Shown: in pieces, positions 1 through 64,000 of the stretch
Layout: every line of letters begins with the position of its first letter
Position numbering within the stretch: position 1 is the first letter of the stretch
Origin: Betaproteobacteria bacterium
GTDB taxonomy: Bacteria > Pseudomonadota > Gammaproteobacteria > Burkholderiales > Burkholderiaceae_C
Assembly (NCBI GenBank): GCA_009919175.1
Contig: RGCL01000005.1
Span: 1 to 64,000, forward strand
Length of the DNA: 64,000 nt
Direction: 5' to 3'
Notes under the pieces: model-generated
What the model was told of the DNA's origin: nothing
Database searches by the model: none
Seen by the model: the letters and a program-made list of their open reading frames with translations, nothing else
Translations under genes and position numbers: made by a program

Positions 1-1398
1 GGCGACAAGAAGACCAAGGGCATGAATTGCTTTGCCCATGAAGGCCTGGTGCGGCGTGTCATTGGAGGGCATTGGGTCTGGTCACCGGCCATGCAGCAGC
101 TGGCCCTGGACAACAAGATTGAGGCCTACATCCTGCCCGGCGGCGTGAGCAGCCAGCTGATGCGCGAGATTGGCGCTGGGCGTCCCGGCCTCTTCACCCA
201 TGTGGGGCTGGGCACGGTGTGCGACCCCCGGCTGGGTGGCGGCAAGATGAACCAGGCCGCGCAAGAGGACCTGAGCGAAGTCGTCACCTTTGATGGGCGT
301 GAATACCTGCGCTACAAGACCTTCCCGATTCACATTGCCATCGTGCGCGCAAGCGCCGCCGACGAAGACGGCAACATCAGCTTTGAACACGAGGCGGCCA
401 ACCTCGACGCCACGGCGCTGGCGCTGGCAGCCCGCAACAGCGGCGGCAAGGTCATCGTGCAGGTCAAGGAGCGACTGCCCAAAGGTGCGCTCAAAGCGCG
501 CGAGGTGCGCATCCCCTCGGCCTGGGTCGATGCCATCGTGGTCCATGCAGAGCAGCAAACCAGTTACGACATCGGCTTTGACCCGGCTTTCAGCGGCGAG
601 CTCACGGGCGCAGCGCGCGAGGCCAGCATGGCGCTGGACCTGGCCAGCGAACGCGCCAAGGCCGGCTCCATTGAATCCTTTGGCGAGCGGCAGGCGATTG
701 CCAAGCGCGCCATTGAGGAGTTGTTCAACACCGACAAGCCCCGTCCGGTGGTGAATTACGGCGTGGGCATCCCCGATGCGGTGGCCAGGCTCATCGCCGC
801 GCGCGATGAACAACACCGCATCTACCAGACCATCGAACACGGCACCTATGGCGGCACGCTCATGGACGGCGTGCTCTTTGGCTATGCCCGCAATGCCACG
901 GCCATGCTCGATGCGCCCACGCAGTTCGACTTTTATGCCGGCGGCGGTCTGGATGTGGCGTTTCTGGGCTTTGGCGAATTCGATGCCCAGGGCAATGTGA
1001 ACGTGAGCCAGCTCGGCGGCTTGGCCGTTGGACCCGGCGGCTTCATCGACATCGCGCAAAACGCCCGCAAGGTGGTGTTTTGCGGCACCTTCGCGGCCAA
1101 GGGCGTTGAGCTCGCCACGGGCGATGGGCAGATGCGAGTCGTTCAGCAAGGCCAGGTGAACAAGCTCGTGGCCAACGTGGCGCAAATCACCTACAGCGGC
1201 CCGCAAGGCACCGTGCGTGGGCAAACCGTGCTCTACCTCACGGAGCGGGGCAGCTTCCGGCTCACGCCGCAGGGCGTGGAGTTGTTCGAGGTTGCGCCTG
1301 GCATCGATGTGCAACGCGACATCCTCGACGCCATGGACTTCAAGCCGCTGATTGCGCCCGATCTGCGCACCATGGACCCGAGCCACTTCTGCCCCTGA
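1..1398 (+). CDS. Acyl-CoA:carboxylate CoA-transferase (YdiF/propionate CoA-transferase type), 5' end missing
   Basis: The frame is open from base 1, so the start lies left of the window; the first in-frame ATG (22) is internal. The visible 465 codons cover most of a family I CoA-transferase, whose full proteins are about 510-540 residues. The catalytic glutamate that forms the glutamyl-CoA intermediate should be the E of IEHGTYGG (bases 835-837), followed by the glycine-rich GAGRPGLFTH-type and FYAGGGLDVAFLG motifs of the family. It would move CoA between an acyl-CoA and a short carboxylate such as acetate or acetoacetate in the cytoplasm. It is convergent with the acyl-CoA synthetase/thiolase pair, which fits a fatty or ketoacid degradation setting. 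The exact substrate cannot be read from the sequence. Confidence 0.85.
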   Translation, partial: GDKKTKGMNCFAHEGLVRRVIGGHWVWSPAMQQLALDNKIEAYILPGGVSSQLMREIGAGRPGLFTHVGLGTVCDPRLGGGKMNQAAQEDLSEVVTFDGREYLRYKTFPIHIAIVRASAADEDGNISFEHEAANLDATALALAARNSGGKVIVQVKERLPKGALKAREVRIPSAWVDAIVVHAEQQTSYDIGFDPAFSGELTGAAREASMALDLASERAKAGSIESFGERQAIAKRAIEELFNTDKPRPVVNYGVGIPDAVARLIAARDEQHRIYQTIEHGTYGGTLMDGVLFGYARNATAMLDAPTQFDFYAGGGLDVAFLGFGEFDAQGNVNVSQLGGLAVGPGGFIDIAQNARKVVFCGTFAAKGVELATGDGQMRVVQQGQVNKLVANVAQITYSGPQGTVRGQTVLYLTERGSFRLTPQGVELFEVAPGIDVQRDILDAMDFKPLIAPDLRTMDPSHFCP

Positions 1399-1410
1399 GT
1401 GCCCCACCAA

Positions 1411-1432
1411 AAATGTCATCTGACCCCATTTA
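1411..1432. repeat. Copy 1 of an imperfect extragenic repeat (AATGTMATCTGACCCCA..TTTA)
   Basis: This 22-base stretch between two convergent genes matches 4190-4214 at all but about two positions and lies in the same orientation. It overlaps the stop codon of the acyl-CoA synthetase gene. On the minus strand it reads as a GGGGTCAGAT-type element. Extragenic elements with a GGGGTCAGA core are common in Burkholderiales, but the class was not confirmed here. Confidence 0.4.
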
Positions 1433-3004
1433 TGAGGGGTTCAGCAGGCGTTCGCGAATGTCTTTCTTGACGATCTTGCCGTAGCCCGACTTGGGCAGCG
1501 CGGGCCAGAAGTGCACCTGGCGTGGCCAGCGGTATTTGGCGCAACGCCCATCGAGGTGCGCCATCAATTCGGCCTCGCTCAGGGTCATGCCTTCGCGGCA
1601 GACGATGACGGCGGCACCGATCTCGCCCCATTGCGCATCGGGCAAACCCAGCACGGCCACTTCCAGCACAGCCGGGTGCATGAGGATGACCTCTTCCACT
1701 TCGCGCGGATAGACATTGGAGCCGCCCGAGATGTACATGTCGGACTCGCGGCCGGTGATGTAGACAAAGCCGCGCTCGTCCATGCGCCCGAGGTCGCCCG
1801 TGTGGAACCAGCCCCCGCGCAAGGCCTTGGCGCTGGCCTCGGGGTTGTCGTGATAGCCATTGAACACCGCGGGTCCGCGGCAGCAGATCTCGCCCACTTC
1901 ACCCGCTGGCAACAGCCGCCCCTGGGCATCCTGGATGGACACCTCCATGCCCGTGCGCGGGCGGCCGCAAGATCCCACATTGGCATCGGGATGGTCATCG
2001 TCTGCGTGGTGCTGATCGGGGCGCAGCACGGTGATGTTGCCCGTCACCTCGCCCAGGCCAAAGTACTGCACCAGCACCCTACCGAGTTTGCGCAAGGCCA
2101 GTTGCTGGTCGCTGCGGTACATGGGCGCACCCGCATAAATCACATAGCGCAGGCTGCTGTGGTCGTACTGGTCCACCGCCGGATGCTCGACCAGCGTTTT
2201 GACGATGGTGGGCACGGTGAACAGGTTGCTCACACGGTGCCGCTCGACCAATTGCCAAAACACTTCGGGGTCCAGGCGCTCGCCGGGCATGAGCACGGTG
2301 GGTGCACCGCGCGCGACGTTGAGCAAGGCATGGATGCCCGCGCCATGCGACAAGGGTGCTGGCGCAATCGAGGCATCGTGCTCGGTGGTGCTGGGGATGA
2401 GGTCAGCCAGATGGTTGGTGACCACAAAGGCCATTTGCCCATGGGTGAGCACGCCCGCCTTGGGGCGCCCCGTGGTGCCAGAGGTGTAGAAGAACCACAA
2501 GGGTGTGTCCGGGTGCACGCGCTCGCTGGGATGGGCTTGCCCCAGGTGCTGGTCCACCAACGCGTTCCAGCTGTGCTCGCCGGGCTGGGGCGACCCCACA
2601 CAGATCACCTCGCGCAAGGCCGGGCAGCTGGCGCGAACGGCCGCCACATGGTCTTCAAAGCCTTGTTCGTAGACCATGACCACCGCCCCGCTGGATTGAC
2701 CCAGGTAGGCCACCTCGGGAGGCGCAAGCCGGAAATTGGTGGGCACCCAGACACAGCCCAGCCGAAACGCCACCCAGGCGCTTTCAAAGAGCGCCAAGTT
2801 GTTGCGCGAGTGCACCAGCAACTTGTCGCCGGGCTGGACCCCGAGCTGACGTAGAGCCTGCGCCATGGCGTCGACGTGCGCATCGATCTCGCGCCAGGTC
2901 CATTGCAGCTCACGGTGGATGAGGCCAGGCCGATGGGGGAATTGCCGCGCGGTCTGGCGCAGCAATTCGGACAGGTTCATCACCTGCGTGTGGCGATCGC
3001 TCAT
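1430..3004 (-). CDS. AMP-forming acyl-CoA synthetase (class I adenylate-forming)
   Basis: The product has 524 residues and activates a carboxylic acid to its CoA thioester through an acyl-adenylate. The P-loop-like AMP motif FYTSGTTGRPKAG is present, as are the hinge region GRESDMYISGGSNVYPREVE and a C-terminal PKSGYGKIVKKD with the catalytic lysine. Length and domain order (large N-terminal AMP-binding domain, small C-terminal domain) are normal for fatty or aromatic acyl-CoA ligases. The start chosen is the ATG that overlaps the thiolase stop (ATGA, 3001-3004); a longer open frame upstream runs antisense to the thiolase and is ignored. It forms a two-gene operon with the thiolase, suggesting activation and thiolytic cleavage of one substrate class. 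Confidence 0.9.
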   Translation of the reverse strand: MSDRHTQVMNLSELLRQTARQFPHRPGLIHRELQWTWREIDAHVDAMAQALRQLGVQPGDKLLVHSRNNLALFESAWVAFRLGCVWVPTNFRLAPPEVAYLGQSSGAVVMVYEQGFEDHVAAVRASCPALREVICVGSPQPGEHSWNALVDQHLGQAHPSERVHPDTPLWFFYTSGTTGRPKAGVLTHGQMAFVVTNHLADLIPSTTEHDASIAPAPLSHGAGIHALLNVARGAPTVLMPGERLDPEVFWQLVERHRVSNLFTVPTIVKTLVEHPAVDQYDHSSLRYVIYAGAPMYRSDQQLALRKLGRVLVQYFGLGEVTGNITVLRPDQHHADDDHPDANVGSCGRPRTGMEVSIQDAQGRLLPAGEVGEICCRGPAVFNGYHDNPEASAKALRGGWFHTGDLGRMDERGFVYITGRESDMYISGGSNVYPREVEEVILMHPAVLEVAVLGLPDAQWGEIGAAVIVCREGMTLSEAELMAHLDGRCAKYRWPRQVHFWPALPKSGYGKIVKKDIRERLLNPS

Positions 3005-4161
3005 GCGCGCTCCAGGACGCTCAAGTAATTGGCCACCGCCGCACCGCCCATGTTGAAGACCGCGCCGTGTTGGGCGTTGGGGATTTGCATGTCGCCCGCC
3101 GTGCCGCTCAGTTGCATGGCCATCATCACGTGCTGCGACACACCGGTGGCGCCAATGGGGTGGCCGCGCGACTTGAGGCCGCCCGACGGGTTCACGGGCA
3201 AGCGCCCGTCTCGCGTGGTCACACCCTCGGCGATCACCCGCGTGCCCGCGCCTTGTGGCGCCAAGCCCATGGCCTCGTAGGTGAGCAATTCGGCGACGGT
3301 GAAGCAATCGTGGGTTTCCACCACATCGAGGTCGTCCAGGCCCACGCCGGCATCGGCCAGCCCCTTTTGCCAGGCCATGGCCGTGCCCTCAAAGCGGGTG
3401 GGGTCGCGGCGCGACAAGGGCAACCATTCGTTGACCTGGGTGCGCGAACGCCAGCGCACCTTTGGCCCTGAGCCTGTGGGCTGCATCGACAAAACCACAG
3501 CAGCCGCCCCATCGGACACCAGCGAGCAGTCAGAGCGTTTGAGCAAGCCCGCCACCACGGGGTTCTTGTCGGACACGTGGCGGCAAAAGTCGTAGCCCAG
3601 GTCCCGGCGCAGATGCGCCCAAGGGTTGCGCACGCCATTGGCGTGATTCTTGGCGGCGATCTGAGCCAGTGCGTCCGATGGATCGCCAAAGCGCTCGGCA
3701 TAGTGCTGGGCAATGGTGGCGAAGATGCCTGCAAAGCCGCCGGGGCGGCCCGCCTCCTCCTTCACATAAGAGCACTTGAGCAAGACCTCGCCAATTTGTG
3801 CGTTGGGCAAGGTGTTCATCTTCTCCATGCCGACCACCAGCACCCGCTGCATGCGCCCGCTTTGCAAGGCATCGAGCGCGGCCCAGATGGCCGCCGAGCC
3901 GGTGGCGCAGGCGTTTTCCATGCGCACGGCAGGGGTATGGCGAAACTCGGGCATGGCCACGGCGGCGGTGGTCGCGCTGAAGTCCTGGGGCACAAAGCCT
4001 GCATTGAAGGTGCCCACAAAAATGCCATCGATGTCAGCGGGTGCGACGCCCGCCATCTCCAGGGCGGGTTGCGCGGCCATGCGAAAGAGGTCTTCCAGAT
4101 CCAAGGCATCGTGTTTGCCAAATGGGGTGTGCCCCCAACCCACCATCAACGGACTTTGCAT
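3001..4161 (-). CDS. Thiolase family protein (acetyl-CoA acetyltransferase, SCP-x type)
   Basis: The 386-residue product carries a complete thiolase active site: the nucleophilic cysteine C85 in ENACATGSA, the histidine in VETHDCFT and the C-terminal RGHPIGATG loop. It should cleave 3-ketoacyl-CoA to acetyl-CoA and a shortened acyl-CoA, or run the reverse condensation. Three ATGs in tandem follow a GGAG; the third (4161) has the best spacing, and the first in-frame ATG at 4185 would add eight residues. It is translationally coupled to the acyl-CoA synthetase. Unlike the thiolase-like proteins at the right end of the window, this one looks catalytically intact. Confidence 0.88.
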   Translation of the reverse strand: MQSPLMVGWGHTPFGKHDALDLEDLFRMAAQPALEMAGVAPADIDGIFVGTFNAGFVPQDFSATTAAVAMPEFRHTPAVRMENACATGSAAIWAALDALQSGRMQRVLVVGMEKMNTLPNAQIGEVLLKCSYVKEEAGRPGGFAGIFATIAQHYAERFGDPSDALAQIAAKNHANGVRNPWAHLRRDLGYDFCRHVSDKNPVVAGLLKRSDCSLVSDGAAAVVLSMQPTGSGPKVRWRSRTQVNEWLPLSRRDPTRFEGTAMAWQKGLADAGVGLDDLDVVETHDCFTVAELLTYEAMGLAPQGAGTRVIAEGVTTRDGRLPVNPSGGLKSRGHPIGATGVSQHVMMAMQLSGTAGDMQIPNAQHGAVFNMGGAAVANYLSVLERA

Positions 4162-4189
4162 CATCATCTCCAACAAGCTGTGCAAACAG

Positions 4190-4214
4190 AAATGTAATCT
4201 GACCCCAATTTACA
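4190..4214. repeat. Copy 2 of the imperfect extragenic repeat, with inner TGTAA/TTACA dyad
   Basis: This copy lies in the divergent region between the thiolase and the peptide-binding protein gene. It contains a short dyad, TGTAA-N12-TTACA on either strand, so it could also be an operator for the thiolase operon. The first copy at 1411 lies at the 3' end of that same operon and has only part of the dyad, which favours a repeat element over an operator. Confidence 0.35.
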
Positions 4215-4321
4215 CGCATGGGTTTTCACGGGGGGGTTTGCTTTGGGGCTTGGCTATATTTGCCGCTTGTCCCGTTCATCGGGCTTGGGTATTCACTTTC
4301 ACCCTTTTAGGAGAAGCGTTC

Positions 4322-5914
4322 ATGATCCGACGTTCTTTTGTGGCTTCGCTGGCAACGGCGACCCTGGTCTGTGCCAGCTGGCTGGCGACCCCGGCGCAGG
4401 CGCAAAGCGACACCAAGGTGTTCCGTTTTGTACCGCATGCCAATCTGGGCTCGCTCGATCCCATCTGGACCACGGCCTTTGTGACCCGCAACCATGGCTA
4501 CATGATTTACGACACCCTGTTCTCCGAGGACGCCAAGGGCGACATCAAGCCCCAGATGGTGGACACCTACTCGGTCTCGGGCGACAAGAAAACCTGGACC
4601 TTCAAGCTGCGCAGTGGCCTGGAATTCCACGACGGCAAGCCCGTCACCAGCGCCGATGTGGTGGCCTCGCTCAAGCGCTGGTCCTCGCGTGACGCCATGG
4701 GCGGCGTGCTGGCCACCTTCATCGACCGCTATGAAACCCCCAGCGCCGACACCTTCCGCATGGTGCTCAAAGAGCCTTGCGGCATCGTGCTCGATGCCCT
4801 GGGCAAGGCCTCGTCCAACGTGCCCTTCATCATGCCCGAGCGCGTGGCCAACACCCCTGGCACTGAGCAAATCAAGGAAACCATTGGCTCGGGTCCTTTC
4901 ATCTTCAAGGCCGATGAATTCCAGCCAGGCGCCAAGGCGGTGTATGTGCGCAACCCCAAGTACAAGTCACGCAATGAGCCCTCGAGCGCCCTGGCCGGTG
5001 GCCGCCAGGTCAACTTTGACCGCGTGGAATGGGTGATCATCCGTGACCCACAGACCCAGTTCAATGCCTTGAAGGCCGGCGAAGTGGACATGGTCGAGCA
5101 ACCTGCCTTTGAGCAATACAACACGCTCAAGCAAACGGCAGGCGTGAAGGTGATCGACTTCGCCCCGGCGGGTCTGGCCTTCATCATGCGCTTTAACCAT
5201 TTGCATGCCCCGTTTGACAACCCCAAGATTCGTCAAGCCGCCATGCTGGCCATGGGGCAGCAGGCCTACATCGCCACCCAGGTGGGCGTGCCTGAGCTGG
5301 GGCGCGTGTGCCGAAGCATCTACCCTTGCGGCACGACCTTTGCCGACGAGAACACGGGCGACTTCACCGGTGTACCCAATGTGGCCAAAGCCAAGGCCTT
5401 GCTGGCCGAGGCCGGCTACAAGGGTGAGCCCGTGGTGCTGATGCGCCCCACCGATCTGGCCTCCATCGCCAAGATCCCGCTGGTGGCCAAGCAACAGCTC
5501 GAGGCCGTGGGCTTCAAGGTGGACTTCCAGCAAATGGATTGGGCTTCGCTGGTGGCTCGCCGCGCCAAGAAGGACGCGCCCAGCGCCGGGGGCTGGAACC
5601 TCTTCCTCACCGCCTGGACGGCTGGCGACATTGCCAACCCCCTGACCATGGCCATGCTCAATGCCAAGGGCGATAACGGTTGGTTTGGTTGGCAAAACGA
5701 ACCCCGCATTGAAAAGCTCAAGGCCGACTTCGCCCGTGCCGATTCCACGGCCGCCAAGAAAAAAATCGCCAGCGACATCCAGGCCGTGGCCATGGAGACA
5801 TCCACCCACGCGCCATTGGGTCAGTACCAGCAGCCCTCGGCCATTCGCAGCAACATCGACGGCGTGCTCACCACGCCGGGCGTGCCCGTGATGTGGAACA
5901 TCACCAAGAAGTAA
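4322..5914 (+). CDS. Peptide/nickel-type ABC transporter substrate-binding protein (SBP_bac_5 family)
   Basis: The 530-residue periplasmic protein captures the ligand for the transporter encoded just downstream. Residues 1-28 form a signal peptide (MIRRS, then a hydrophobic stretch ending in PAQAQ). The body has the family hallmark TFKLRSGLEFHDGKPVTSAD and the usual length of about 530 residues. The ATG at 4322 follows AGGAGA at good spacing; a longer frame upstream, antisense to the thiolase, is a shadow. It opens an operon running through the permeases, ATPase, M81 peptidase and amidase, with gaps of a few bases or overlaps. Dipeptides, oligopeptides or related amides are the likely ligands, inferred from the neighbouring hydrolases. 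Confidence 0.9.
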   Translation: MIRRSFVASLATATLVCASWLATPAQAQSDTKVFRFVPHANLGSLDPIWTTAFVTRNHGYMIYDTLFSEDAKGDIKPQMVDTYSVSGDKKTWTFKLRSGLEFHDGKPVTSADVVASLKRWSSRDAMGGVLATFIDRYETPSADTFRMVLKEPCGIVLDALGKASSNVPFIMPERVANTPGTEQIKETIGSGPFIFKADEFQPGAKAVYVRNPKYKSRNEPSSALAGGRQVNFDRVEWVIIRDPQTQFNALKAGEVDMVEQPAFEQYNTLKQTAGVKVIDFAPAGLAFIMRFNHLHAPFDNPKIRQAAMLAMGQQAYIATQVGVPELGRVCRSIYPCGTTFADENTGDFTGVPNVAKAKALLAEAGYKGEPVVLMRPTDLASIAKIPLVAKQQLEAVGFKVDFQQMDWASLVARRAKKDAPSAGGWNLFLTAWTAGDIANPLTMAMLNAKGDNGWFGWQNEPRIEKLKADFARADSTAAKKKIASDIQAVAMETSTHAPLGQYQQPSAIRSNIDGVLTTPGVPVMWNITKK

Positions 5915-5920
5915 GCCGCG

Positions 5921-6868
5921 ATGCTGCGTTTTGTGCTCACCCGCCTGCTGGCGGTGGTCCCGGTGTTGTTCGTGGTCTCGTGCGTGGTCTTTCTGATCCT
6001 GCGCTTGGCACCGGGCGACCCGGCCGCCGTGATTGCGGGCAACTCGGCCACCCCGGCCGACATCGAGCAAATCCGCACGCACCTGGGTCTGAATGAACCC
6101 CTGCCGGTGCAATACGGCATCTGGATGGGCAAGGTCTTGCAAGGTGACCTGGGGCATTCCTATTTCTTGAACAAGCCCGTGACCCAGCTCATCGTGCAGC
6201 GCCTGGAGCCCACGGCCTCGCTGGCCTTGGGCACCATGCTGCTGGCCGTGCTCATGGCCGTGCCCCTGGGCACGGTAGCGGCCGCGCGCATGGGTGGCTG
6301 GCTCGATCGGCTGCTCTCGGTGGTGTCGGTGGCGGGCTTTTCTGTGCCCGTGTTTGTCACCGGTTATGTGCTGATCTATGTGTTTGCCATGCAGCTGCAA
6401 TGGCTGCCCGTGCAAGGCTATGAGCCGCTGGGCGGTAAAGGGGGGGTGCTGGCCTGGGCGCGTCAACTGATCTTGCCCTGGATGGCCTTGTCCATCATTT
6501 ATGTGGCGCTCATTGCGCGCATCACGCGCGCGAGTGTGTCCGAGGCCTTGACCGAAGACTACATCCGCACGGCTCGTGCCAAAGGCTTGAGAGAGCAGGT
6601 CGTGCTGTTGCGTCATGCCCTGCGCAATGCCGCTGTCCCCATCGTCACCGTGATTGGCATTGGCGTGGCCTTGCTCATTGGCGGTGTGGTGGTGACCGAA
6701 ACCGTGTTTGCCATCCCTGGCCTGGGCTCGCTCACGGTGGACGTGGTGCTCAACCGCGACTTCCCGGTGATCCAGGGTCTGGTGCTGTTTTTTGCCGTGA
6801 GCTATGTGGTCATCAATTTGCTCGTGGACCTGAGCTACCTGGTGCTTGACCCCCGGATCCGTTACTGA
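5921..6868 (+). CDS. ABC transporter permease, DppB/OppB type
   Basis: The 315-residue inner-membrane permease has an N-terminal segment MLRFVLTRLLAVVPVLFVVS and five or six further hydrophobic helices, as in DppB. The cytoplasmic coupling loop reads EDYIRTARAKGL, the expected EAA motif contacting the ATPase, and a C-terminal LVDLSYLVLDPRIRY is typical of the family. It starts six bases after the binding-protein stop and its TGA overlaps the start of the next permease gene by one base, so the two are translationally coupled and should form a heterodimeric channel. Confidence 0.92.
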   Translation: MLRFVLTRLLAVVPVLFVVSCVVFLILRLAPGDPAAVIAGNSATPADIEQIRTHLGLNEPLPVQYGIWMGKVLQGDLGHSYFLNKPVTQLIVQRLEPTASLALGTMLLAVLMAVPLGTVAAARMGGWLDRLLSVVSVAGFSVPVFVTGYVLIYVFAMQLQWLPVQGYEPLGGKGGVLAWARQLILPWMALSIIYVALIARITRASVSEALTEDYIRTARAKGLREQVVLLRHALRNAAVPIVTVIGIGVALLIGGVVVTETVFAIPGLGSLTVDVVLNRDFPVIQGLVLFFAVSYVVINLLVDLSYLVLDPRIRY

Positions 6869-7737
6869 TGAATGCCTTGCCAAAACTCTGGGCCAATGGG
6901 GCCTTTCGATTCGGCCTCACTGTCTTGCTGATCATGCTGGTGCTGGCGGTCCTAGCGCCCGTGCTCGGCACAGTGGACCCCGCGCAGATGGACTACAACA
7001 ACATCAACCGCACAGCGGGCTTTGCTGGTCCCTTTACCCTCACCGATGGCAGCACGGTGGCTCACCACTTCTGGCTGGGCTCGGACAACTTTGGCCGCGA
7101 CCTCTACAGCCGGGTGGTCTATGGCGCTCGCGTGTCCCTGCTGGTGGCCGCCTGCACGGCGGCGCTGGCTTTGCTGGTGGGCGTGCTGGTGGGCATGCTG
7201 GCGGGCTACTTTCGCGGCGCGGACCTGATCCTGATGCGTTTCATGGACGGCCTCATGGCCATCCCCGCCATTTTGCTGGCCATTGCCCTGGTGGCGGCGC
7301 TTGGCGCGAGCGTGGCCACGGTGGTGCTGGCCATTGCCATTCCCGAGGTGCCGCGCGTCTCGCGCCTGGTGCGCTCCCTGGTGCTGACCCTGCGCGAAGA
7401 GCCTTTCGTTGAAGCCGCACGCGCCCTGGCCACGCCCACGCCCGTGATCCTCACGCGCCACATCCTGCCCAATGCGCTCGCGCCCTTGCTGGTACAAGGC
7501 ACTTTTGTCGCGGCCTCTGCGGTGCTCACCGAAGCCATCCTGAGTTTCCTTGGCCTGGGGCTGCCCGCTGACATCCCCACCTGGGGCAACATCATGGCCG
7601 AGGGGCGCACCCAGTTCAGCCAATACCCGGGCAATGTGCTGTTCCCGGCGCTCTTTCTGGTGCCCACGGTGCTGGCCTTCAATTTATTGGGAGACGGCCT
7701 GCGCGACGTGCTCGATCCCAAATTCGCCAAGAGGTGA
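6868..7737 (+). CDS. ABC transporter permease, DppC/OppC type
   Basis: The 289-residue second permease has the family N-terminal helix, a periplasmic loop with the typical HFWLGSDNFGRDLYSRVVYG motif, and an EAA loop (FVEAARALATPTPVI). It ends in the usual GDGLRDVLDPKFAKR. Its start overlaps the previous stop (TGATG at 6866-6870), which supports the coordinates. With the DppB-type partner it forms the membrane channel for the peptide-type ligand. Confidence 0.92.
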   Translation: MNALPKLWANGAFRFGLTVLLIMLVLAVLAPVLGTVDPAQMDYNNINRTAGFAGPFTLTDGSTVAHHFWLGSDNFGRDLYSRVVYGARVSLLVAACTAALALLVGVLVGMLAGYFRGADLILMRFMDGLMAIPAILLAIALVAALGASVATVVLAIAIPEVPRVSRLVRSLVLTLREEPFVEAARALATPTPVILTRHILPNALAPLLVQGTFVAASAVLTEAILSFLGLGLPADIPTWGNIMAEGRTQFSQYPGNVLFPALFLVPTVLAFNLLGDGLRDVLDPKFAKR

Positions 7738-7743
7738 TGCCCC

Positions 7744-9363
7744 ATGGCCACGCTGCAGATTGAACGACTGAGTGTGCGCCTGCCAGCAGGGGCTGATCGC
7801 CCGCATGCGGTGCATGAGCTGTCTTTGTCCATCGAGCCCGGTCGCACGCTGTGCATCGTGGGTGAATCGGGCTCGGGCAAATCGGTCATGGCCACCGCGG
7901 TGATGGGGCTGCTGGCCAAAGGCTTGCATCCCGATCAAGGCCAGATCCTGCTCGCTGGCGAGTCCCTGCTCGATGCCAGCCCCAGGCGGCTGCGCGATTT
8001 GCGCGGCAAGGCCATGGGCATGGTGTTCCAGGAACCCATGACGGCGCTCAACCCGGTGATGACCTGTGGCGACCAGATCGATGAGCTGCTGCGCGCGCAC
8101 ACCGACTGGCCGCGCCCACAGCGCGAAGAAGAAATCCGCCGCGTGCTCTCGCGCGTGCACATCCAGGAGCCTGAGCGCATCATGCGCAGCCACCCGCACC
8201 AGTTGAGCGGCGGGCAACGCCAGCGCGTGGTGATTGCCATGGCCGTCATCCTCAAACCCGCCTTGCTGATTTGCGATGAGCCGACCACAGCCCTGGATGT
8301 CACCACCCAAAAAGAAATCCTGGCTTTGATTGCCGAGTTGCAACGCGAGCAAGGCAGCGCCGTGCTGTTCATCACCCACGACATGGGGGTGGTGGCCGAC
8401 ATCGCTGACGAAGTGCTGGTGATGCACCAGGGCGTGTGCGTGGAAAGCGGTCCGCGCGACGAGGTCCTCTTCAGACCCCAGGCCGCCTATACCCGCATGC
8501 TGCTCGATGCCGTCCCCAGCATGACCCCGCCGCCGCCCAGACCCGAGCCCGAGGGCGAAGCCCGGCTCAAAGCCCTGGATGTGGGCAAGACCTACCAGCG
8601 CCGCGACTGGATGGGGCGATCCCACGACACCGTGGCCTTGCAACATGCCAGCCTCAGCCTCAAGGGCGGCGAGACCGTGGGCATTGTGGGCGAATCGGGT
8701 TCGGGCAAGTCCACCCTGGCGCGTTGCCTCATTCGCCTCATCGACCCCACGGTGGGCACCATCCACTGGGGAACCACCGAAGTGGCCCAGTGCAGCGAAT
8801 CGCAACTGCGCCCCTTGCGCCACCGCGTGCAGGTGGTGTTCCAGGACCCCAACCGTTCGCTCAACCCTCGCCGCACCGTTGGCCAGGCCATGGTCGAAGG
8901 CGCGATGAATTTCGGTGCCACAGCCAGCCAAGCCCAGACCCTGGCCGAGGCCCTGATCCAGCAGGTGCGCTTGCCGGTGGAATCGCTCGGGCGCTACCCC
9001 AGTCAGTTCAGCGGTGGCCAACGCCAGCGCATTGCCATTGCGCGCGCACTGGCCTGCAAGCCCGAGGTGCTGGTCGCCGACGAGGCGGTCTCAGCCCTGG
9101 ATGTGTCGGTGCAAGCGCAAATCCTGGACTTGCTGCGCGACATCCAGCGTGAGCTGGGCCTGGGGTTGCTCTTCATCACGCACGACTTGCGGGTGGCCGC
9201 GCAACTGTGTGACAGGGTCATCGTCATGCAGCACGGTCGCATCGTGGAACAAGGCCCCACCTCCAGCGTATATGCCCAGCCCCAGCAGGCCTACACCCAA
9301 CACCTCCTGGCCTGCGCCCCCCAAGGCCTGGCTCAACGCAGGGCCTCGCCCTCCACCCCATGA
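7744..9363 (+). CDS. Dipeptide-type ABC transporter ATPase with two fused nucleotide-binding domains
   Basis: The 539-residue protein fuses the two ATPases that many dipeptide systems encode separately (DppD plus DppF), as in GsiA and YejF. The first domain has Walker A GESGSGKS at residues 40-47, an LSGGQRQR signature and Walker B LLICDEPTTALD. The second repeats Walker A GESGSGKST, then FSGGQRQR and VLVADEAVSALD, where alanine replaces the usual proline after the catalytic glutamate. Both sites look competent. It powers the adjacent permeases and ends with an ATGA overlap into the M81 peptidase gene, so transport and hydrolysis are probably made together. Confidence 0.92.
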   Translation: MATLQIERLSVRLPAGADRPHAVHELSLSIEPGRTLCIVGESGSGKSVMATAVMGLLAKGLHPDQGQILLAGESLLDASPRRLRDLRGKAMGMVFQEPMTALNPVMTCGDQIDELLRAHTDWPRPQREEEIRRVLSRVHIQEPERIMRSHPHQLSGGQRQRVVIAMAVILKPALLICDEPTTALDVTTQKEILALIAELQREQGSAVLFITHDMGVVADIADEVLVMHQGVCVESGPRDEVLFRPQAAYTRMLLDAVPSMTPPPPRPEPEGEARLKALDVGKTYQRRDWMGRSHDTVALQHASLSLKGGETVGIVGESGSGKSTLARCLIRLIDPTVGTIHWGTTEVAQCSESQLRPLRHRVQVVFQDPNRSLNPRRTVGQAMVEGAMNFGATASQAQTLAEALIQQVRLPVESLGRYPSQFSGGQRQRIAIARALACKPEVLVADEAVSALDVSVQAQILDLLRDIQRELGLGLLFITHDLRVAAQLCDRVIVMQHGRIVEQGPTSSVYAQPQQAYTQHLLACAPQGLAQRRASPSTP

Positions 9364-10886
9364 CCCATTCCCCCTTGCGCGTGCTCGTGGCTGGCTTTCA
9401 GCACGAAACCAATACCTTTGCCCCCAGCCTAGCCACCTGGGAGGCGTTCAACCGGGGCGATGGTTTCCCGCCCTATCAGCGGGGCGACACCATGTTGAGC
9501 CAGCTGCAAGACATCAACATCGCCATCGCCGGCTTTGTGCGCGTGGCACGCGAAGCGGGCTGGGAGGTGCTGCCTTCGGTGTGGGCTGGCGCGTCGCCAT
9601 CGTCCTATGTCACCACCGAGGCCTTTGAGCGCATCAGTGCCGACTTGCTGCACGACGTGCAAGTGGCCATGGCCAAGGGGCTGGATGCCCTCTACCTGGA
9701 CCTGCATGGCGCGGCCGTGGCCGAGCATGCCGACGATGCCGAGGGCGAGTTGCTGGCTCGCGTGCGGGCCTGCGTTGGTCCGCATGTGCCCATCGTGGTG
9801 AGCCTGGATCTGCATGCCAATGTCACTGCCCGCATGATCGAACTGGCCGATGCGCTGGTGAGCTATCGCACCTACCCGCACATCGACATGGCCGACACTG
9901 GCGCGCGCGCCGCCGACTTGCTCAAGCATCGCCTGCGCCTGGGGCGACGCCAGGCTGTGGCCGTGCATCGCCTGCCCTTTCTGATCCCGCTCAATGCCCA
10001 AAGCACCTGGATCCAACCGGCTCAGGGGATTTATGAGCAACTGGGTCAGCTCGAAGCCCAAGCGGGTGCGACCTTGAGTTTTTGCATGGGCTTTCCCGCT
10101 GCCGACTTTGCCGAATGCGGCCCCGTACTGTGGGCTCATGCCGATGAGCCCGAGGTGGCGCAATCGGCTGCCCAGGCCTTGATGTCGCTGGCAAGCCCGC
10201 CCGAACAATGGCGCTGCGACATCCCCACGGCCAAAGCGGCCGTGAGTCAGGCCATGCGCCTGGCCAGCGCCGCCTCCCACGCACAAGGTCCCGTGGTCAT
10301 TGCCGACAGCGAGGACAACCCCGGCGCGGGCGGTGACAGCAACACCACGGGCTTGCTGCATGAACTCGTTGCTCAGGGAGTTGGTCGCGCCTTTGCCCAG
10401 CAAGTCGCGCTGGGCATGCTGTACGACCCGCAAGCCGCTGCCGCCGCCCATGCCGCCGGTGTGGGTGCGGTGATCGAGATGAGTGTGGGTCAATCGGTGC
10501 CCACCTATGCAGGACCCAGCCCTGCGCCCTTGCACGGGCGCTTCACTGTGCGTGCCCTGAGCGACGGGCGCACCACCCTGCGCGGTCCCATGATGACGGG
10601 CGCACCCGTGAACCTTGGACCCAGCGCCTGCCTGGACATCGATGGCGTGCTGATTGCCGTGGTGAGTGGCAAAGCCCAGTTGCTCGACCGTGTGCTGCTG
10701 GCCATGGTGGGCATTGATGCCCAGGCCATGCGCATCATTGGCGTGAAAAGCTCCAATCACTTTCGCGCCGACTTCACCCCCATGGCCAGCCAGGTGCTGG
10801 TGTGCAAGTCCATCGCGCCCATGGCCGCAGACCCCGGTGATCTGGCCTGGCAGCACTTGCCCGCGCACATGCGCACCCGCCCCTAA
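9360..10886 (+). CDS. M81 family metallopeptidase (MlrC/microcystinase C-like)
   Basis: The 508-residue protein starts with the family motif VAGFQHETNTFAP and contains the metal-site stretches LYLDLHGAAVAEH and VSLDLHANVT. The C-terminal half has DNPGAGGDSNTTGLLHEL, as in MlrC proteins. Characterised MlrC hydrolyses the small linear peptides left from microcystin breakdown. Most homologues are uncharacterised and sit beside dipeptide-type transporters, as here. No signal peptide is visible, so it should act in the cytoplasm on the imported ligand. The start overlaps the ATPase stop (ATGA, 9360-9363). The true substrate is unknown. Confidence 0.85.
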   Translation: MTHSPLRVLVAGFQHETNTFAPSLATWEAFNRGDGFPPYQRGDTMLSQLQDINIAIAGFVRVAREAGWEVLPSVWAGASPSSYVTTEAFERISADLLHDVQVAMAKGLDALYLDLHGAAVAEHADDAEGELLARVRACVGPHVPIVVSLDLHANVTARMIELADALVSYRTYPHIDMADTGARAADLLKHRLRLGRRQAVAVHRLPFLIPLNAQSTWIQPAQGIYEQLGQLEAQAGATLSFCMGFPAADFAECGPVLWAHADEPEVAQSAAQALMSLASPPEQWRCDIPTAKAAVSQAMRLASAASHAQGPVVIADSEDNPGAGGDSNTTGLLHELVAQGVGRAFAQQVALGMLYDPQAAAAAHAAGVGAVIEMSVGQSVPTYAGPSPAPLHGRFTVRALSDGRTTLRGPMMTGAPVNLGPSACLDIDGVLIAVVSGKAQLLDRVLLAMVGIDAQAMRIIGVKSSNHFRADFTPMASQVLVCKSIAPMAADPGDLAWQHLPAHMRTRP

Positions 10887-10941
10887 ACCGCTGAAGCTTT
10901 TGCCCTGAGTTGTGTCCCGAGTTTTGTCCCAAGGAGTGACC

Positions 10942-12384
10942 ATGAAGCCTGCATCCCACGATCCTTGCGAATGGACCGCCACCGAGTTGTTGCATGCCTA
11001 TCGCTCGGGGCAGCTCTCGCCGGTGGAGGTCACCCGCGCCCTGCTCTTGCGCATCGAGCGGCTCAACCCCCAACTCAATGCCTTCACCCTGGTGGATGCG
11101 CCCTCTGCCCTGGCTCAAGCCCAGCGCAGCGAGGCTGCCTGGCAGTCGCACCGGCTCAAGGGCACGCCGGTGGGCGCGCTCGAGGGCGTGCCTGCCACCA
11201 TCAAGGACCTCATCCTCACCAAGGGTTGGCCGACCTTGCGCGGCAGCCACACCATCGATGTCAATCAGAGCTGGGAAGTGGATGCCCCCGTGACGGCACG
11301 CTTGCGCGAAGCGGGTGCAGTGTTGCTGGGCAAGACCACCACCCCCGAATATGGCTGCAAGGGCGAGACCAATTCCCCGCGCAGCGGCCTCACCCGCAAC
11401 CCTTGGCATTTGGGCAAAACGCCCGGTGGCTCGTCGGGCGGTGCCGCCGCCGCCGTGGCCGCCGGGCTGGGTCCTTTGGCCGTGGGCACCGATGGCGCAG
11501 GCAGTGTGCGCATCCCCGCTGCCTTTTGCGGCAACGTGGGGCTCAAGCCCAGCTTTGGCCGCGTGCCGGCCTACCCCTTGTCGCCGTTTGGCTCGGTGGC
11601 GCATTTGGGTCCCCACACGATGTCGGTGACCGATGCGGCGTTGATGATGAACGTGATGAGCCAGCCCGACGCACGCGACTGGACCTCGCTGCCCTTTGAG
11701 GGGCGCGACTACACCTTGGGACTCGATGACGGCGTGCGCGGCTTGCGCGTGGCCTACTCGCCCACCCTGGGCCATGTGCGCAACCTGCATCCCGAGGTGG
11801 CGCAGGCGGTGGAGCGGGGCGTGAAGATCCTGCAAGCCCTGGGGGCACAGGTGGAACAGGTCGACCCCGGCTTTGCCGATCCCCTGCACATCAGCACAGG
11901 CCTGTGGTTTGCAGGCGCAGCCACGATCTGGCGCGGCCTGAGCGAAGCGCAACGGGCGCAGACCGATCCCGACTTCGCCGCCGAGGTGAAGCTGGGTGAA
12001 TCGATCGACCTGGCTCAGTTGCATGCGCTCAACATGGAGCGGGGGCTCCTGGGCTCGCACATGCGGCAATTCATGACGAACTGGGATGTGCTGGTCACGC
12101 CGTCGGTGGCCGTGCCCGCCTTTGACGCCAAGCCCGCAGGCCACACGCCCATGTCGGCTCAAGCCATGCTGGGGTGGACGCCCTACAGCTACCCCTTCAA
12201 CCTCACGCAGCAACCGGCCATCACCGTGCCCTGTGGGCTCAGCAGCGAAGGCCTGCCCTTGGGCATCCAGTTTGTCGGGCGCATGTTCGATGACGCCATG
12301 GTCTTGCGCGTTGCACGGGCTTTTGAATCGGCCGTGCCTGTGGCCAGACCCAGCCTGGCCTGGGCGAAGTCAGACGCGGCCTGA
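10942..12384 (+). CDS. Amidase signature family hydrolase
   Basis: The 480-residue protein has the full amidase signature. The lysine is K88 in TIKDLILTKG, the cis-serine lies in GGSSGG (S164) and the nucleophile is S188 in VGTDGAGSVRIPA, the Ser-cisSer-Lys triad spaced as in characterised members. The start is the ATG after AAGGAG (10931-10936); an upstream in-frame ATG at 10912 lacks a binding site. It hydrolyses a carboxamide to acid and amine in the cytoplasm. It is the last gene of the peptide-transporter operon and is convergent with the serine hydrolase gene. It could equally be a glutamyl-tRNA amidotransferase-like paralogue, but no gatB or gatC is nearby. Confidence 0.87.
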   Translation: MKPASHDPCEWTATELLHAYRSGQLSPVEVTRALLLRIERLNPQLNAFTLVDAPSALAQAQRSEAAWQSHRLKGTPVGALEGVPATIKDLILTKGWPTLRGSHTIDVNQSWEVDAPVTARLREAGAVLLGKTTTPEYGCKGETNSPRSGLTRNPWHLGKTPGGSSGGAAAAVAAGLGPLAVGTDGAGSVRIPAAFCGNVGLKPSFGRVPAYPLSPFGSVAHLGPHTMSVTDAALMMNVMSQPDARDWTSLPFEGRDYTLGLDDGVRGLRVAYSPTLGHVRNLHPEVAQAVERGVKILQALGAQVEQVDPGFADPLHISTGLWFAGAATIWRGLSEAQRAQTDPDFAAEVKLGESIDLAQLHALNMERGLLGSHMRQFMTNWDVLVTPSVAVPAFDAKPAGHTPMSAQAMLGWTPYSYPFNLTQQPAITVPCGLSSEGLPLGIQFVGRMFDDAMVLRVARAFESAVPVARPSLAWAKSDAA

Positions 12385-12413
12385 GGCCTTGCAGCAGGGC
12401 GCACCCAACCGGA

Positions 12414-13649
12414 TCACGCCATCAAGGCCCTGGCCATGGCCTCGAAGGCGGGCAAGGTCACGGCATCGTTGTGCACGTTGCTGGCCATGGGGTGAGAAGC
12501 AAATCGGGCAATGACCATCTCGGCCTTGGGATCGATGTACAGGCTTTGCCCATGGATGCCCCGCGCCATGTAGGCGCCATGCGCGTTGTGCGACACCCAC
12601 CACATGCGCCGGTAACTCCAACCCGGCAAGGTGGCATAGCCCCCGGTCTTGAACGCCTCGGTGCTGCCGCCACCCGCGATGTCCGCCACCGTGCGCTCGC
12701 TGAGCACGCGCTGCCCCTGGTATTCGCCGCCGCAGCGCATCATCTCGCCAAAGCGGGCCAGATCCCGCAGCGTGCAGTTGAGGCCGCCGCCTGCAAAGTC
12801 GGTGCCCAGATCGTCCACCCCCATATAGGCGTCGTGCTCCATGCCCAACACCTGCCAGAAGCTGTCTTGGATCAGCCGGGCAACATCGTGCCCGGTCACG
12901 CGATGAAGCACCCAGCCCAGCACATCGGTGTTGACGGTTTTGTAGGTGAAGCCCTCGCCATGCTGACCTTCAGGGCGCAGCGTGCACAGGTAAGGCCTGA
13001 ACCCCATGGCAGGCGGGTCGCCTGGTCGCGGGGGAAACACGCCCCCGGCGCGCGCATGGTCCCAAATGTCGGCCTGGGGGTCGGCGTAGTTTTCGCTGTA
13101 GCGAACGCCAATGCGCATGTCCAGGACCTGATCCAGCGTGGCGTTGGCATAGGCGCTGTGGGCCAACTCGGGCACATGGTGGGTGACGCTGCGCTGCAAA
13201 TCGAGCGCGCCTTCGTCAACCAGCATGGCGGCCAAGGTCCCCGTGAAGGATTTGGTGACCGACATGCACATGTGGGCACGGCGCTCGTCCATGACGCCAA
13301 AATAGCGTTCGTAGACCCGGCGACCCCGCCATAACACCACGATGGCATCGGTGTAGTTGGCCTGCAGCGATTGCGCCCAGGTGTGGCTTTGCGAGCTGCC
13401 CATGGGGGTGCTCATCACGTCGTCCAGGTCGTCGCGCCCTTCCCAGGGCAAGACCGAGGCGGGGGCATTGCCCCGGTCGATGCGCTTGACGGGGCGCAAC
13501 TGGCTGTAGTGGGACAAGGCCCAGCGCGACTTGGGAAAGCTGTACATGCCCATGTCAGCCCAGCGCACCACGCGATCGGGCGCAGGCGGCGAGCCTTGCA
13601 TCCAGCCCATCACCAGCGGGTCGCTGGCGTTGGCATCCAGAGGGTGCAT
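12414..13649 (-). CDS. Serine hydrolase, beta-lactamase/6-aminohexanoate-dimer-hydrolase (NylB)-like
   Basis: The 411-residue protein belongs to the class C beta-lactamase/EstB fold. The catalytic SxxK is S130-VTK133 and the tyrosine motif is Y184-SEN, matching the spacing in NylB-type carboxylesterases and amidases. No signal peptide is seen, so it is probably cytoplasmic. The ATG at 13649 follows GAGGAG at five bases. It is the second gene after the M20 peptidase (12 bases between them). With the amidase, M81 and M20 enzymes it makes four different amide or ester hydrolases within 6 kb, so a linear amide oligomer or modified peptide is a reasonable guess as substrate. Confidence 0.8.
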   Translation of the reverse strand: MHPLDANASDPLVMGWMQGSPPAPDRVVRWADMGMYSFPKSRWALSHYSQLRPVKRIDRGNAPASVLPWEGRDDLDDVMSTPMGSSQSHTWAQSLQANYTDAIVVLWRGRRVYERYFGVMDERRAHMCMSVTKSFTGTLAAMLVDEGALDLQRSVTHHVPELAHSAYANATLDQVLDMRIGVRYSENYADPQADIWDHARAGGVFPPRPGDPPAMGFRPYLCTLRPEGQHGEGFTYKTVNTDVLGWVLHRVTGHDVARLIQDSFWQVLGMEHDAYMGVDDLGTDFAGGGLNCTLRDLARFGEMMRCGGEYQGQRVLSERTVADIAGGGSTEAFKTGGYATLPGWSYRRMWWVSHNAHGAYMARGIHGQSLYIDPKAEMVIARFASHPMASNVHNDAVTLPAFEAMARALMA

Positions 13650-13661
13650 GAGAACTCCTCT

Positions 13662-14987
13662 TCAGTGAGACATCAGGGGCAAGACCCCCTGCAAGTCAAG
13701 GACCGCCAAGGCCATCACCCCAGCAGACTGCACCAATTCGTCAATGCCCACGTACTCATCGGGTTGGTGGGCCAAATCGAGGATGCCAGGACCATAGGCG
13801 ATGCAGTCGCGCAATTGGCCTGTGCGTTGAATGTGTTTTTGATCGTAGGTGCCGGGGCTGGCGATGTATTGGGCCTCGCGCCCCAGCACGCGGGCAATGG
13901 CGCGCGCCGTGGCCATCACCACCGGGGCATCCTTGGGCGTGGCCGAGGGCACAAAGCTCATGATGTCGCGCACCGTGTAGGCAAAGCCCGGTCGGGTGCG
14001 CACGAGTTCGTCGAGCATGTCGACGACTTCTTGCTTGACTGTCTCCAGTGACTCTTCGGCAATGAAGCGGCGGTCGAGCACCGCACGGCAACTGTGGGCC
14101 ACCACGGGCGTGGGCAAATCGCCCACGGGTTCGCCCAGCGCATTGAGCGCATAGCGTTGCTCGGGGTGACCGCCGTGGATGCCGTTGAAGTTGAGGGTGC
14201 TTTGGCGCGCGCCGGGCGGCTCCACAGGAATGGCCGTGTGGCGATGCGCGAGGCGCGGCTGCAACTGGGTCTCGAGCAGATGCAAAAAAGCCACCATGTG
14301 CGAGACGGCGCTGTCGCCCAGAAACGGCATGGAACCATGGGCGATGCGGCCATGGGTTTCAACCTCAGCCCACCACACACCGCGATGACCCAGGCACACG
14401 CGATCCACCCCCAGCGGCTCAGGGATGATCACATGGTCCACGCGCGGCTTGCTGAAATAGCCCTGACGGCACAAGTACCCCACCCCGCTAAAGCCGCCGC
14501 TCTCTTCGTCCACCGTGCCGCTGATTTCCAGCGCGCCGGGCAAGGGCAGGCCAGCTTCAATCAAGGCCTCGCAGGCCACCACGCTGGCGGCGATGCCGCC
14601 TTTCATGTCGCAGCTGCCGCGGCCAAACACCTTGCCGTCTTTGACGATGGCGGCAAAGGGGTCCACCGTCCAGCCCGAGCCCACCTCGACCACATCGATG
14701 TGGCCATTGAAATGCACACACGGTCCCTGAGCTTGACCTTCGCGCCTGGCCACCACATTGATGCGGGGATGGGCATCGCTGTCGCCGGGGGCGCCCACCG
14801 CGCGCACGTACTCCACGGCAAAACCTTTGCGCTGCAAGCGCTCGCCCAGCACACGGCAGCAGGCTTCGTAGGCATCGCCGGGTGGGTTGATGGTGGGTAT
14901 GCGCACCAGCTCCTGGGTGAGGGACACCACGTCCTCACGCTTGTCTTCTATGCGCGCGAGCAGTTGGGAAAGAGATGCGATAGTCAC
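13662..14987 (-). CDS. M20 family peptidase (ArgE/DapE/acetylornithine deacetylase type)
   Basis: The 441-residue zinc hydrolase has the first metal pair in HFNGHIDVV (H96, D98), D127 in GRGSCDMKG and the catalytic and metal glutamates E161-E162 in GTVDEESGG. A dimerisation domain follows. It cleaves amide bonds of small N-acyl amino acids or peptides in the cytoplasm. The start is uncertain: I chose the GTG at 14987 because it gives the usual family N-terminus; an ATG near 15040 would overlap the divergent aldehyde dehydrogenase gene. A much longer open frame reaching to 16460 is antisense to that gene and is not coding. Aldehyde dehydrogenase and this gene share a very short divergent promoter region. 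Confidence 0.85.
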   Translation of the reverse strand: MTIASLSQLLARIEDKREDVVSLTQELVRIPTINPPGDAYEACCRVLGERLQRKGFAVEYVRAVGAPGDSDAHPRINVVARREGQAQGPCVHFNGHIDVVEVGSGWTVDPFAAIVKDGKVFGRGSCDMKGGIAASVVACEALIEAGLPLPGALEISGTVDEESGGFSGVGYLCRQGYFSKPRVDHVIIPEPLGVDRVCLGHRGVWWAEVETHGRIAHGSMPFLGDSAVSHMVAFLHLLETQLQPRLAHRHTAIPVEPPGARQSTLNFNGIHGGHPEQRYALNALGEPVGDLPTPVVAHSCRAVLDRRFIAEESLETVKQEVVDMLDELVRTRPGFAYTVRDIMSFVPSATPKDAPVVMATARAIARVLGREAQYIASPGTYDQKHIQRTGQLRDCIAYGPGILDLAHQPDEYVGIDELVQSAGVMALAVLDLQGVLPLMSH

Positions 14988-15029
14988 GCTAACAAGCTTA
15001 TCTGAAGCCTTGGCCTGGAGGTGCAACGC

Positions 15030-16472
15030 ATGCAACATCACAACCGCATCAATCATCAGGGTTTGCCCTCGACCAGTGGCCTCACCTTGCCCGTGATCGA
15101 CCCGGCCACCGGCGAGACCTTTGCGCAGATTGCACGCAGCAATGCCCAGGACGTGGACGTGGCTGTGCAAGGCGCAAGGGCGTGCCTGCAAGGGCCATGG
15201 GCGGCGCTGGATGCCACCGATCGTGGCCGACTGCTCATGGCCTTGTCGCGGCGTGTGAGCGAATGCGCCTCGGAGCTCGCGGCCATTGAACAGCGCGACT
15301 GCGGCAAACCCACCCAGCAAGCCCGCGCCGACGTGGTGGCCCTGGCGCGTTACTTCGAGTTCTACGCGGGCGCATGCGACAAATTGCATGGCGACACCCT
15401 GCCCTATCGCCAAGGCTACACGGCGTTGTCCTGGCGCGAACCGCATGGCGTGACCGGCCATGTGATCCCCTGGAACTATCCCCTGCAAATTTTTGGCCGC
15501 AGCGTTGGCGGTGCCTTGGCCGCAGGCAATGTGTGCGTGGTCAAGCCCGCTGAGGATGCCTGCCTGTCCTTGCTGCGCGTGAGCGAGCTGATGGCCGAGG
15601 TGGGCTTCCCGGCGGGCAGCATCCAGATCGTCACAGGTCTGGGTCACGAAGCAGGTCAGGCCTTGTGCGAGCACCCTGGGATTGACCACATCAGCTTCAC
15701 CGGCAGCCCACGTGTGGGCACCCTGGTGCAGCAATTGGCCGCAGCCCACCATTGCCCCGTCACGCTGGAGCTGGGCGGCAAGAGCCCGCAAATCCTGTTT
15801 GACGATGCGCCTGTGGACGTGGCACTGGGCTTTGTCATCAATGCCATCGTGCAAAACGCGGGGCAAACCTGCTCGGCAGGATCGCGTCTGCTGGTGCAGC
15901 GCCAGCTCTACGAACCGCTGATGCAGCGCCTGGGCGAGGCCTTTGGCCAACTTCGGGCAGGTCCACCCGAGATGGATCTGGACCTTGGCCCCTTGATCCG
16001 AGCTTCGCAACTTGAACGGGTGGTGTCCATGCTCGACGAGGCCAGGGCTGATGGCATCGTCACCGCCGGCCAAGGTGTGGTGGTGCCCCAAGCGTCTGCG
16101 CGGGGCTTTTTCCATGCGCCGGTGCTGCTGCGCGATGTGCCACCCCAGCATCGCATTGCACAGGAAGAGGTCTTTGGCCCGGTGTTGTGCGCCATGCCTT
16201 TTGAAGACGAGCAAGAGGCACTGGCGCTGGCGCACGCCACTGCCTTTGGCCTGGTGGCAGGCGTCTGGACCCGCGATGGCGCTCGCCAATTGCGCATGGC
16301 CAAGGCGCTGCGCTGCGGCCAGGTCTTCATCAACAACTATGGCGCTGGCGGCGGCATTGAGTTGCCATTTGGCGGTGTGGGTGCCAGCGGCCATGGCCGA
16401 GAAAAGGGCTTTGAAGCCCTCATGGGATTCACCCGCCTCAAGACCGTGGCCATTCGCCACGATGGGATTTAA
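15030..16472 (+). CDS. NAD(P)-dependent aldehyde dehydrogenase
   Basis: The 480-residue protein has the aldehyde dehydrogenase core: the asparagine in VIPWNYPLQIF, the general-base glutamate in VTLELGGKSPQIL, the catalytic cysteine in NAGQTCSAGSRLL and the C-terminal FGGVGASGHGRE. It oxidises an aldehyde to the acid in the cytoplasm; family placement near betaine/aminoaldehyde dehydrogenases is a guess from motif style. GGAG at 15017-15020 sits nine bases before the ATG at 15030, which I prefer to the GTG at 15021. It is divergent from the M20 peptidase gene. Its TAA overlaps, on opposite strands, the TAA of the histidine kinase gene at TTAA 16469-16472. Confidence 0.88.
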   Translation: MQHHNRINHQGLPSTSGLTLPVIDPATGETFAQIARSNAQDVDVAVQGARACLQGPWAALDATDRGRLLMALSRRVSECASELAAIEQRDCGKPTQQARADVVALARYFEFYAGACDKLHGDTLPYRQGYTALSWREPHGVTGHVIPWNYPLQIFGRSVGGALAAGNVCVVKPAEDACLSLLRVSELMAEVGFPAGSIQIVTGLGHEAGQALCEHPGIDHISFTGSPRVGTLVQQLAAAHHCPVTLELGGKSPQILFDDAPVDVALGFVINAIVQNAGQTCSAGSRLLVQRQLYEPLMQRLGEAFGQLRAGPPEMDLDLGPLIRASQLERVVSMLDEARADGIVTAGQGVVVPQASARGFFHAPVLLRDVPPQHRIAQEEVFGPVLCAMPFEDEQEALALAHATAFGLVAGVWTRDGARQLRMAKALRCGQVFINNYGAGGGIELPFGGVGASGHGREKGFEALMGFTRLKTVAIRHDGI

Positions 16473-19348
16473 GCCGCTGCGCTTTCCTGCCGGGTGAGGA
16501 GTCGCTGCAAGGCTTGTTGCAGGTCTGACATGCGAACCGGCTTGGTGAGGTAGTCGTTCATCCCAGCCTCGATGCAGCGCTCGCGGTCACCGGGCATGGC
16601 ATGAGCCGTCATGGCCAGGATCCAAACACCTTGCGATCGCTCGCCCGCCTGACCTGCGCGGATGCGCCGGGTGGCATCAAGGCCATCCATGAGGGGCATC
16701 TGGCAATCCATGAACACCACATCAAAGGCTTTTTGCTGCAAGGTGGCGATGGCCTCGATGCCGTTGCTGGCGGTGTCCACCATGCAACCCATGCGCACGA
16801 GCAAGGACTTGGCCACCTTCTGATTCACGGCGTTGTCTTCGACCAGCAAGACCTTGAGGCCTTCAAACGTGGTTTGGGCAGCGCCTTCTGCCAAGGGCAC
16901 GTTGGGGGACGGGACGGCTTGCAAGGCAGGCCGCAGCAACAGGCTCAGGACAAACTCGCTGCCCTTGCCATGGACAGATTTGGCCTGCAAACGCCCCCCC
17001 ATGAGTTCGGCCAGGCGACGGCTGATCGATAGGCCCAGACCCGTGCCACCAAAACGGCGGGACATGGAGGCATCGCCCTGGTAGAAGGGGTTGAACAATT
17101 GGGTCAGGACTTCGGGCGTCATGCCAATGCCGGTGTCTTGCACGGTGCATTGCAGCTCATAGAGGCCGTCTTCGGTGAGGGTTTGCCGCATCTCCAGGCT
17201 CACTTCACCGCCCTGGGTGAATTTGATGGCGTTGTCCAGCAAATTCAAAATGATCTGGCGCAACCGGTTGGCATCGCCCACCAGAAACGGGGCCTGCACA
17301 TCGGGCAGCACAAAGCGAAAGCCCAGCTTTTTATCCTGGGCAACCGGTCGCAACAGGTTGACCACTTCCTGGGCCACTTTGGCAGGCGAGAACGGCAAAT
17401 GCTCCAGGCGCATCTTGCCTGCCTCGATTTTGGAGAAGTCGAGCAAGTCGTTGATGATGGACAGCAGGCCCTGGGCGCTGTTGCTGATGGTTTGTGCGCG
17501 TTCGCGCTGTTCATCGCTCAAGGGGCCTTGAAGGATGAGCTCGGACATGCCAATGATGCCGTTCATGGGCGTGCGGATTTCGTGGCTCATGTTGGCCAGG
17601 AAATTGGTTTTGGCCACATTCGCGGCCTGGGCAGCGCGGTGCGCCACTTCCAGCAGCACGGCCTGGCGATGCTGGTCGGTGACATCCAGCTCCACAGCCA
17701 GGTAATGGGTGGCCTTGCCTGAGGCATTGCGGATGGGCGCAATCACCGCGCGCTGATAGCAAATGTCACCGTTGCGGTGGCAGTTGATGAACTCCCCCTC
17801 CCAGGTGAGGCCTCGACCCAAGGTTTCCCACATGTCGGCATAGGTGGACTCGGGCGTGAGCCCCGAGCTCAGGAATTTGGGCTTTTGCCCAATGACTTGC
17901 TCGGGTTCATAGCCTGTGATGCGATAGAAGTGCGGGTTCACATATTCGATCACCGAGTTGAGGTCAGTGATGATGATGCTCGTGGGGCTTTGCTCCACCG
18001 CCTGCGACAGGCGACGGATCATTTGCTGATGCTGACGCTCGCGGTTGAGGTCTTCAAACACACAGACAAAATTTTCGATGTCGTGATTTGGGTTGCGCAC
18101 GGCGGAGAGGGTCAGCCACTCGTGGGACGGCTCGGGTCGACTGGGTGAATGCACATTCACCTCGCCCTGCCAGAGTTCGTTGGCGCCGGTGTCGTTTTCC
18201 AGAATCAGCTGCAAGTGGCCCCCATCGACCAGTTCGATGCACTGACCAATGCTGCGGCCTGTGAGCTCCTTGCTGGGCATGCCGCAGGTGCGCTCAAAAC
18301 GCGAATTGACGACGACCACTCGGCCTTGCGCATCGGCAATCAGAATGCCATTGGTGCTGTCCTCGAACACCCGGGCAATGAGGCCTCGGGACTTGGCCAG
18401 TGCACTTTCGGAGGCCCGGCTTTTGCGAATGCGCTGCACCAGCAACACCCCCATGCTGGTGAGGATGGCCAGCATCAAGCCCATGAGGCCGGAGGTGCGC
18501 CTGGCCTCGGACCACCACTCGTTCATCACCTGGGTGCGGTCGAGTCGTGAGACCACAAAAAACGGATAGTGGCGCGATGAACGGTAAGCCAGCAAGTCTT
18601 CCTTGATGTACCCAATGCCGTGCTGCCTCATGTCGCCCAGGACATGAGGTGGGATCAAGGTTTGACCACTGGGGAGTTCATCAACGGAGGTGTAGAGCAA
18701 GGCGCCGTCGTAGCGGATCACATCGACCTGCTTCACGCCGGCTTCCATGTAGGCATGAATGGCATTGCCCAGATAGTCTGGATTGATGGCGACCACCCAG
18801 CGCACAGTTTTGTTTTGCCACGGGCGTTCCTTGATCACCGGGATGAAGCTGGTCATCAACTGCCTGGGCGATTGATCACTGGCAAAGGGCTGGCCATCAG
18901 CCAGATCGCGACCTGACCAAGCCTGGCTCACCCTTAAAAATTCTGCAATGGGTTCGCCCCCGCGTTGGGGCTGCAAGTCTTCGTGAGCAAAGCGGTGACC
19001 TAGATTTTTGGGGTTGGAACTGGCCACGATCACTTCATCGATCACCAGGGAGATGGAGCGCACGAACATCAGGTGCTGCACCGTGGCCTCAAGGGATTCG
19101 GTGAGTTGAGTGCCCAGACCCGAGCCCTCGATGTCATGCTGCAACCCATCCACAGTGAGGTGGGTGAGGTGCAGCATCTGGGTGAACTGGTCCTCGATCA
19201 TGCGCGCTTGCAAACCTGCATCGTGCATGCGCATGCGCTGGATGTCCTCGCTGGAGCGCCACAGGCTAAAGCCCGCCACGCCCAACAGGCACAGGCCCAC
19301 AAAGCCCAACGTCAGTGTCATCCACTGGTTGGCGCTCCATGAGGACAT
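16469..19348 (-). CDS. Hybrid sensor histidine kinase with periplasmic sensor, two PAS domains and receiver
   Basis: This 959-residue membrane kinase has TM1 at about 10-30, a large periplasmic region at 31-285 that looks like a Cache-type sensor, and TM2 at about 285-305. PAS domains follow at about 322-435 and 445-560. HisKA carries the phospho-acceptor H589 in NFLANMSHEIRTPMNG, the ATPase domain has LNLLDNAIKF, DTGIGM and GGTGLGLS, and a receiver at about 831-950 has D881 as phospho-acceptor and K936. There is no HPt domain and no output regulator nearby. The ATG at 19348 is chosen, 19 bases after the stop of the binding-protein gene, so both are probably one transcript. The partner protein and the target genes are unknown. 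Confidence 0.87.
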   Translation of the reverse strand: MSSWSANQWMTLTLGFVGLCLLGVAGFSLWRSSEDIQRMRMHDAGLQARMIEDQFTQMLHLTHLTVDGLQHDIEGSGLGTQLTESLEATVQHLMFVRSISLVIDEVIVASSNPKNLGHRFAHEDLQPQRGGEPIAEFLRVSQAWSGRDLADGQPFASDQSPRQLMTSFIPVIKERPWQNKTVRWVVAINPDYLGNAIHAYMEAGVKQVDVIRYDGALLYTSVDELPSGQTLIPPHVLGDMRQHGIGYIKEDLLAYRSSRHYPFFVVSRLDRTQVMNEWWSEARRTSGLMGLMLAILTSMGVLLVQRIRKSRASESALAKSRGLIARVFEDSTNGILIADAQGRVVVVNSRFERTCGMPSKELTGRSIGQCIELVDGGHLQLILENDTGANELWQGEVNVHSPSRPEPSHEWLTLSAVRNPNHDIENFVCVFEDLNRERQHQQMIRRLSQAVEQSPTSIIITDLNSVIEYVNPHFYRITGYEPEQVIGQKPKFLSSGLTPESTYADMWETLGRGLTWEGEFINCHRNGDICYQRAVIAPIRNASGKATHYLAVELDVTDQHRQAVLLEVAHRAAQAANVAKTNFLANMSHEIRTPMNGIIGMSELILQGPLSDEQRERAQTISNSAQGLLSIINDLLDFSKIEAGKMRLEHLPFSPAKVAQEVVNLLRPVAQDKKLGFRFVLPDVQAPFLVGDANRLRQIILNLLDNAIKFTQGGEVSLEMRQTLTEDGLYELQCTVQDTGIGMTPEVLTQLFNPFYQGDASMSRRFGGTGLGLSISRRLAELMGGRLQAKSVHGKGSEFVLSLLLRPALQAVPSPNVPLAEGAAQTTFEGLKVLLVEDNAVNQKVAKSLLVRMGCMVDTASNGIEAIATLQQKAFDVVFMDCQMPLMDGLDATRRIRAGQAGERSQGVWILAMTAHAMPGDRERCIEAGMNDYLTKPVRMSDLQQALQRLLTRQESAAA

Positions 19349-19367
19349 GCGACGGGTCAGCAAGCCC

Positions 19368-20165
19368 TCAGTCCAGCAAGACAATGGGAGTGAGGCCATG
19401 GCGTTGGGCAGCCTGTTTGAGGCTGCCGTTGTTTTTGCTCTTGATTAAAAACTGGTTCACCCGCTCCAGCCAGGGCTCCTCGCCTGGCTTGACCGCCCAG
19501 GCATAGGGCGTGATGTGATAGGTGGAGGGCGGCGTGACCAGGCGCGCCCAATCGGTGGTCTTGAGCATGCGCTGGCTGAAGGGGTAGTCGGTCATGAACA
19601 CATCGGCTCGGCCTGACTCGACTTCCTGCTCACGGGCTCCAGGGGTGTCGAGCACTTTGAGCTCGGCATGCTGCAGGCGGCTTTTCATGACGGACTCGTG
19701 CAAGGTTCCTTTGGCCACCGCGACCACGGTGGTCGGCGCATCGATGTCAGACCAGTTCTGGATGCGGCGATTGCTCTTGGTGGTGATGGCCATGATGTCC
19801 GAGGCCAGATGCGGTTTGGTGAAGCGCAGGTGTTGCAGGCGTTGCGGTGTGATGCCGATGGCGAACATGGCAATGTCGCAGCGCGATTGGGTGAGATCTT
19901 CGACCAGACGGGAAAAGGAACTGTCCACAAACTGGAGCTCGACCTTGAGGTCATCGGCCAGGAGCTTGGCCATGTCCACATCGATGCCCGAGAGCTGGCG
20001 CGTTTTGGGATCGCGATAACTGATGCCGAAGTAATCCGGCCAGATGCAGACCCTGACTTGCTTTTTGGCCTGGACGTCTTCCAGTGCACCCGCATGGGCA
20101 AGGCCCACGCCCGCCCACGCCCCCAACAGGCACATCGTCAACCAAAGTCGCCAAACCGATTTCAT
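19368..20165 (-). CDS. Periplasmic solute-binding protein family 3 (amino-acid type), no transporter nearby
   Basis: The 265-residue protein begins with MKSVWRLWLTMCLLGAW and a signal peptide ending near AHAGA. The fold is that of amino-acid binding proteins: RVCIWPDYFGISYRD, the substrate-loop SGIDVDMAKLLADDL, and the arginine/aspartate stretch CDIAMFAIGITPQR. There is no permease or ATPase gene beside it. It precedes the hybrid kinase on the same strand, so it may deliver a ligand to the kinase sensor domain rather than to a transporter. The ATG at 20165 is used; a CTG eight codons upstream is less likely. Confidence 0.8.
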   Translation of the reverse strand: MKSVWRLWLTMCLLGAWAGVGLAHAGALEDVQAKKQVRVCIWPDYFGISYRDPKTRQLSGIDVDMAKLLADDLKVELQFVDSSFSRLVEDLTQSRCDIAMFAIGITPQRLQHLRFTKPHLASDIMAITTKSNRRIQNWSDIDAPTTVVAVAKGTLHESVMKSRLQHAELKVLDTPGAREQEVESGRADVFMTDYPFSQRMLKTTDWARLVTPPSTYHITPYAWAVKPGEEPWLERVNQFLIKSKNNGSLKQAAQRHGLTPIVLLD

Positions 20166-20216
20166 GGATCTTTGCCCGCTTACACACACAGTGCGCGCGA
20201 TTATGCTTTCTTTGGT

Positions 20217-20244
20217 TAAAAAAAATCATCAAAAATGAATGATT
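20217..20244 (-). terminator. Candidate intrinsic terminator after the fdhD-dioxygenase operon
   Basis: On the minus strand AATCAT and ATGATT (20224-20244) can pair and are followed directly by a run of eight T (20217-20224). The stem is short and AT-rich, so strength is doubtful. The position, between the dioxygenase stop and the binding-protein start, is right for a terminator. Confidence 0.35.
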
Positions 20245-20328
20245 TGCGACTCTTTATATTGATTTAAACCCTTCTTATCCATTGTGGAATCGATCCGCAA
20301 AGGCACAAATAACACTTAGGGGTTAATT

Positions 20329-21120
20329 TCAATCGAAAGCCCAGGCGCCCAGGGCGGTGCCAGCCACCTCGCCGCGCCAAATGCATCGCCCAGGCTGATC
20401 AGTGCCTGCGCCACTGGCCACCATCAGGGGCAGCAGGTGTTCCTCACGCGGATGCGAGGCACGACCACCAGGCGCGCTGGACCAGGCGTTCAAGGCGCTG
20501 GCACGCGACTGCCAGTCCTGATCCAGGGCTGCCTCCAACCAATGGTGAAACTCATGGGAGGCCTGGGTGCCCTCGAAAAACTGGCGCAGGTTGTGATAAC
20601 TCATGCCCGAGCCGACGATGAGCACGCCTTCATCCCGCAAGGGGCGAAGCGCCTGCCCCAGCCGGGTGTGCAGCTCAGGGTTGAGCGAGTGATGCAAGGA
20701 CATGGCCACCACGGGGATGTGGGCTGTGGCGTACATGACCTTGAGTGGGATGAACACACCATGGTCCCAGCCATATTGCGGATCCACGACAGCCGGTAAA
20801 CCCGCATCGATCAGGCACTGCGCAGCCCGCTGTGCCAAGGCTGGGTCGCCGGGGGCGGGATAGGTCAGTGCATAGGTGTGCTCCGGGAAGCCGTAATAGT
20901 CATAAATGAGTTCGGGTCGGGCTGCCCCCGTGAAGCTGGGCACTTCGGTTTCCCAGTGCGCGGTGATCAGCAAGATGGCGCGCGGCTCAAAGGGCAATTG
21001 CTGGTGCAGATCACGCAGGAAAAATTCGGTGTCTTCAAACATGGCCTTGCGCTCGCCGGTCATGAAAAAAGAGGGACCGCCGCCATGGGGAATGAACAAA
21101 GAGGGAAGGCGCGGGGTCAT
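20329..21120 (-). CDS. Extradiol ring-cleavage dioxygenase family protein (LigB/DODA type)
   Basis: The 263-residue protein matches the class III extradiol dioxygenase (LigB/DODA, YgiD-like) fold. Conserved metal-site histidines are visible in FIPHGGGPSFF, ITAHWETE, WDHGVFIPL and the C-terminal SHPREEHLLPL. Length is normal for the family. Bacterial members are metal-dependent catechol-cleaving enzymes, though many lack an assigned substrate. Its start overlaps the fdhD stop (ATGA, 21117-21120), so it is translationally coupled to a formate dehydrogenase maturation factor, an unexpected partner. No other aromatic ring-cleavage gene is adjacent. Confidence 0.82.
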   Translation of the reverse strand: MTPRLPSLFIPHGGGPSFFMTGERKAMFEDTEFFLRDLHQQLPFEPRAILLITAHWETEVPSFTGAARPELIYDYYGFPEHTYALTYPAPGDPALAQRAAQCLIDAGLPAVVDPQYGWDHGVFIPLKVMYATAHIPVVAMSLHHSLNPELHTRLGQALRPLRDEGVLIVGSGMSYHNLRQFFEGTQASHEFHHWLEAALDQDWQSRASALNAWSSAPGGRASHPREEHLLPLMVASGAGTDQPGRCIWRGEVAGTALGAWAFD

Positions 21121-21947
21121 GAGGTCTCCAAAAAAGGCTGAGGGTCAAGCGCCACGCGCTCTTGCCCATGGTGAATCAAGAAATGCTCGCCCACGCAGCG
21201 GCTGATCAGGGTCATGTGGACTTGCCGGGCCATGTCCAGACCCATGCGCGTGACCCCGGAGCGGGACAACAAAAAGGGAATGCCCATGAGCGCAGACTTG
21301 ATCACCATCTCGGAGGTCAGGCGACCCGTGGTGTAAAAAATCAGATCGTGACCGTTGGCTTCGTTCATCCACATCCAGCCCGACATCGCGTCGACCGCAT
21401 TGTGTCGACCCACATCCTCCACCCACAGGAGCAACTCGTTGCCCTCAAAGAGGCCACAGCCATGCACCGAGCCCGCCTGTTTGTAGAGGGTTTGCAAGCC
21501 ACGCACCTGGGCAATGAGTTCGATCAGCGCGGCCTTGCTGATGCGGGCATGGGGCAATGGCTCGGTGACGACTTCCTGCAAAAACGGTCCGTGGTGCGCG
21601 CCTTGGCCGCAACCCGTGGTGACCAATCGTTGCTGGCTGGCGGTTTCCCACCGCGCGACCACCGCCTCGTCAGCCACCACGGCAGCCGAGGAGACCTCCC
21701 AATCGACCTGAATGCTGTGGATCTCGTCCAGGCTCAACGCCAAACGCTGGTTGCGCAACCAGCCCAGCACCAGCCATTCCGCATGGGCGCCCAGGGTCAT
21801 GAGGGTGACCAGCTCGCGGCGATTGACGTAAATCGTCAAAGGCCGCTCCTCGGGGATGTGAACGACTTGCACCCGCCCCTGGGCATCGGTGGCGTGCGAC
21901 TCAGCCACCAATGGGACGTGGGCTTGGGACAACGTGGGCTTGACCAT
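21117..21947 (-). CDS. fdhD: Formate dehydrogenase accessory sulfurtransferase FdhD
   Basis: The 276-residue protein should pass sulfur from a cysteine desulfurase to the molybdenum cofactor of formate dehydrogenase. Conserved blocks are ERPLTIYVNRREL near the N-terminus, EDVGRHNAVDAMSG and TTGRLTSEMVIKSALMGIPF. The active-site loop reads TTGCGQGAHHG, with one cysteine (C113) and glycine where many family members have the second cysteine of CxxC. The start is the ATG at 21947; ATGs further upstream would run into the divergent mobA promoter. No formate dehydrogenase genes lie in the window. It is divergent from mobA, another molybdenum-cofactor gene. Confidence 0.9.
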   Translation of the reverse strand: MVKPTLSQAHVPLVAESHATDAQGRVQVVHIPEERPLTIYVNRRELVTLMTLGAHAEWLVLGWLRNQRLALSLDEIHSIQVDWEVSSAAVVADEAVVARWETASQQRLVTTGCGQGAHHGPFLQEVVTEPLPHARISKAALIELIAQVRGLQTLYKQAGSVHGCGLFEGNELLLWVEDVGRHNAVDAMSGWMWMNEANGHDLIFYTTGRLTSEMVIKSALMGIPFLLSRSGVTRMGLDMARQVHMTLISRCVGEHFLIHHGQERVALDPQPFLETS

Positions 21948-22017
21948 GGGCAAGACTGTACAGAAATTCATGTGGGGCTTTGGAGGTCGCACTTTTGCCC
22001 TAGCATGCGCCTTGATC

Positions 22018-22626
22018 ATGCAGGCCAAACTTCCACCCCATGCCGAGCTTGTCACCGGCCTTGTCCTCGCAGGCGGGCGTGGGCATCGCATGGGCGGTGT
22101 GGACAAGGGCTTGCAGCCGTTCAAGGGGCGACCCTTGGCCAGGCATGTGCTCGATCGCCTAGAGCCCCAGGTTCATGCCGTGCTCATCAATGCCAATCGG
22201 CATCAGGACATGTACGCCGCCTGGGGTCATGCGGTGCTCAGCGATGAGAGCCCAGACTTTCAAGGTCCCCTGGCCGGCATGCTGGTGGGGCTGCGCGATT
22301 GCACCACCCCGTGGTTGATGACCGTGCCCTGCGACACCCCCTTCTTGCCCACCAGCCTGGTGGCCAGATTGCTCAGCGCCGCGTTGGCTCAGGAGGCCGA
22401 CATGGCCCTGCCCTGCACCGTGCAAGCTCAGGGGCATGTCCAGTGGCAGACGGTGTTCCTGCTGATGAAGTCCAGCCTGTGCGAACCTCTGCGACAGCAC
22501 CTGGCCTTGGGCGAGCGAAAAATCGATCACTGGGTTCGTTCGCAACGGCATGTGCTGGTGCCCTTTGAAACCGAATCCGACTTTGACAATCTCAACTCCC
22601 TGGATGAACTGCGCGCTCATGAATGA
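22018..22626 (+). CDS. mobA: Molybdenum cofactor guanylyltransferase MobA
   Basis: The 202-residue enzyme transfers GMP from GTP to molybdopterin, giving the guanine dinucleotide cofactor used by DMSO-reductase family enzymes such as formate dehydrogenase. The nucleotide-binding signature LVLAGGRGHRMGGVDKGLQ near residue 14 is complete, and the VPCDTPFLPTSL motif with the metal-binding aspartate follows. The ATG at 22018 places the motif at the usual position; the longer frame upstream is in the divergent fdhD region. Its last eight bases overlap the start of the flavoprotein monooxygenase gene. Confidence 0.9.
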   Translation: MQAKLPPHAELVTGLVLAGGRGHRMGGVDKGLQPFKGRPLARHVLDRLEPQVHAVLINANRHQDMYAAWGHAVLSDESPDFQGPLAGMLVGLRDCTTPWLMTVPCDTPFLPTSLVARLLSAALAQEADMALPCTVQAQGHVQWQTVFLLMKSSLCEPLRQHLALGERKIDHWVRSQRHVLVPFETESDFDNLNSLDELRAHE

Positions 22627-24283
22627 CACCTTGCACACCGACGTTCTGATTTGTGGTGGTGGCCCCTGTGGCTTGATGATGGCGCTGGAGCTGGGACGGC
22701 GTGGCATACGCACCGTGCTGGTGGATGCCAAAGCGGGCACGGCCTTCAATCCGCAAGCCAACGCCACACAGGCACGCACCATGGAGCACTTCCGCCGCCT
22801 GGGCTTTGCCAACGAAGTCAGAGCCATGGGCTTGCCCGGTGATCACCCCACCGACATCGCCTACTTCACCCGCTTTCACGGTCATGAATTGGCAAGGCTT
22901 CGCCTGCCCACCGCCAAAGAGGCGGTAGAGGCCATCGAGCGCATGAGCGGCTCGTGGAGTGCGGCAGAGCTGCCGCATCGCATCTCGCAAAAATACGTCG
23001 AAGCGGCGCTCTTGAAACAGGTTGAGGCGCACCCCAGTGTGGACGTGCGCTTCCAACACCACATGAGCGCGTTTGAAGAAACCACCAACGGCATCGTGGC
23101 GCAAGTCAGCGACAAAGCGCATGCCAAGCAGCTGCAAATCCAGGCTCAATACCTGTTTGCTGCGGATGGCGCAAGAAGCCCGGTGCGTCACACGCTGGGC
23201 ATTTCATGGGAAGGTGAAACGGGCAAGCGTCGCGCATTCATGGGCGGCAAGATGTTTGCCGTCTACTTTCGCTGCCCCGCTTTTTATGAGCGCCTGCAGC
23301 ACGACCGAGCCTGGATGTATGTGGCGGTCAACGCCGAGCGCCGGGCCTTGCTGGCCACGGTGGATGGGCAAGGCGAATTTGCACTGCATGCCGCCATCCA
23401 CGAGGACGAGGATGCCGAAACCTGGGACTTTGACAAAGCCAAAACCGTGATTGCCCAGGCCATGGGCGAGACGCTGCCAGTGGACATCTTGTCGGCGGGC
23501 ACCTGGCTGGCTGGTCATGCCTTGTACGCCCAGCGCTTTCAGCGGGGGCGAGTCTTCCTCGGCGGCGATGCAGCCCACCTCTTCACGCCAACGGGCGGCC
23601 TGGGCTACAACACGGCGGTGGAAGATGCCATCAACCTGGCCTGGAAGTTGGCCCATGTCATTCAAGGCCATGCCCATGCCCGCCTACTCGACAGCTATGA
23701 AGAGGAGCGCAAGCCTTTGGCGATGCGCAATACGGGCTATGCCCGGCACTTCGCAGATTCTGTGGGCTTGTTCGTGGCCACCCCTTTGCTCGAAGCCCAA
23801 GGCCCCCAAGCCGAGGCTGAGCGCGCACGCGCATCGGAGCACCTCAATGCGCATGTGCGCATGGAATTCAACATCCCGGGCATCACCTTGGGTGGCCGTT
23901 ACGACGGATCCAGCGCCATCGTGAGTGACGGCAGCACCCCGCCCCCTGATTCGGCCAACACCTATGTGCCAACCGCCTGTCCCGGCGGTCGGCCACCCCA
24001 CGCCTGGCTGGCCAAGGGCGATTCCCTCTATGACCACTTTGGTCAAGAATGGACTTTGCTGGTGCTGGGTCCCGATGAACAGCCCGTCACCGAGTGGACT
24101 CAGCAAGCCCAGAAGCTGGGGGTATCGCTCAAGGTGTTGAGGCTGAACGCACAAGATCTGTTGACGGCGTATGAGGCACCGCTGGTGCTCATCCGACCTG
24201 ATCACATCGTGGCCTGGCGTGGTCAGGCCAGTGCAGCCGTCCAACCCGTTTGGGACCAACTGCTGGGATTCAGTCCAGCGTGA
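22619..24283 (+). CDS. FAD-dependent aromatic monooxygenase (PheA/TfdB/MhpA-like)
   Basis: The 554-residue class A flavoprotein hydroxylase has the FAD dinucleotide motif VLICGGGPCG at residues 9-18, the second motif LFAADGARSPVRHTLGI, and the ribityl-binding GGDAAHLFTPTGGLGYN. A C-terminal thioredoxin-like extension, as in phenol hydroxylase and MhpA, is suggested by the length. It would hydroxylate a phenolic substrate using NAD(P)H and O2. It overlaps mobA by eight bases and is convergent with tctC, overlapping that gene's 3' end by 14 bases. The substrate is not determinable. Confidence 0.85.
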   Translation: MNDTLHTDVLICGGGPCGLMMALELGRRGIRTVLVDAKAGTAFNPQANATQARTMEHFRRLGFANEVRAMGLPGDHPTDIAYFTRFHGHELARLRLPTAKEAVEAIERMSGSWSAAELPHRISQKYVEAALLKQVEAHPSVDVRFQHHMSAFEETTNGIVAQVSDKAHAKQLQIQAQYLFAADGARSPVRHTLGISWEGETGKRRAFMGGKMFAVYFRCPAFYERLQHDRAWMYVAVNAERRALLATVDGQGEFALHAAIHEDEDAETWDFDKAKTVIAQAMGETLPVDILSAGTWLAGHALYAQRFQRGRVFLGGDAAHLFTPTGGLGYNTAVEDAINLAWKLAHVIQGHAHARLLDSYEEERKPLAMRNTGYARHFADSVGLFVATPLLEAQGPQAEAERARASEHLNAHVRMEFNIPGITLGGRYDGSSAIVSDGSTPPPDSANTYVPTACPGGRPPHAWLAKGDSLYDHFGQEWTLLVLGPDEQPVTEWTQQAQKLGVSLKVLRLNAQDLLTAYEAPLVLIRPDHIVAWRGQASAAVQPVWDQLLGFSPA

Positions 24284-25292
24284 CGCCCAGGCGGCGGATC
24301 ACAGGTCCCCAGCGCGCCATGTCGCCCTCGATCACGCGGCGAAAGTCGGATGCGGGACCCCCCACCACCGTCATGCCCTGACGTGCCAGCGCCTGCTTGA
24401 CCTCTTCGGTGGCGAGCAAGGCATTGACGTCGGCATTGATTTTGTTGACCACCGCGTCGGGCATGGAGGCGGGACCGAGCAAGCCATTCCAGGCCAGGGA
24501 TTCCACGGCTGGAAAACCCGATTCGGCCAGTGTGGGCACATCGCGCAAGGCCTCCAGGCGCTGGCGGCTGCTCACCGCAATGAGCCTCACCTTGCCGCTT
24601 TGCACATGGGGCAGCAAGGCCGGTGCGACCATGAAGGTGGCGTGCGATTCGCCCTGCGCCACCGACAAGGCCGCTGGGGGCGATCCATTGAAGGGCACGT
24701 GCGTGGCCTGAGCCCCCGCCTCGGACAGGAACAATTCCATGGTCAAGTGGGCTGAGCTGCCATTGCCAAGCGATGCATAGTTGGCCTTGCCGCCTTGCGA
24801 CTTGAGCCAGGCGGCCAATTCAGCAGCCGTTTTGGCCGGCACCTTCTCGGCATGGACGGCCAGCACATTGGCCTGGCTGGTGGTCATGACAATGGGTTTG
24901 AGGTCGCGCGCGGGGTCGTAGGGTGTTTTCTTGTAGAGGAAGGCCGCGTTGGCCACCGGGCCATTGAAGCCAATCGCCAAAGTGTGACCATCGGTGGACT
25001 TGGCCGCCACATCCAGACCCAGCATGCCGCCCGCGCCTGGCTTGTTCTCGACAACCACGGGCTGTCCCCATCGAGCCGAGAGCTTGTCATTGAGCAAGCG
25101 GGCAATGAGGTCCAGTGAGCTGCCTGGTCCGGTGGGCACCACGATGCGAACCGTTTGCGTAGGCCATTTGGCAGGTGCCGCAGCCTGAGCCCAGGCACCC
25201 AGGGATGCCGTCGAGGCCAGTAAGCCCAGCATGACCCTGGGAATGAAGCGTCGATGCTGCATGAAGGCTTTGGGCTTAGGCTGGACGGACAT
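24270..25292 (-). CDS. tctC: Tripartite tricarboxylate transporter substrate-binding protein (TctC/Bug family)
   Basis: This 340-residue periplasmic protein has a signal peptide ending near ASLGAWAQA, then the Bug-family opening WPTQTVRIVVPTGPGSSLDL and the VVVENKPGAGG motif. It binds a carboxylate for the TctA/TctB permease encoded upstream. The start chosen is the ATG overlapping the tctA stop (TGATG); an internal ATG at 25262 would give a more usual signal peptide and is a good alternative. It is the third gene of a tctB-tctA-tctC order, the reverse of the common tctC-first arrangement. Confidence 0.88.
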   Translation of the reverse strand: MSVQPKPKAFMQHRRFIPRVMLGLLASTASLGAWAQAAAPAKWPTQTVRIVVPTGPGSSLDLIARLLNDKLSARWGQPVVVENKPGAGGMLGLDVAAKSTDGHTLAIGFNGPVANAAFLYKKTPYDPARDLKPIVMTTSQANVLAVHAEKVPAKTAAELAAWLKSQGGKANYASLGNGSSAHLTMELFLSEAGAQATHVPFNGSPPAALSVAQGESHATFMVAPALLPHVQSGKVRLIAVSSRQRLEALRDVPTLAESGFPAVESLAWNGLLGPASMPDAVVNKINADVNALLATEEVKQALARQGMTVVGGPASDFRRVIEGDMARWGPVIRRLGVTLD

Positions 25293-26803
25293 CACTCCTC
25301 CACAAACGCTTCTTCGCGTTTGGACTTGACCGCAGGGAGCAAGACAATCACCAACAGTAGCAAGGCGGCTGCCAGGAGTGCCCCCGAGAGCGGACGGGTG
25401 ACGAACACCGTCCAGTCGCCACGCGAGAGCAGCAGCGCGCGACGCAGGTTCTCCTCCATCAAAGGCCCGAGGATGAAGCCCAGCAACAAGGGCGCTGGCT
25501 CACACCCAAGCTTGGTGAAGATGTAACCCACGAGACCGAAGAGCGCCACCAGCCAAATGTCAAAGGTGTTGTTATTGGTGGAATACACACCGATGGCACA
25601 AAAGAGCACGATGGCGGGAAAGAGCAACCGGTAAGGCACAGCCAGCAATTTGATCCAGATGCCAATCAGGGGCAGGTTCAGCACGACCAGCATGAGGTTG
25701 CCAATCCACATCGAGGCAATCAATCCCCAAAAGAGTTCGGGGTTGCTGGTCATGACCTGCGGGCCAGGCTGGATGTTGTGAATGGTCATGGCACCCACCA
25801 TCAAGGCCATCACCGCATTGGGCGGAATGCCCAGGGTCAACAAGGGGATGAAGGACGTTTGCGCGCCGGCGTTGTTGGCTGACTCAGGCGCAGCCACACC
25901 ACGGATGTTGCCTTGCCCAAACGGAACTTCACCGGGTTTGAGTTTGGTTTTCTTTTCCAGCGTGTAGGCCGCAAATGAGGCCAGCAAGGCACCCCCGCCG
26001 GGCAACACACCCAGGATGGAGCCCAAGGATGTGCCTCGCAGCACCGCAGGGAGCATGTTCTTGAAGTCTTCCTTGGTGGGAAAGAGGCCTTGCAACTTGG
26101 TGGTGAAGACCTCACGGTGTTCCGAGGGCTTGGAGAGGTTGACGATGATCTCGCCATAGCCAAACACGCCCATGGCCAAGGCCACAAAGCCAATGCCGTC
26201 GATCAACTCAGGAATGTCAAAGCTGTAGCGCGTCACGCCCGAGTTGACGTCAGTGCCAACCAGACCCAGCAACAAGCCCAGGATGATCATGGCAATGGCC
26301 TTGAGCAAGGACCCCGAGGCCAGAACCACCGCGCCAATGAGACCCAGCACCATCAGGGCAAAGTACTCGGCAGGGCCAAACTTGAAGGCCAACTCGGTCA
26401 GGGGGGGCGCAAACGCGGCCAGGATGAGGGTGCCCACGCAGCCAGCGAAAAAAGACCCCAGACCCGCTGCAGCCAAGGCGGGACCGGCTCGGCCTTTTCT
26501 GGCCATCTGGTAGCCGTCGATCATGGTCACCACCGAGGAGGATTCCCCTGGCAGGTTGACCAGGATGGCGGTGGTGGAGCCACCATATTGGGCACCGTAA
26601 TAAATGCCAGCCAGCATGATCAGGGCTGACACGGGAGGCAGGGCAAAGGTACCCGGCAACAACATGGCAATGGTGGCCACCGGGCCAATGCCAGGCAGCA
26701 CCCCAATGAGAGTTCCCAGCAAACAGCCCACAAACGCGTAGAGCAGGTTGATGGGCGTGAAGGCAACGCCAAAGCCAGTGGCAAGGTTTGCAAATAAATC
26801 CAT
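25292..26803 (-). CDS. tctA: Tripartite tricarboxylate transporter large permease TctA
   Basis: The 503-residue inner-membrane protein has about 12 hydrophobic segments and the family motif GVLPGIGPVATIAMLLP near residue 40, which recurs as GVLPGGGALLASFAAY in the second half, reflecting internal duplication. NNAGAQTSFIPLLTLGIPPN is also typical. It is the secondary-transport channel of the TTT system, driven by an ion gradient and fed by a periplasmic TctC-type protein. It starts 12 bases after tctB and follows a GGGAG ribosome-binding site. Confidence 0.92.
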   Translation of the reverse strand: MDLFANLATGFGVAFTPINLLYAFVGCLLGTLIGVLPGIGPVATIAMLLPGTFALPPVSALIMLAGIYYGAQYGGSTTAILVNLPGESSSVVTMIDGYQMARKGRAGPALAAAGLGSFFAGCVGTLILAAFAPPLTELAFKFGPAEYFALMVLGLIGAVVLASGSLLKAIAMIILGLLLGLVGTDVNSGVTRYSFDIPELIDGIGFVALAMGVFGYGEIIVNLSKPSEHREVFTTKLQGLFPTKEDFKNMLPAVLRGTSLGSILGVLPGGGALLASFAAYTLEKKTKLKPGEVPFGQGNIRGVAAPESANNAGAQTSFIPLLTLGIPPNAVMALMVGAMTIHNIQPGPQVMTSNPELFWGLIASMWIGNLMLVVLNLPLIGIWIKLLAVPYRLLFPAIVLFCAIGVYSTNNNTFDIWLVALFGLVGYIFTKLGCEPAPLLLGFILGPLMEENLRRALLLSRGDWTVFVTRPLSGALLAAALLLLVIVLLPAVKSKREEAFVEE

Positions 26804-26815
26804 GAAGTTTCTCCC

Positions 26816-27301
26816 TTACCCTGTGATGAAAGCTGGCCACACAGGCATGTTCAGCTTGAGCAACATGATGAAGGCCAGGTAGCTGCCTGCGGCCAGCGCT
26901 GCGGCCAGGATCAGGACATCACGCAGCTTGAATTCGTCACCGGCCATGGAGGCAATGAGGGTGAGGACAAAAATGGCCACCATCAAACCCATGGAGGGCA
27001 AACCGATGCTGGGCAAACCACCCAGCAAGACCCCGAAGGCCAGGTTGGCGCCCAGGATGTAGATGATGGGACGCCAGCCAAAGCGGCCCACCTTTTCACC
27101 ATCCTCGGTATGAATGACCAAAGCATTGAAAGTGATGGCAACGCCCAGGATGGCCAGGATGATGCCCAGCATCATGGGAAAGAAACCCGGCCCCATGCGC
27201 GCGGCAGTGCCAACGGTGTAGGAATTGGCTCCCACAGCAAATGCAATGCCCATGGCAGTGAACATCAGACCTGAAAAGAAGTCCCTCTGACTTTTGATCA
27301 T
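26816..27301 (-). CDS. tctB: Tripartite tricarboxylate transporter small subunit TctB
   Basis: The 161-residue protein has four hydrophobic helices, with the family segment RMGPGFFPMMLGIILAILG near residue 30. It is the small membrane subunit that accompanies TctA. It is the first gene of the tctBAC operon, with GGAG about ten bases before the ATG. The upstream 128 bases contain a weak hairpin that may end the preceding operon. Confidence 0.87.
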   Translation of the reverse strand: MIKSQRDFFSGLMFTAMGIAFAVGANSYTVGTAARMGPGFFPMMLGIILAILGVAITFNALVIHTEDGEKVGRFGWRPIIYILGANLAFGVLLGGLPSIGLPSMGLMVAIFVLTLIASMAGDEFKLRDVLILAAALAAGSYLAFIMLLKLNMPVWPAFITG

Positions 27302-27344
27302 TTGATGCGGTCTCCAAAAAAAGTTTTACTTATTGCCTGATTTT

Positions 27345-27365
27345 GGAGCAAATAAACCCTGCTCC
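27345..27365 (-). terminator. Weak candidate terminator between the decarboxylase operon and tctB
   Basis: GGAGCA and TGCTCC form a six-base stem with a nine-base loop, followed on the minus strand by AAAATC rather than a T-run. A 14-base palindrome, ATTTCA-TC-TGAAAT, lies nearby at 27409-27422 and could be an operator or part of the same element. Either may separate the six-gene operon from tctBAC, but the evidence is weak. Confidence 0.25.
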
Positions 27366-27429
27366 TTATGCAGGTTTTACCTACGTCATTGCTTCACCGA
27401 GGAGACACATTTCATCTGAAATCAGAGGC

Positions 27430-28395
27430 TCAGTCTGGGGTGATGTTTTTGCTTTTGATCACGTTGCCCCAGCGGGCAAAGTCTTTTTGACCCAAGGCAT
27501 TCAACTCGTCTGGCGAGGTCGAGCGCGCGTCCATGCCCCCTTTGTTGAGCACCTCGCGAATGGCGGGCTCACGCAAGATGGCGGCGATTTCGGCATTGAG
27601 GCTGGCCACCAGGCTGGGTGAGGCCTTGGCTGGCAGGTAGAAGGCATACCAGAGGTCCACATCGATGTTCTTGTAACCCAGCTCGACAAAGGTGGGCACA
27701 TCGGCGGCGACCGGATGGCGCTGCACACTGCCCACTGCCAGCGCGACCAACTTGCCCGTCTTCACAAAGCCCTGTGCCACATGAACGGGCAAGAAGCCCG
27801 TCATGAGTTCACCCGACAGGATGTCCTGGGTGTAGCCCGCCGTTCCACGGTAAGGCACATGCAGCATGAAGGTGCTGGTTTCGAGTTTGAACAACTCCAT
27901 GGCCATGTGATGAGGTGTGCCCACACCTGGTGAGCCAAAGGTCACGGAGCCCGGCTTGGCCTGGCTGGCCTGAATGAGTTCCTTCACGCTCTTGATGTTG
28001 TATTTGGGATGCGCCACCAGCATCAGGGTCCCGGTTGCAGCCAGGGACACGGGCGCAAAGTCGCGCAAGGGTTGAAACGGCACGTTCTTGTAGAGCTGGG
28101 ACGCAATCAGCATGGTGTTGCCGCCCATGAGCAGGGTGCTGCCATCGGGTGCGGCCTTGGCGGCGGCCTCGGTGCCGATGTTGCCACTCGCACCAGGGAT
28201 GTTTTGCACCACCACCGAGGTGTTCAAACGCTCGGCCAGGCGGGCGCCGACGGTGCGGGCAATCACGTCATAGCCAGTCCCTGCGGTGAAGGGGGTGATG
28301 ATCTTGATGGGCGGTGTGCCTTGCCCCCATGCCAGCGAAGCCGTGAGGGCCATGGACACGCCCATGCAGTGCAGGAAACGACGCAAAACTTTCAT
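27430..28395 (-). CDS. Second Bug-family (TctC-like) substrate-binding protein
   Basis: The 321-residue protein has a signal peptide ending near ASLAWGQ, the opening IKIITPFTAGTGYDVIARTV and the ligand-loop VVVQNIPGASGNIGTEAAAK of Bug proteins. It binds a carboxylate in the periplasm. Its start overlaps the stop of the LigW-like decarboxylase gene by four bases, tying it to aromatic acid degradation. No membrane component of its own is encoded; it could use the TctAB pair next door or act as an orphan, as many Bug proteins in Burkholderiales do. Confidence 0.87.
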   Translation of the reverse strand: MKVLRRFLHCMGVSMALTASLAWGQGTPPIKIITPFTAGTGYDVIARTVGARLAERLNTSVVVQNIPGASGNIGTEAAAKAAPDGSTLLMGGNTMLIASQLYKNVPFQPLRDFAPVSLAATGTLMLVAHPKYNIKSVKELIQASQAKPGSVTFGSPGVGTPHHMAMELFKLETSTFMLHVPYRGTAGYTQDILSGELMTGFLPVHVAQGFVKTGKLVALAVGSVQRHPVAADVPTFVELGYKNIDVDLWYAFYLPAKASPSLVASLNAEIAAILREPAIREVLNKGGMDARSTSPDELNALGQKDFARWGNVIKSKNITPD

Positions 28396-29465
28396 GAGTG
28401 ATTCCTTTCGGGAATTTTGAACAGGCGTTGGGCATTGGTTTGGAAAAATTTCTTCTTGGCAGCTGGATTCATGTCCATGCCGTCGAGCGCGACGACCTCG
28501 TCGATGGCGTACTGATAGGGGTAGTCCATGGCATACAGCACCCGGTCCTCGCCCACCACATCTTGCGTGAAAGCAATCGCCTTGTGCCAGGCCATGCCGC
28601 TGCAGGTGATGTGGAAGTTGTCGCGCAAATAGTCGCTGGGCTTTTTCTTGAGCGGCTTGATGGCGTCATACCGCTTAGAGCGCACCGTGGCGGCATGCAT
28701 GTAGTCCAGGCGATACGCCCAAAAGGGCAAAGCCTCGCCCATGTGCCCCAGCACGATCTGCAATTTGGGAAAGCGATCAAACACCCCCGAGGTGATCAGG
28801 CGAAGGGCGTGCAAACCGGTTTCCACGCCAAAACCATAAATTGCGCCATCCAGACCAGCCTCCATAAAGGGACCAATCATGTTGGCTGGCGGGGTGTTGG
28901 GATGCAAGTAAATCGGCACGTCCAGAGCTTGGGCTGCCTCGAAGATCTCCCAGAACTTGGGGTCGGAGAGGTACTCACCGTGGGTGTGTGAATTGACCAC
29001 CGCCGCATGCATGCCCAATTCATTCACCCCGCGTTGGATTTCCTTGGCGGCCTCACGCGGCGACTGCGGGGCAAAAGCCGTCATGCCCACGAATCGGTCC
29101 GGGTGACGACGAATGCCGTCGGCCAGCACATCATTGGCAAAGCGTGCAAACGAAACGGCTGTGTCGGTGTCCATGACTTGCACACCGGGCGATGTGAGGG
29201 CAATGACCTGCACGTCAATGCCCGACTCGTTCATGTGCTGGATGCGGATGTCATCGAGATCAACCAGACATCGCATGATGTGTTGCGCGCGCTCGCTGGG
29301 ACTGGACATGTAAAAGCCCATGAGGCTCAAAAATCCGGGGTCCACCACCGGGGCAGCCAAGATCTTGCGGTAGATGTCGAGCATCTCCTTGGGGCAGAAC
29401 GCCTCCTCGGTGGCGATCCTCAGATAGGGCACTTTGGCAGGAGGGGAAGACGGGCTGGCGCTCAT
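28392..29465 (-). CDS. Amidohydrolase-superfamily decarboxylase, 5-carboxyvanillate decarboxylase (LigW)-like
   Basis: The 357-residue protein follows the LigW pattern closely: YLRIATEEAF at the N-terminus (metal-binding glutamate), SPSERAQHIMRCLVDL, ALTSPGVQVMD, YLHPNTPPANMI, LGHMGEALPFWAYRLDYMH and YAMDYPYQY with the metal-binding aspartate near the C-terminus. LigW removes the carboxyl group of 5-carboxyvanillate with a divalent metal, without an organic cofactor; relatives act on gamma-resorcylate and other hydroxybenzoates. Coupling with a flavoprotein hydroxylase (one base apart) suggests hydroxylation and decarboxylation of the same aromatic acid. LigW-like activity is inferred from remembered motifs, and the exact substrate is open. 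Confidence 0.83.
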   Translation of the reverse strand: MSASPSSPPAKVPYLRIATEEAFCPKEMLDIYRKILAAPVVDPGFLSLMGFYMSSPSERAQHIMRCLVDLDDIRIQHMNESGIDVQVIALTSPGVQVMDTDTAVSFARFANDVLADGIRRHPDRFVGMTAFAPQSPREAAKEIQRGVNELGMHAAVVNSHTHGEYLSDPKFWEIFEAAQALDVPIYLHPNTPPANMIGPFMEAGLDGAIYGFGVETGLHALRLITSGVFDRFPKLQIVLGHMGEALPFWAYRLDYMHAATVRSKRYDAIKPLKKKPSDYLRDNFHITCSGMAWHKAIAFTQDVVGEDRVLYAMDYPYQYAIDEVVALDGMDMNPAAKKKFFQTNAQRLFKIPERNHS

Positions 29466-29466
29466 G

Positions 29467-30690
29467 TCATGTCGCTTTCAATGCAAAACCGGCAATGCGT
29501 TTGTAGTTCTCGGAAATCTGTCGCAATTCGTCCTGGCTGATGAGGTCATCCAAATTGTCAAAGGGCTTGCCCTGGCTCAACTCATCGACCTTCATGATGA
29601 TGGCATCGGGCGGTACGCTGCGATTGGTCTGCACCACTTGTGAGGTGGCTGGCAATCGCTGCGCTTCATAGTCTTTGAGGGCTTGCACCACATCGACCTG
29701 CGGCGATGCCAGCAAATCGGCCAGGGTACGGGCGTCGATGAGGCCTTGTGCGGAGCCATTGGATCCCCTGGGGTACATGGGATGAGCGGCATCACCCATG
29801 AGGGTCACCCGGCCAAAACTCCACTGGGGCAAGGGGTCCTTGTCCACCATGGGGTACTCAAACACGCGCTGGGCAGAACGCACCAAGGCCGGCACATCCA
29901 GCCAATCGAATGTCCAATCTTTGAAAAACGGCAGAAAGTCCTCGGCCTGGCCGGGCTGATTCCAGTCGTTCATGGGCTTGCCCGGTTGCCGGATCTCGGC
30001 CATCCAGTTGATCAATTGGTGACCCTGGCCATCGACGTTGTCCACGATGGGGTAAATCACCATCTTGCCCGTTTCGATGGAGCCAATGCGCAGGTAGCTC
30101 TTACCCGTGAGGATGGGCTTGTGCACGGTGACGCCCCGCCAGGTGTTGATGCCCGCAAAGCACAAGGCATCCTGGGGGAAGAACTGTTGGCGCACCACCG
30201 AGTTCACGCCGTCACACGCCACGGCCACATCGGCCTGGACCACCCGCTGGCTGCCGTCAGCCAGGGTGAAGTGGGTGCGAACCGCTCGCTCATCTTGCTC
30301 CACCCGAGCGCAGCGGTGGCCTGTGTGCACACGCTGCGGACCCAGGATCGCCATGGCTTGGTCGAACAGGACTTTGTGCAATTTGCCGCGATGAATGCCC
30401 AACTCTGGCGTGGCATAGCCCGCATGGCGACCGCGAAGTTCCCTGTAGATCAACTGGCCATGGCGGTTGAAGAAGACGCTTTCATAGTTCTCGATGGCAA
30501 CGGCCTCGAGTTGATCGAGCACACCCAAGGCTTGCAACTCACGACTGGCGTGCGGCAGCAAAGTGATGCCCACGCCAATCTCCCGCACCTGGGGAACGGC
30601 TTCAAAGACTTCGCAGTCGACACCGCGTGCATGCAAATTGAGCGCAAGGCCCAAGCCCGCAATGCCGCCGCCAATGATGGTGACTTTCAT
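29467..30690 (-). CDS. FAD-dependent aromatic hydroxylase (salicylate/3-hydroxybenzoate hydroxylase-like)
   Basis: The 407-residue class A flavoprotein monooxygenase has the FAD motif TIIGGGIAGLGLALNL at the N-terminus, a VACDGVNSVVR motif and LMGDAAHPMYPRGSNG. Length and motifs match single-component hydroxylases of hydroxybenzoates. It uses NAD(P)H and O2 in the cytoplasm. It is followed one base later by the LigW-like decarboxylase gene and preceded by the TRAP binding-protein gene with 36 bases between. Oxidative decarboxylation by this enzyme alone cannot be excluded. Confidence 0.83.
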   Translation of the reverse strand: MKVTIIGGGIAGLGLALNLHARGVDCEVFEAVPQVREIGVGITLLPHASRELQALGVLDQLEAVAIENYESVFFNRHGQLIYRELRGRHAGYATPELGIHRGKLHKVLFDQAMAILGPQRVHTGHRCARVEQDERAVRTHFTLADGSQRVVQADVAVACDGVNSVVRQQFFPQDALCFAGINTWRGVTVHKPILTGKSYLRIGSIETGKMVIYPIVDNVDGQGHQLINWMAEIRQPGKPMNDWNQPGQAEDFLPFFKDWTFDWLDVPALVRSAQRVFEYPMVDKDPLPQWSFGRVTLMGDAAHPMYPRGSNGSAQGLIDARTLADLLASPQVDVVQALKDYEAQRLPATSQVVQTNRSVPPDAIIMKVDELSQGKPFDNLDDLISQDELRQISENYKRIAGFALKAT

Positions 30691-30726
30691 GCGACCAGCG
30701 CTAAACCAGCGCCCGCCTGTCTGAAT

Positions 30727-31767
30727 TCACTTGCCGTGCTTGGCAATCAAGGCCTTGGCGGTCTCCAGCAGTTTCTTGCCGTCGTAGCCGCGTTTGTTCA
30801 TGTCGGCCACCCATTCGTCGTCCACTTGGCTGGAGCGCTTTTCGAATTCGGCGGCGTCCGCTGCGGTGATGCTGTAGATGGTGTTGCCCCGATCAGCAGC
30901 AATCTTGCGGCTGGCCGGATCGTTGCCCTGCTGGGTCTTGCCCAGCCAAGCGGAGGTGGCCATGCCAGAGTTGTTGTCGATGACCTTTTTGAGGTCAGGC
31001 GGCAGCGACTCGTATTTGGCCTTGTTCATCGCCATCACAAACGTGGTGGTGTAGAGCGCGGGCGCATTGGCTGGGAATTCACTGTGGAATTTGGTGAGTT
31101 CGTGCACCTTGACTGAGGGCACCACTTCCCACGGAATGACGCAGCCAGTGATGGTCCCTTTCGAAAGCGCATCGGGAATTTGTGGCAGTGGCATGCCCAC
31201 AGGGGATGCGCCCACGGCGGAGAGCAACTTGGTGACCTGACGGGTGGGCGCACGCAGCTTCATGCCCTTCAAGTCACTCACGTTTTTGATTTGCTTGTCG
31301 GCTGTGTGGAACATGCCAGGACCATGCACATGCAAGGCAATGACATGGGTGTCCTTGAATTCGTCTTGCGCAACGGTGTTGACATATTCCCAATAGGCCT
31401 TGGACGTGGCTTCGGCGTTGTTCATCATGAACGGCAACTCAAACACCTCGACACGGGGGAAACGGCCAGCCGTGTTGCCGGGCAGGGTCCAGACGATGTC
31501 GACCACGCCGTCTTTGGCCTGGTCATAGAGTTGAACGGGGGTGCCGCCCAATTGCATGGCGGGATAGGCTTCGAACTTGATGCGACCGCCGGATTCCTTT
31601 TCGACCTTCTCCATCCAAGGCTTGTGCATGGTGAGCCAGACGCCGGATTGGGGTGCCATGAAGGTGTGGAACTTCAAGGTCACCACTTGCTGGGCGAATG
31701 CGCCCAAGGCGGGTGTGGCCAATGCGGCTGCAGCAGAGGACTTGAGAAGGGTACGGCGATTGATCAT
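30727..31767 (-). CDS. TRAP transporter substrate-binding protein (DctP family)
   Basis: The 346-residue protein opens with INRRTLLKSSAAAALATPA, a twin-arginine-like signal with cleavage near GAFAQ. The body is a DctP fold with LKFHTFMAPQSG at the start and the conserved arginine region around LKGMKLRAPTRQ, which usually contacts a carboxylate ligand. It feeds the DctQ/DctM permease encoded just upstream on the same strand. The ATG at 31767 follows GGAG at good spacing; an upstream in-frame start at 31806 is ignored. Confidence 0.9.
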   Translation of the reverse strand: MINRRTLLKSSAAAALATPALGAFAQQVVTLKFHTFMAPQSGVWLTMHKPWMEKVEKESGGRIKFEAYPAMQLGGTPVQLYDQAKDGVVDIVWTLPGNTAGRFPRVEVFELPFMMNNAEATSKAYWEYVNTVAQDEFKDTHVIALHVHGPGMFHTADKQIKNVSDLKGMKLRAPTRQVTKLLSAVGASPVGMPLPQIPDALSKGTITGCVIPWEVVPSVKVHELTKFHSEFPANAPALYTTTFVMAMNKAKYESLPPDLKKVIDNNSGMATSAWLGKTQQGNDPASRKIAADRGNTIYSITAADAAEFEKRSSQVDDEWVADMNKRGYDGKKLLETAKALIAKHGK

Positions 31768-31836
31768 GACAGGTCTCCTGAAAGCGAATCCAGTGACTTT
31801 AGCCACAAACCTGCCCTGATCGTTTGGTGCTTTCCC

Positions 31837-33168
31837 TCAGGTCATGAAACGCAATACCCAGAGGGAAATGCCGGGGAAGAACAGCAACAACAAGGTTCTG
31901 AGGGTGTCGCTGAGCAAAAAAGGCATCACGCCTCGGTAGCTTTCGGAAATCGGCACGGCATCGCCCCGGCCTTTGATCATGCCGTTGACCACGTACACGT
32001 TCAGGCCCACGGGCGGCGCCAACATGCCAAAGCCCACGGTCATGAGCACCATGATGCCAAACCAGATGGCTGTGTATTCCTTGCTCATGCCAAAGTCCAG
32101 ACCCATGATCATGGGGAAGAAGATGGGGATGGTGAGCAAGATCATGGAGAGTTCGTCCATCACCGCGCCCAGCACCACGTAAAAGAGCAGGATCGCCCCC
32201 ACGACCGCCACCGGCGACAAGCCCCAGCTGCCCACGACCTGAGCGAGCTGGTTGGGCACCTGGGTCAAGGCGAGCGCTGCGTTCATGAGGTCAGCGCCCA
32301 AAAAGATCAGGAAGATCATGGCCGAACTCTCGGCCGTGGCGTAGAAACAGTTGCGAAATTTCTCCAAGGACATCTCGCCCTTGAGCAAAGAGGCCACGCC
32401 GGTGGACAAAGCCCCGATGGCCGCGCCCTCGGTGGGAGAAAAAATGCCGCCGTAAATGCCTCCAAACACGATCAGGAAGATGGCTGCGATGGGGCCAATG
32501 CCGCGCAACGCACCCAGGATGTCCACCGATGAGACCGAGTCGTGCTCAGGTGCCTGACCCGGCACCAGACGCACATAGATGCTGATGGCAATGATGTAGC
32601 CCAGCATGGCAATGATGCCGGGGATCATGGCGGCAGCAAACAGCTTGGCGATGTTTTGCTCGGTCAGGATGGCGTAGATCACCAGCGGCACAGAGGGCGG
32701 AATCAGGATGCCCAAGGTGCCCCCTGCTGCCAGCGTGCCCGTGGTGAGCCGCCCCGAATAGCCATGGCGGCGCATCTCGTCATAAGCCACGTTGGTGATG
32801 GTGGCCGCTGTGGCCACCGAGGAGCCGCAAATGGCGCCAAAGGCGGCGCAGGCAAACACCGCTCCCATGGCCAGACCGCCCTTGAAGCGACCCATGACAC
32901 CCGCTGCGAACTGGAACAAGGCTCGGCTGATACCGCCTTGTGTGGCAAAGTGCCCCATGAGGATGAACAAGGGAATGACCGACAGGTCGTAGCTGGCAAA
33001 ACGCGCAAAGGCCTGGCTGTTGAGGAAGCTGGCCAAGGGCAGCCATCCGGTTTGGGCCAGATAGCCCGCGCCACCCGCGACAAACATGGTGACGGCAATG
33101 GGCACACGCAAGGCCATCAGGACCAGCATGCCGGCAAAAATGCTCAGGGCAAGTGCAATGGGACTCAT
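31837..33168 (-). CDS. TRAP transporter large permease (DctM)
   Basis: The 443-residue inner-membrane protein has about 12 hydrophobic helices and the DctM features FILMGHFATQGGISRALF, GTLGILIPPSVPLVIYAI and the C-terminal PPVGLNVYVVNG. It is the ion-coupled channel of the TRAP system. The start is the ATG overlapping the dctQ stop (ATGA, 33165-33168); the longer frame upstream is antisense material within dctQ. The ligand is probably an aromatic or dicarboxylic acid, judged from the hydroxylase and decarboxylase genes downstream. Confidence 0.92.
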   Translation of the reverse strand: MSPIALALSIFAGMLVLMALRVPIAVTMFVAGGAGYLAQTGWLPLASFLNSQAFARFASYDLSVIPLFILMGHFATQGGISRALFQFAAGVMGRFKGGLAMGAVFACAAFGAICGSSVATAATITNVAYDEMRRHGYSGRLTTGTLAAGGTLGILIPPSVPLVIYAILTEQNIAKLFAAAMIPGIIAMLGYIIAISIYVRLVPGQAPEHDSVSSVDILGALRGIGPIAAIFLIVFGGIYGGIFSPTEGAAIGALSTGVASLLKGEMSLEKFRNCFYATAESSAMIFLIFLGADLMNAALALTQVPNQLAQVVGSWGLSPVAVVGAILLFYVVLGAVMDELSMILLTIPIFFPMIMGLDFGMSKEYTAIWFGIMVLMTVGFGMLAPPVGLNVYVVNGMIKGRGDAVPISESYRGVMPFLLSDTLRTLLLLFFPGISLWVLRFMT

Positions 33169-33674
33169 ACCGACAACTCCGGGTTGTCCTCGACATCGGA
33201 CGCATTGCCAAAACCGAATGCGGCCTGGCTCAAAGCAATCAAGGCAGTGAGGATCATGGGGGGCACCATCAGGGCATAGATGATCCACTCGGGAAAGCCC
33301 AGCATCATGGAGCCGGAATTGGTGTTCCAGGCATTCATCCCACCCAGCACGGAACGCCAGGCCATGAGCGCCATGACCGCCGCCAATAGCAAGGCCCCAA
33401 AGCGGTCAAGCCGGGACTGGTTGGCGGCAGAGGCATGGGTGGTGAAAAAGTCGACGATGATGTTGCCGCGCCGGATCTGGCACCACGGCAGGAACAAGGC
33501 CACGGCTGCACCCGCTGCAAAGCCCACCAACTCAAAGTCGCCGTTGATGGCATGGTCAAACACATTGCGCCCCACCACACTGGCGCAGGTCAACAAGGTG
33601 ATGGCCACCATCACCAAACCTGCTGCAATAGCGCAGAACTTGGCCAAGGCCTCCCAGACCGATAACAACCTCAT
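33165..33674 (-). CDS. TRAP transporter small permease (DctQ)
   Basis: The 169-residue protein has four predicted membrane helices, the first around residues 12-32, and the central EL(V)GFAAGAAVALFLPWCQIRRG segment shared by DctQ proteins. It partners DctM. GGAG lies seven bases before the ATG. It is the first gene of a six-gene minus-strand run (dctQ, dctM, dctP, hydroxylase, decarboxylase, Bug protein). modC ends 63 bases upstream on the same strand, so read-through from modABC is possible. Confidence 0.87.
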   Translation of the reverse strand: MRLLSVWEALAKFCAIAAGLVMVAITLLTCASVVGRNVFDHAINGDFELVGFAAGAAVALFLPWCQIRRGNIIVDFFTTHASAANQSRLDRFGALLLAAVMALMAWRSVLGGMNAWNTNSGSMMLGFPEWIIYALMVPPMILTALIALSQAAFGFGNASDVEDNPELSV

Positions 33675-33737
33675 GAAGCCGCTCCTGCATGGTTTGTGGA
33701 CACGAAAGTGACGGGCATCATATCTGCTCCCAAGGGC

Positions 33738-34877
33738 TCAACCCAGGCCACGTACCGGCATGACGTGCACCCATTCGGGGTCGATGTCCAGCCAGAGCGA
33801 CTGCCCCACGCTGTAGGCCTGCCGTTGCTGGCCGCCGAGCATGAGCCGCACCTGAACACCTGGCAATCTGTCGACTTGGATCAAGGCCAGGGACATCTCG
33901 CCCAGGTGACGAATGTCATGGAGCATGGCCTGCGTTGTCCAAAGGCCAGGCTTGCTCTCCCGCGCCGAGCTGGCGGCATCGCGCACCGAGAGTCCATCGC
34001 CCTGGATGACCCAGTTCACGCGCTGCCCCGCCGCAATGCTTTTGCCCTTGTCCCTGACTTGGAGCACCAGGCCCTCTTGGGCATCGGGCTGGGGCAACCA
34101 TTCGATGCGGGCGGTGTGGGCTTGATCACCCGGCCCCAGCCAGCGGGCATGAAAGCGATTGTGAATGCCCACCAGATCGGCCACCCTGGCATTGCGCGGC
34201 GAGCGATGAATGTGCGCGGGCGAGCCTTCCTGAAGGATGTCGCCGCCATCCATCACCACCAGCTTGTCGGCCAGTTGGCGAGCTTCTTGCAGGTCGTGGG
34301 TCACCAGGATGATGGGAATGTTCAAGGTCTGACGACACTGCGCCAGCAACTCAAACAGGCTTTGACGGGTCAGCTGGTCCACCGCCGAAAACGGCTCATC
34401 GAGCAACAAAGCCTGGGGGTCGCGCACCAGCGCCCTGGCCAAGGCCACACGCTGCTGTTGCCCGCCCGAGAGTTGTTGGGGCTTGCGTTGCTGGTGAACG
34501 GCGTCGATGCCCACGCGCGCGAGCTGTGCGCTGGCTTTATCCCGTCGCTGTGCAAGGGGCAGATCCAGGAGTGCCAAGGCCACGTTGTCCAGCGCATCGA
34601 GGTGGGGCATGAGGGCATAGTTCTGAAACACCATGCCCACATGCCGCCGGGATGTGGGCATCCACTGCCCTGCCTGGGTATCACACCATACGGCGTTGCC
34701 GCATTGGATGCGGGCTTGTGCAGGCACCATCAAGCCGGCAATGACGCGCAAGAGGCTGGTTTTGCCTGCACCCGACGGACCGACCAGAGCCACCAATTGA
34801 CCAGGCTCGCAGCTGAAGCCACCGCGCAAGACCATGGGCGCAGGATGGTCCACCTGGACAAGGAGTGCGCCGCTCAT
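33738..34877 (-). CDS. modC: Molybdate ABC transporter ATP-binding protein ModC
   Basis: The 379-residue ATPase has Walker A GPSGAGKTSLL, the signature LSGGQQQRVALARAL and Walker B LLLDEPFSAVD, then a C-terminal region of about 150 residues in the place of the Mop/TOBE regulatory domain of ModC. It energises molybdate import through ModB. It overlaps the modB stop by four bases. Together with mobA and fdhD 12-15 kb away it gives this region a molybdenum theme. Confidence 0.88.
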   Translation of the reverse strand: MSGALLVQVDHPAPMVLRGGFSCEPGQLVALVGPSGAGKTSLLRVIAGLMVPAQARIQCGNAVWCDTQAGQWMPTSRRHVGMVFQNYALMPHLDALDNVALALLDLPLAQRRDKASAQLARVGIDAVHQQRKPQQLSGGQQQRVALARALVRDPQALLLDEPFSAVDQLTRQSLFELLAQCRQTLNIPIILVTHDLQEARQLADKLVVMDGGDILQEGSPAHIHRSPRNARVADLVGIHNRFHARWLGPGDQAHTARIEWLPQPDAQEGLVLQVRDKGKSIAAGQRVNWVIQGDGLSVRDAASSARESKPGLWTTQAMLHDIRHLGEMSLALIQVDRLPGVQVRLMLGGQQRQAYSVGQSLWLDIDPEWVHVMPVRGLG

Positions 34878-35551
34878 GAGACCTGACCTTTGCGCCGGAT
34901 GAAATAGGCCGTGGACACAAACGAGGCGGCCACCGCGATGAGGGACAACACCAGCAAGAGCAAGGCCATTTGATCGGCGCTGTGAATGTCCAGGGCCTGC
35001 ACGCGGTCGTAAATGGCAATGGCCATCGTCTTGGTTTCGCCGGGGATGCTGCCGCCCATCATGAGCACCACCCCAAACTCACCCAGCGTATGGACAAAGG
35101 TGAGCACCATGGCCGAGACCAGGCCAGGCCAGGCCAAGGGCAACTCCACGCGCAGAAAAGTCTGCCAGGGGCTCAGGCCACACACCGCAGCGGCCTCGGT
35201 GAGGTTGGCCGGGATGGCCTCGAAGGCGCGCTGAATGGGTTGGACCATGAAGGGCAGGTTGAACACCAGGGATGCGATGACCAGCCCCACAAAGTTGAAG
35301 CTCAGTTGTAGCCCCAGGGCATCGTTGGCCCAGCGGCCAAGCGGTGAAGCCCCGCCCAGCAGCATCAGCAGGTAGTAACCCAGGACTGTGGGAGGCAGGA
35401 CCAGGGGCAAGATCACCGCGGCCTCAATCCAGGCTTTGCCCTTGAATTGGTGCAAGGCCAACCATCGCCCCAGCACCAAGCCCAGGGGCAACAGCACCAG
35501 CAAGGTGACCGAGGCCAGCTTGACAGACAGAAATAGGGCTTGCCAATCCAT
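34874..35551 (-). CDS. modB: Molybdate ABC transporter permease ModB
   Basis: The 225-residue permease has five to six membrane helices and the EAA loop around EAAAVCGLSPWQTFLRVELP, followed by LGEFGVVLMMGGSIPGETKT, a motif typical of ModB and sulfate permeases. Position between modA and modC settles the assignment. It starts six bases after modA and overlaps modC by four. Confidence 0.9.
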   Translation of the reverse strand: MDWQALFLSVKLASVTLLVLLPLGLVLGRWLALHQFKGKAWIEAAVILPLVLPPTVLGYYLLMLLGGASPLGRWANDALGLQLSFNFVGLVIASLVFNLPFMVQPIQRAFEAIPANLTEAAAVCGLSPWQTFLRVELPLAWPGLVSAMVLTFVHTLGEFGVVLMMGGSIPGETKTMAIAIYDRVQALDIHSADQMALLLLVLSLIAVAASFVSTAYFIRRKGQVS

Positions 35552-35557
35552 GAAAGC

Positions 35558-36361
35558 TCAGGACCTGGGCAGGGCAAAGCCGTAGCGGCTCATCACTGCG
35601 AGCGCAGCGGGGGAAGACAAGTGATCGTAAAAGGCCTGGGCAGCAGCCGGCGGATTTTTGAGCAGCACCATGCGCTGGATCAGGGGCTGGTGCCACGACG
35701 GATCAACCAGGGCGAAGTCACCGATGGACTGAAGGGATGGTGCCAAGGCCAGCGAATGCGCGACGATGCCGCCCTGGGCAGAGCCGGACAAGGCAAATTG
35801 CGCGGCTTGCGAAACGTTTTCGCCATAAACCAGCTTGTCGACCATGGCCTCCCACAAGCCCGCATGCTTCAAGGCCTCGACAGAACGCTGACCATAGGGC
35901 GCATGTTCTGGGTTGGCAATCGCAAACCGCTTGATGCGGCCTTGCTGCAAAGCCAGTCGCACCCCCTTGAACGCCTCATCAACCTGAACGACTGCCCCTT
36001 TGGGCGCGATGAGGGCGAGCCGGCCATGGGCATAGACCTTGCCCTGATCCAGTGTTTTGCCCGTTTGCGCCAGCCGCAGGACAAAGGACTCGTCGGCTGA
36101 CATGAACACATGAAATGGGGCAGCCTGCAGCAACTGGGTATACAACAGCCCCGATGACCCAAAGACCAGCTTGAGCCGCTGACCGGTCTGCTTTTCATAA
36201 AGGCCAGCGAGTTCTTCGAGCGCAAACTTGAGGTCGGACGCTGCCGCTACGGTGATGCCGGGCGAAGGTTGTGCAAAACCAGGCGCAGCCGCCACCCAGG
36301 CCGCGACCAAGCTGGCTTTCAAGACCCTTCGACGTGAAGGTGCGGTGGAGCACTTGGCCAT
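35558..36361 (-). CDS. modA: Molybdate ABC transporter substrate-binding protein ModA
   Basis: The 267-residue periplasmic protein has a twin-arginine-like signal (SRRRVLKASLVAAW, cleavage near GFAQ) and the ModA sequence ITVAAASDLKFALEEL, then LVFGSSGLLYTQLLQAAPFHVFMSADE, whose serines bind the oxyanion. It selects molybdate or tungstate for ModBC. The ATG at 36361 is used; twenty upstream codons in frame have no signal character. It is divergent from the copper operon across about 97 bases. Confidence 0.9.
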   Translation of the reverse strand: MAKCSTAPSRRRVLKASLVAAWVAAAPGFAQPSPGITVAAASDLKFALEELAGLYEKQTGQRLKLVFGSSGLLYTQLLQAAPFHVFMSADESFVLRLAQTGKTLDQGKVYAHGRLALIAPKGAVVQVDEAFKGVRLALQQGRIKRFAIANPEHAPYGQRSVEALKHAGLWEAMVDKLVYGENVSQAAQFALSGSAQGGIVAHSLALAPSLQSIGDFALVDPSWHQPLIQRMVLLKNPPAAAQAFYDHLSSPAALAVMSRYGFALPRS

Positions 36362-36458
36362 GGAATCAATCAATGAATGGGTGCAGGAAATCCTAGCATC
36401 AACCCATGGGTGGCCTGGCACACAAGGCCTTAAGGGTGGCCTGTGCTAAGCTGAAAAA

Positions 36459-36917
36459 ATGAACTGTGTTGTTCGAGCCTGTTGGATTTGGGCGTTGGCC
36501 CTCGCGCTCCCTGTACAGGGCATGAGCGCCACCTTGATGCTGGGCTGCGAAAGCCACCACCAGGGCATGCAGCTGGTCCTGGCTGCACACCAAGCCACTG
36601 CCCACCTTGCTGCATCAAAGGCTCATGCCCATGTCCATGAACATGCAGCGGCACATGAGCACGATCACGTGCAGACTCCCACGCATGACATGCCCTTGGC
36701 CAGCACGGATGCAAAAGCCCCCCATGCCGCAAGTTGCAGCGCCTGCGCCATGTGCTGCTTGGTGCTGGCCTTGCCCATGCACTTTGCACTACCTGAGGCG
36801 CAAGCCCTGGCTCAACCCCCTCAGTCTGCGTCGCTTGATCCCCAGCCTGGCTGGGTTGCCCGCAGGCGCGCACAGTGCACGCCTGCGCACACGTCATTCG
36901 AATTTCGTGAGGTCCTC
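36459..36917 (+). CDS. His/Cys-rich small periplasmic protein (DUF2946/CopL-like), open into the next gene
   Basis: These 153 codons start MNCVVRACWIWALALALPV, a membrane or signal segment, followed by a histidine-rich stretch (HAHVHEHAAAHEHDHV, residues about 64-79) and the CxxCxxCC motif SCSACAMCCLVLALPM. The layout fits small DUF2946/CopL-like metal-binding proteins found ahead of copper efflux genes. There is no stop codon before the next gene: the frame continues without interruption into the TolC-like protein, whose own ATG and signal peptide begin at 36918. Either a stop was lost or both products arise from one frame. The end given is the last codon before that ATG. Confidence 0.6.
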
Positions 36918-38645
36918 ATGGTCTTCCCTTTTGTTGTTCGCCACGGCCTGATCCTGGGTGCTCTGGCCATTGCCTTGAGCGGGGCGCAAGCACATGCCCA
37001 AGCACAAGGCAAGGGCGACGCCAAACCCACAGCCCAACTGGCCGCGCCCCTGGATGCCCAAGCGCCCGTGCCTGATTTGCCTGCTTCGTCTGCCCTGGAT
37101 CAGTACAAGCGCTGGCGCGATGAAGAGCGCGTCCCATGGATGGATGCCAATCAAAGGGTCAACCAACTGGGCGGTTGGCGAAACTATGCCAAAGAGGCAA
37201 AGGATGCAACGCCGCCCGCAACAGCTTTGCCCGCCACGCCCGCCGCATCCTCGGTTGCGCGGCAACAACCCGATGCCCCAGCTTTGCCGCAGGGAACGCT
37301 TTCAGCCGTTCAACAACTCACGGCCAAGCACCTGCCTGACAAGACCGAGATCAGTTGGAGCCGAACACCCCAGGAGCAGGAGCGAGTGACTCAGCGCTTG
37401 AAGTCCCTGTTGTCTGAACCTTTGGGCATGGACGAAGCGATTCAAGTCGCCTTGCTCAACAACCAGGGGCTGCAAGCTGCCTATGCCGAGCTGGGCATCA
37501 GCGAAGCCCAACTCTTGCAGGCCAGCCGACTGCCCAATCCGGGCTTTGGCTTTGCCCAAAAGACGCGGGGCAATGAAGTGGAGCTGGAGCGAAGCTTTCA
37601 TTTCAACCTGTTGCGCTTGCTGACCTTGCCCTTGTCCCAGCGGGACCAGGCACGGCGGCTGGAGCACACGCAAGCCCTGGTGGCGATGCAGGTGCTGGAG
37701 CTCAGCGCCAACGTTCGCAAGGCCTGGGTGCAAGCCGTCGCAGCGCAGGAGTCGGTGCGCTATGGTCGCCAGGTCATGCAAGCAGCCGAGGCCAGCGCCG
37801 AGCTCGCCCGGCGCATGGCGCAGGTGGGCAACTTCAATGCCTTGCAATATGCCAGGGAAAAAAGCTTTCATGCCGATGCAGCCCTCAAGCTCGCACGCGC
37901 CGAACAACAGCAGCATGCCTCGCGCGAACGGCTGGTCCGTCTGCTGGGTCTGTGGGGCGATCAGCTGTCGTTCCAGTTGCCCCAGCGCCTGCCCGACCTG
38001 CCCAGCCAGCCCAAGGCATGGCCTGACCTGGAGCGTCAAGCCATGACCGAGCGGCTGGATGTGCGGGCAGCGCGTGCGGGGGCACAGGCCACCGCTCATC
38101 AGCTGGGGCTCACGCGAACCACCCGATTCATCAACGTGCTCGAGTGGGGACTGGTCAACAACACCGCCAACGATGCCCCCACCCAACGGGGTTGGGAGGT
38201 CACGGTGGAGCTGCCCTTGTTTGATTGGGGTCAGGCGCGTGTGGCCCGCGCCGAGTCCCTCTACATGCAGTCGCTGCACCGGGCTGCACAGACCGCCATT
38301 CAGGCCCGCTCTGAAGTGCGCGAGGCCTATGTGGCCTACCGATACGCCTGGGACATTGCCAAGCACCAGCGTGACGAGATCGTGCCGATCAAGTCCCGCA
38401 TTTCGGAAGAAAACCTGCTCCGCTACAACGGCATGCTGATTGGCGTTTTTGAATTGCTGGCCGATGCCCGTTCACAAATTGCCAGCGTGAACGCCGCAAT
38501 CGATGCCTTGCGCGACTTCTGGCAGGCGCAGGCCGACCTGGATTTGGCCATGGTGGGCAAACCCAGTCTGAGCCACCTCGGCAGCCTCACCTCTTCTACC
38601 GCAAGCTCCACCAGCACCCCCGATGCGGCGGGCGCGGGTCATTGA
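36918..38645 (+). CDS. TolC/CusC-family outer membrane protein
   Basis: The 575-residue protein begins with a signal peptide (VFPFVVRHGLILGALAIAL, cleavage near AQAHA) and has two repeats of long alpha-helical outer membrane efflux domains, for example AIQVALLNNQGLQAAYAELG and LDVRAARAGAQATAHQLGL. It would be the outer membrane part of a metal efflux or copper-handling system. The ATG has its own GTGAGG at six to seven bases. An insert of low complexity (proline/alanine-rich, about residues 95-120) precedes the helical domains. No CusA or CusB gene is in the window. It overlaps no downstream start but ends 20 bases before the copper oxidase ATG. Confidence 0.8.
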   Translation: MVFPFVVRHGLILGALAIALSGAQAHAQAQGKGDAKPTAQLAAPLDAQAPVPDLPASSALDQYKRWRDEERVPWMDANQRVNQLGGWRNYAKEAKDATPPATALPATPAASSVARQQPDAPALPQGTLSAVQQLTAKHLPDKTEISWSRTPQEQERVTQRLKSLLSEPLGMDEAIQVALLNNQGLQAAYAELGISEAQLLQASRLPNPGFGFAQKTRGNEVELERSFHFNLLRLLTLPLSQRDQARRLEHTQALVAMQVLELSANVRKAWVQAVAAQESVRYGRQVMQAAEASAELARRMAQVGNFNALQYAREKSFHADAALKLARAEQQQHASRERLVRLLGLWGDQLSFQLPQRLPDLPSQPKAWPDLERQAMTERLDVRAARAGAQATAHQLGLTRTTRFINVLEWGLVNNTANDAPTQRGWEVTVELPLFDWGQARVARAESLYMQSLHRAAQTAIQARSEVREAYVAYRYAWDIAKHQRDEIVPIKSRISEENLLRYNGMLIGVFELLADARSQIASVNAAIDALRDFWQAQADLDLAMVGKPSLSHLGSLTSSTASSTSTPDAAGAGH

Positions 38646-38665
38646 TCACAAAGGACAAGCACACC

Positions 38666-40090
38666 ATGTTTTCAAGAAGACATTTCATTGGCGGCTCCGG
38701 CATCATTGCCGCCGCAGTGACCGCCAGCACCGTGAGCAGGGTGGCCATGGCGGCCTTGCCCGAACCCGTCTTTCAGACCAAGCCCGACACCCAGGCGCCC
38801 TTGGTGCCCAACACAGGACGCCCCTACAACCCGGTGGTCACCCTCAATGGGTGGACTTTGCCTTGGCGCATGAACCGCGGGGTCAAGGAATTTCACCTGG
38901 TTGCCGAGCCGGTCGTGCGTGAAATGGCACCCGGCTTCAAGGCACACCTGTGGGGCTACAACGGCCAAAGTCCAGGTCCCACCATCGAGGTGGTCGAGGG
39001 GGACAGGGTTCGCATCTTTGTGACCAACCGCCTGGGCGAGTTGACCACGGTGCACTGGCACGGTCAGCGCTTGCCCAACGGCATGGATGGCGTGACCGGC
39101 CTCACCCAACCCGGTATCCCGCCCGGCAAGACCTATGTGTATGAATTCGAGGCGCGCCGCCCGGGCACCTTCATGTACCACCCCCATGCCGATGAAATGG
39201 TGCAAATGGCCATGGGCATGATGGGCTTGTGGATCACCCACCCCAAAGGCAAGCATGCGCTGATTGACGAGGTGGACCGTGACTTTTGCTTTTTGCTCAA
39301 CGCCTACGACATCGAGCCGGGCAGCGCCACCCCCAAAATCATGACCATGTTGGACTTCAACCTGTGGAGTTGGAACAGCCGCATCTTTCCTGGCATTGAC
39401 CCCCTGGTGGTGCGACTCGGGGACAAGGTTCGCATCCGTGTGGGCAACCTCACCATGACCAACCATCCCATCCATTTGCATGGCCATGAGTTTCAAATCA
39501 CGGGCACAGACGGTGGTCCAACGCCCAAGGCTGCGCGGCAATTCGAGGTCACGGCGGATGTGGCCGTGGGGCAGATGCGTCAACTGGATTTTTTGGCCGA
39601 CGAACCTGGCGACTGGGCTTTTCATTGCCACAAAAGCCATCACACCATGAATGCCATGGGTCACAACGTGCCCACCATGATTGGGGTGGACCATTCCGAT
39701 GTGGTCAAAAAGATCACCAACCTCATCCCCGATTACATGGTGATGGGCGAGCGCGGCATGAAGGACATGACCGAGATGGAGATGCCCCTGCCCGATAACA
39801 CGGCTTCCATGATGACGGGTCAAGGACCGTTTGGCGCCGTGGGCATGGGGGGCATGTTCAGTGTGCTCAAGGTGAGAAAAGACCAAAAGCGGGGGGATTA
39901 CAGCGATCCCGGCTGGTATGTTCACCCGCCTGGCAGCCAGGCCTATGAATTCACCGGCCAGTTGCCCGACCCCGCCCGCGCCAAGCCCGCTGCGGCCAAT
40001 GCCAAGCCGGGCACGCCCCCATCGGGCGGCGACATCGAGGTCAAGGTGCGCAAGCCCAACGCCGGTCACGGTGGTCATCAAGGCCATTGA
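38666..40090 (+). CDS. Multicopper oxidase (laccase-like, Tat-exported)
   Basis: The 474-residue enzyme has a twin-arginine signal (MFSRRHFIGGSG) and four copper-ligand clusters: HWHG (130-133), HPHAD (172-176), HPIHLHGHEF (267-276) and HCHKSHHTMNAMGH (320-333) with the type 1 cysteine C321. Ligand spacing is that of a blue multicopper oxidase, and the length suggests two cupredoxin domains plus linker. It probably oxidises Cu(I) in the periplasm as part of copper tolerance. The methionine-rich GMGGMFS tail and a His/Gly end (HGGHQGH) may bind copper. AAAGGA precedes the ATG; the frame is open to a TTG at 38642. Confidence 0.88.
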   Translation: MFSRRHFIGGSGIIAAAVTASTVSRVAMAALPEPVFQTKPDTQAPLVPNTGRPYNPVVTLNGWTLPWRMNRGVKEFHLVAEPVVREMAPGFKAHLWGYNGQSPGPTIEVVEGDRVRIFVTNRLGELTTVHWHGQRLPNGMDGVTGLTQPGIPPGKTYVYEFEARRPGTFMYHPHADEMVQMAMGMMGLWITHPKGKHALIDEVDRDFCFLLNAYDIEPGSATPKIMTMLDFNLWSWNSRIFPGIDPLVVRLGDKVRIRVGNLTMTNHPIHLHGHEFQITGTDGGPTPKAARQFEVTADVAVGQMRQLDFLADEPGDWAFHCHKSHHTMNAMGHNVPTMIGVDHSDVVKKITNLIPDYMVMGERGMKDMTEMEMPLPDNTASMMTGQGPFGAVGMGGMFSVLKVRKDQKRGDYSDPGWYVHPPGSQAYEFTGQLPDPARAKPAAANAKPGTPPSGGDIEVKVRKPNAGHGGHQGH

Positions 40091-40135
40091 AGCTCTCACT
40101 CCGCCAACCCTCTCTTTGATGCAACAGGACACACC

Positions 40136-40918
40136 ATGCACACCTCCTCTTCACCTCGACACACACTGACCCGCTGCCTCTGCCCTGTCATGGCGGCTGT
40201 GGCGCTCTTGCTGAGTCTGGGCTTTCAACCCATGGCTTTGGCGCATGACCCAGCGGCGCACTCGCATGCCAGCCACAACACAAAGCCAGAACAAATGGCT
40301 TGGGGAGTGGCCGGCCAAGCCAAGGCCGTCCAACGGACTGTCTCCTTCAGCATGGATGACAACATGCGCTTCACACCCCATCGCCTCACGGTGAAACTGG
40401 GTGAGACGCTCAGGATTCGAGTCCACAACAAGGGCAAGGCCATGCATGAGTTCGTCATAGGCACCCAGGCCGAGAACGCCCAACACGCCGAATTGATGGT
40501 GAAGTTCCCCAACATGCAGCACGATGCACCCTACATGGCTCATGTGCCCCCCGGTCAATCAGCCGACCTGATCTGGACCTTCAATCGCGCAGGGCAATTC
40601 GAATTTGCCTGCCTGATGGCCGGTCACTACCAGGCTGGGATGGTGGGCGTGATCGACGTGGTCGACGCCAGTGCCAACGCCAGCGCCAATACCAATGACA
40701 TGGCCGATGGCGAAGTGCGCCGCATCGACAAGGCCACGGGCAAGATCACGCTCAAGCACGGTGAGATCAAAAACCTGGACATGCCCAGCATGACCATGGT
40801 GTTCCAGGTCAAAGATCCCAGTGCATTGAACTCACTCAAAGTGGGCGACAAGGTGAAGTTCCGGGCAGAGCAATCGGGCGGTGTGTATGTGGTGACCACA
40901 ATGGAAATCGTGAAATGA
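40136..40918 (+). CDS. Cupredoxin-CusF fusion, periplasmic copper-binding protein
   Basis: The 260-residue exported protein has a signal peptide ending near ALAHD. A cupredoxin domain (about 65-178) has likely type 1 ligands H104, C159, H164 and M169. A CusF-like beta-barrel follows (about 190-260), with H208, M219 and M221 in the place of the CusF His-Met-Met copper site, and methionine (M216) where E. coli CusF has its stacking tryptophan. It would carry copper in the periplasm for the oxidase or an efflux pump. Low-complexity NASANTN joins the domains. The gene is last in the copper operon, 45 bases after the oxidase. Confidence 0.82.
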   Translation: MHTSSSPRHTLTRCLCPVMAAVALLLSLGFQPMALAHDPAAHSHASHNTKPEQMAWGVAGQAKAVQRTVSFSMDDNMRFTPHRLTVKLGETLRIRVHNKGKAMHEFVIGTQAENAQHAELMVKFPNMQHDAPYMAHVPPGQSADLIWTFNRAGQFEFACLMAGHYQAGMVGVIDVVDASANASANTNDMADGEVRRIDKATGKITLKHGEIKNLDMPSMTMVFQVKDPSALNSLKVGDKVKFRAEQSGGVYVVTTMEIVK

Positions 40919-41040
40919 ACGCCTGACTGAGCCAGGTCTGTGCAGAGGACGATGCGCCTGATCTACCCTCTCGGGGTCACCATGGCGCTTGACCGTGATG
41001 TCGTCTTGTATGGATGAAATTCAAATAAGAAAAGAAAAAA

Positions 41041-41055
41041 AGAGTCGTTTGTGAT
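41041..41055 (+). promoter_or_regulatory. AGTCGTTTGYGAT motif upstream of the broken sulfate-binding gene
   Basis: AGAGTCGTTTGTGAT lies 63 bases before the ATG at 41118, behind an A-rich run. A near-identical AGTCGTTTGCGAT lies upstream of the intact paralogue at 42824-42836. The shared motif may be a CysB-type or other sulfur-regulator site or promoter part; the regulator is not known from the sequence. Confidence 0.3.
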
Positions 41056-41117
41056 CCCGAGGTGCGCACTCAGAATCGGCGGCATTGTCAAAGCGACATT
41101 CACCTTTGGAGTCACTC

Positions 41118-41991
41118 ATGCCCCTGAAATCACGCACCTTTGGCCACTTGGCCATCGCATTGTTGAGCCTCTTCTCTCTGGCCAGCCAGGCGCAGGTGAA
41201 CCTGCTCAACGTCTCTTATGACCCCACCCGCGAGCTCTATGTCGAGTTCAACCAAGCGTTTGCCAAACACTGGAAAGCCAAGACCGGTCAGGATGTGATC
41301 GTCAAGCAGTCGCACGGCGGATCGGGCAAGCAGACCCGCTCCATCATCGATGGTCTGGATGCCGACGTGGCAACCTTGACGCTGGCGGGTGACACCGATG
41401 CTTTGCATGCCAACGGCCAATTGATCCCCAAGGATTGGCAAAAGCGCCTGCCCCACAACAGCTCGCCCTATACCTCCACCATTGTGCTGGTGGTGCGCGA
41501 AGGCAACCCCAAAGGCATCAAGGACTGGGATTTGTGAAAAACTCTATGACAACGTGCCCGTGCTGGACACGGGCGCGCGGGGCTCCTCAATCACCTTTGC
41601 TCAACGCGCCCAGGGCGATGTGTTCATCAGCTGGGAAAACGAGGCCTACCTGTTGGAGAAAGAGTTTGGCGCCAAGTTTGATGTGGTCATTCCGTCCTTG
41701 TCGGTGCTGGCGGAGCCAGCCGTGACCATCGTGGACAAAAACGTGGACAAGAAGGGCACGCGTGCGGTTGCACAGGCCTATCTTGAATACCTCTACAGCG
41801 ACGAAGGGCAAGACATTGCTGGCAAACACTTCTATCGTCCCATCTCAGCCAAAGCGCAGGCCAAATATGCCAAGCAATTCCCCAAGCTCAACCTGTTCAC
41901 GGTAGACCAGGCATTGGGTGGCTGGGCCAAGGCCAAGAAAGATCATTTCGCCGATGGGGCGAACTTTGACCAGATCTACACCAAGAAGTGA
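41118..41991 (+). pseudogene. Sulfate/thiosulfate-binding protein gene with internal deletion and frameshift
   Basis: The first part (41118-41537) encodes a signal peptide and the N-terminal half of a CysP/Sbp protein up to [10 protein letters not shown], then meets TGA. The second part, in another frame, resumes at [18 protein letters not shown] and continues to the normal end DQIYTKK at 41991. Compared with the intact paralogue at 42932, about 43 residues (the region DLTRPG... to ...AFE) are missing at the junction near 41533-41540. The net loss is not a multiple of three. The protein cannot fold normally. The two halves are well conserved otherwise, so the break is recent or an assembly fault. 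Confidence 0.85.
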
Positions 41992-42079
41992 AGCGCCCAC
42001 CAGGCCAGCTATAGTCCTGGCCTTGGCAAAAACCAAGTTCTGGCTTGCCCCATTGATCCCCTGTTTAAAGGAATGCTCC

Positions 42080-42673
42080 ATGTCTCTCCATGCGCTCAGC
42101 GACGCTGTCCTCGATCAACTCTTTCGTCAGGCACGCACCGTTCATGCCTTCAAACCCCAAGCTGTGTCCGATGACACCATTCATCAGCTGTATGACCTGC
42201 TCAAGTGGGGACCAACGGCCTTCAATGCACAGCCTGCCCGTTATGTCTTTGTGAAAAGCGAACAAGCCAAGGCCAAACTCATTCCTGCGCTCTCGCCCGG
42301 CAACGTGCCCCAGGTGCAAAGTGCGGCGGTGACGGTCATCGTGGCCTATGACACCCGCTTCGCCGAGCATCTGCCCACCCAGTTCCCTGGCTACGATGCA
42401 AAAGCCGTGTTCGATGCCAACCCCGGCATGGTCGAACCTGCGGCCTTTCGCAACAGCAGCTTGCAGGGCGCCTACCTGATCCTGGCCGCGCGCGCCTTGG
42501 GTCTGGACAGCGGCGCGATGTCCGGCTTCAACCCCCAAGCGGTGAACGAGGCTTTCTTTGCGGATGGCCGCTTCAAGGTCAACTTTCTTCTGAACATTGG
42601 CGTGGCCGATCCGGCTGGCATATACCCCCGCGCCCCTCGCTTGGCGTTTGAAGAAGCCGCTCAAATCGTCTGA
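42080..42673 (+). CDS. Malonic semialdehyde reductase RutE-like (nitroreductase family)
   Basis: The 197-residue FMN/NAD(P)H-dependent reductase matches RutE/HadB-type members of the nitroreductase family: RTVHAFKPQAVSDDTIHQLY near the start, LLKWGPTAFNAQPARYVFV, and the C-terminal RAPRLAFEEAAQIV. RutE reduces malonic semialdehyde to 3-hydroxypropionate in pyrimidine catabolism; no other rut gene is here, so the function may be different. AAAGGA precedes the ATG. The gene sits between the broken and intact sulfate-binding genes, an unrelated interruption of the sulfur cluster. Confidence 0.82.
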   Translation: MSLHALSDAVLDQLFRQARTVHAFKPQAVSDDTIHQLYDLLKWGPTAFNAQPARYVFVKSEQAKAKLIPALSPGNVPQVQSAAVTVIVAYDTRFAEHLPTQFPGYDAKAVFDANPGMVEPAAFRNSSLQGAYLILAARALGLDSGAMSGFNPQAVNEAFFADGRFKVNFLLNIGVADPAGIYPRAPRLAFEEAAQIV

Positions 42674-42823
42674 GTGGGTGTGCATCGGCCGTGACCCTGC
42701 TGGGGCAATGACCTTGAGTCCGGGTCAAGCCCTTCAGCGTCACGGCTTTCTCATGCCCACCCAGCGGGTGGAGCGAACATGACCCCGGCCTTCACTGTTT
42801 TCGTTATTAGCAAACAAGAATAA

Positions 42824-42836
42824 AGTCGTTTGCGAT
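42824..42836 (+). promoter_or_regulatory. AGTCGTTTGYGAT motif upstream of the intact sulfate-binding gene
   Basis: This motif matches the one at 41041-41055 and also follows an AT-rich run (TTAGCAAACAAGAATAA). It lies about 96 bases before the ATG at 42932, in a 258-base gap that holds no other gene. Conservation in front of two diverged paralogues supports a regulatory role. Confidence 0.3.
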
Positions 42837-42931
42837 GGAAGGACTGGCTTACACAATCGCGGCCATATCGTTTTTTTGAGCTGATCACCCATGGTGGTTG
42901 AGTCTCACCCTGAAACAGAAATGGCATCCAC

Positions 42932-43924
42932 ATGAACACATTCACCCGCAAGGCGCTGGCTGCGCTGTTGTTGTCGAGCGCTTGGACCGCACAAGCCCAG
43001 ACTTTGCTCAATGCGTCGTATGACGTTGCCCGCGAGTTCTACAAAGACTACAACGCAGCCTTTGTGGCGCACTATAAGAAATCCACCGGCAAGGACGTGA
43101 AGATCGACCAAGCTCACGGTGGCTCAAGTGCCCAAGCTCGCGCTGTCAATGACGGGCTGGACGCCGACGTGGTCACCATGAACACCACCACCGATGTGGA
43201 CTTTCTGGCGGGCACAGGCGTGGTCGCCAAGGACTGGTCAAAGCGGTTTGCACACAATGCTTCGCCCACAACCTCCACCATGCTGTTCCTCACCCGCAAT
43301 GGCAATCCCAAGAACATCAAAGACTGGGACGACTTGACCCGACCTGGCATCCAGGTGGTGGTGGTCAACCCAAAAACTGGCGGCAACGGGCGCATGGCCT
43401 ATCTGGCGGCCTGGGGTTATGCCAAGAAAAAAGGCGCGAGCGACGCTCAGGCTTTTGAGTTCGTGAGCAAGATTTATAAAAACGTCCCCGTCCTGGCCAA
43501 AGGTGGACGGGATGCAACCACCATTTTTCTGCAACGCAACATTGGCGATGTGCTGGTGACCTTCGAGTCAGAAGTGGTATCGGTGGATCGTGAATTTGGC
43601 ACGGGCAAAGTGGATGCCGTTCACCCTTCGATCAGCATCGTGGCCGAAAACCCTGTGGCCGTGGTTGAACGCTCGGTGGGCAAAAAAGGCACTGCCGACC
43701 TGGCCAAAGCCTACCTGGAATACCTGTATTCGGATGAGGCGCAGGAGATCGCCGCCAAGCATGCGCTGCGCCCCCGCAATCAGGCGGTGCTCAAAAAATA
43801 CAGCACCACCTTCAAGCCCATTCAACTCTTCACCGTCCAGGAAGTCTTTGGATCGTTTGAGCAGGCTCAGAAGGTGCACTTCAACGATGGCGGTCAGTTC
43901 GACAAGATCTACACCGTCAAGTAA
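42932..43924 (+). CDS. Sulfate/thiosulfate ABC transporter substrate-binding protein
   Basis: The 330-residue periplasmic protein has a signal peptide ending near TAQAQ, then LLNASYDVAREFYKDYNAAF, the classical opening of the sulfate-binding family. The oxyanion-binding residues lie in the HGGSSAQARAV and NPKTGGNGRMAYL regions. It feeds CysT/CysW. It is intact, unlike its neighbour at 41118, to which it is only moderately similar, so the two are old paralogues. It could be cysP or sbp; sequence alone does not decide. Confidence 0.9.
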   Translation: MNTFTRKALAALLLSSAWTAQAQTLLNASYDVAREFYKDYNAAFVAHYKKSTGKDVKIDQAHGGSSAQARAVNDGLDADVVTMNTTTDVDFLAGTGVVAKDWSKRFAHNASPTTSTMLFLTRNGNPKNIKDWDDLTRPGIQVVVVNPKTGGNGRMAYLAAWGYAKKKGASDAQAFEFVSKIYKNVPVLAKGGRDATTIFLQRNIGDVLVTFESEVVSVDREFGTGKVDAVHPSISIVAENPVAVVERSVGKKGTADLAKAYLEYLYSDEAQEIAAKHALRPRNQAVLKKYSTTFKPIQLFTVQEVFGSFEQAQKVHFNDGGQFDKIYTVK

Positions 43925-43936
43925 GCCGAGTCCGCC

Positions 43937-44800
43937 ATGTCCATCGCCACCATTGCGGCGTCGTCTCGTCGCCGCAAATCAAGCCGTGTATTGCCAGGCT
44001 TTCACCTCACCATGGGCTACACGGTGCTCTACCTGAGTCTGATTGTGCTGATCCCGCTGTCGGCCTTGCTGATCAAGACGCTCTCCTTGAGCTGGGATCA
44101 ATTCTGGACAGCGGTCACGGCACCTCGCGTCTTGGCGTCGTACCGACTCACCTTTGGTGCGGCATTTGCCGCCGCACTCGTCAATGTGGTCTTTGGCTTG
44201 CTGGTGGCCTGGGTGTTGGTGCGCTACCAGTTTTTTGGCAAAAAAGTGCTCGATGCCCTGGTCGATTTGCCTTTCGCTTTGCCCACCGCTGTGGCGGGCA
44301 TTTCACTCACCGCCTTGTTGGCGGGCAATGGCTGGATTGGCCAATACCTCGAACCCCTGGGCATTCAATTGGCGTTCAACCCCAACGGCGTGGTGATTGC
44401 CTTGATCTTCATTGGCTTGCCCTTTGTGGTGCGCACCGTGCAACCCGTTCTGGAAGACACCGAAAAGGAGCTGGAAGAAGCGGCCACCTGCTTGGGTGCG
44501 ACACGCTGGCAAACCTTCAGCCGCGTCATTTTTCCTTCGATTGCGCCAGCGCTGCTCACCGGCTTTGCCATGGCCTTTGCGCGTGCTGTCGGGGAATACG
44601 GTTCGGTGATCTTCATTGCGGGCAATATGCCCATGATTTCCGAGATCACGCCCCTCATCATCATTGGCAAGCTCGAACAATATGACTATGCCGGTGCCAC
44701 TGCGGTGGCCATGGTGATGCTGATGTTCTCGTTTGTGTTGCTGCTGATCATCAACGCACTCCAGGCCTGGCAGCGCCGTCAAACGGGGGCGCAATCATGA
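43937..44800 (+). CDS. cysT: Sulfate ABC transporter permease CysT
   Basis: The 287-residue inner-membrane permease has six hydrophobic segments and the EAA loop [21 protein letters not shown], with [16 protein letters not shown] just after it, as in CysT/CysU. It forms the sulfate channel with CysW. It starts 12 bases after the binding-protein stop and overlaps cysW by four bases. Confidence 0.92.
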
Positions 44801-45699
44801 GCGGCGCCGTGTCCACCTTGGGCAAAAAGACCGGGCCAACGCCCATTGCCACCACCGAGCCGGCCTGGGTGCGATACACCTTGCTGGCCGTGGCACTGAG
44901 CTTCATGTTTTTGTTCCTGATCCTGCCTTTGGCGACGGTCTTTGCCGAGGCGCTGAGAAAGGGTTTTCTGGCCTATTTCGATGCCTTTCGCGAACCCGAT
45001 ACCTGGTCAGCGATTGGCCTGACCCTGATCACCGCAGCCATCGCCGTGCCCTTGAACCTGGTGTTTGGGGTCGCTGCATCCTGGGCCATTGCCAAATACG
45101 AATTCAGGGGCAAGGCCTTTCTCACCACGCTCGTCGATTTGCCGTTTTCGGTATCCCCCGTGGTGGCCGGTCTGATCTATGTGCTGGTCTTTGGCGCTCA
45201 CGGCTGGTTTGGTCCCTGGCTGAACGAACACAACATCAAGATCATTTTTGCTGTGCCTGGCATTGTGCTGGCCACCATCTTTGTGACTTTCCCCTTCATT
45301 GCACGCGAGTTGATCCCGCTCATGCAGGCACAAGGCACCGAAGAAGAACAAGCCGCCATTGTGCTGGGCGCCAATGGCTGGCAAACCTTCTGGCGCGTCA
45401 CCCTGCCCAACATCAAGTGGGGACTGATTTATGGCGTGATCCTGTGCAACGCGCGCGCCATGGGCGAATTTGGAGCAGTGTCGGTGGTTTCTGGCCACAT
45501 TCGAGGGCAAACCAACACCATGCCCTTGCACGTCGAAATTTTGTACAACGAATATCAATCGGTCGCGGCCTTTGCGGTGGCATCCCTGCTGGCCCTGCTC
45601 GCGCTGGTCACCCTGGTCATCAAGTCGGTGGTGGAGTGGCAGCATGAGCGCGAACTCAAGGCTGCCGCCAACACGCCCCCTGAAAACCCCCATCGCTGA
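44797..45699 (+). CDS. cysW: Sulfate ABC transporter permease CysW
   Basis: The 300-residue permease has six helices, an EAA loop ([20 protein letters not shown]) and [20 protein letters not shown], typical for CysW. It overlaps the cysT stop (ATGA, 44797-44800) and ends eight bases before cysA, so the transporter genes are one operon. Confidence 0.92.
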
Positions 45700-45707
45700 G
45701 CAAGATC

Positions 45708-46799
45708 ATGAGCATAGAGATTCGAAACATTCACAAATCATTTGGCGACTTCATTGCCCTCAACGATGTGAGCCTGGACATTGAGTCTGGTGAACTGGTG
45801 GCATTGCTCGGACCTTCTGGCTGCGGCAAAACCACCTTGCTGCGCATCATTGCCGGCTTGGAAACCGCCGATGCGGGCAGCATTTCCTTCAGTGGCGAAG
45901 ACACCACCCACGTCCATGTCCGGGAACGCCATGTCGGGTTTGTGTTTCAGCACTATGCCCTGTTCCGTCACATGACCGTGTTTGAGAACGTGGCTTTTGG
46001 CTTGCGCGTGCGCCCGCGCAGCACACGCCCGTCTGAGGCAGAGATCCAGCGCAAGGTGCATGAATTGCTGGGGCTGGTGCAACTCGACTGGCTGGCCGAT
46101 CGTTATCCGTCCCAGCTCTCGGGCGGCCAGCGTCAGCGCATTGCCTTAGCCCGAGCCCTGGCTGTGGAGCCCAAAGTCCTGCTGCTCGATGAGCCGTTTG
46201 GTGCACTGGATGCCAAGGTCCGCAAAGAGCTGCGGCGTTGGCTGCGCCGACTGCACGATGAGTTGAATGTGACCAGCATCTTTGTGACGCACGATCAGGA
46301 AGAAGCCCTGGAAGTGGCAGACCGTGTGGTGCTCATGAACAAAGGCAACATCGAGCAAATCGGATCACCCCAGGAGGTCTGGGACCACCCTGCGAGCCCC
46401 TTTGTGTACGGCTTTTTGGGCGATGTGAACCTCTTTCATGGCCGAGCCCACGAAGGTGAAATGCTCATTGGCAGTGACCATCACGCCGTTCGCCTGGATC
46501 TGCCCGAGCATGGCGACGCACACGATGCCAAAGCCTTTGCCTATGTGCGCCCCCATGACTTGCTCGTGGAGCGGTATACGGCAGGACACAAAGGGGGCAT
46601 CGTGGCCCGGTTGACCCGCGCGGTGGTGGTTGGCCCCATTGCCAGGCTGGAGTTGCAAGCTCAGGAAGACCAGGGCTTTGGTCGAGACGCGGTGATCGAA
46701 GCGCAACTCACCGCCACCCAATTCCGTCAAGATGGTTTTGCTGAAGGTGACATGCTGGTTGTGACCCCGCGCAAGGCGCGCGTGTTTGTCGACGCCTGA
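45708..46799 (+). CDS. cysA: Sulfate/thiosulfate import ATP-binding protein CysA
   Basis: The 363-residue ATPase has Walker [12 protein letters not shown], the signature [15 protein letters not shown], Walker [12 protein letters not shown] and the switch histidine in [17 protein letters not shown]-terminal TOBE-like region of about 130 residues follows ([16 protein letters not shown]). It powers CysTW. After its stop there is TTTTTC without a clear hairpin, so the end of the operon is not defined. Confidence 0.93.
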
Positions 46800-46940
46800 T
46801 CACTCTTTTTCATTCATTTCCTTGGCTGTCACCAGCCTGTCGTTGACATGGTGCTTGCCCTGCACGGACTGATTTCCGTCAGTCCAGACGCTGATCAAAT
46901 GGGGGTATATTGGGTGACGACAATTCATTCAGGGGAAATC

Positions 46941-47333
46941 ATGTCCGTTTTGCAATCTTGGGTGTTTCGACTCGCCGCCCTTTTGTTCATTTCCGTCAAC
47001 AGCGCACACGCAGCCACCCTTTTGCAGGAATGCAATGGGGAAGCCGCTCAAATCAATCAGTCTGCACCGCAAGTCATCGACCGCATCACCACCCTCAAAA
47101 GTGCCATCTGCTTTCAAGACTCGAATGCGGTTGTCTTGCAATACCGCATGCAACTGAGTGTGACTGGTGATCAGGTCAACCTCGGGCTGATCAAACCCAA
47201 CATGATTTCCACCTGGTGTAGCGACCCCCAGCTCCTGCCCATGCTCAAGGTCATCAACATCCAATACGCCTATACCGATCCTCAGGGCAAGTTCATTGGA
47301 CGCATCGACATCAGCCGACGCGATTGCCGTTGA
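46941..47333 (+). CDS. Small secreted protein of unknown function
   Basis: The 130-residue protein has a clear signal peptide (LQSWVFRLAALLFISVNSAHA) and a mature region of about 105 residues with four cysteines (in LLQECNG, KSAICFQD, STWCSDP and the C-terminal RRDCR), enough for two disulfide bonds. AGGGGA lies just before the ATG at 46941; an upstream ATG at 46848 is unlikely. I do not recognise the family. It stands alone between cysA and an SDR gene, on the same strand, separated from cysA by 141 bases with nothing obvious in them. Confidence 0.6.
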   Translation: MSVLQSWVFRLAALLFISVNSAHAATLLQECNGEAAQINQSAPQVIDRITTLKSAICFQDSNAVVLQYRMQLSVTGDQVNLGLIKPNMISTWCSDPQLLPMLKVINIQYAYTDPQGKFIGRIDISRRDCR

Positions 47334-47440
47334 GTCACTGATGGATTGGGGACAGTGTCACCCAGTTGTCCCCGTCACGCCTGATCCCGCTTTACGATGA
47401 AACCCACGCCGGGGGTGAATCCCGGCTTTGGGATGAAGTG

Positions 47441-48253
47441 ATGAACAAGGATGCGTTGAAGGACTACATGGGTTTGGAAGGCAAGGTGGCCGTGGTGACC
47501 GGTGGCTCAAGTGGCATTGGTCGAGCCAGCGCCATGGCCCTAGCGGGCTTAGGTACCAAGCTTGCCTTGATCAGCCGGGACCACCACAGCGAGCAAGCCC
47601 AATCCGCATTGGCTCAAGCCCTTGCCCTGGGCGTTGACGCCATCGCGTTGAGCTGCGACACCAGTGATGCAGCAGCCGTTGCCGACGCTGCACACCAAGT
47701 AGAACGTGCACTGGGTCCCACCGATGTGTTGGTGAATTCAGCGGGCATTCTCAAAGCGGGCAGCCTGGCCGACTTGAGTGCCCAGGAATGGACGCGCGTG
47801 CTGGAGGTCAACCTCACGGGCTACTTCTTATGCGCTCAGGCATTTGGGCGCCACATGTTGGCCAAGCAAAGCGGTGCCGTTGTTCATGTGGCATCCATGG
47901 TGGCCGAACATGCCACGCCGCATTCGGGCGCCTATGCCATTGCCAAAGCGGGTGTGTTGCTGCTCTCGCGCCAACTGTCGATTGAATGGGGTCCATCTGG
48001 TGTGCGAAGCAACACCCTTTGCCCTGGCATGACCTGGACCCAGATGACCCAGGCCGCTTACAGCCGACCGGGTGAAGAGGCCCTGCGCAGCAGCACGATT
48101 CCCCTCAGGCGCATTGGACAAGCGCAGGACATGGCCGATGCCGTGGTTTACCTCGCCAGCGATCGCAGTGCCTATGTCAATGGCGCAGACTTGGTGGTGG
48201 ATGGCGGCTTCACCCGCAACCTCATGAGCCTGATTCCTCGAACAGCGCAATGA
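47441..48253 (+). CDS. Short-chain dehydrogenase/reductase (3-oxoacyl-ACP reductase-like)
   Basis: The 270-residue classical SDR has the cofactor motif [20 protein letters not shown] in the place of the NNAG motif, the catalytic serine in [10 protein letters not shown] and YAIAK with tyrosine and lysine. The C-terminus ([20 protein letters not shown]) is standard. It oxidises or reduces a hydroxyl or keto group with NAD(P)(H). The start could instead be the ATG at 47468, which has GAAGGA in front and gives [10 protein letters not shown]. It is the last gene of the GC-rich part. Confidence 0.83.
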
Positions 48254-48277
48254 GGCGATGCGATTCACCATCACTGG

Positions 48278-49027
48278 TCATGTGGTGCCATTGGACTCCA
48301 CACCAAGATAAGCATGAACCATGAGACTTTGACTCACCTCACTGGCCAAGCCAGTGAAAACCACGCGGCCTTTAGACAATACACAAACACGATCGGCAAC
48401 GGTGAGTGCAATTCGGCTTTGTTCTGCCAATATGACCGCCACACCGCCAAAAAATTCAGCTCGACGACCGAAAAATTCATAGATGACCTCGGTCAAAAGT
48501 GGAGATAGCCCCATGCTTGGCTCATCCAATAGTAAAGCCACGGGACGAGCAATCAACGCGCGACCAATGGCCAGCATTTGCTGCTCTCCGCCGCTCAACA
48601 AACCACTGGCAACATCACGCCGACGGGCAATGTTGGGGAAAAGGGAAAATATTCGATCTATCTCTTTATTGAGCTCATGCGCAGGACAACGCCGGGATGC
48701 GAGTCCCGCCAATTGCAGGTTCTCCAACACGGTCAACGGCGCCACCACCTGCCGGCCCTCAGGGACCTGTAACAAGCCAGCGCGGGCAATTTGATCAGGT
48801 CTGCGACCACTGATCTGAACCCCGTTGAGCGTCACCCGCCCTTGCTGTATCGGCAAAAGACCACTGAGCGCACGCAAGGTTGTCGTTTTTCCTGCCCCAT
48901 TTGGACCGAGTAATGCGACCACCTCCCCTGCTTGAACAGACAAACTGAACTGACTGACTGCCTTCACATGACCGTAAGACACTGATAGCTGGTCAATCAT
49001 CAAGGTGGGATTTTGATTCGCACTCAT
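48278..49027 (-). CDS. Branched-chain-type ABC transporter ATP-binding protein LivF
   Basis: The 249-residue ATPase has Walker A GPNGAGKTTTLRALSG, the signature LLSGGEQQMLAIGRAL and Walker B LLLDEPSMGLSPLL, the characteristic LivF sequence. It energises a HAAT-family (Liv) importer with the LivG domain of the fused neighbour. The ATG at 49027 overlaps the fused gene's stop by one base (TGATG). It is last of a minus-strand operon that begins with an SDR gene at 53852. Composition is less GC-rich than the genes to its left. Confidence 0.92.
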   Translation of the reverse strand: MSANQNPTLMIDQLSVSYGHVKAVSQFSLSVQAGEVVALLGPNGAGKTTTLRALSGLLPIQQGRVTLNGVQISGRRPDQIARAGLLQVPEGRQVVAPLTVLENLQLAGLASRRCPAHELNKEIDRIFSLFPNIARRRDVASGLLSGGEQQMLAIGRALIARPVALLLDEPSMGLSPLLTEVIYEFFGRRAEFFGGVAVILAEQSRIALTVADRVCVLSKGRVVFTGLASEVSQSLMVHAYLGVESNGTT

Positions 49028-50763
49028 CACTGACTCACCCCCTGCCCGCCCACGTAGGCGCTGATGACAGCTTCCTCTCGCAAAACACCGTCAGGATCTC
49101 CTGATGCAATCACAAGACCAAAATCCAACACAACCAGACGGTCACAGTACTGACTCATCATGGCAACGTCATGTTCAACCACAATGATTCCCATGCCCTT
49201 GAATAGAAGGGCTGCGATTCGCGCAAAAACATCAGCGCGCTCCTGAGGATCCATACCGGCAGTCGGTTCGTCCAGCAACAAAAGCTTAGGGCTACTTGCA
49301 ACTGCGCGTGCAATTTCAACTCGACGTCGCAGACCATAAGAAAGTTCACCAGCAGAAACATCAGCCAAATGCGCGATGCCATGCTCATGTAGAAGTCGCT
49401 CTACCTCATTGTCCCGCCTGGACATTGCCGGTATTGCTGGGACCGGCACACCTTCATCCATGGAGTGAAGGCCGATGGCAATGTTGTCGCGGACACTCAA
49501 ATCATCGACCAGTCGTATGGTTTGAAAGGTGCGCGAGATGCCTGCGCGTGCCATGCGGTGAGGACTTCCAAATAGGTCTTTCATGGGGCGACCATTCAAA
49601 ACGCCAGAACCACCCGTGGGGTCATATGCGCCAGAGATGACATTGAGCAAGGTGGTCTTACCAGAGCCATTAGGACCAATCACACCCAATAGCTCGCCAC
49701 TGGAACAGGTGAGAGAAACACCTTGGAGCGCATGAATGCCACCAAAGCTCATGGAGATGTTGGTGAGCTCAATGACTGGCTCGCCCCCATGTGCAGAAAG
49801 CGACTGCCTGTACTTTCTGTCGTGCGTCTTTAAAGACGTCTCATCATTGGCGGCAGGTGCTCCCAGAAAAGAAGCATCGGATTCATTGGGTGTCGATGAC
49901 CCATCAAAGACATGTCGACGTCGAATCACATCGCTCACTACACCAATCAGCCCATAGGGGGCAAAAGCCACCACCGTCATGATGATCAAGCCGTTGACAA
50001 TACCCTGATATTCACCAACAACTGTGACCAACTGTGACAGCGTGGACATCACGATGGTGCCCAGCAAAGCACCACCTACGTAGATCATGCCGCCCACCAC
50101 CACCGTTGCCAGCATATGCGCCAGCAATCCGAAATTGAAAAACCCTGGCTCAACAAAACCTGTCACGTGAACGTTCAGCGCGCCAGCCAAACCACACAAA
50201 AGGCCAGCCAAAGCCATGAGCCCGATGCGATAGGCAAAAACATCAATGCCCTGATGACGTGCCATCAAAGCATCCTCTCTCATCGCAACGATAGATAAAC
50301 CCAACCGAGAACGCCGTACAGCCAGGAGCAAAGCCATGGCCAGAACAACGGATCCAACAATAGCCAGGTCTGAGGACGAACGCGGAATGCCCACTCGTCC
50401 TTGTGCTGCGCCGGTCAGTGGGATGTTGAGCACTGCCGCACTGATCGCTTCACTGAACGCAAGCGTGGCAATCGCAAGATAAATGCCGTTAAGTCGTCCC
50501 AGCAAAGCTGCCAATAGCAAGCCAAAGAACATACCAGCCATTGCACCGCCCAAAACAGCCAATGCGAAGGACACGTGGGCATCCAGCGAGAGGATGGTTG
50601 CGGTGTAGGCTCCGACGGCCAATAAGCCCATATGAGGTAAAGCAAAAATTCCCGCATTGAGCAGCACGTAAATGGCCATTGCCACAAGACTAAGCACCAA
50701 GGCACTGCGAGCCGCAAATGCGTAGACGCCAAAGATTTCTAGAATTTGTGCGCTTAATTCCAT
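49027..50763 (-). CDS. Fused branched-chain-type ABC permease and ATPase (LivM-LivG)
   Basis: The 578-residue protein joins a LivM permease (about 1-280, with about eight to ten helices and EDALMARHQGIDVFAYRI as the coupling loop) to a LivG ATPase (about 328-578), through a polar serine-rich linker (about 281-327). The ATPase has Walker A GPNGSGKT at 363-370, the weak signature LSYGLRRRVEIARAV and Walker B LLLLDEPTAGMDPQE. Fusions of this kind occur in some catabolic clusters. The ATG has no strong ribosome-binding site; the livH stop is 18 bases upstream. The ligand need not be an amino acid; context suggests a lipid or aromatic acid. Confidence 0.9.
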   Translation of the reverse strand: MELSAQILEIFGVYAFAARSALVLSLVAMAIYVLLNAGIFALPHMGLLAVGAYTATILSLDAHVSFALAVLGGAMAGMFFGLLLAALLGRLNGIYLAIATLAFSEAISAAVLNIPLTGAAQGRVGIPRSSSDLAIVGSVVLAMALLLAVRRSRLGLSIVAMREDALMARHQGIDVFAYRIGLMALAGLLCGLAGALNVHVTGFVEPGFFNFGLLAHMLATVVVGGMIYVGGALLGTIVMSTLSQLVTVVGEYQGIVNGLIIMTVVAFAPYGLIGVVSDVIRRRHVFDGSSTPNESDASFLGAPAANDETSLKTHDRKYRQSLSAHGGEPVIELTNISMSFGGIHALQGVSLTCSSGELLGVIGPNGSGKTTLLNVISGAYDPTGGSGVLNGRPMKDLFGSPHRMARAGISRTFQTIRLVDDLSVRDNIAIGLHSMDEGVPVPAIPAMSRRDNEVERLLHEHGIAHLADVSAGELSYGLRRRVEIARAVASSPKLLLLDEPTAGMDPQERADVFARIAALLFKGMGIIVVEHDVAMMSQYCDRLVVLDFGLVIASGDPDGVLREEAVISAYVGGQGVSQ

Positions 50764-50781
50764 TGTTGAATATTCATTCGA

Positions 50782-51672
50782 TCAAACACGCTCCAGATCA
50801 TTCGAGGTTTTGAACAATCCACTTGGACGAACAACAAGAAAAAAGAGTAGAAAGAGGAAAACCACCAAATCTCGATAGGACGTCTCAATGTAAGCCACTG
50901 CATATGTAGAAGCTAATCCAATGATCAATCCGCCTATCGCCACCCCCATCACACTTCCAAAACCGCCCACCACCATAGCGGCAATCGCAATCACAAGGTA
51001 GGTATCACCCAGGTTAGAGCTGATGACGTTGAATGCCATGGCAACCAAAACCGCTGCCACTGCGCCCAAGACGCCGGACAAGAAAAACACACCAACGCTG
51101 ACCTTGTCGACGTTGGTGCCTAGCAAAGCTGCAACGTCTCGATTGAAGGCAACGGCCCTAGCCTCACGCCCCCATTGAGTGCGATGAACCAACCAAGCCA
51201 AAAGTACCATCAATGCGGCCGTCAGCACGACGATGGTGACGTCCAGCGTGTTGAATTGCAAAGACCCAAACTGCAAGGTCTGAACTGGATACGCATCGCG
51301 GGGAATGCGCTCCACCATGCCACCCATGGCTTTAGAGGCCAGTTCATCAAGCACCATCAATCCGCCCAGGCTTGAAATGAACGCTGCCAATTGGGTATTT
51401 CGTCGCTTAAGAAGATGGCGAACCAGTATGAAGTAAGCCAGCACGTTGATGAAACCGGCCAAGACAGCAGCCATCGGCAACGCTACCCACAACGGGAGCC
51501 CCACGCGCGCTGTCAAATACCAGGCCAGGACTGCACCCCAGGTAAACACGCCCGCATGAGCAACATGGAAAATTTTGAGGTTCGCCAGAACCAGCCCGAA
51601 GCCAAGGCCATACAAACCGTACACACTGCCCAATACAAGACCGTTGAGTGTTTGTTGAGCCCAAAACTCCAT
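50782..51672 (-). CDS. Branched-chain-type ABC transporter permease LivH
   Basis: The 296-residue permease has eight hydrophobic segments, the family start FWAQQTLNGLVLGSVYGLY and the coupling-loop region REARAVAFNRDVAALLG, with GGFGSVMGVAIGGLIIGL near the C-terminus. It pairs with the LivM half of the fused protein. GGGAG is nine bases before the ATG. It starts 24 bases after the binding-protein stop. Confidence 0.92.
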   Translation of the reverse strand: MEFWAQQTLNGLVLGSVYGLYGLGFGLVLANLKIFHVAHAGVFTWGAVLAWYLTARVGLPLWVALPMAAVLAGFINVLAYFILVRHLLKRRNTQLAAFISSLGGLMVLDELASKAMGGMVERIPRDAYPVQTLQFGSLQFNTLDVTIVVLTAALMVLLAWLVHRTQWGREARAVAFNRDVAALLGTNVDKVSVGVFFLSGVLGAVAAVLVAMAFNVISSNLGDTYLVIAIAAMVVGGFGSVMGVAIGGLIIGLASTYAVAYIETSYRDLVVFLFLLFFLVVRPSGLFKTSNDLERV

Positions 51673-51696
51673 TGCTGGTTCTCCCTCTGCAGTGGT

Positions 51697-52830
51697 TCAG
51701 TTGCCCACGCCGACGATGTCACCATTATCAGCAAAGCGTGAGATCGTTCCTGGTGAGATGGCATCCCCGCTTGGGGTCAAGGCCAATTCCATGATCCCGT
51801 ATTTTTTGATGAGGTCGCCAGTGGATGCAGCCGGAATGGCCGCCTTGAGGTTTTCACCTGTAATGGGCTTGCCTGCCTTCTCAACCTCAAGCGCAGAAGC
51901 TGCAATGAGCCAAGCCACTTGATATCCCACTCCGCTATAGGCTGTAGGTACAGAGTTGAATTTTTGCTTGTAGGCTGCCTCAAATGCAGCCGAGCGCCCT
52001 CCGCCTGGTGCCCAGGCCTGCGGGAAGACCATGCTGGTTGCTGCCTTTCCGGCAATTGTGAAAGTTTGTGGGCTGGTGGCCAAAGTACCTGCAAGCATGA
52101 CGTTTTGCATCCCCACAGCATTCATTTGCTGAATGATGTTGCCTGCTTGCTCGGGAAGAACCGAAAGCACCAGTGCATCAATGTTGGCACTCTTGAGGTT
52201 GGTAATGACTGCAGAGAAGTTGGAGTCTTTGGTAGTGACGTTTTGGGTGGATACATAGCTCACACCCAGGCCATCGAGCGTTGCAGCTGCCAAAGTGGGG
52301 AATGACGGGTTATCTGTGGCCACAATGGCCCCAATGCGCTTTGCGCCCTTGGAGATCAAGTGTTTACCCACCGCACTGGTTGAGGTCTTCAGATCTGCCA
52401 GCCGGAAGGCATAGCCCGCTTTGTTCTCCAGTTGACTTCCAGCGCCGCTGATGAATGCGATCTTTGAATCATTGGCCAAAGGCGCTACAGCTTGACCAAT
52501 CGGGCTTTGGGAGTCACTCACGACGATGGGAAGCTTACGTTGAACGAATTGATTGAAAGAAGTGACGGCTTTGGTGACCTCTGAATTGGTATCAAGCACA
52601 TCCAAAACAATGGTGGTTTTGGTTGGACTGAGAACGCCGGCGCGAGCGATATCGGCCATTGCCATTTCAAAGCCGTTCTTGAAAGGCACGCCAAATGAGG
52701 CTGCTGCACGCCCCGTCAAGTTGCCCAGTAAGCCGACTTTGACTTCAGACGCCATGGAGCCCAGCGGCATTGCTACTGCCAAGGCTATAGCGACATATTT
52801 GCGCAGACTTAGGGATTTAAGTTTTGCCAC
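51697..52830 (-). CDS. Branched-chain-type ABC transporter substrate-binding protein (LivJ/LivK family)
   Basis: The 377-residue periplasmic protein has a signal peptide ending near GSMASEV, then VKVGLLGNLTGRAAASFG, the type I periplasmic-binding fold, and a C-terminal GDLIKKYGIMELALTPSGD. It captures the ligand for LivH/LivMG/LivF. The start is GTG at 52830 behind AAGGAG at nine bases. The ligand is unknown; many family relatives in catabolic clusters bind aromatic or lipid acids rather than leucine. It follows the SDR gene by 71 bases. Confidence 0.88.
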   Translation of the reverse strand: MAKLKSLSLRKYVAIALAVAMPLGSMASEVKVGLLGNLTGRAAASFGVPFKNGFEMAMADIARAGVLSPTKTTIVLDVLDTNSEVTKAVTSFNQFVQRKLPIVVSDSQSPIGQAVAPLANDSKIAFISGAGSQLENKAGYAFRLADLKTSTSAVGKHLISKGAKRIGAIVATDNPSFPTLAAATLDGLGVSYVSTQNVTTKDSNFSAVITNLKSANIDALVLSVLPEQAGNIIQQMNAVGMQNVMLAGTLATSPQTFTIAGKAATSMVFPQAWAPGGGRSAAFEAAYKQKFNSVPTAYSGVGYQVAWLIAASALEVEKAGKPITGENLKAAIPAASTGDLIKKYGIMELALTPSGDAISPGTISRFADNGDIVGVGN

Positions 52831-52901
52831 GATACGGTCTCCTTAAGAACAGGGTTGAGGGAAAACAAGCAGTTTCTGGTTTGTCGAAATTGAATGAACT
52901 T

Positions 52902-53852
52902 TTAGTCATCGTTGTCAAACGGGTTGGGGACGCGAAACGCGTCAACCATCCCAGCAGTCATGTTCGGCGCCATGCGATCGAGCATGTCGATCGTCCAGCC
53001 ACCTTCGTGATACAAAGTCGAGACAAATTGAGGAGGTGTGAGCAAAGCCACCTCATCGCCGCCAACAAAAAAATCTTGGCCGTTGATGTGCTGCGCTGCA
53101 GGCGTACATAACCAGGTCACGAAGGCTGCAATGGAGTCAGGCGGAGCCGGCCGATCCCAGCCTGCATGCCCACGCTCACCAATCCAGTAACGCCCAAGCG
53201 ACTGAACAAATGGACGCCAAATGCCGGCCAAGTTCTTGGCAAACCAGTCTCCCCCTCCGGTGTTCCCCGCTGTAGCACGAGGACGGATGAGGTTGCATCG
53301 GATGTTGAAGCGGGCTTGTTCTCGTGCGACACAGCGCGTCAATCCAGCAAGCCCCTCTTTGGCAGAGGCATAGGCTGAATTGAACACCATGCCGAGGCCA
53401 GCCTCTGAGCCCGTATTGATGATGACGCCACCGCCTCGTTCGCGCAATAAAGGCACGCCATACTTGATCATTAAAAAGGAAGCCTTGAGGTGACTTCCGA
53501 GGACGGTGTCCCACTGCTCTTCAGTGAGCTTATGAACAGGGTTTCCGCCCCGTAGCCCTGCATTGTTGACGATGATGTCTAGACCACCAAAAGAATCTCT
53601 GGCCGCTTCAATGGTTCGCTCAGCGCCCTCAGCCGTCATGAGGTTTTCGGTCACAGCGATTGCTTGCCCGCCAGCTGCACGAATCTCATCTGTCACAAGT
53701 CCAGCGAGGCTGTTGCCTTGAGCATCCTTACCAAAATCGCTAACTACCACCTTGGCACCCTCTTTGGCCAGGACCATCGCCTCGCTACGACCGATGCCTC
53801 GACCGCTCCCGGTGACCACAGCCACCTTGCCCTCCAGCCTGATTTGATTCAT
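52902..53852 (-). CDS. Short-chain dehydrogenase/reductase, first gene of the Liv operon
   Basis: The 316-residue SDR has VVTGSGRGIGRSEA (cofactor), NNAGLRGG, the serine in INTGSEAGLG and YASAKEG with the catalytic tyrosine and lysine. A longer C-terminal part (about residues 225-316) sets it apart from minimal SDRs and resembles the (3R)-hydroxyacyl-CoA dehydrogenase group. The start at 53852 (MNQIRLEGKVAV) lies nine bases behind GAGGAGG; the ATG two codons earlier (53858) is only three bases from it. The promoter with the palindrome at 53947-53964 drives this gene toward the left. Confidence 0.83.
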   Translation of the reverse strand: MNQIRLEGKVAVVTGSGRGIGRSEAMVLAKEGAKVVVSDFGKDAQGNSLAGLVTDEIRAAGGQAIAVTENLMTAEGAERTIEAARDSFGGLDIIVNNAGLRGGNPVHKLTEEQWDTVLGSHLKASFLMIKYGVPLLRERGGGVIINTGSEAGLGMVFNSAYASAKEGLAGLTRCVAREQARFNIRCNLIRPRATAGNTGGGDWFAKNLAGIWRPFVQSLGRYWIGERGHAGWDRPAPPDSIAAFVTWLCTPAAQHINGQDFFVGGDEVALLTPPQFVSTLYHEGGWTIDMLDRMAPNMTAGMVDAFRVPNPFDNDD

Positions 53853-53922
53853 GTCCATCCGCCTCCTCGTTTGTTTGGAAAAACTGGCCCCGTCAAAGAC
53901 CCCGAGTGCTGTCCATGCCTTA

Positions 53923-53951
53923 ATGATGCGATGCATCGCGCTGTTCGTCAA
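53923..53951 (-). promoter_or_regulatory. Predicted promoter for the SDR-liv operon (TTGACG-N17-CATCAT)
   Basis: On the minus strand TTGACG (53951-53946) and CATCAT (53928-53923) are 17 bases apart, a sigma-70-like layout with four of six matches in the -10. The -35 lies inside the left arm of the palindrome. The same -35/-10 pair, TTGACT-N17-CATCAT, occurs at the other palindrome (59766-59794). Transcription would begin about 64 bases before the SDR start. Confidence 0.5.
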
Positions 53952-53964
53952 CAATTATGTTGAC
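53947..53964. promoter_or_regulatory. Operator candidate: GTCAACA-ATTA-TGTTGAC palindrome, copy 1
   Basis: Two perfect seven-base arms are separated by four bases. The site lies between the divergent SDR-liv operon and the CrtC-like/kinase/SurE operon. Each arm contains TTGAC reading outward, so it overlaps the -35 elements on both strands. A dimeric regulator, for example of the TetR type, binding here could shut off both operons. The regulator gene is not in the window. Confidence 0.65.
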
Positions 53965-54086
53965 TGAAATGGGGTTGCGGGAGTAAGGTGTTACCTGGGG
54001 TCCAAGCCCGGCTTAGTGGAAAACCCGATTCGCCAGGACTTGACCAGACCCCAAGTCCTTCAATTTTTCTAGCAGCGGAGATGTCT

Positions 54087-55094
54087 ATGGTCAAGGAAGA
54101 GGATGCAGAATTTCACCCGCGTGATCCCAAGGATTACGACTGGGCAGAAACCCGATTCATCAGTTTTTCTGTCCCGGAGGAACAGTTGTTTGGCAATGTT
54201 TATGTGCTGGCAAGGCCCAACGTGGGAGCAGTCATTTCGGACGTGACCATACAGAAAGGGTTTTCACGTTTCCCTTATGAAATGGACTTCCATGATCCGC
54301 ACATGCACTTGCCTTGCCCTCCTTCTTTTCGAAAATTCACCTTACGCAATGGCCTAAGCGTGGAAGCTGTTCGCCCTCCTTATGAACTTCATTACTCCTA
54401 TGAGCACAACGGTGGTAATTGCAGTTTTGAATTTGACTTCACCGCAGTGGGCGAACCATTTGACTGCCATGATCCCAATCAAAACCCGCTACTTGGCGAT
54501 ACGACATTCTCTGGCCTGGGTGATCAGTGGCTCAACGGGCACTATGACGTACTAGGACATGTAAAGGGGGAATTGGTGTTGCGTGGCAAGCGCTATGCCA
54601 TTGATAGCTATGACGGCGCAGATCACAGTTGGGGACCACGTAAGGAAGAAGGCATTCGGGCCATGGGTTGGACTGCGGCTGCTTTTGGTCCTGACTATGG
54701 TCTACACACTGTTTTCCACCTTAACCTGAAAAATGGTCAAGTTACGTACGACAAGCTGCGATTTGGTTACGTTGTCGACGAAGGACAAACCTATGGACTG
54801 GTGAGTGCTGAATTGACTGCAACCCGAATTGACATGATTGCAGTTAGTAATCACATCCGCGCAGTGGATGTGCGGGGCAAAGTCCATGAAATGCGAGGTA
54901 CCGCCATTGCAGGGCATCCACAATATGCGATCAATCCATGCCAGGCCGTATTCCAAACCCTATTTCGCTATGAGGTCAACGGTCGGGTAGGTTATGGCGA
55001 AAGTGCAGACTGCTTCGGTCTGGACTATTTGGCTGAGCGCATGTCTGCGTTAGGCCGCTATCGCAGTGGTGTCCCCGCTGCGACCAGTCAATGA
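54087..55094 (+). CDS. CrtC/AttH-like lipocalin-fold protein (DUF7064/7065-like), function unknown
   Basis: The 335-residue protein has no signal peptide or membrane segment. It resembles the two-lipocalin-domain proteins of the hydroxyneurosporene hydratase (CrtC)/AttH group: WAETRFISFSVPEEQLFGN, YELHYSYEHNGGNCSFEFDF, and YAIDSYDGADHSWGPRKE, where histidine and tryptophan are conserved in the family. Such proteins bind hydrophobic ligands and some hydrate or isomerise terpenoids. The start is the ATG at 54087, six bases after GGAG; the ATG at 54081 touches it. It is the first gene of a plus-strand operon with a kinase, an unknown helical protein, SurE and SDR. The assignment is tentative. 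Confidence 0.6.
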   Translation: MVKEEDAEFHPRDPKDYDWAETRFISFSVPEEQLFGNVYVLARPNVGAVISDVTIQKGFSRFPYEMDFHDPHMHLPCPPSFRKFTLRNGLSVEAVRPPYELHYSYEHNGGNCSFEFDFTAVGEPFDCHDPNQNPLLGDTTFSGLGDQWLNGHYDVLGHVKGELVLRGKRYAIDSYDGADHSWGPRKEEGIRAMGWTAAAFGPDYGLHTVFHLNLKNGQVTYDKLRFGYVVDEGQTYGLVSAELTATRIDMIAVSNHIRAVDVRGKVHEMRGTAIAGHPQYAINPCQAVFQTLFRYEVNGRVGYGESADCFGLDYLAERMSALGRYRSGVPAATSQ

Positions 55095-55108
55095 GAGGAG
55101 ACTGATCC

Positions 55109-56323
55109 ATGGCCGCTACCAATTACGCCATCCTGGATGCACCAACGCGCGAGTTCATGGCACACATGCAACTCAAATATCCCACCGAGCGGGAAACCAA
55201 CGAATTGCTGGTTCGTAAGCTCGAACGGCGTACCAGTCAGACCCAGGACTACCATGTTCCAAGGCTTTCAGAGATGGAGCAATGGATTCACGCATTTTTC
55301 ACAGCCAACCTAGACGCCCCCTTTCACATCACTCACCCACGCTGGCTAGCTGGAGGCGCATCCAAGTTACAGGTGCTCTTCGAAATTGAATGGCAACAGG
55401 CTGGGAAGGCGCGTCAGGATCGAATGGTGGTGAGGATGGATCCGGCAGAGTCTCACAATGCCACAAGTCGATTGCGAGAAGCTGAGTTATTGCGTGCGTT
55501 TCGTGGTGTCATCCCCGTGCCTGAAGTATTCTTTGTCGATGAGCAGGCACGTTGGTTCCCAGAGCCCGCGTTGATCTATGCGTTTTCGGACGGGGTCACC
55601 AAACCCAAAACCACTGCTTCAGGCGCGGTCAGCGGCTTAGGCATCCGCTTTGGAGCCGATCTACGAGCCAAACTTGGCCCTCAGTTTGTGGAGCATCTGG
55701 CCAAAATTCATGCTTTCCCAATTGACTCTGCAGGATTTACCACCATGGAGTCACCATCGACAGGCACTACTGAAGCTGCCCAACTCCAATTGAATCGAGC
55801 ACGTCGGGTATGGGAAGAAGATCGCGGAGAAGATTTCCCTTTGATGGACGTGGCCGTTAACTGGCTATCCCGCAACCTTCCCGTTTTGGATCAAGTCAGT
55901 GTGATTCATGGCGACTACCGCAGTGGAAACTTTTTATTTGATGAAGCCAGCGCCCGCATCACCACGTGGCTCGATTGGGAACGTGGTCACCTGGGTGATC
56001 GTCACCGAGACTTGGCCTGGATTACGCAAGCCATGTTTGGCGACCCACGTGATGATGGTCAGGGCTACTACATATGCGGCCTTTTGAGCGAGCAGGAATT
56101 CCATGAGCGCTATCAGAACACGTCAGGACTGGTCATTGACCCTGTGCGATTGCAATGGTATTCGGTGCTCAATTGCTATCAAGCTCTGGTATCAACACTG
56201 GGGAGTTGTTACAGAGTCGTTCGAATGGGCAAGAATCATCAGGATGCGCTGATGGTGGCACTCAAAGCCGAAGCGGCGATGGCAAGCGCACGCCTTCAAG
56301 AAATGCTCATGGAGATTCTCTGA
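55109..56323 (+). CDS. Phosphotransferase of the aminoglycoside-kinase fold (APH/ACAD10-11-like)
   Basis: The 404-residue protein has the kinase-like fold of the APH family: the Brenner motif SVIHGDYRSGNFLFD with catalytic aspartate, and the metal-binding ITTWLDWERGHLGDRHRDLAW. It would phosphorylate a hydroxyl group with ATP or GTP. Bacterial relatives in fatty-acid and steroid degradation clusters resemble the kinase domain of human ACAD10/ACAD11, which phosphorylates 4-hydroxyacyl-CoA before elimination. GGAG lies before the ATG. Its stop overlaps the next start by one base (TGATG). No acyl-CoA dehydrogenase is seen nearby. Confidence 0.78.
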   Translation: MAATNYAILDAPTREFMAHMQLKYPTERETNELLVRKLERRTSQTQDYHVPRLSEMEQWIHAFFTANLDAPFHITHPRWLAGGASKLQVLFEIEWQQAGKARQDRMVVRMDPAESHNATSRLREAELLRAFRGVIPVPEVFFVDEQARWFPEPALIYAFSDGVTKPKTTASGAVSGLGIRFGADLRAKLGPQFVEHLAKIHAFPIDSAGFTTMESPSTGTTEAAQLQLNRARRVWEEDRGEDFPLMDVAVNWLSRNLPVLDQVSVIHGDYRSGNFLFDEASARITTWLDWERGHLGDRHRDLAWITQAMFGDPRDDGQGYYICGLLSEQEFHERYQNTSGLVIDPVRLQWYSVLNCYQALVSTLGSCYRVVRMGKNHQDALMVALKAEAAMASARLQEMLMEIL

Positions 56324-56853
56324 TGTCTGATGTCACCACCAATGCCTTGCGCGGTCTCGTGAAAACCTTGAGTGATGTCGTCGCCCCGGCCATACCGGAG
56401 GATGATCCGCTTGCTTTTCAAGAGCTCAAGATGACCGTACGTTATCTGTCTTTCTGCCGTGAGCGTGTTGAACACCTGTATGCCCGTGCAAGATATGAAT
56501 TGAGTTTTTACAACAAACTTGCTCGCGATTGCAGCCAATTATTAGGGCCAAAAAATCATATGCATGCCGATGGGATGACCGTTCTTTGTAAGTCTGCTGA
56601 TGCCCTGATGAATCAGCCTGGTGCTGCGATTGGGGCTTTGCGTGAGCAAACTCAGGAGCTCATGAGTCGACTGACACATCTGCTTGGCGAAATCGAGGAT
56701 GCCGCAGTATTGTCAAAGGTTGAAAAAGCCATTGTCACTGCTTCAGCTGAAATGACTGCTTTCGAGCGCTCCTGGTATTTGCCACTCAAACTGGAGCGTT
56801 TCCCTGCACAGGTTCGTCCCCTCAAAAACTTCATCCCTATGCACCCTAACTGA
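56323..56853 (+). CDS. Helical protein of unknown function between a kinase and a phosphatase
   Basis: The 176-residue protein is hydrophilic, with no signal peptide, and looks almost wholly alpha-helical; about residues 30-160 are rich in Leu, Arg, Glu and Ala in spaced heptad-like order. Cysteines occur at RYLSFCRERV, ARDCSQLL and VLCKSAD. I recognise no motif of an enzyme. The start overlaps the kinase stop (TGATG, 56321-56325), so the two are probably made in fixed amounts. It might be a small accessory subunit or scaffold for the kinase. Confidence 0.55.
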   Translation: MSDVTTNALRGLVKTLSDVVAPAIPEDDPLAFQELKMTVRYLSFCRERVEHLYARARYELSFYNKLARDCSQLLGPKNHMHADGMTVLCKSADALMNQPGAAIGALREQTQELMSRLTHLLGEIEDAAVLSKVEKAIVTASAEMTAFERSWYLPLKLERFPAQVRPLKNFIPMHPN

Positions 56854-56872
56854 ATCTATAGGAGATTTTGCA

Positions 56873-57691
56873 TTGAACGTATTGATCACCAATGACGATG
56901 GGATCGAAGCGCCGGCCTTGCCAGTCCTGGCACGCGCATTGGCTGATGCAGGACATGATGTGCGCATTGTTGCGCCAAGTGAAGGATACAGTGGCTGCGG
57001 TGCCTCCATAGGCAGCGTGGCTGAAGGCCACCGTGTCCGTGTAGCGCGCGTGCAGCTGGTTGGTGCAGATGACATTCCAACCTTTGCTGTCGATGGACCA
57101 CCTGCTCTCATCGTACTTGCCGCTTTGCAAGGGCGGTTTGGGGTCTGCCCAGATGTGGTGGTCACAGGACCCAATTCAGGTCTCAACCTGGGTCCTTTGG
57201 TGTTGCATTCAGGCACTTTAGGCGCTGCAGTAACGGCTGCATCCAAAGGAGTTCCTGCAATTGCTTTGAGCACTGAAAAGCGCGCTCGCTTTGGATACGC
57301 CTCAGCCAGCCAGTTTTGCCAGCGCCATCTGAGCAGCTTGGTTGAAGCAATGAAACCCAACACTGCCTTGAATATCAATGTGCCGGACCTGCCTATGGAT
57401 CAAATTCAAGGGGTTCGTCATACGCGTCTGGCAACACGTAGCCTGGTTGAGATCCTTTTGCTTGATGAAGATGTAAACACTCAAACGGATTCTGAAACGG
57501 TTCATTTGCGAATTGAACTGGATCACGACGATAGCCGCAACCTGCATAGGCAATGGCGCAGCACGCTAAGCGGTCAAGATGACACCGATGCCGGTGCCAT
57601 AGTGGACGGATTCATTTCACTGACCGTTGTGCATGGAGGCCTAGGCCATGTAGATGGGCATCACCTGCATGCAGTGTTGCAGGCCAATTGA
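56873..57691 (+). CDS. SurE-like 5'/3'-nucleotidase/acid phosphatase
   Basis: The 272-residue protein follows SurE motifs: VLITNDDGIEAPALPVL with the metal-binding aspartates near residues 8-9, VAPSEGYSGCGASIG, and TGPNSGLNLGPLVLHSGTLGAA. The GTPxDC block of E. coli SurE reads DGPPALIVL here, so substrate use may differ. SurE enzymes remove phosphate from nucleotides or small phosphomonoesters with a divalent metal. TTG at 56873 is the start; GGAG is eight bases before it. It follows a kinase-like gene in one operon, so phosphorylation and dephosphorylation of one metabolite is possible. This is not the housekeeping surE context (no pcm or rpoS). Confidence 0.85.
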   Translation: MNVLITNDDGIEAPALPVLARALADAGHDVRIVAPSEGYSGCGASIGSVAEGHRVRVARVQLVGADDIPTFAVDGPPALIVLAALQGRFGVCPDVVVTGPNSGLNLGPLVLHSGTLGAAVTAASKGVPAIALSTEKRARFGYASASQFCQRHLSSLVEAMKPNTALNINVPDLPMDQIQGVRHTRLATRSLVEILLLDEDVNTQTDSETVHLRIELDHDDSRNLHRQWRSTLSGQDDTDAGAIVDGFISLTVVHGGLGHVDGHHLHAVLQAN

Positions 57692-57700
57692 GGATTGATC

Positions 57701-58609
57701 ATGGAAGAACTCAGTTATGTCGGCCGAGTCGTGGTAATTACAGGTTCAGGACGCGGCCTGGGACGTGAATATGCCTTGGCTTTTGCGTCAAGAGGTGCTG
57801 CTGTGGTTGTTAATGATGTCGGCACCACCCTAGATGGCTCTGGTCCATCAAACAGTGAACCTGCGCAAGAAGTTGTCGCCCAAATCCTAAAGTCGGGGGG
57901 GCGCGCCATTGCCCACCATGAGTCGGTGGCAACAGTACAGGGTGCGCAGGGGCTGATTGATGCAGCGATCAATGCGTTTGGCCAAATTGATGCCGTGATC
58001 AACAACGCAGGCGTGCTCAACATGAAGCCCTTTGAAGAGATGACGCTGGAGGGTTTAGAGCGCCACCTGGCCGTTCACGTGAAAGGGAGTTTTTTAGTTT
58101 CCAAGGCTGTATGGCCTCACATGGTCAAACGACAGTATGGACGTATCGTCAATACCATCAGTGGTGGAATTTTTGGATTACCAGGTCTGACCGAATATGG
58201 GCCTGCCAAAGGAGGTGTTTTTGCATTCACCCGCAGCCTTGCTTTGGAAGCTTCAGCACACGGCATTCGCGTCAATGCCATAGCGCCTCAAGGATCGACC
58301 CGCATGCTTCATGCGTCTGCCCTTGATCCAGCTCTGCGTGAAAGTTTGGACAAGCTCATGAAGCCCCATCTGGTGACTCCTGGACCGCTTTATTTGGGTC
58401 ATGAGCAATGTGAGATCAATGGAGAGACTTTGGCCATATCCGGTGGCAAGGTTTGTCGCATCGCCCTGACCTATAACGATGGATTTACAGATGCAGCCCT
58501 CACTCCAGAAATGATTCGGGATCGCCTGGGAGAGGTTCTGGATCCGACTTCCGCACGAGTCTGGACCAGTGCGACCTCACGCTATGAGGCTAGAGCAGCC
58601 AATGGCTAG
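57701..58609 (+). CDS. SDR of the (3R)-hydroxyacyl-CoA dehydrogenase/MFE-2 type
   Basis: The 302-residue SDR has VVITGSGRGLGREYALAFA (cofactor), INNAGVLNMKPFEEM, the serine in NTISGGIFGLPG and YGPAKGG with the catalytic tyrosine and lysine. The pattern, including VVVNDVG after the second beta strand and a C-terminal extension, resembles the hydroxyacyl-CoA dehydrogenase domain of peroxisomal MFE-2 and its bacterial relatives. It oxidises a 3-hydroxyacyl-CoA with NAD. The ATG at 57701 has GAGGA at six bases. It is the last gene of the plus-strand operon beginning at 54087. Confidence 0.84.
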   Translation: MEELSYVGRVVVITGSGRGLGREYALAFASRGAAVVVNDVGTTLDGSGPSNSEPAQEVVAQILKSGGRAIAHHESVATVQGAQGLIDAAINAFGQIDAVINNAGVLNMKPFEEMTLEGLERHLAVHVKGSFLVSKAVWPHMVKRQYGRIVNTISGGIFGLPGLTEYGPAKGGVFAFTRSLALEASAHGIRVNAIAPQGSTRMLHASALDPALRESLDKLMKPHLVTPGPLYLGHEQCEINGETLAISGGKVCRIALTYNDGFTDAALTPEMIRDRLGEVLDPTSARVWTSATSRYEARAANG

Positions 58610-58663
58610 CTCGCTTTGCACCGTACGTAGTCTGTGTTGCGATGCTGCCAGTTGGCAGACTTC

Positions 58664-59587
58664 TTAACCCATCGTATTCAAACGCAGCCCTGCACGAGGC
58701 CAAGCAACTTTGGCTAATACGCCAGTAGAAGATAGGGTGATGAATGCAATTTGAAGATCGCTTCCACCAAAGCAGATGTTGGTGGTGAAATCATCTGGCA
58801 TGGCATGCCGCTCGATTAACTGTCCTTGAGGCGATACCACTGTGATGCCGCCGTGTGGGATGTCCCCCAGACAAATGTTTCCATTGGCTTCAATTGCCAT
58901 AGAGTCAAACATGGAATACATGTTGGAGGCGAAATGCAATCGACCTCGATCCCATGGCATAAAACCGCCCCTTCGGTCTATCTGGCCTGGCGCAATGATG
59001 TCATAAGCCCAGATTCGACCTGTCCAAGATTCAGAGACATACAACACACGTTGATCTGGTGATAGTCCAATTCCGTTGGGGCCTTCTAGTGGATATATGA
59101 CTTGGCGAATCCGCTTTCCATCGGTGCTGGCGTAAAACACAGCGCCACGGTCACGCTGACGACCCACCATTTTTCCGCTATCGGTGAACCACATGCCACC
59201 GTGTTGATCAAAAATCAAATCATTGGGTCCTCGCAAGGGGATACCCTGACAATCACGGTAGAGGATTTCAGACTCTCCCGTATCTAGGTCAACCGCTTCT
59301 ATCCAGCCACCTGCGTAATCCGGTGGTGGTAATCCTGGTATGAGTCTGTTTTCGATGCGCGCAAAAGTAAAGCCTCCGTTGTTACAGACATAGCATCGGC
59401 CATCAGGTCCTATTGCCGCACCGTTAGGTCCACCACCAAGTTGCGCAACCACCGTGACCTGACCGTCAGGACTCACACGCGTGAGTGTTTGACGCTGCAT
59501 CTCGACGAGAAGGACACTGCCATCGGACATGGCAATGGGGCCTTCAGGAAATTCAAGATCGCTGGCAAGGACTTGATATTGAGTCAA
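58664..59587 (-). CDS. SMP-30/gluconolactonase/LRE family beta-propeller hydrolase
   Basis: The 307-residue protein has the SMP-30 layout: DLEFPEGPIAMSDGS at the start (metal-binding glutamate), GGGPNGAAIGPDGRCYV, GPNDLIFDQHGGMWFTDSG with asparagine and aspartate ligands, and GPNGIGLSPDQRVLYVSES. Family members are calcium- or zinc-dependent lactonases. The start I prefer is a TTG at 59587 behind AGGAG, because it matches homologues beginning just before DLEFPEGP; a GTG at 59716 would add 43 residues without signal character. Its promoter region is the one with the second palindrome, shared with the thiolase-like genes. Confidence 0.8.
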   Translation of the reverse strand: MTQYQVLASDLEFPEGPIAMSDGSVLLVEMQRQTLTRVSPDGQVTVVAQLGGGPNGAAIGPDGRCYVCNNGGFTFARIENRLIPGLPPPDYAGGWIEAVDLDTGESEILYRDCQGIPLRGPNDLIFDQHGGMWFTDSGKMVGRQRDRGAVFYASTDGKRIRQVIYPLEGPNGIGLSPDQRVLYVSESWTGRIWAYDIIAPGQIDRRGGFMPWDRGRLHFASNMYSMFDSMAIEANGNICLGDIPHGGITVVSPQGQLIERHAMPDDFTTNICFGGSDLQIAFITLSSTGVLAKVAWPRAGLRLNTMG

Positions 59588-59752
59588 GGTGGCCTGCTCC
59601 TGAGTTTGATGGAATAGATACCCGATGCCGAGCTCGGGCGCATTAGACAGCTTGGCCGTCAGCCCGATTTGCAACACACCAGTAAGCCAAGACGGCTTAA
59701 AACTGAATTTGCGCACCAGGATGCCCTTACGTTAACCAGTGTCTAAAGTCTT

Positions 59753-59770
59753 GTCAACAAGTATGTTGAC
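59753..59770. promoter_or_regulatory. Operator candidate: GTCAACA-AGTA-TGTTGAC palindrome, copy 2
   Basis: This has the same arms and spacing as the site at 53947 and again sits between divergent genes (SMP-30-like protein to the left, thiolase-like operon to the right). On the minus strand it gives a perfect TTGACA -35 element (59757-59752). Both copies of the palindrome are confined to the lower-GC part of the window. Confidence 0.65.
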
Positions 59771-59794
59771 TAAGCGTAATATAGTAGGCATCAT
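59766..59794 (+). promoter_or_regulatory. Predicted promoter for the thiolase-like operon (TTGACT-N17-CATCAT)
   Basis: TTGACT at 59766-59771 lies in the right arm of the palindrome. CATCAT at 59789-59794 follows after 17 bases, the same -10 as the SDR-liv promoter. Transcription would begin near 59801, about 60 bases ahead of the TTG start I prefer for the first gene. Confidence 0.5.
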
Positions 59795-59860
59795 GCTAAC
59801 TAGTTCACTGGTTGCGACTTTGTGCAGCTCAGTGCCAATCATTCAAACTTGGAGCTTTGC

Positions 59861-60943
59861 TTGGCGAATTCAAGACCTCAAGTCTTCATCGAATCGGCAG
59901 CGCTTTATATGGGCTGGCGAGATGAAACTCGAAACCTTACAGAGCTGATTTTTGATACGGTTCGTCATGCACTGGATGACAGTCCCCATGGACTCGAAGG
60001 CATTGAGTCGGTGGTGTTGGCAGCTCATGACTTGGTGGACGGGCGCTCTCTCTCCAGCATGGTGACCGCCCCGGCTGCAGGAGCTTATCTGCGCGACGAA
60101 ACCCGTTTTAGCGACGATGGTGCTGTTGCACTGGCTGCTGCCATTGCACGCATCGAAGCAGGCGAGGCTAAACGGTCTATCGTCGCTGCTTGGGGGCGTG
60201 CCAGTGAACATGACGTGAATGCCGTATCTATGTCCATGTTCGATCCGTTTATTCAAGGCCCTATGGGCCTGAACGAGATTCAGGTTTCTGCCATGCGAAC
60301 CCAGTCATGGCTGCACGCAGGTGGCGCTTATGAGCATCACCCCAGTGCCATCGCCAGACGGCGTTCAGCGGTTGCAGCCAATGAACGGGCTGTCCATTCA
60401 CCTTCAGGTATGTCCCGTGCTTCGTTTCCTCTAACCCCCGAGGATTTGCCTGTGTGGGCTGATGTAGTTGCCGCAGTGGTCTTGTCCTCAGAAGGGGGAG
60501 CCATACAGATCAAGGGCCTGGGCCAAGCCTCTGAACCCTACGCGATCGGTGACCGCAACCTACTTGCCATGCCGAGTGCACGCCAAGCCTGTGATCTGGC
60601 CTTGAAAGAGGCGGGGTTACGTATTCGAGATCTGGACTTATTTGAAATCGGAGGATTGACCTTGATGGATGAAGCCATTGTGCTGGAAGCCATTGGCCTC
60701 GCCGATCCTGGACAAGGTCTCTCTGTACTAGCCAATCACCCGAACGTCAATCCTTCGGGTGGATGCTCAGCAGGTTTTTGTGATCCAGCTATGGGATTGG
60801 TCCGCGTGGTCGAGGCCGCGCTTCAATTACAAGGAAGAGCTGGCGCAATTCAGCGGCCTGGTGTTCGTCGTGCGCTCGCCGTCTGCCCGGCAGTTGTTGC
60901 AGCACAAACTCATACCGCGATTGTGATGGAGCGTGCATCATGA
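59861..60943 (+). CDS. Thiolase-superfamily protein lacking the catalytic cysteine (lipid-transfer-like), first of pair
   Basis: The 360-residue protein has the thiolase core but no nucleophile: where active thiolases have CxSG it reads SDDG in RFSDDGAVALAAA. The histidine block is replaced by LDLFEIGGLTLMDEA, and the C-terminal loop is NPSGGCSAGFCDPAMG. It cannot be a normal thiolase and may be the non-catalytic partner of the next protein, whose start overlaps its stop by four bases. I chose the TTG at 59861 with GGAG six bases ahead; a GTG at 59822 is possible and would add 13 residues. Substrate or ligand is unknown, probably an acyl-CoA. Confidence 0.75.
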   Translation: MANSRPQVFIESAALYMGWRDETRNLTELIFDTVRHALDDSPHGLEGIESVVLAAHDLVDGRSLSSMVTAPAAGAYLRDETRFSDDGAVALAAAIARIEAGEAKRSIVAAWGRASEHDVNAVSMSMFDPFIQGPMGLNEIQVSAMRTQSWLHAGGAYEHHPSAIARRRSAVAANERAVHSPSGMSRASFPLTPEDLPVWADVVAAVVLSSEGGAIQIKGLGQASEPYAIGDRNLLAMPSARQACDLALKEAGLRIRDLDLFEIGGLTLMDEAIVLEAIGLADPGQGLSVLANHPNVNPSGGCSAGFCDPAMGLVRVVEAALQLQGRAGAIQRPGVRRALAVCPAVVAAQTHTAIVMERAS

Positions 60944-62118
60944 GTCCAGTTGCAATCGTTGGCGTGGGTCAGACGACCTATCGACGCAGCCACCCTGAGA
61001 TGAGCTCTAGGGAGCTGATCTGGACAGCAGCCCGTCAAGCTCTTGATGACGCTGGGATGTCCATGGATGACATTGATGTCGTCATGGCTGGTGTGGCTCC
61101 CGATGCGCTGGCAGGCGAGGCTGCACTGGATCGCACTGGCATGATGGGACACGGTATTCCATACATGCGCATCAACACGGGCGGTGTCACAGGATCATCG
61201 ACAGTCTTTGCAGGGGCCTCTTACATCCGAGCTGGTCGAGCACGAGCCGTGCTGGTGTTTGCCCTGGAGCGCATGGGTCAGGCAACTTCATCGCAGCAGG
61301 TATTCAACACCATCTTTGATCCAATCTATGAAAAAGATTTTCCGCTGACCACCATCACCATGGCGGCATTACGGGCGTCGATGCTGATGCGCTTGTATGG
61401 CTACACAGACCGTCACTGGGCGGAGATCGCTGCACGCAATTACCGGCATGCAGCTCGAAATCCACTAGCCCACATCCGGCGCGAAGTCACCTCGGACGAG
61501 GTGATGCAATCCCCACTCTTGGCTTGGCCCATCCATCGCATGGAAGCCTGTCCCATGTCTGAAGGTGCTTGTGCGATGGTGCTGGTCGATTCAGACCATG
61601 CAGCTGGCCGCAACCCGGTATGGATACAAGGCTACGCATCAACCTCAGATTGCTATGCCATGGGTGACCGCATTCATCGGCCGGACGCCAATCTGGTTGA
61701 TCTCTTGTCTCTGCGTCTTTCTGCTCAAAAGGCATACCAGCAAGCTGGCGTCACCAATCCACGCAAGCAAATCAGGGTCTTTGAGCTTTACTCTGCGTTT
61801 TCCAGCGCTGAAGCCATGGCCTACCCTGCTCTTGGATTGTGTACGTCGGAAGAGGGGCCAGCTTTTGTTGAACAACAACTGGTAGATCCGACATTGCCAG
61901 TTTTCAATCCTTCTGGCGGACCTCAGGGTGCCAACCCCGTGAGCGCCACTGCGATGGTTCGTATTGCTGAATGTGCATTGCAAGTGCGAGGTTCACTGAA
62001 GACGCACCAGGTTGACGGAGTGGAGCGCGCAGTGGCCACAGGCCAAGGCGGTGCCACTCAGTTCTCGACAGTGTGCGTGCTAGGCCGTCATCCAACTACC
62101 GGAGGAGAGATTACTTGA
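60940..62118 (+). CDS. Thiolase-superfamily protein with repurposed active site, Ltp2-like
   Basis: The 392-residue protein starts VAIVGVGQTTYRRSHPEM, the usual thiolase/SCP-x opening, but the cysteine position reads GVTGSS and the histidine block reads FELYSAFSS, with tyrosine in its place; the last loop is NPSGGPQGANPVSATAM. This is the kind of change described for Ltp2, the retro-aldolase of steroid side-chain breakdown, which works with a DUF35 protein. A DUF35 gene follows with a four-base overlap. Retro-aldol cleavage of a beta-hydroxyacyl-CoA is therefore a fair inference, not a proof. Confidence 0.78.
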   Translation: MSPVAIVGVGQTTYRRSHPEMSSRELIWTAARQALDDAGMSMDDIDVVMAGVAPDALAGEAALDRTGMMGHGIPYMRINTGGVTGSSTVFAGASYIRAGRARAVLVFALERMGQATSSQQVFNTIFDPIYEKDFPLTTITMAALRASMLMRLYGYTDRHWAEIAARNYRHAARNPLAHIRREVTSDEVMQSPLLAWPIHRMEACPMSEGACAMVLVDSDHAAGRNPVWIQGYASTSDCYAMGDRIHRPDANLVDLLSLRLSAQKAYQQAGVTNPRKQIRVFELYSAFSSAEAMAYPALGLCTSEEGPAFVEQQLVDPTLPVFNPSGGPQGANPVSATAMVRIAECALQVRGSLKTHQVDGVERAVATGQGGATQFSTVCVLGRHPTTGGEIT

Positions 62119-62591
62119 ATTCAACTGAACTGATCACCATCCAGGGTCGCTGGGGTTTTGACTACACCTACTTTGCAGGCGAAGTGGCCACCCGTTTCTT
62201 TAATGAACTCAAGGAGAACCGACGCATCATGGGATCGCGATGCCCATCCTGCAAACGTCTCTTGGTTCCAGCTCGCTCGTTTTGTGACGCATGCATGGAA
62301 CGCACCACTGATTGGCAAAGCGTAGGTCCTCAAGGAACACTGGAAACGTTCACCATCATCACTACAGCTTTCCCAGGCTTGCCTGCACCTCCCATCATCA
62401 TGGCCTATGTGACGCTAGATGGGGCCGATACTGCGCTGATCAATGTTGTACGTGGAGAGGATCTCAGCGACATCCAGGCCGCAGCGAAGCGCCTCAACTC
62501 CCAACCTAGAGTGACCGTTCGCTTTGTTGAAAATCCCAAAGGACGAATCACCGATTTTTGGTTTGAATTGCTTCCCAAGACTGGGGGATGA
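62115..62591 (+). CDS. Zinc-ribbon/OB-fold DUF35 protein, probable partner of the thiolase-like protein
   Basis: The 158-residue protein has a rubredoxin-like zinc ribbon, CPSCKRLLVPARSFCDACM (four cysteines), followed by an OB-fold (GPQGTLETFTIITT, YVTLDGADTALINVV). DUF35 proteins bind acyl-CoA and form complexes with thiolase-like enzymes, as in ChsH2-Ltp2. The start is TTG at 62115, with GGAGGAG a few bases ahead, overlapping the upstream stop (TTGA). About 55 residues precede the ribbon, more than the usual short helical hairpin. Confidence 0.85.
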   Translation: MNSTELITIQGRWGFDYTYFAGEVATRFFNELKENRRIMGSRCPSCKRLLVPARSFCDACMERTTDWQSVGPQGTLETFTIITTAFPGLPAPPIIMAYVTLDGADTALINVVRGEDLSDIQAAAKRLNSQPRVTVRFVENPKGRITDFWFELLPKTGG

Positions 62592-63778
62592 CCATGAGTA
62601 ACAGTGGGATCTCGGGCAAAGCTGCCATTGTGGGCGTCGGAGAAACAGATTACATGCGAGGCACTGATCAGTCCATTCTTCAAATGATCTTGTCGGCTAG
62701 CATGGCTGCAATCAAAGATGCGGGATTGAAACCATCGGATGTCGACGGCATCATTCCACCGCCGGGATTTGTGGCCTGGGATGAGATTGCTGCCCATTTG
62801 GGTGTGCCTGATGTCCGCTACACCGCATGCCCACAGATGGGCGGGGCGAGTCCGACTGCAGCTTTGATCAATGCCTCCATGGCCATCGCAACCGGCATGG
62901 CCAATGTGGTGTTAATCACCATAGGCTGGAACGGATATTCAGCCATTCGTCCGCGCCCTGATGCACGGCCTAACCGTCGCCGTTTTTCTGCTGCATTCTT
63001 TGATGTGGTCAAAAACTATTACGCACCCTATGGCTTGCGTTCAGCTCCCTGGTGGTATTCACTTTATTTGCAGCGCTACGTCAAGATGTATGGTGTCCCA
63101 CCAGAAGCAGCCGGTGAAGTGGCGTTGGCTTGTCGTGCACACGCGCAGCTCAATGACAAGGCCCTGATGCGAGGACGCCCCTTGACCATGGAAGAGTATC
63201 TTGCCTCGACTTACATCAGTGAGCCATTGCGTAAGCTCGATTGCTGTGTCGAGACTGACTGCGCCGCTGCCGTCATTGTGACCACACCAGAGCGAGCGCG
63301 AGACATGCCACACACACCGGTGATTGTGATTGGTGGTGCAGAGGGTCATCCAGATCGTCCAGATGAACTGATTAACCGCAAAGATGTGCTCGATCTCGGG
63401 CTAGACCGCGCAGCGCCCCGAGCCTTTGCCATGGCGGGCGTGAAACCAACCGACATGGACTTTCTCCAAATATATGATTGTTTTACCCATGTCGTATTGC
63501 TTGAACTTGAAGCGCTGGGGCTTGCTCCTCGTGGCGGGGCAGCTGACTTCGTTAAGAATGGGAACATCCAACTCGGCGGAAAGTACCCGCTCAACACACA
63601 TGGTGGCCTCATGTCCCAAGGCCATTGTTGGGGTATGAACCATATTGTTGAAGCCACGCGTCAACTCCGACATGAAGCAGGAGCTGCACAAGTTCAGAAC
63701 TGCGAACTTGGGCTAGTGACTGGTTACGGCGATCTAGGCGATGCCAGTATTGCCATTTTGGCAAGGAGCACCTCATGA
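62588..63778 (+). CDS. Second Ltp2-like thiolase-superfamily protein
   Basis: The 396-residue protein starts AAIVGVGETDYMRGTD. The cysteine position reads MGGAS in CPQMGGASPTAALI, the histidine block reads LQIYDCFTHV with tyrosine, and the C-terminal loop keeps a histidine in MSQGHCWGMNH. It therefore lacks the thiolase nucleophile but keeps a different set of possible acid/base residues from its neighbour at 60940. It overlaps both its neighbours by four bases and is followed by its own DUF35 gene, so this is a second thiolase-like/DUF35 pair, perhaps acting on a later or shorter intermediate. Confidence 0.78.
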   Translation: MTMSNSGISGKAAIVGVGETDYMRGTDQSILQMILSASMAAIKDAGLKPSDVDGIIPPPGFVAWDEIAAHLGVPDVRYTACPQMGGASPTAALINASMAIATGMANVVLITIGWNGYSAIRPRPDARPNRRRFSAAFFDVVKNYYAPYGLRSAPWWYSLYLQRYVKMYGVPPEAAGEVALACRAHAQLNDKALMRGRPLTMEEYLASTYISEPLRKLDCCVETDCAAAVIVTTPERARDMPHTPVIVIGGAEGHPDRPDELINRKDVLDLGLDRAAPRAFAMAGVKPTDMDFLQIYDCFTHVVLLELEALGLAPRGGAADFVKNGNIQLGGKYPLNTHGGLMSQGHCWGMNHIVEATRQLRHEAGAAQVQNCELGLVTGYGDLGDASIAILARSTS

Positions 63779-64000
63779 CCCAATCCAACGAGACGGCCCA
63801 CTCTTCGCCGCATGTCATGATCCCCAAACCAGATGAGCTGGATCTGGACCTCTATCAGGCAATCGTGCGCCAAGGTGGGATTTGCATGCAACGATGCACA
63901 GCTTGTCATGCACATACACACCCTCCTCGCTATTACTGCCCAGCCTGCTCAAGTCCCGAATTCTCCTTTGCACCCGTTTCTGGAATCGGCGTTGTCTATT
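63775..64000 (+). CDS. Second DUF35 zinc-ribbon protein, cut by window end
   Basis: The first 75 codons are visible. The zinc ribbon is CTACHAHTHPPRYYCPAC, preceded by a hydrophilic N-terminus with LDLDLYQAIVRQGG, the helical hairpin of DUF35, and followed by the start of the OB-fold (FAPVSGIGVVY). The ATG overlaps the preceding stop (ATGA, 63775-63778). The operon continues to the right of the window. Confidence 0.85.
   Translation, partial: MTQSNETAHSSPHVMIPKPDELDLDLYQAIVRQGGICMQRCTACHAHTHPPRYYCPACSSPEFSFAPVSGIGVVY

Follow-up and report, generated by a model that had tools for sequence, protein, structure and literature searches.

The lower part of the cholesterol pathway is repressed by KstR2 (PDB 4w1u, 4w97), a TetR-type protein whose operator has the consensus AnCAAGnnCTTGnT. 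According to PMC8700777, KstR2 represses CoA-ester catabolism and has HIP-CoA as its effector; the same paper describes EdcR of Caenibius tardaugens, a TetR protein that represses a cluster for estradiol degradation in which several promoters carry a palindrome. BkaR (PMC3920632) and AotM (PMC11351531) are TetR regulators as well, each of which binds a short palindrome in its own promoter.

The locus described here carries four palindromes of the form GTCAACA-N4-TGTTGAC and, behind the fourth, a gene for a TetR-family protein. This protein is related to KstR2 by profile (E 2.6e-29), although the palindrome differs from the KstR2 operator as judged from the consensus given above. The locus resembles the EdcR system in that one degradation cluster has a probable TetR repressor and repeats a palindrome in several of its promoter regions, but the operator proposed for EdcR, TnnCnnTACnAnTnGTAnnGnnA, covers the −10 box and not the −35 element (PMC8700777). 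The core bound by BkaR, GTTANTN4ANTAAC, is different (PMC3920632), while the AotM site, TGTCAATGTTGACA, has the half-site TGTCAA in common with the cluster operator; its half-sites, however, lie 2 bp apart, and the gene on which AotM acts, under oxidative stress, encodes an oxidoreductase (PMC11351531). No published account of a GTCAACA-N4-TGTTGAC operator was found in the accessible parts of the open-access literature, a comparison that lies outside the mycobacterial TetR motifs presented in the figures of PMC4482099.

On the evidence of sequence, both palindromes of the window very probably belong to a set of four operators bound by a single TetR-family repressor, the gene of which lies at C183:76158-76814, a reading to which we assign a probability of about 0.87. 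The system is of an ordinary, well-known kind, and its regulator-operator pair is clean and portable. With one site in each promoter-sized gap and the pair present in two phyla, it is a good testable regulon and no surprise in principle.

Palindromes and gene layout of the cluster

The window is the whole stretch of 64,000 nucleotides that was analysed. It corresponds to C183:1-64000, where C183 is a contig of 78,243 bp in an assembly of 2,931,436 bp and 248 contigs. The palindromes and the main genes around them are as follows.

53947..53964, no strand: operator 1, GTCAACA-ATTA-TGTTGAC, exact; sole palindrome of a 207-bp gap, with the SDR/liv unit to its left and the DUF7064 (CrtC-like)/APH-kinase/SurE/SDR unit to its right
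59753..59770, no strand: operator 2, GTCAACA-AGTA-TGTTGAC, exact; sole palindrome of a 105-bp gap, with the SMP-30 gene to its left and the thiolase-like/DUF35 unit to its right
C183:72943-72960, outside the window: operator 3, exact match
C183:74215-74232, outside the window: operator 4, one mismatch
48278..52830, minus strand: liv-type (branched-chain-amino-acid) ABC transporter genes, behind operator 1; Pfam ABC_tran, BPD_transp_2 and Peripla_BP_6 for three of four ORFs, the 578-aa ORF at 49027-50763 lying outside the Pfam scan
52902..53873, minus strand: SDR oxidoreductase, the nearest gene on the left side of operator 1 (Pfam PF00106)
54081..58609, plus strand: DUF7065/DUF7064 (CrtC-like) protein, APH-type kinase, 177-aa protein without a Pfam match, SurE and SDR (Pfam); the unit right of operator 1
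58664..59716, minus strand: SMP-30/gluconolactonase-like protein, left of operator 2 (Pfam PF08450)
59822..63778, plus strand: two thiolase-like proteins, an OB/DUF35-type protein (62073-62591, outside the Pfam scan) and a third thiolase-like protein, right of operator 2 (Pfam, ORFs)
C183:76158-76814, 12 kb right of the window: TetR-family gene, 218 aa, TetR_N and TetR_C_24
L013:14981-15886, L013 being the right part of the contig: IS3-type transposase gene, directly after the TetR gene and near the contig end

The initial annotation had described two exact palindromes, each in a divergent promoter region of a lower-GC catabolic cluster. Both are exact and flanked by divergent genes, no other exact 18-mer occurs in the window, and GC content in 3-kb steps is 0.51–0.56 from 48 kb onward compared with 0.57–0.66 before. 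When up to three mismatches were allowed, the window held six matches against 2.71 expected, a loose count that is not significant alone because 8 of 100 shuffles also reached six. That annotation had also proposed a whole-genome scan for the 18-mer, in which many copies in unrelated promoters would speak against a common regulator. At up to one mismatch the assembly held four places, three of them exact, which all lie within 20.3 kb of C183, and no copy beyond the cluster, in unrelated promoters or elsewhere. Allowing two mismatches gave 12 places, the eight additional ones all on other contigs; these represent background, since the reversed-pattern control likewise totalled 12.

Intergenic DNA between 47366 and 76814 amounts to 848 of 29,449 bp, a total that rests on the chosen start codons, as longer ORF-tool starts shrink some gaps. 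The start of the SDR gene at 52902..53873, for example, was picked by eye, and its longest ORF-tool start would fall inside palindrome 1. Only four gaps in this region exceed 71 bp (207, 105, 119, and 101 bp), and each contains one palindrome, so that all 26 genes from livF (48278) to TetR (76814) stand behind a site. At the left edge, an SDR gene (47366-48253) convergent to livF has no such site before it.

Beyond the window, the thiolase-like unit continues with a ChsH2-type OB protein and an enoyl-CoA-hydratase-like ORF, the latter outside the Pfam scan and 37% identical to an annotated one. The genes left of site 3 thus comprise ChsH2-type OB, enoyl-CoA-hydratase-like, two acyl-CoA dehydrogenase, nitronate-monooxygenase-like, two AMP-forming ligase, and crotonase genes. 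To the right of site 3 come a CaiB-type CoA transferase, site 4, an FMO gene, the TetR gene, and the IS3-type transposase gene; the FMO N-terminus gave a SnoaL-like match under the cut-off. The label CrtC-like is that of the initial annotation for the DUF7065/DUF7064 protein, for which Pfam gives the DUF names. By eye, the 578-aa ORF at 49027-50763 seems to be a liv permease and ATPase fused in one frame.

This gene content, which includes the liv transporter, SDRs, and hydratases, suggests that the cluster takes up a compound that is oxygenated and perhaps cyclic and breaks it down by CoA-dependent steps. Judging from the FMO, SMP-30, CoA ligase, CoA transferase, acyl-CoA dehydrogenase, and thiolase/DUF35 genes, the substrate may be an oxygenated cyclic ketone or acid. 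The IS3-type transposase gene beside the TetR gene and the lower GC content suggest that the cluster is an acquired island. A close copy elsewhere was sought via the FMO, for which the best match among 200 family genomes had 42% identity.

The TetR-family gene and the candidate promoters

A TetR-type regulator gene with its own site had been predicted to the right of position 64000, and the gene at C183:76158-76814, behind site 4, fits that prediction. From the 49-bp gap between them, FMO and TetR presumably form one operon. The protein matched the helix-turn-helix domain PF00440 (TetR_N) with 55.1 bits (cut-off 24) and the C-terminal ligand-binding domain PF17932 (TetR_C_24) with 95.5 bits (cut-off 26.4). 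It fell well under every NCBIfam cut-off shown: FadR, the best-scoring model, gave 61.6 bits, far below its cut-off of 200, and KstR 30.3 bits against 280, so that neither was an equivalog match; the NCBIfam results contained no KstR2 model. The nearest solved chains by profile were 3vpr, 3dcf, KstR2 (4w1u, 4w97), and 2ibd, with 3vpr and 3dcf the nearest among FadR-type and other solved TetRs (3vpr, 3dcf, 3whb). We take 3vpr to be PfmR, an acyl-CoA-responsive regulator. In its own genome the next match of the TetR protein had an E-value of just 1.3e-18. A scan of genome contigs with this protein gave a single weak relative of 28% identity.

Relatives of the TetR protein were collected in several samples. 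Among 200 family genomes the best were in G082 (39% identity, E 2.9e-42) and then G175 (33%, 3.1e-27). On plasmids, relatives occurred in Sphingopyxis FD7, Sphingobium xenophagum, and Rhodococcus ruber; a search with the G082 protein added one in Rhodococcus sp. 008. A profile of five (A1) retrieved G316 and G222 from 398 phylum genomes at ~1e-78 to 1e-77, the next match being at 2e-34; profile searches within two orders added G805 and G688 (order of G316, 249 genomes) as well as G875, G978, and G987 (order of G222, 296 genomes). The recognition helix [DE]RA[TS]xYYY was present in 10 of 10 subfamily proteins and in none of 22 outgroup TetRs. Five long-branched outgroup rows fell inside the clade of the ten in the tree, which for this reason does not settle their strict monophyly.

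In the initial annotation, outward-facing TTGAC arms formed −35 elements and the two stronger promoters shared TTGACG or TTGACT-N17-CATCAT. The arms and the shared pair are as described there, and the two candidate promoters are the following.

53923..53951, minus strand: candidate promoter 1-left, TTGACG-N17-CATCAT, 4/6 TATAAT, −35 overlapping operator 1, toward the SDR and liv genes
59766..59794, plus strand: candidate promoter 2-right, TTGACT-N17-CATCAT, 4/6 TATAAT, −35 overlapping operator 2, toward the thiolase-like unit

The left arm of site 3 gives TTGACA-N17-TACCAT and is similar to both. At a spacing of 17, the hexamers opposite the arms are CATCAT (left) and GTAAGG (right) at site 1, TAACGT (left) and CATCAT (right) at site 2, TACCAT (left) and TTAACC (right) at site 3, and TACTTT (left) and CAATCT (right) at site 4. 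Three of the eight arms have four of six TATAAT matches (P ~0.004 if the arms are independent), while the remaining five have one to three matches, i.e., poor −10 elements. At ten subfamily loci, with sites of 0–2 mismatches, nine of 70 arms had four matches at N17 compared with 4, 4, 5, and 0 at N15, N16, N18, and N19. These hexamers and spacing counts make the promoter reading fair at three arms, namely the two promoters named initially and a third, and weak at the others: the fair arms are the left one at sites 1 and 3 and the right one at site 2, and the reading fares poorly in the DUF7064, SMP-30, CaiB, and FMO-TetR directions.

In the proposed mechanism, a TetR dimer would bind GTCAACA-N4-TGTTGAC, the TTGAC arms of which overlap −35 elements. 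The bound repressor would block RNA polymerase at the SDR-liv, DUF7064-kinase-SurE-SDR, SMP-30, thiolase/DUF35, crotonase-ligases-dehydrogenases, and CaiB units. Because operator 4 precedes FMO-TetR, the repressor may also limit its own synthesis. By analogy with relatives such as KstR2, release would be caused by a pathway intermediate, most likely a CoA thioester, or by the substrate itself. Some TetR-family proteins activate, and the poor −10 elements on five of the eight arms could mean an activated promoter. The protein might thus act at the palindromes as an activator, or as both repressor and activator, but this is unlikely, given that at three arms the operator overlaps the −35 of a fair N17 promoter, where a bound protein would block RNA polymerase.

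Co-occurrence of the palindrome and the TetR subfamily

Subfamily genes were chosen by protein similarity and not by palindromes. Nine of ten had a site of 0–1 mismatch within 8.5 kb, compared with none of 22 outgroup TetR genes (Fisher 3.6e-7), a count in which G316 and G805 are not independent, their proteins being nearly identical, and in which the 8.5-kb limit was our choice; at 8.0 kb it becomes eight of ten with the loss of Rhodococcus ruber (8.1 and 8.2 kb). The span covered was 10.3 kb at the own locus and 14.4 kb at G082. The outgroups, which were 22 of the 25 best-ranking genes and came from the family of the window only, had no site within 8.5 kb at two mismatches either, and the reversed pattern was absent within 8.5 kb of all 32 TetR genes. 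The three left out (G104, G116, G107) had no site of 0–3 mismatches in their 1.5-kb flanks.

Genome-wide, 12 of 15 sites with 0–1 mismatch in six subfamily genomes lay in the TetR neighbourhood (own genome, G000, 4/4; G316 1/1; G805 1/1; G688 4/5; G082 2/3; G222 0/1), and the three stray sites, in G688, G082, and G222, were all inside ORFs. The reversed pattern occurred three times in the five subfamily genomes other than the own one. Fifteen genomes without the subfamily held 13 sites in ~67.5 Mb at this level versus seven of the reversed pattern. Among the later finds, all three sites of G978 share a contig with the TetR gene, at distances of 0.2, 25, and 38 kb; G987 had its one site 16 kb from the TetR gene, and G875 all three on the plasmid bearing its TetR copies, one of the three being already in the set. 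At two mismatches these genomes (G978, G987, G875) had 18, 8, and 11 sites versus 9, 3, and 1 reversed. The annotated plasmid loci, four in number, held 17 sites with 0–2 mismatches, of which 16 were intergenic (3.6 expected) and the remaining one overlaps the TetR gene of Rhodococcus sp. 008 at its end. The pooled logo of 20 sites reads W-GTCAACA-N4-TGTTGAC-W. The counter-example is G222, whose protein clearly belongs to the subfamily and has its helix, yet the 47 kb around the gene contain no site of 0–2 mismatches.

Together with the sites, the gap layout, and the TetR gene, this co-occurrence in other bacteria lends support to the initial proposal that the SDR-liv, CrtC-like/kinase/SurE/SDR, SMP-30, and thiolase-like/DUF35 units are under one regulator. 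The palindrome alone does not name that regulator, as five family genomes carry one without a subfamily TetR. The exact palindrome occurs once in each of five of 199 other family genomes (L057:9062, L058:9710, L059:10074, L060:9556, L061:3351), compared with two of 200 for the reversed control. Judged by eye, an MFS-type gene adjoins each of the five sites, and genes resembling racemases or hydantoinases are present at several; a GntR gene lies within 1.8 kb of the site in L059 (GntR and FCD domains) and L061 (GntR). These genomes hold no close relative of the TetR protein (best E 2.5e-20), and, the neighbouring genes also differing, the five palindromes were rejected as further sites of the cluster TetR. 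Given such neighbours, the same 18-mer probably serves a second, unrelated regulator there.

It could be asked on these grounds whether another regulator, e.g., of the GntR/FCD family, owns the palindromes of the cluster and the TetR gene is a bystander. We regard this as more doubtful than activation, as the palindrome accompanies the TetR subfamily at nine of ten loci and outgroup TetRs at none of 22, and the Pfam scan of 23 of the 26 cluster proteins (all except the 578-aa liv ORF, the first OB gene, and the first enoyl-CoA-hydratase gene) identified no GntR gene and no other regulator. For the TetR protein, by contrast, there are palindromes in the promoters of its putative targets and one before what is presumably its own operon, namely four sites with the fourth ahead of FMO-TetR. 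That the palindromes are due to chance, or are remains of a mobile-element repeat, is scarcely credible: the adjacent IS3-type transposase gene and lower GC suggest acquisition and the loose window matches are near chance, but 0.015 exact sites are expected per 2.93 Mb under a first-order Markov model of C183 against three found, the flanks inspected at sites 1–4 have no sequence in common by eye past the palindrome itself, and the same palindrome lies near related regulators in another phylum.

Reach of the regulator-operator pair

With the TetR protein as the likely repressor, unnamed degradation genes become one predicted 26-gene regulon with a regulator and an operator, and its substrate can therefore be sought by a simple reporter. 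The helix signature and the operator can be used together to search for related catabolic islands. The TetR-operator pair is a candidate orthogonal repressor-operator pair for biosensors.

Acyl-CoA genes (CoA ligases or others) were present at eight of the nine other subfamily loci, by annotation or ORF reading, and the enzymes were otherwise different; the G222 locus had no acyl-CoA gene among the ORFs listed. The differing enzymes indicate that the regulator-operator pair is kept while its targets differ. We lean slightly toward viewing the pair as a portable cassette, in which the TetR subfamily with helix [DE]RA[TS]xYYY and the operator WGTCAACA-N4-TGTTGACW were recruited repeatedly for CoA-based catabolic clusters of differing content, here, in sphingomonads and other Pseudomonadota, and on Rhodococcus plasmids. 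The operator would have been kept while the regulators drifted to ~35% identity and the target genes were exchanged.

A CaiB-FMO-TetR block in common with Rhodococcus sp. 008 (47, 41, and 32% identity) was considered and given little weight, because the genes are not adjacent there and FMO relatives of 41–43% also occur on Rhizobium and other plasmids. The distant genomes G082 (L053/L021) and G688 (L079) have in common a ring-hydroxylating oxygenase, a CoA ligase, two enoyl-CoA hydratases, an NTF2-like protein, an epimerase-like protein, and a subfamily TetR; in each of the two genomes, palindromes precede the genes for the oxygenase, the ligase, and the epimerase-like protein. The Sphingopyxis FD7 plasmid pSFD01 (L126, L050) carries four subfamily TetR copies amid several degradation-type clusters with TonB receptors; one copy is broken and adjoins a gene for an IS3 transposase.
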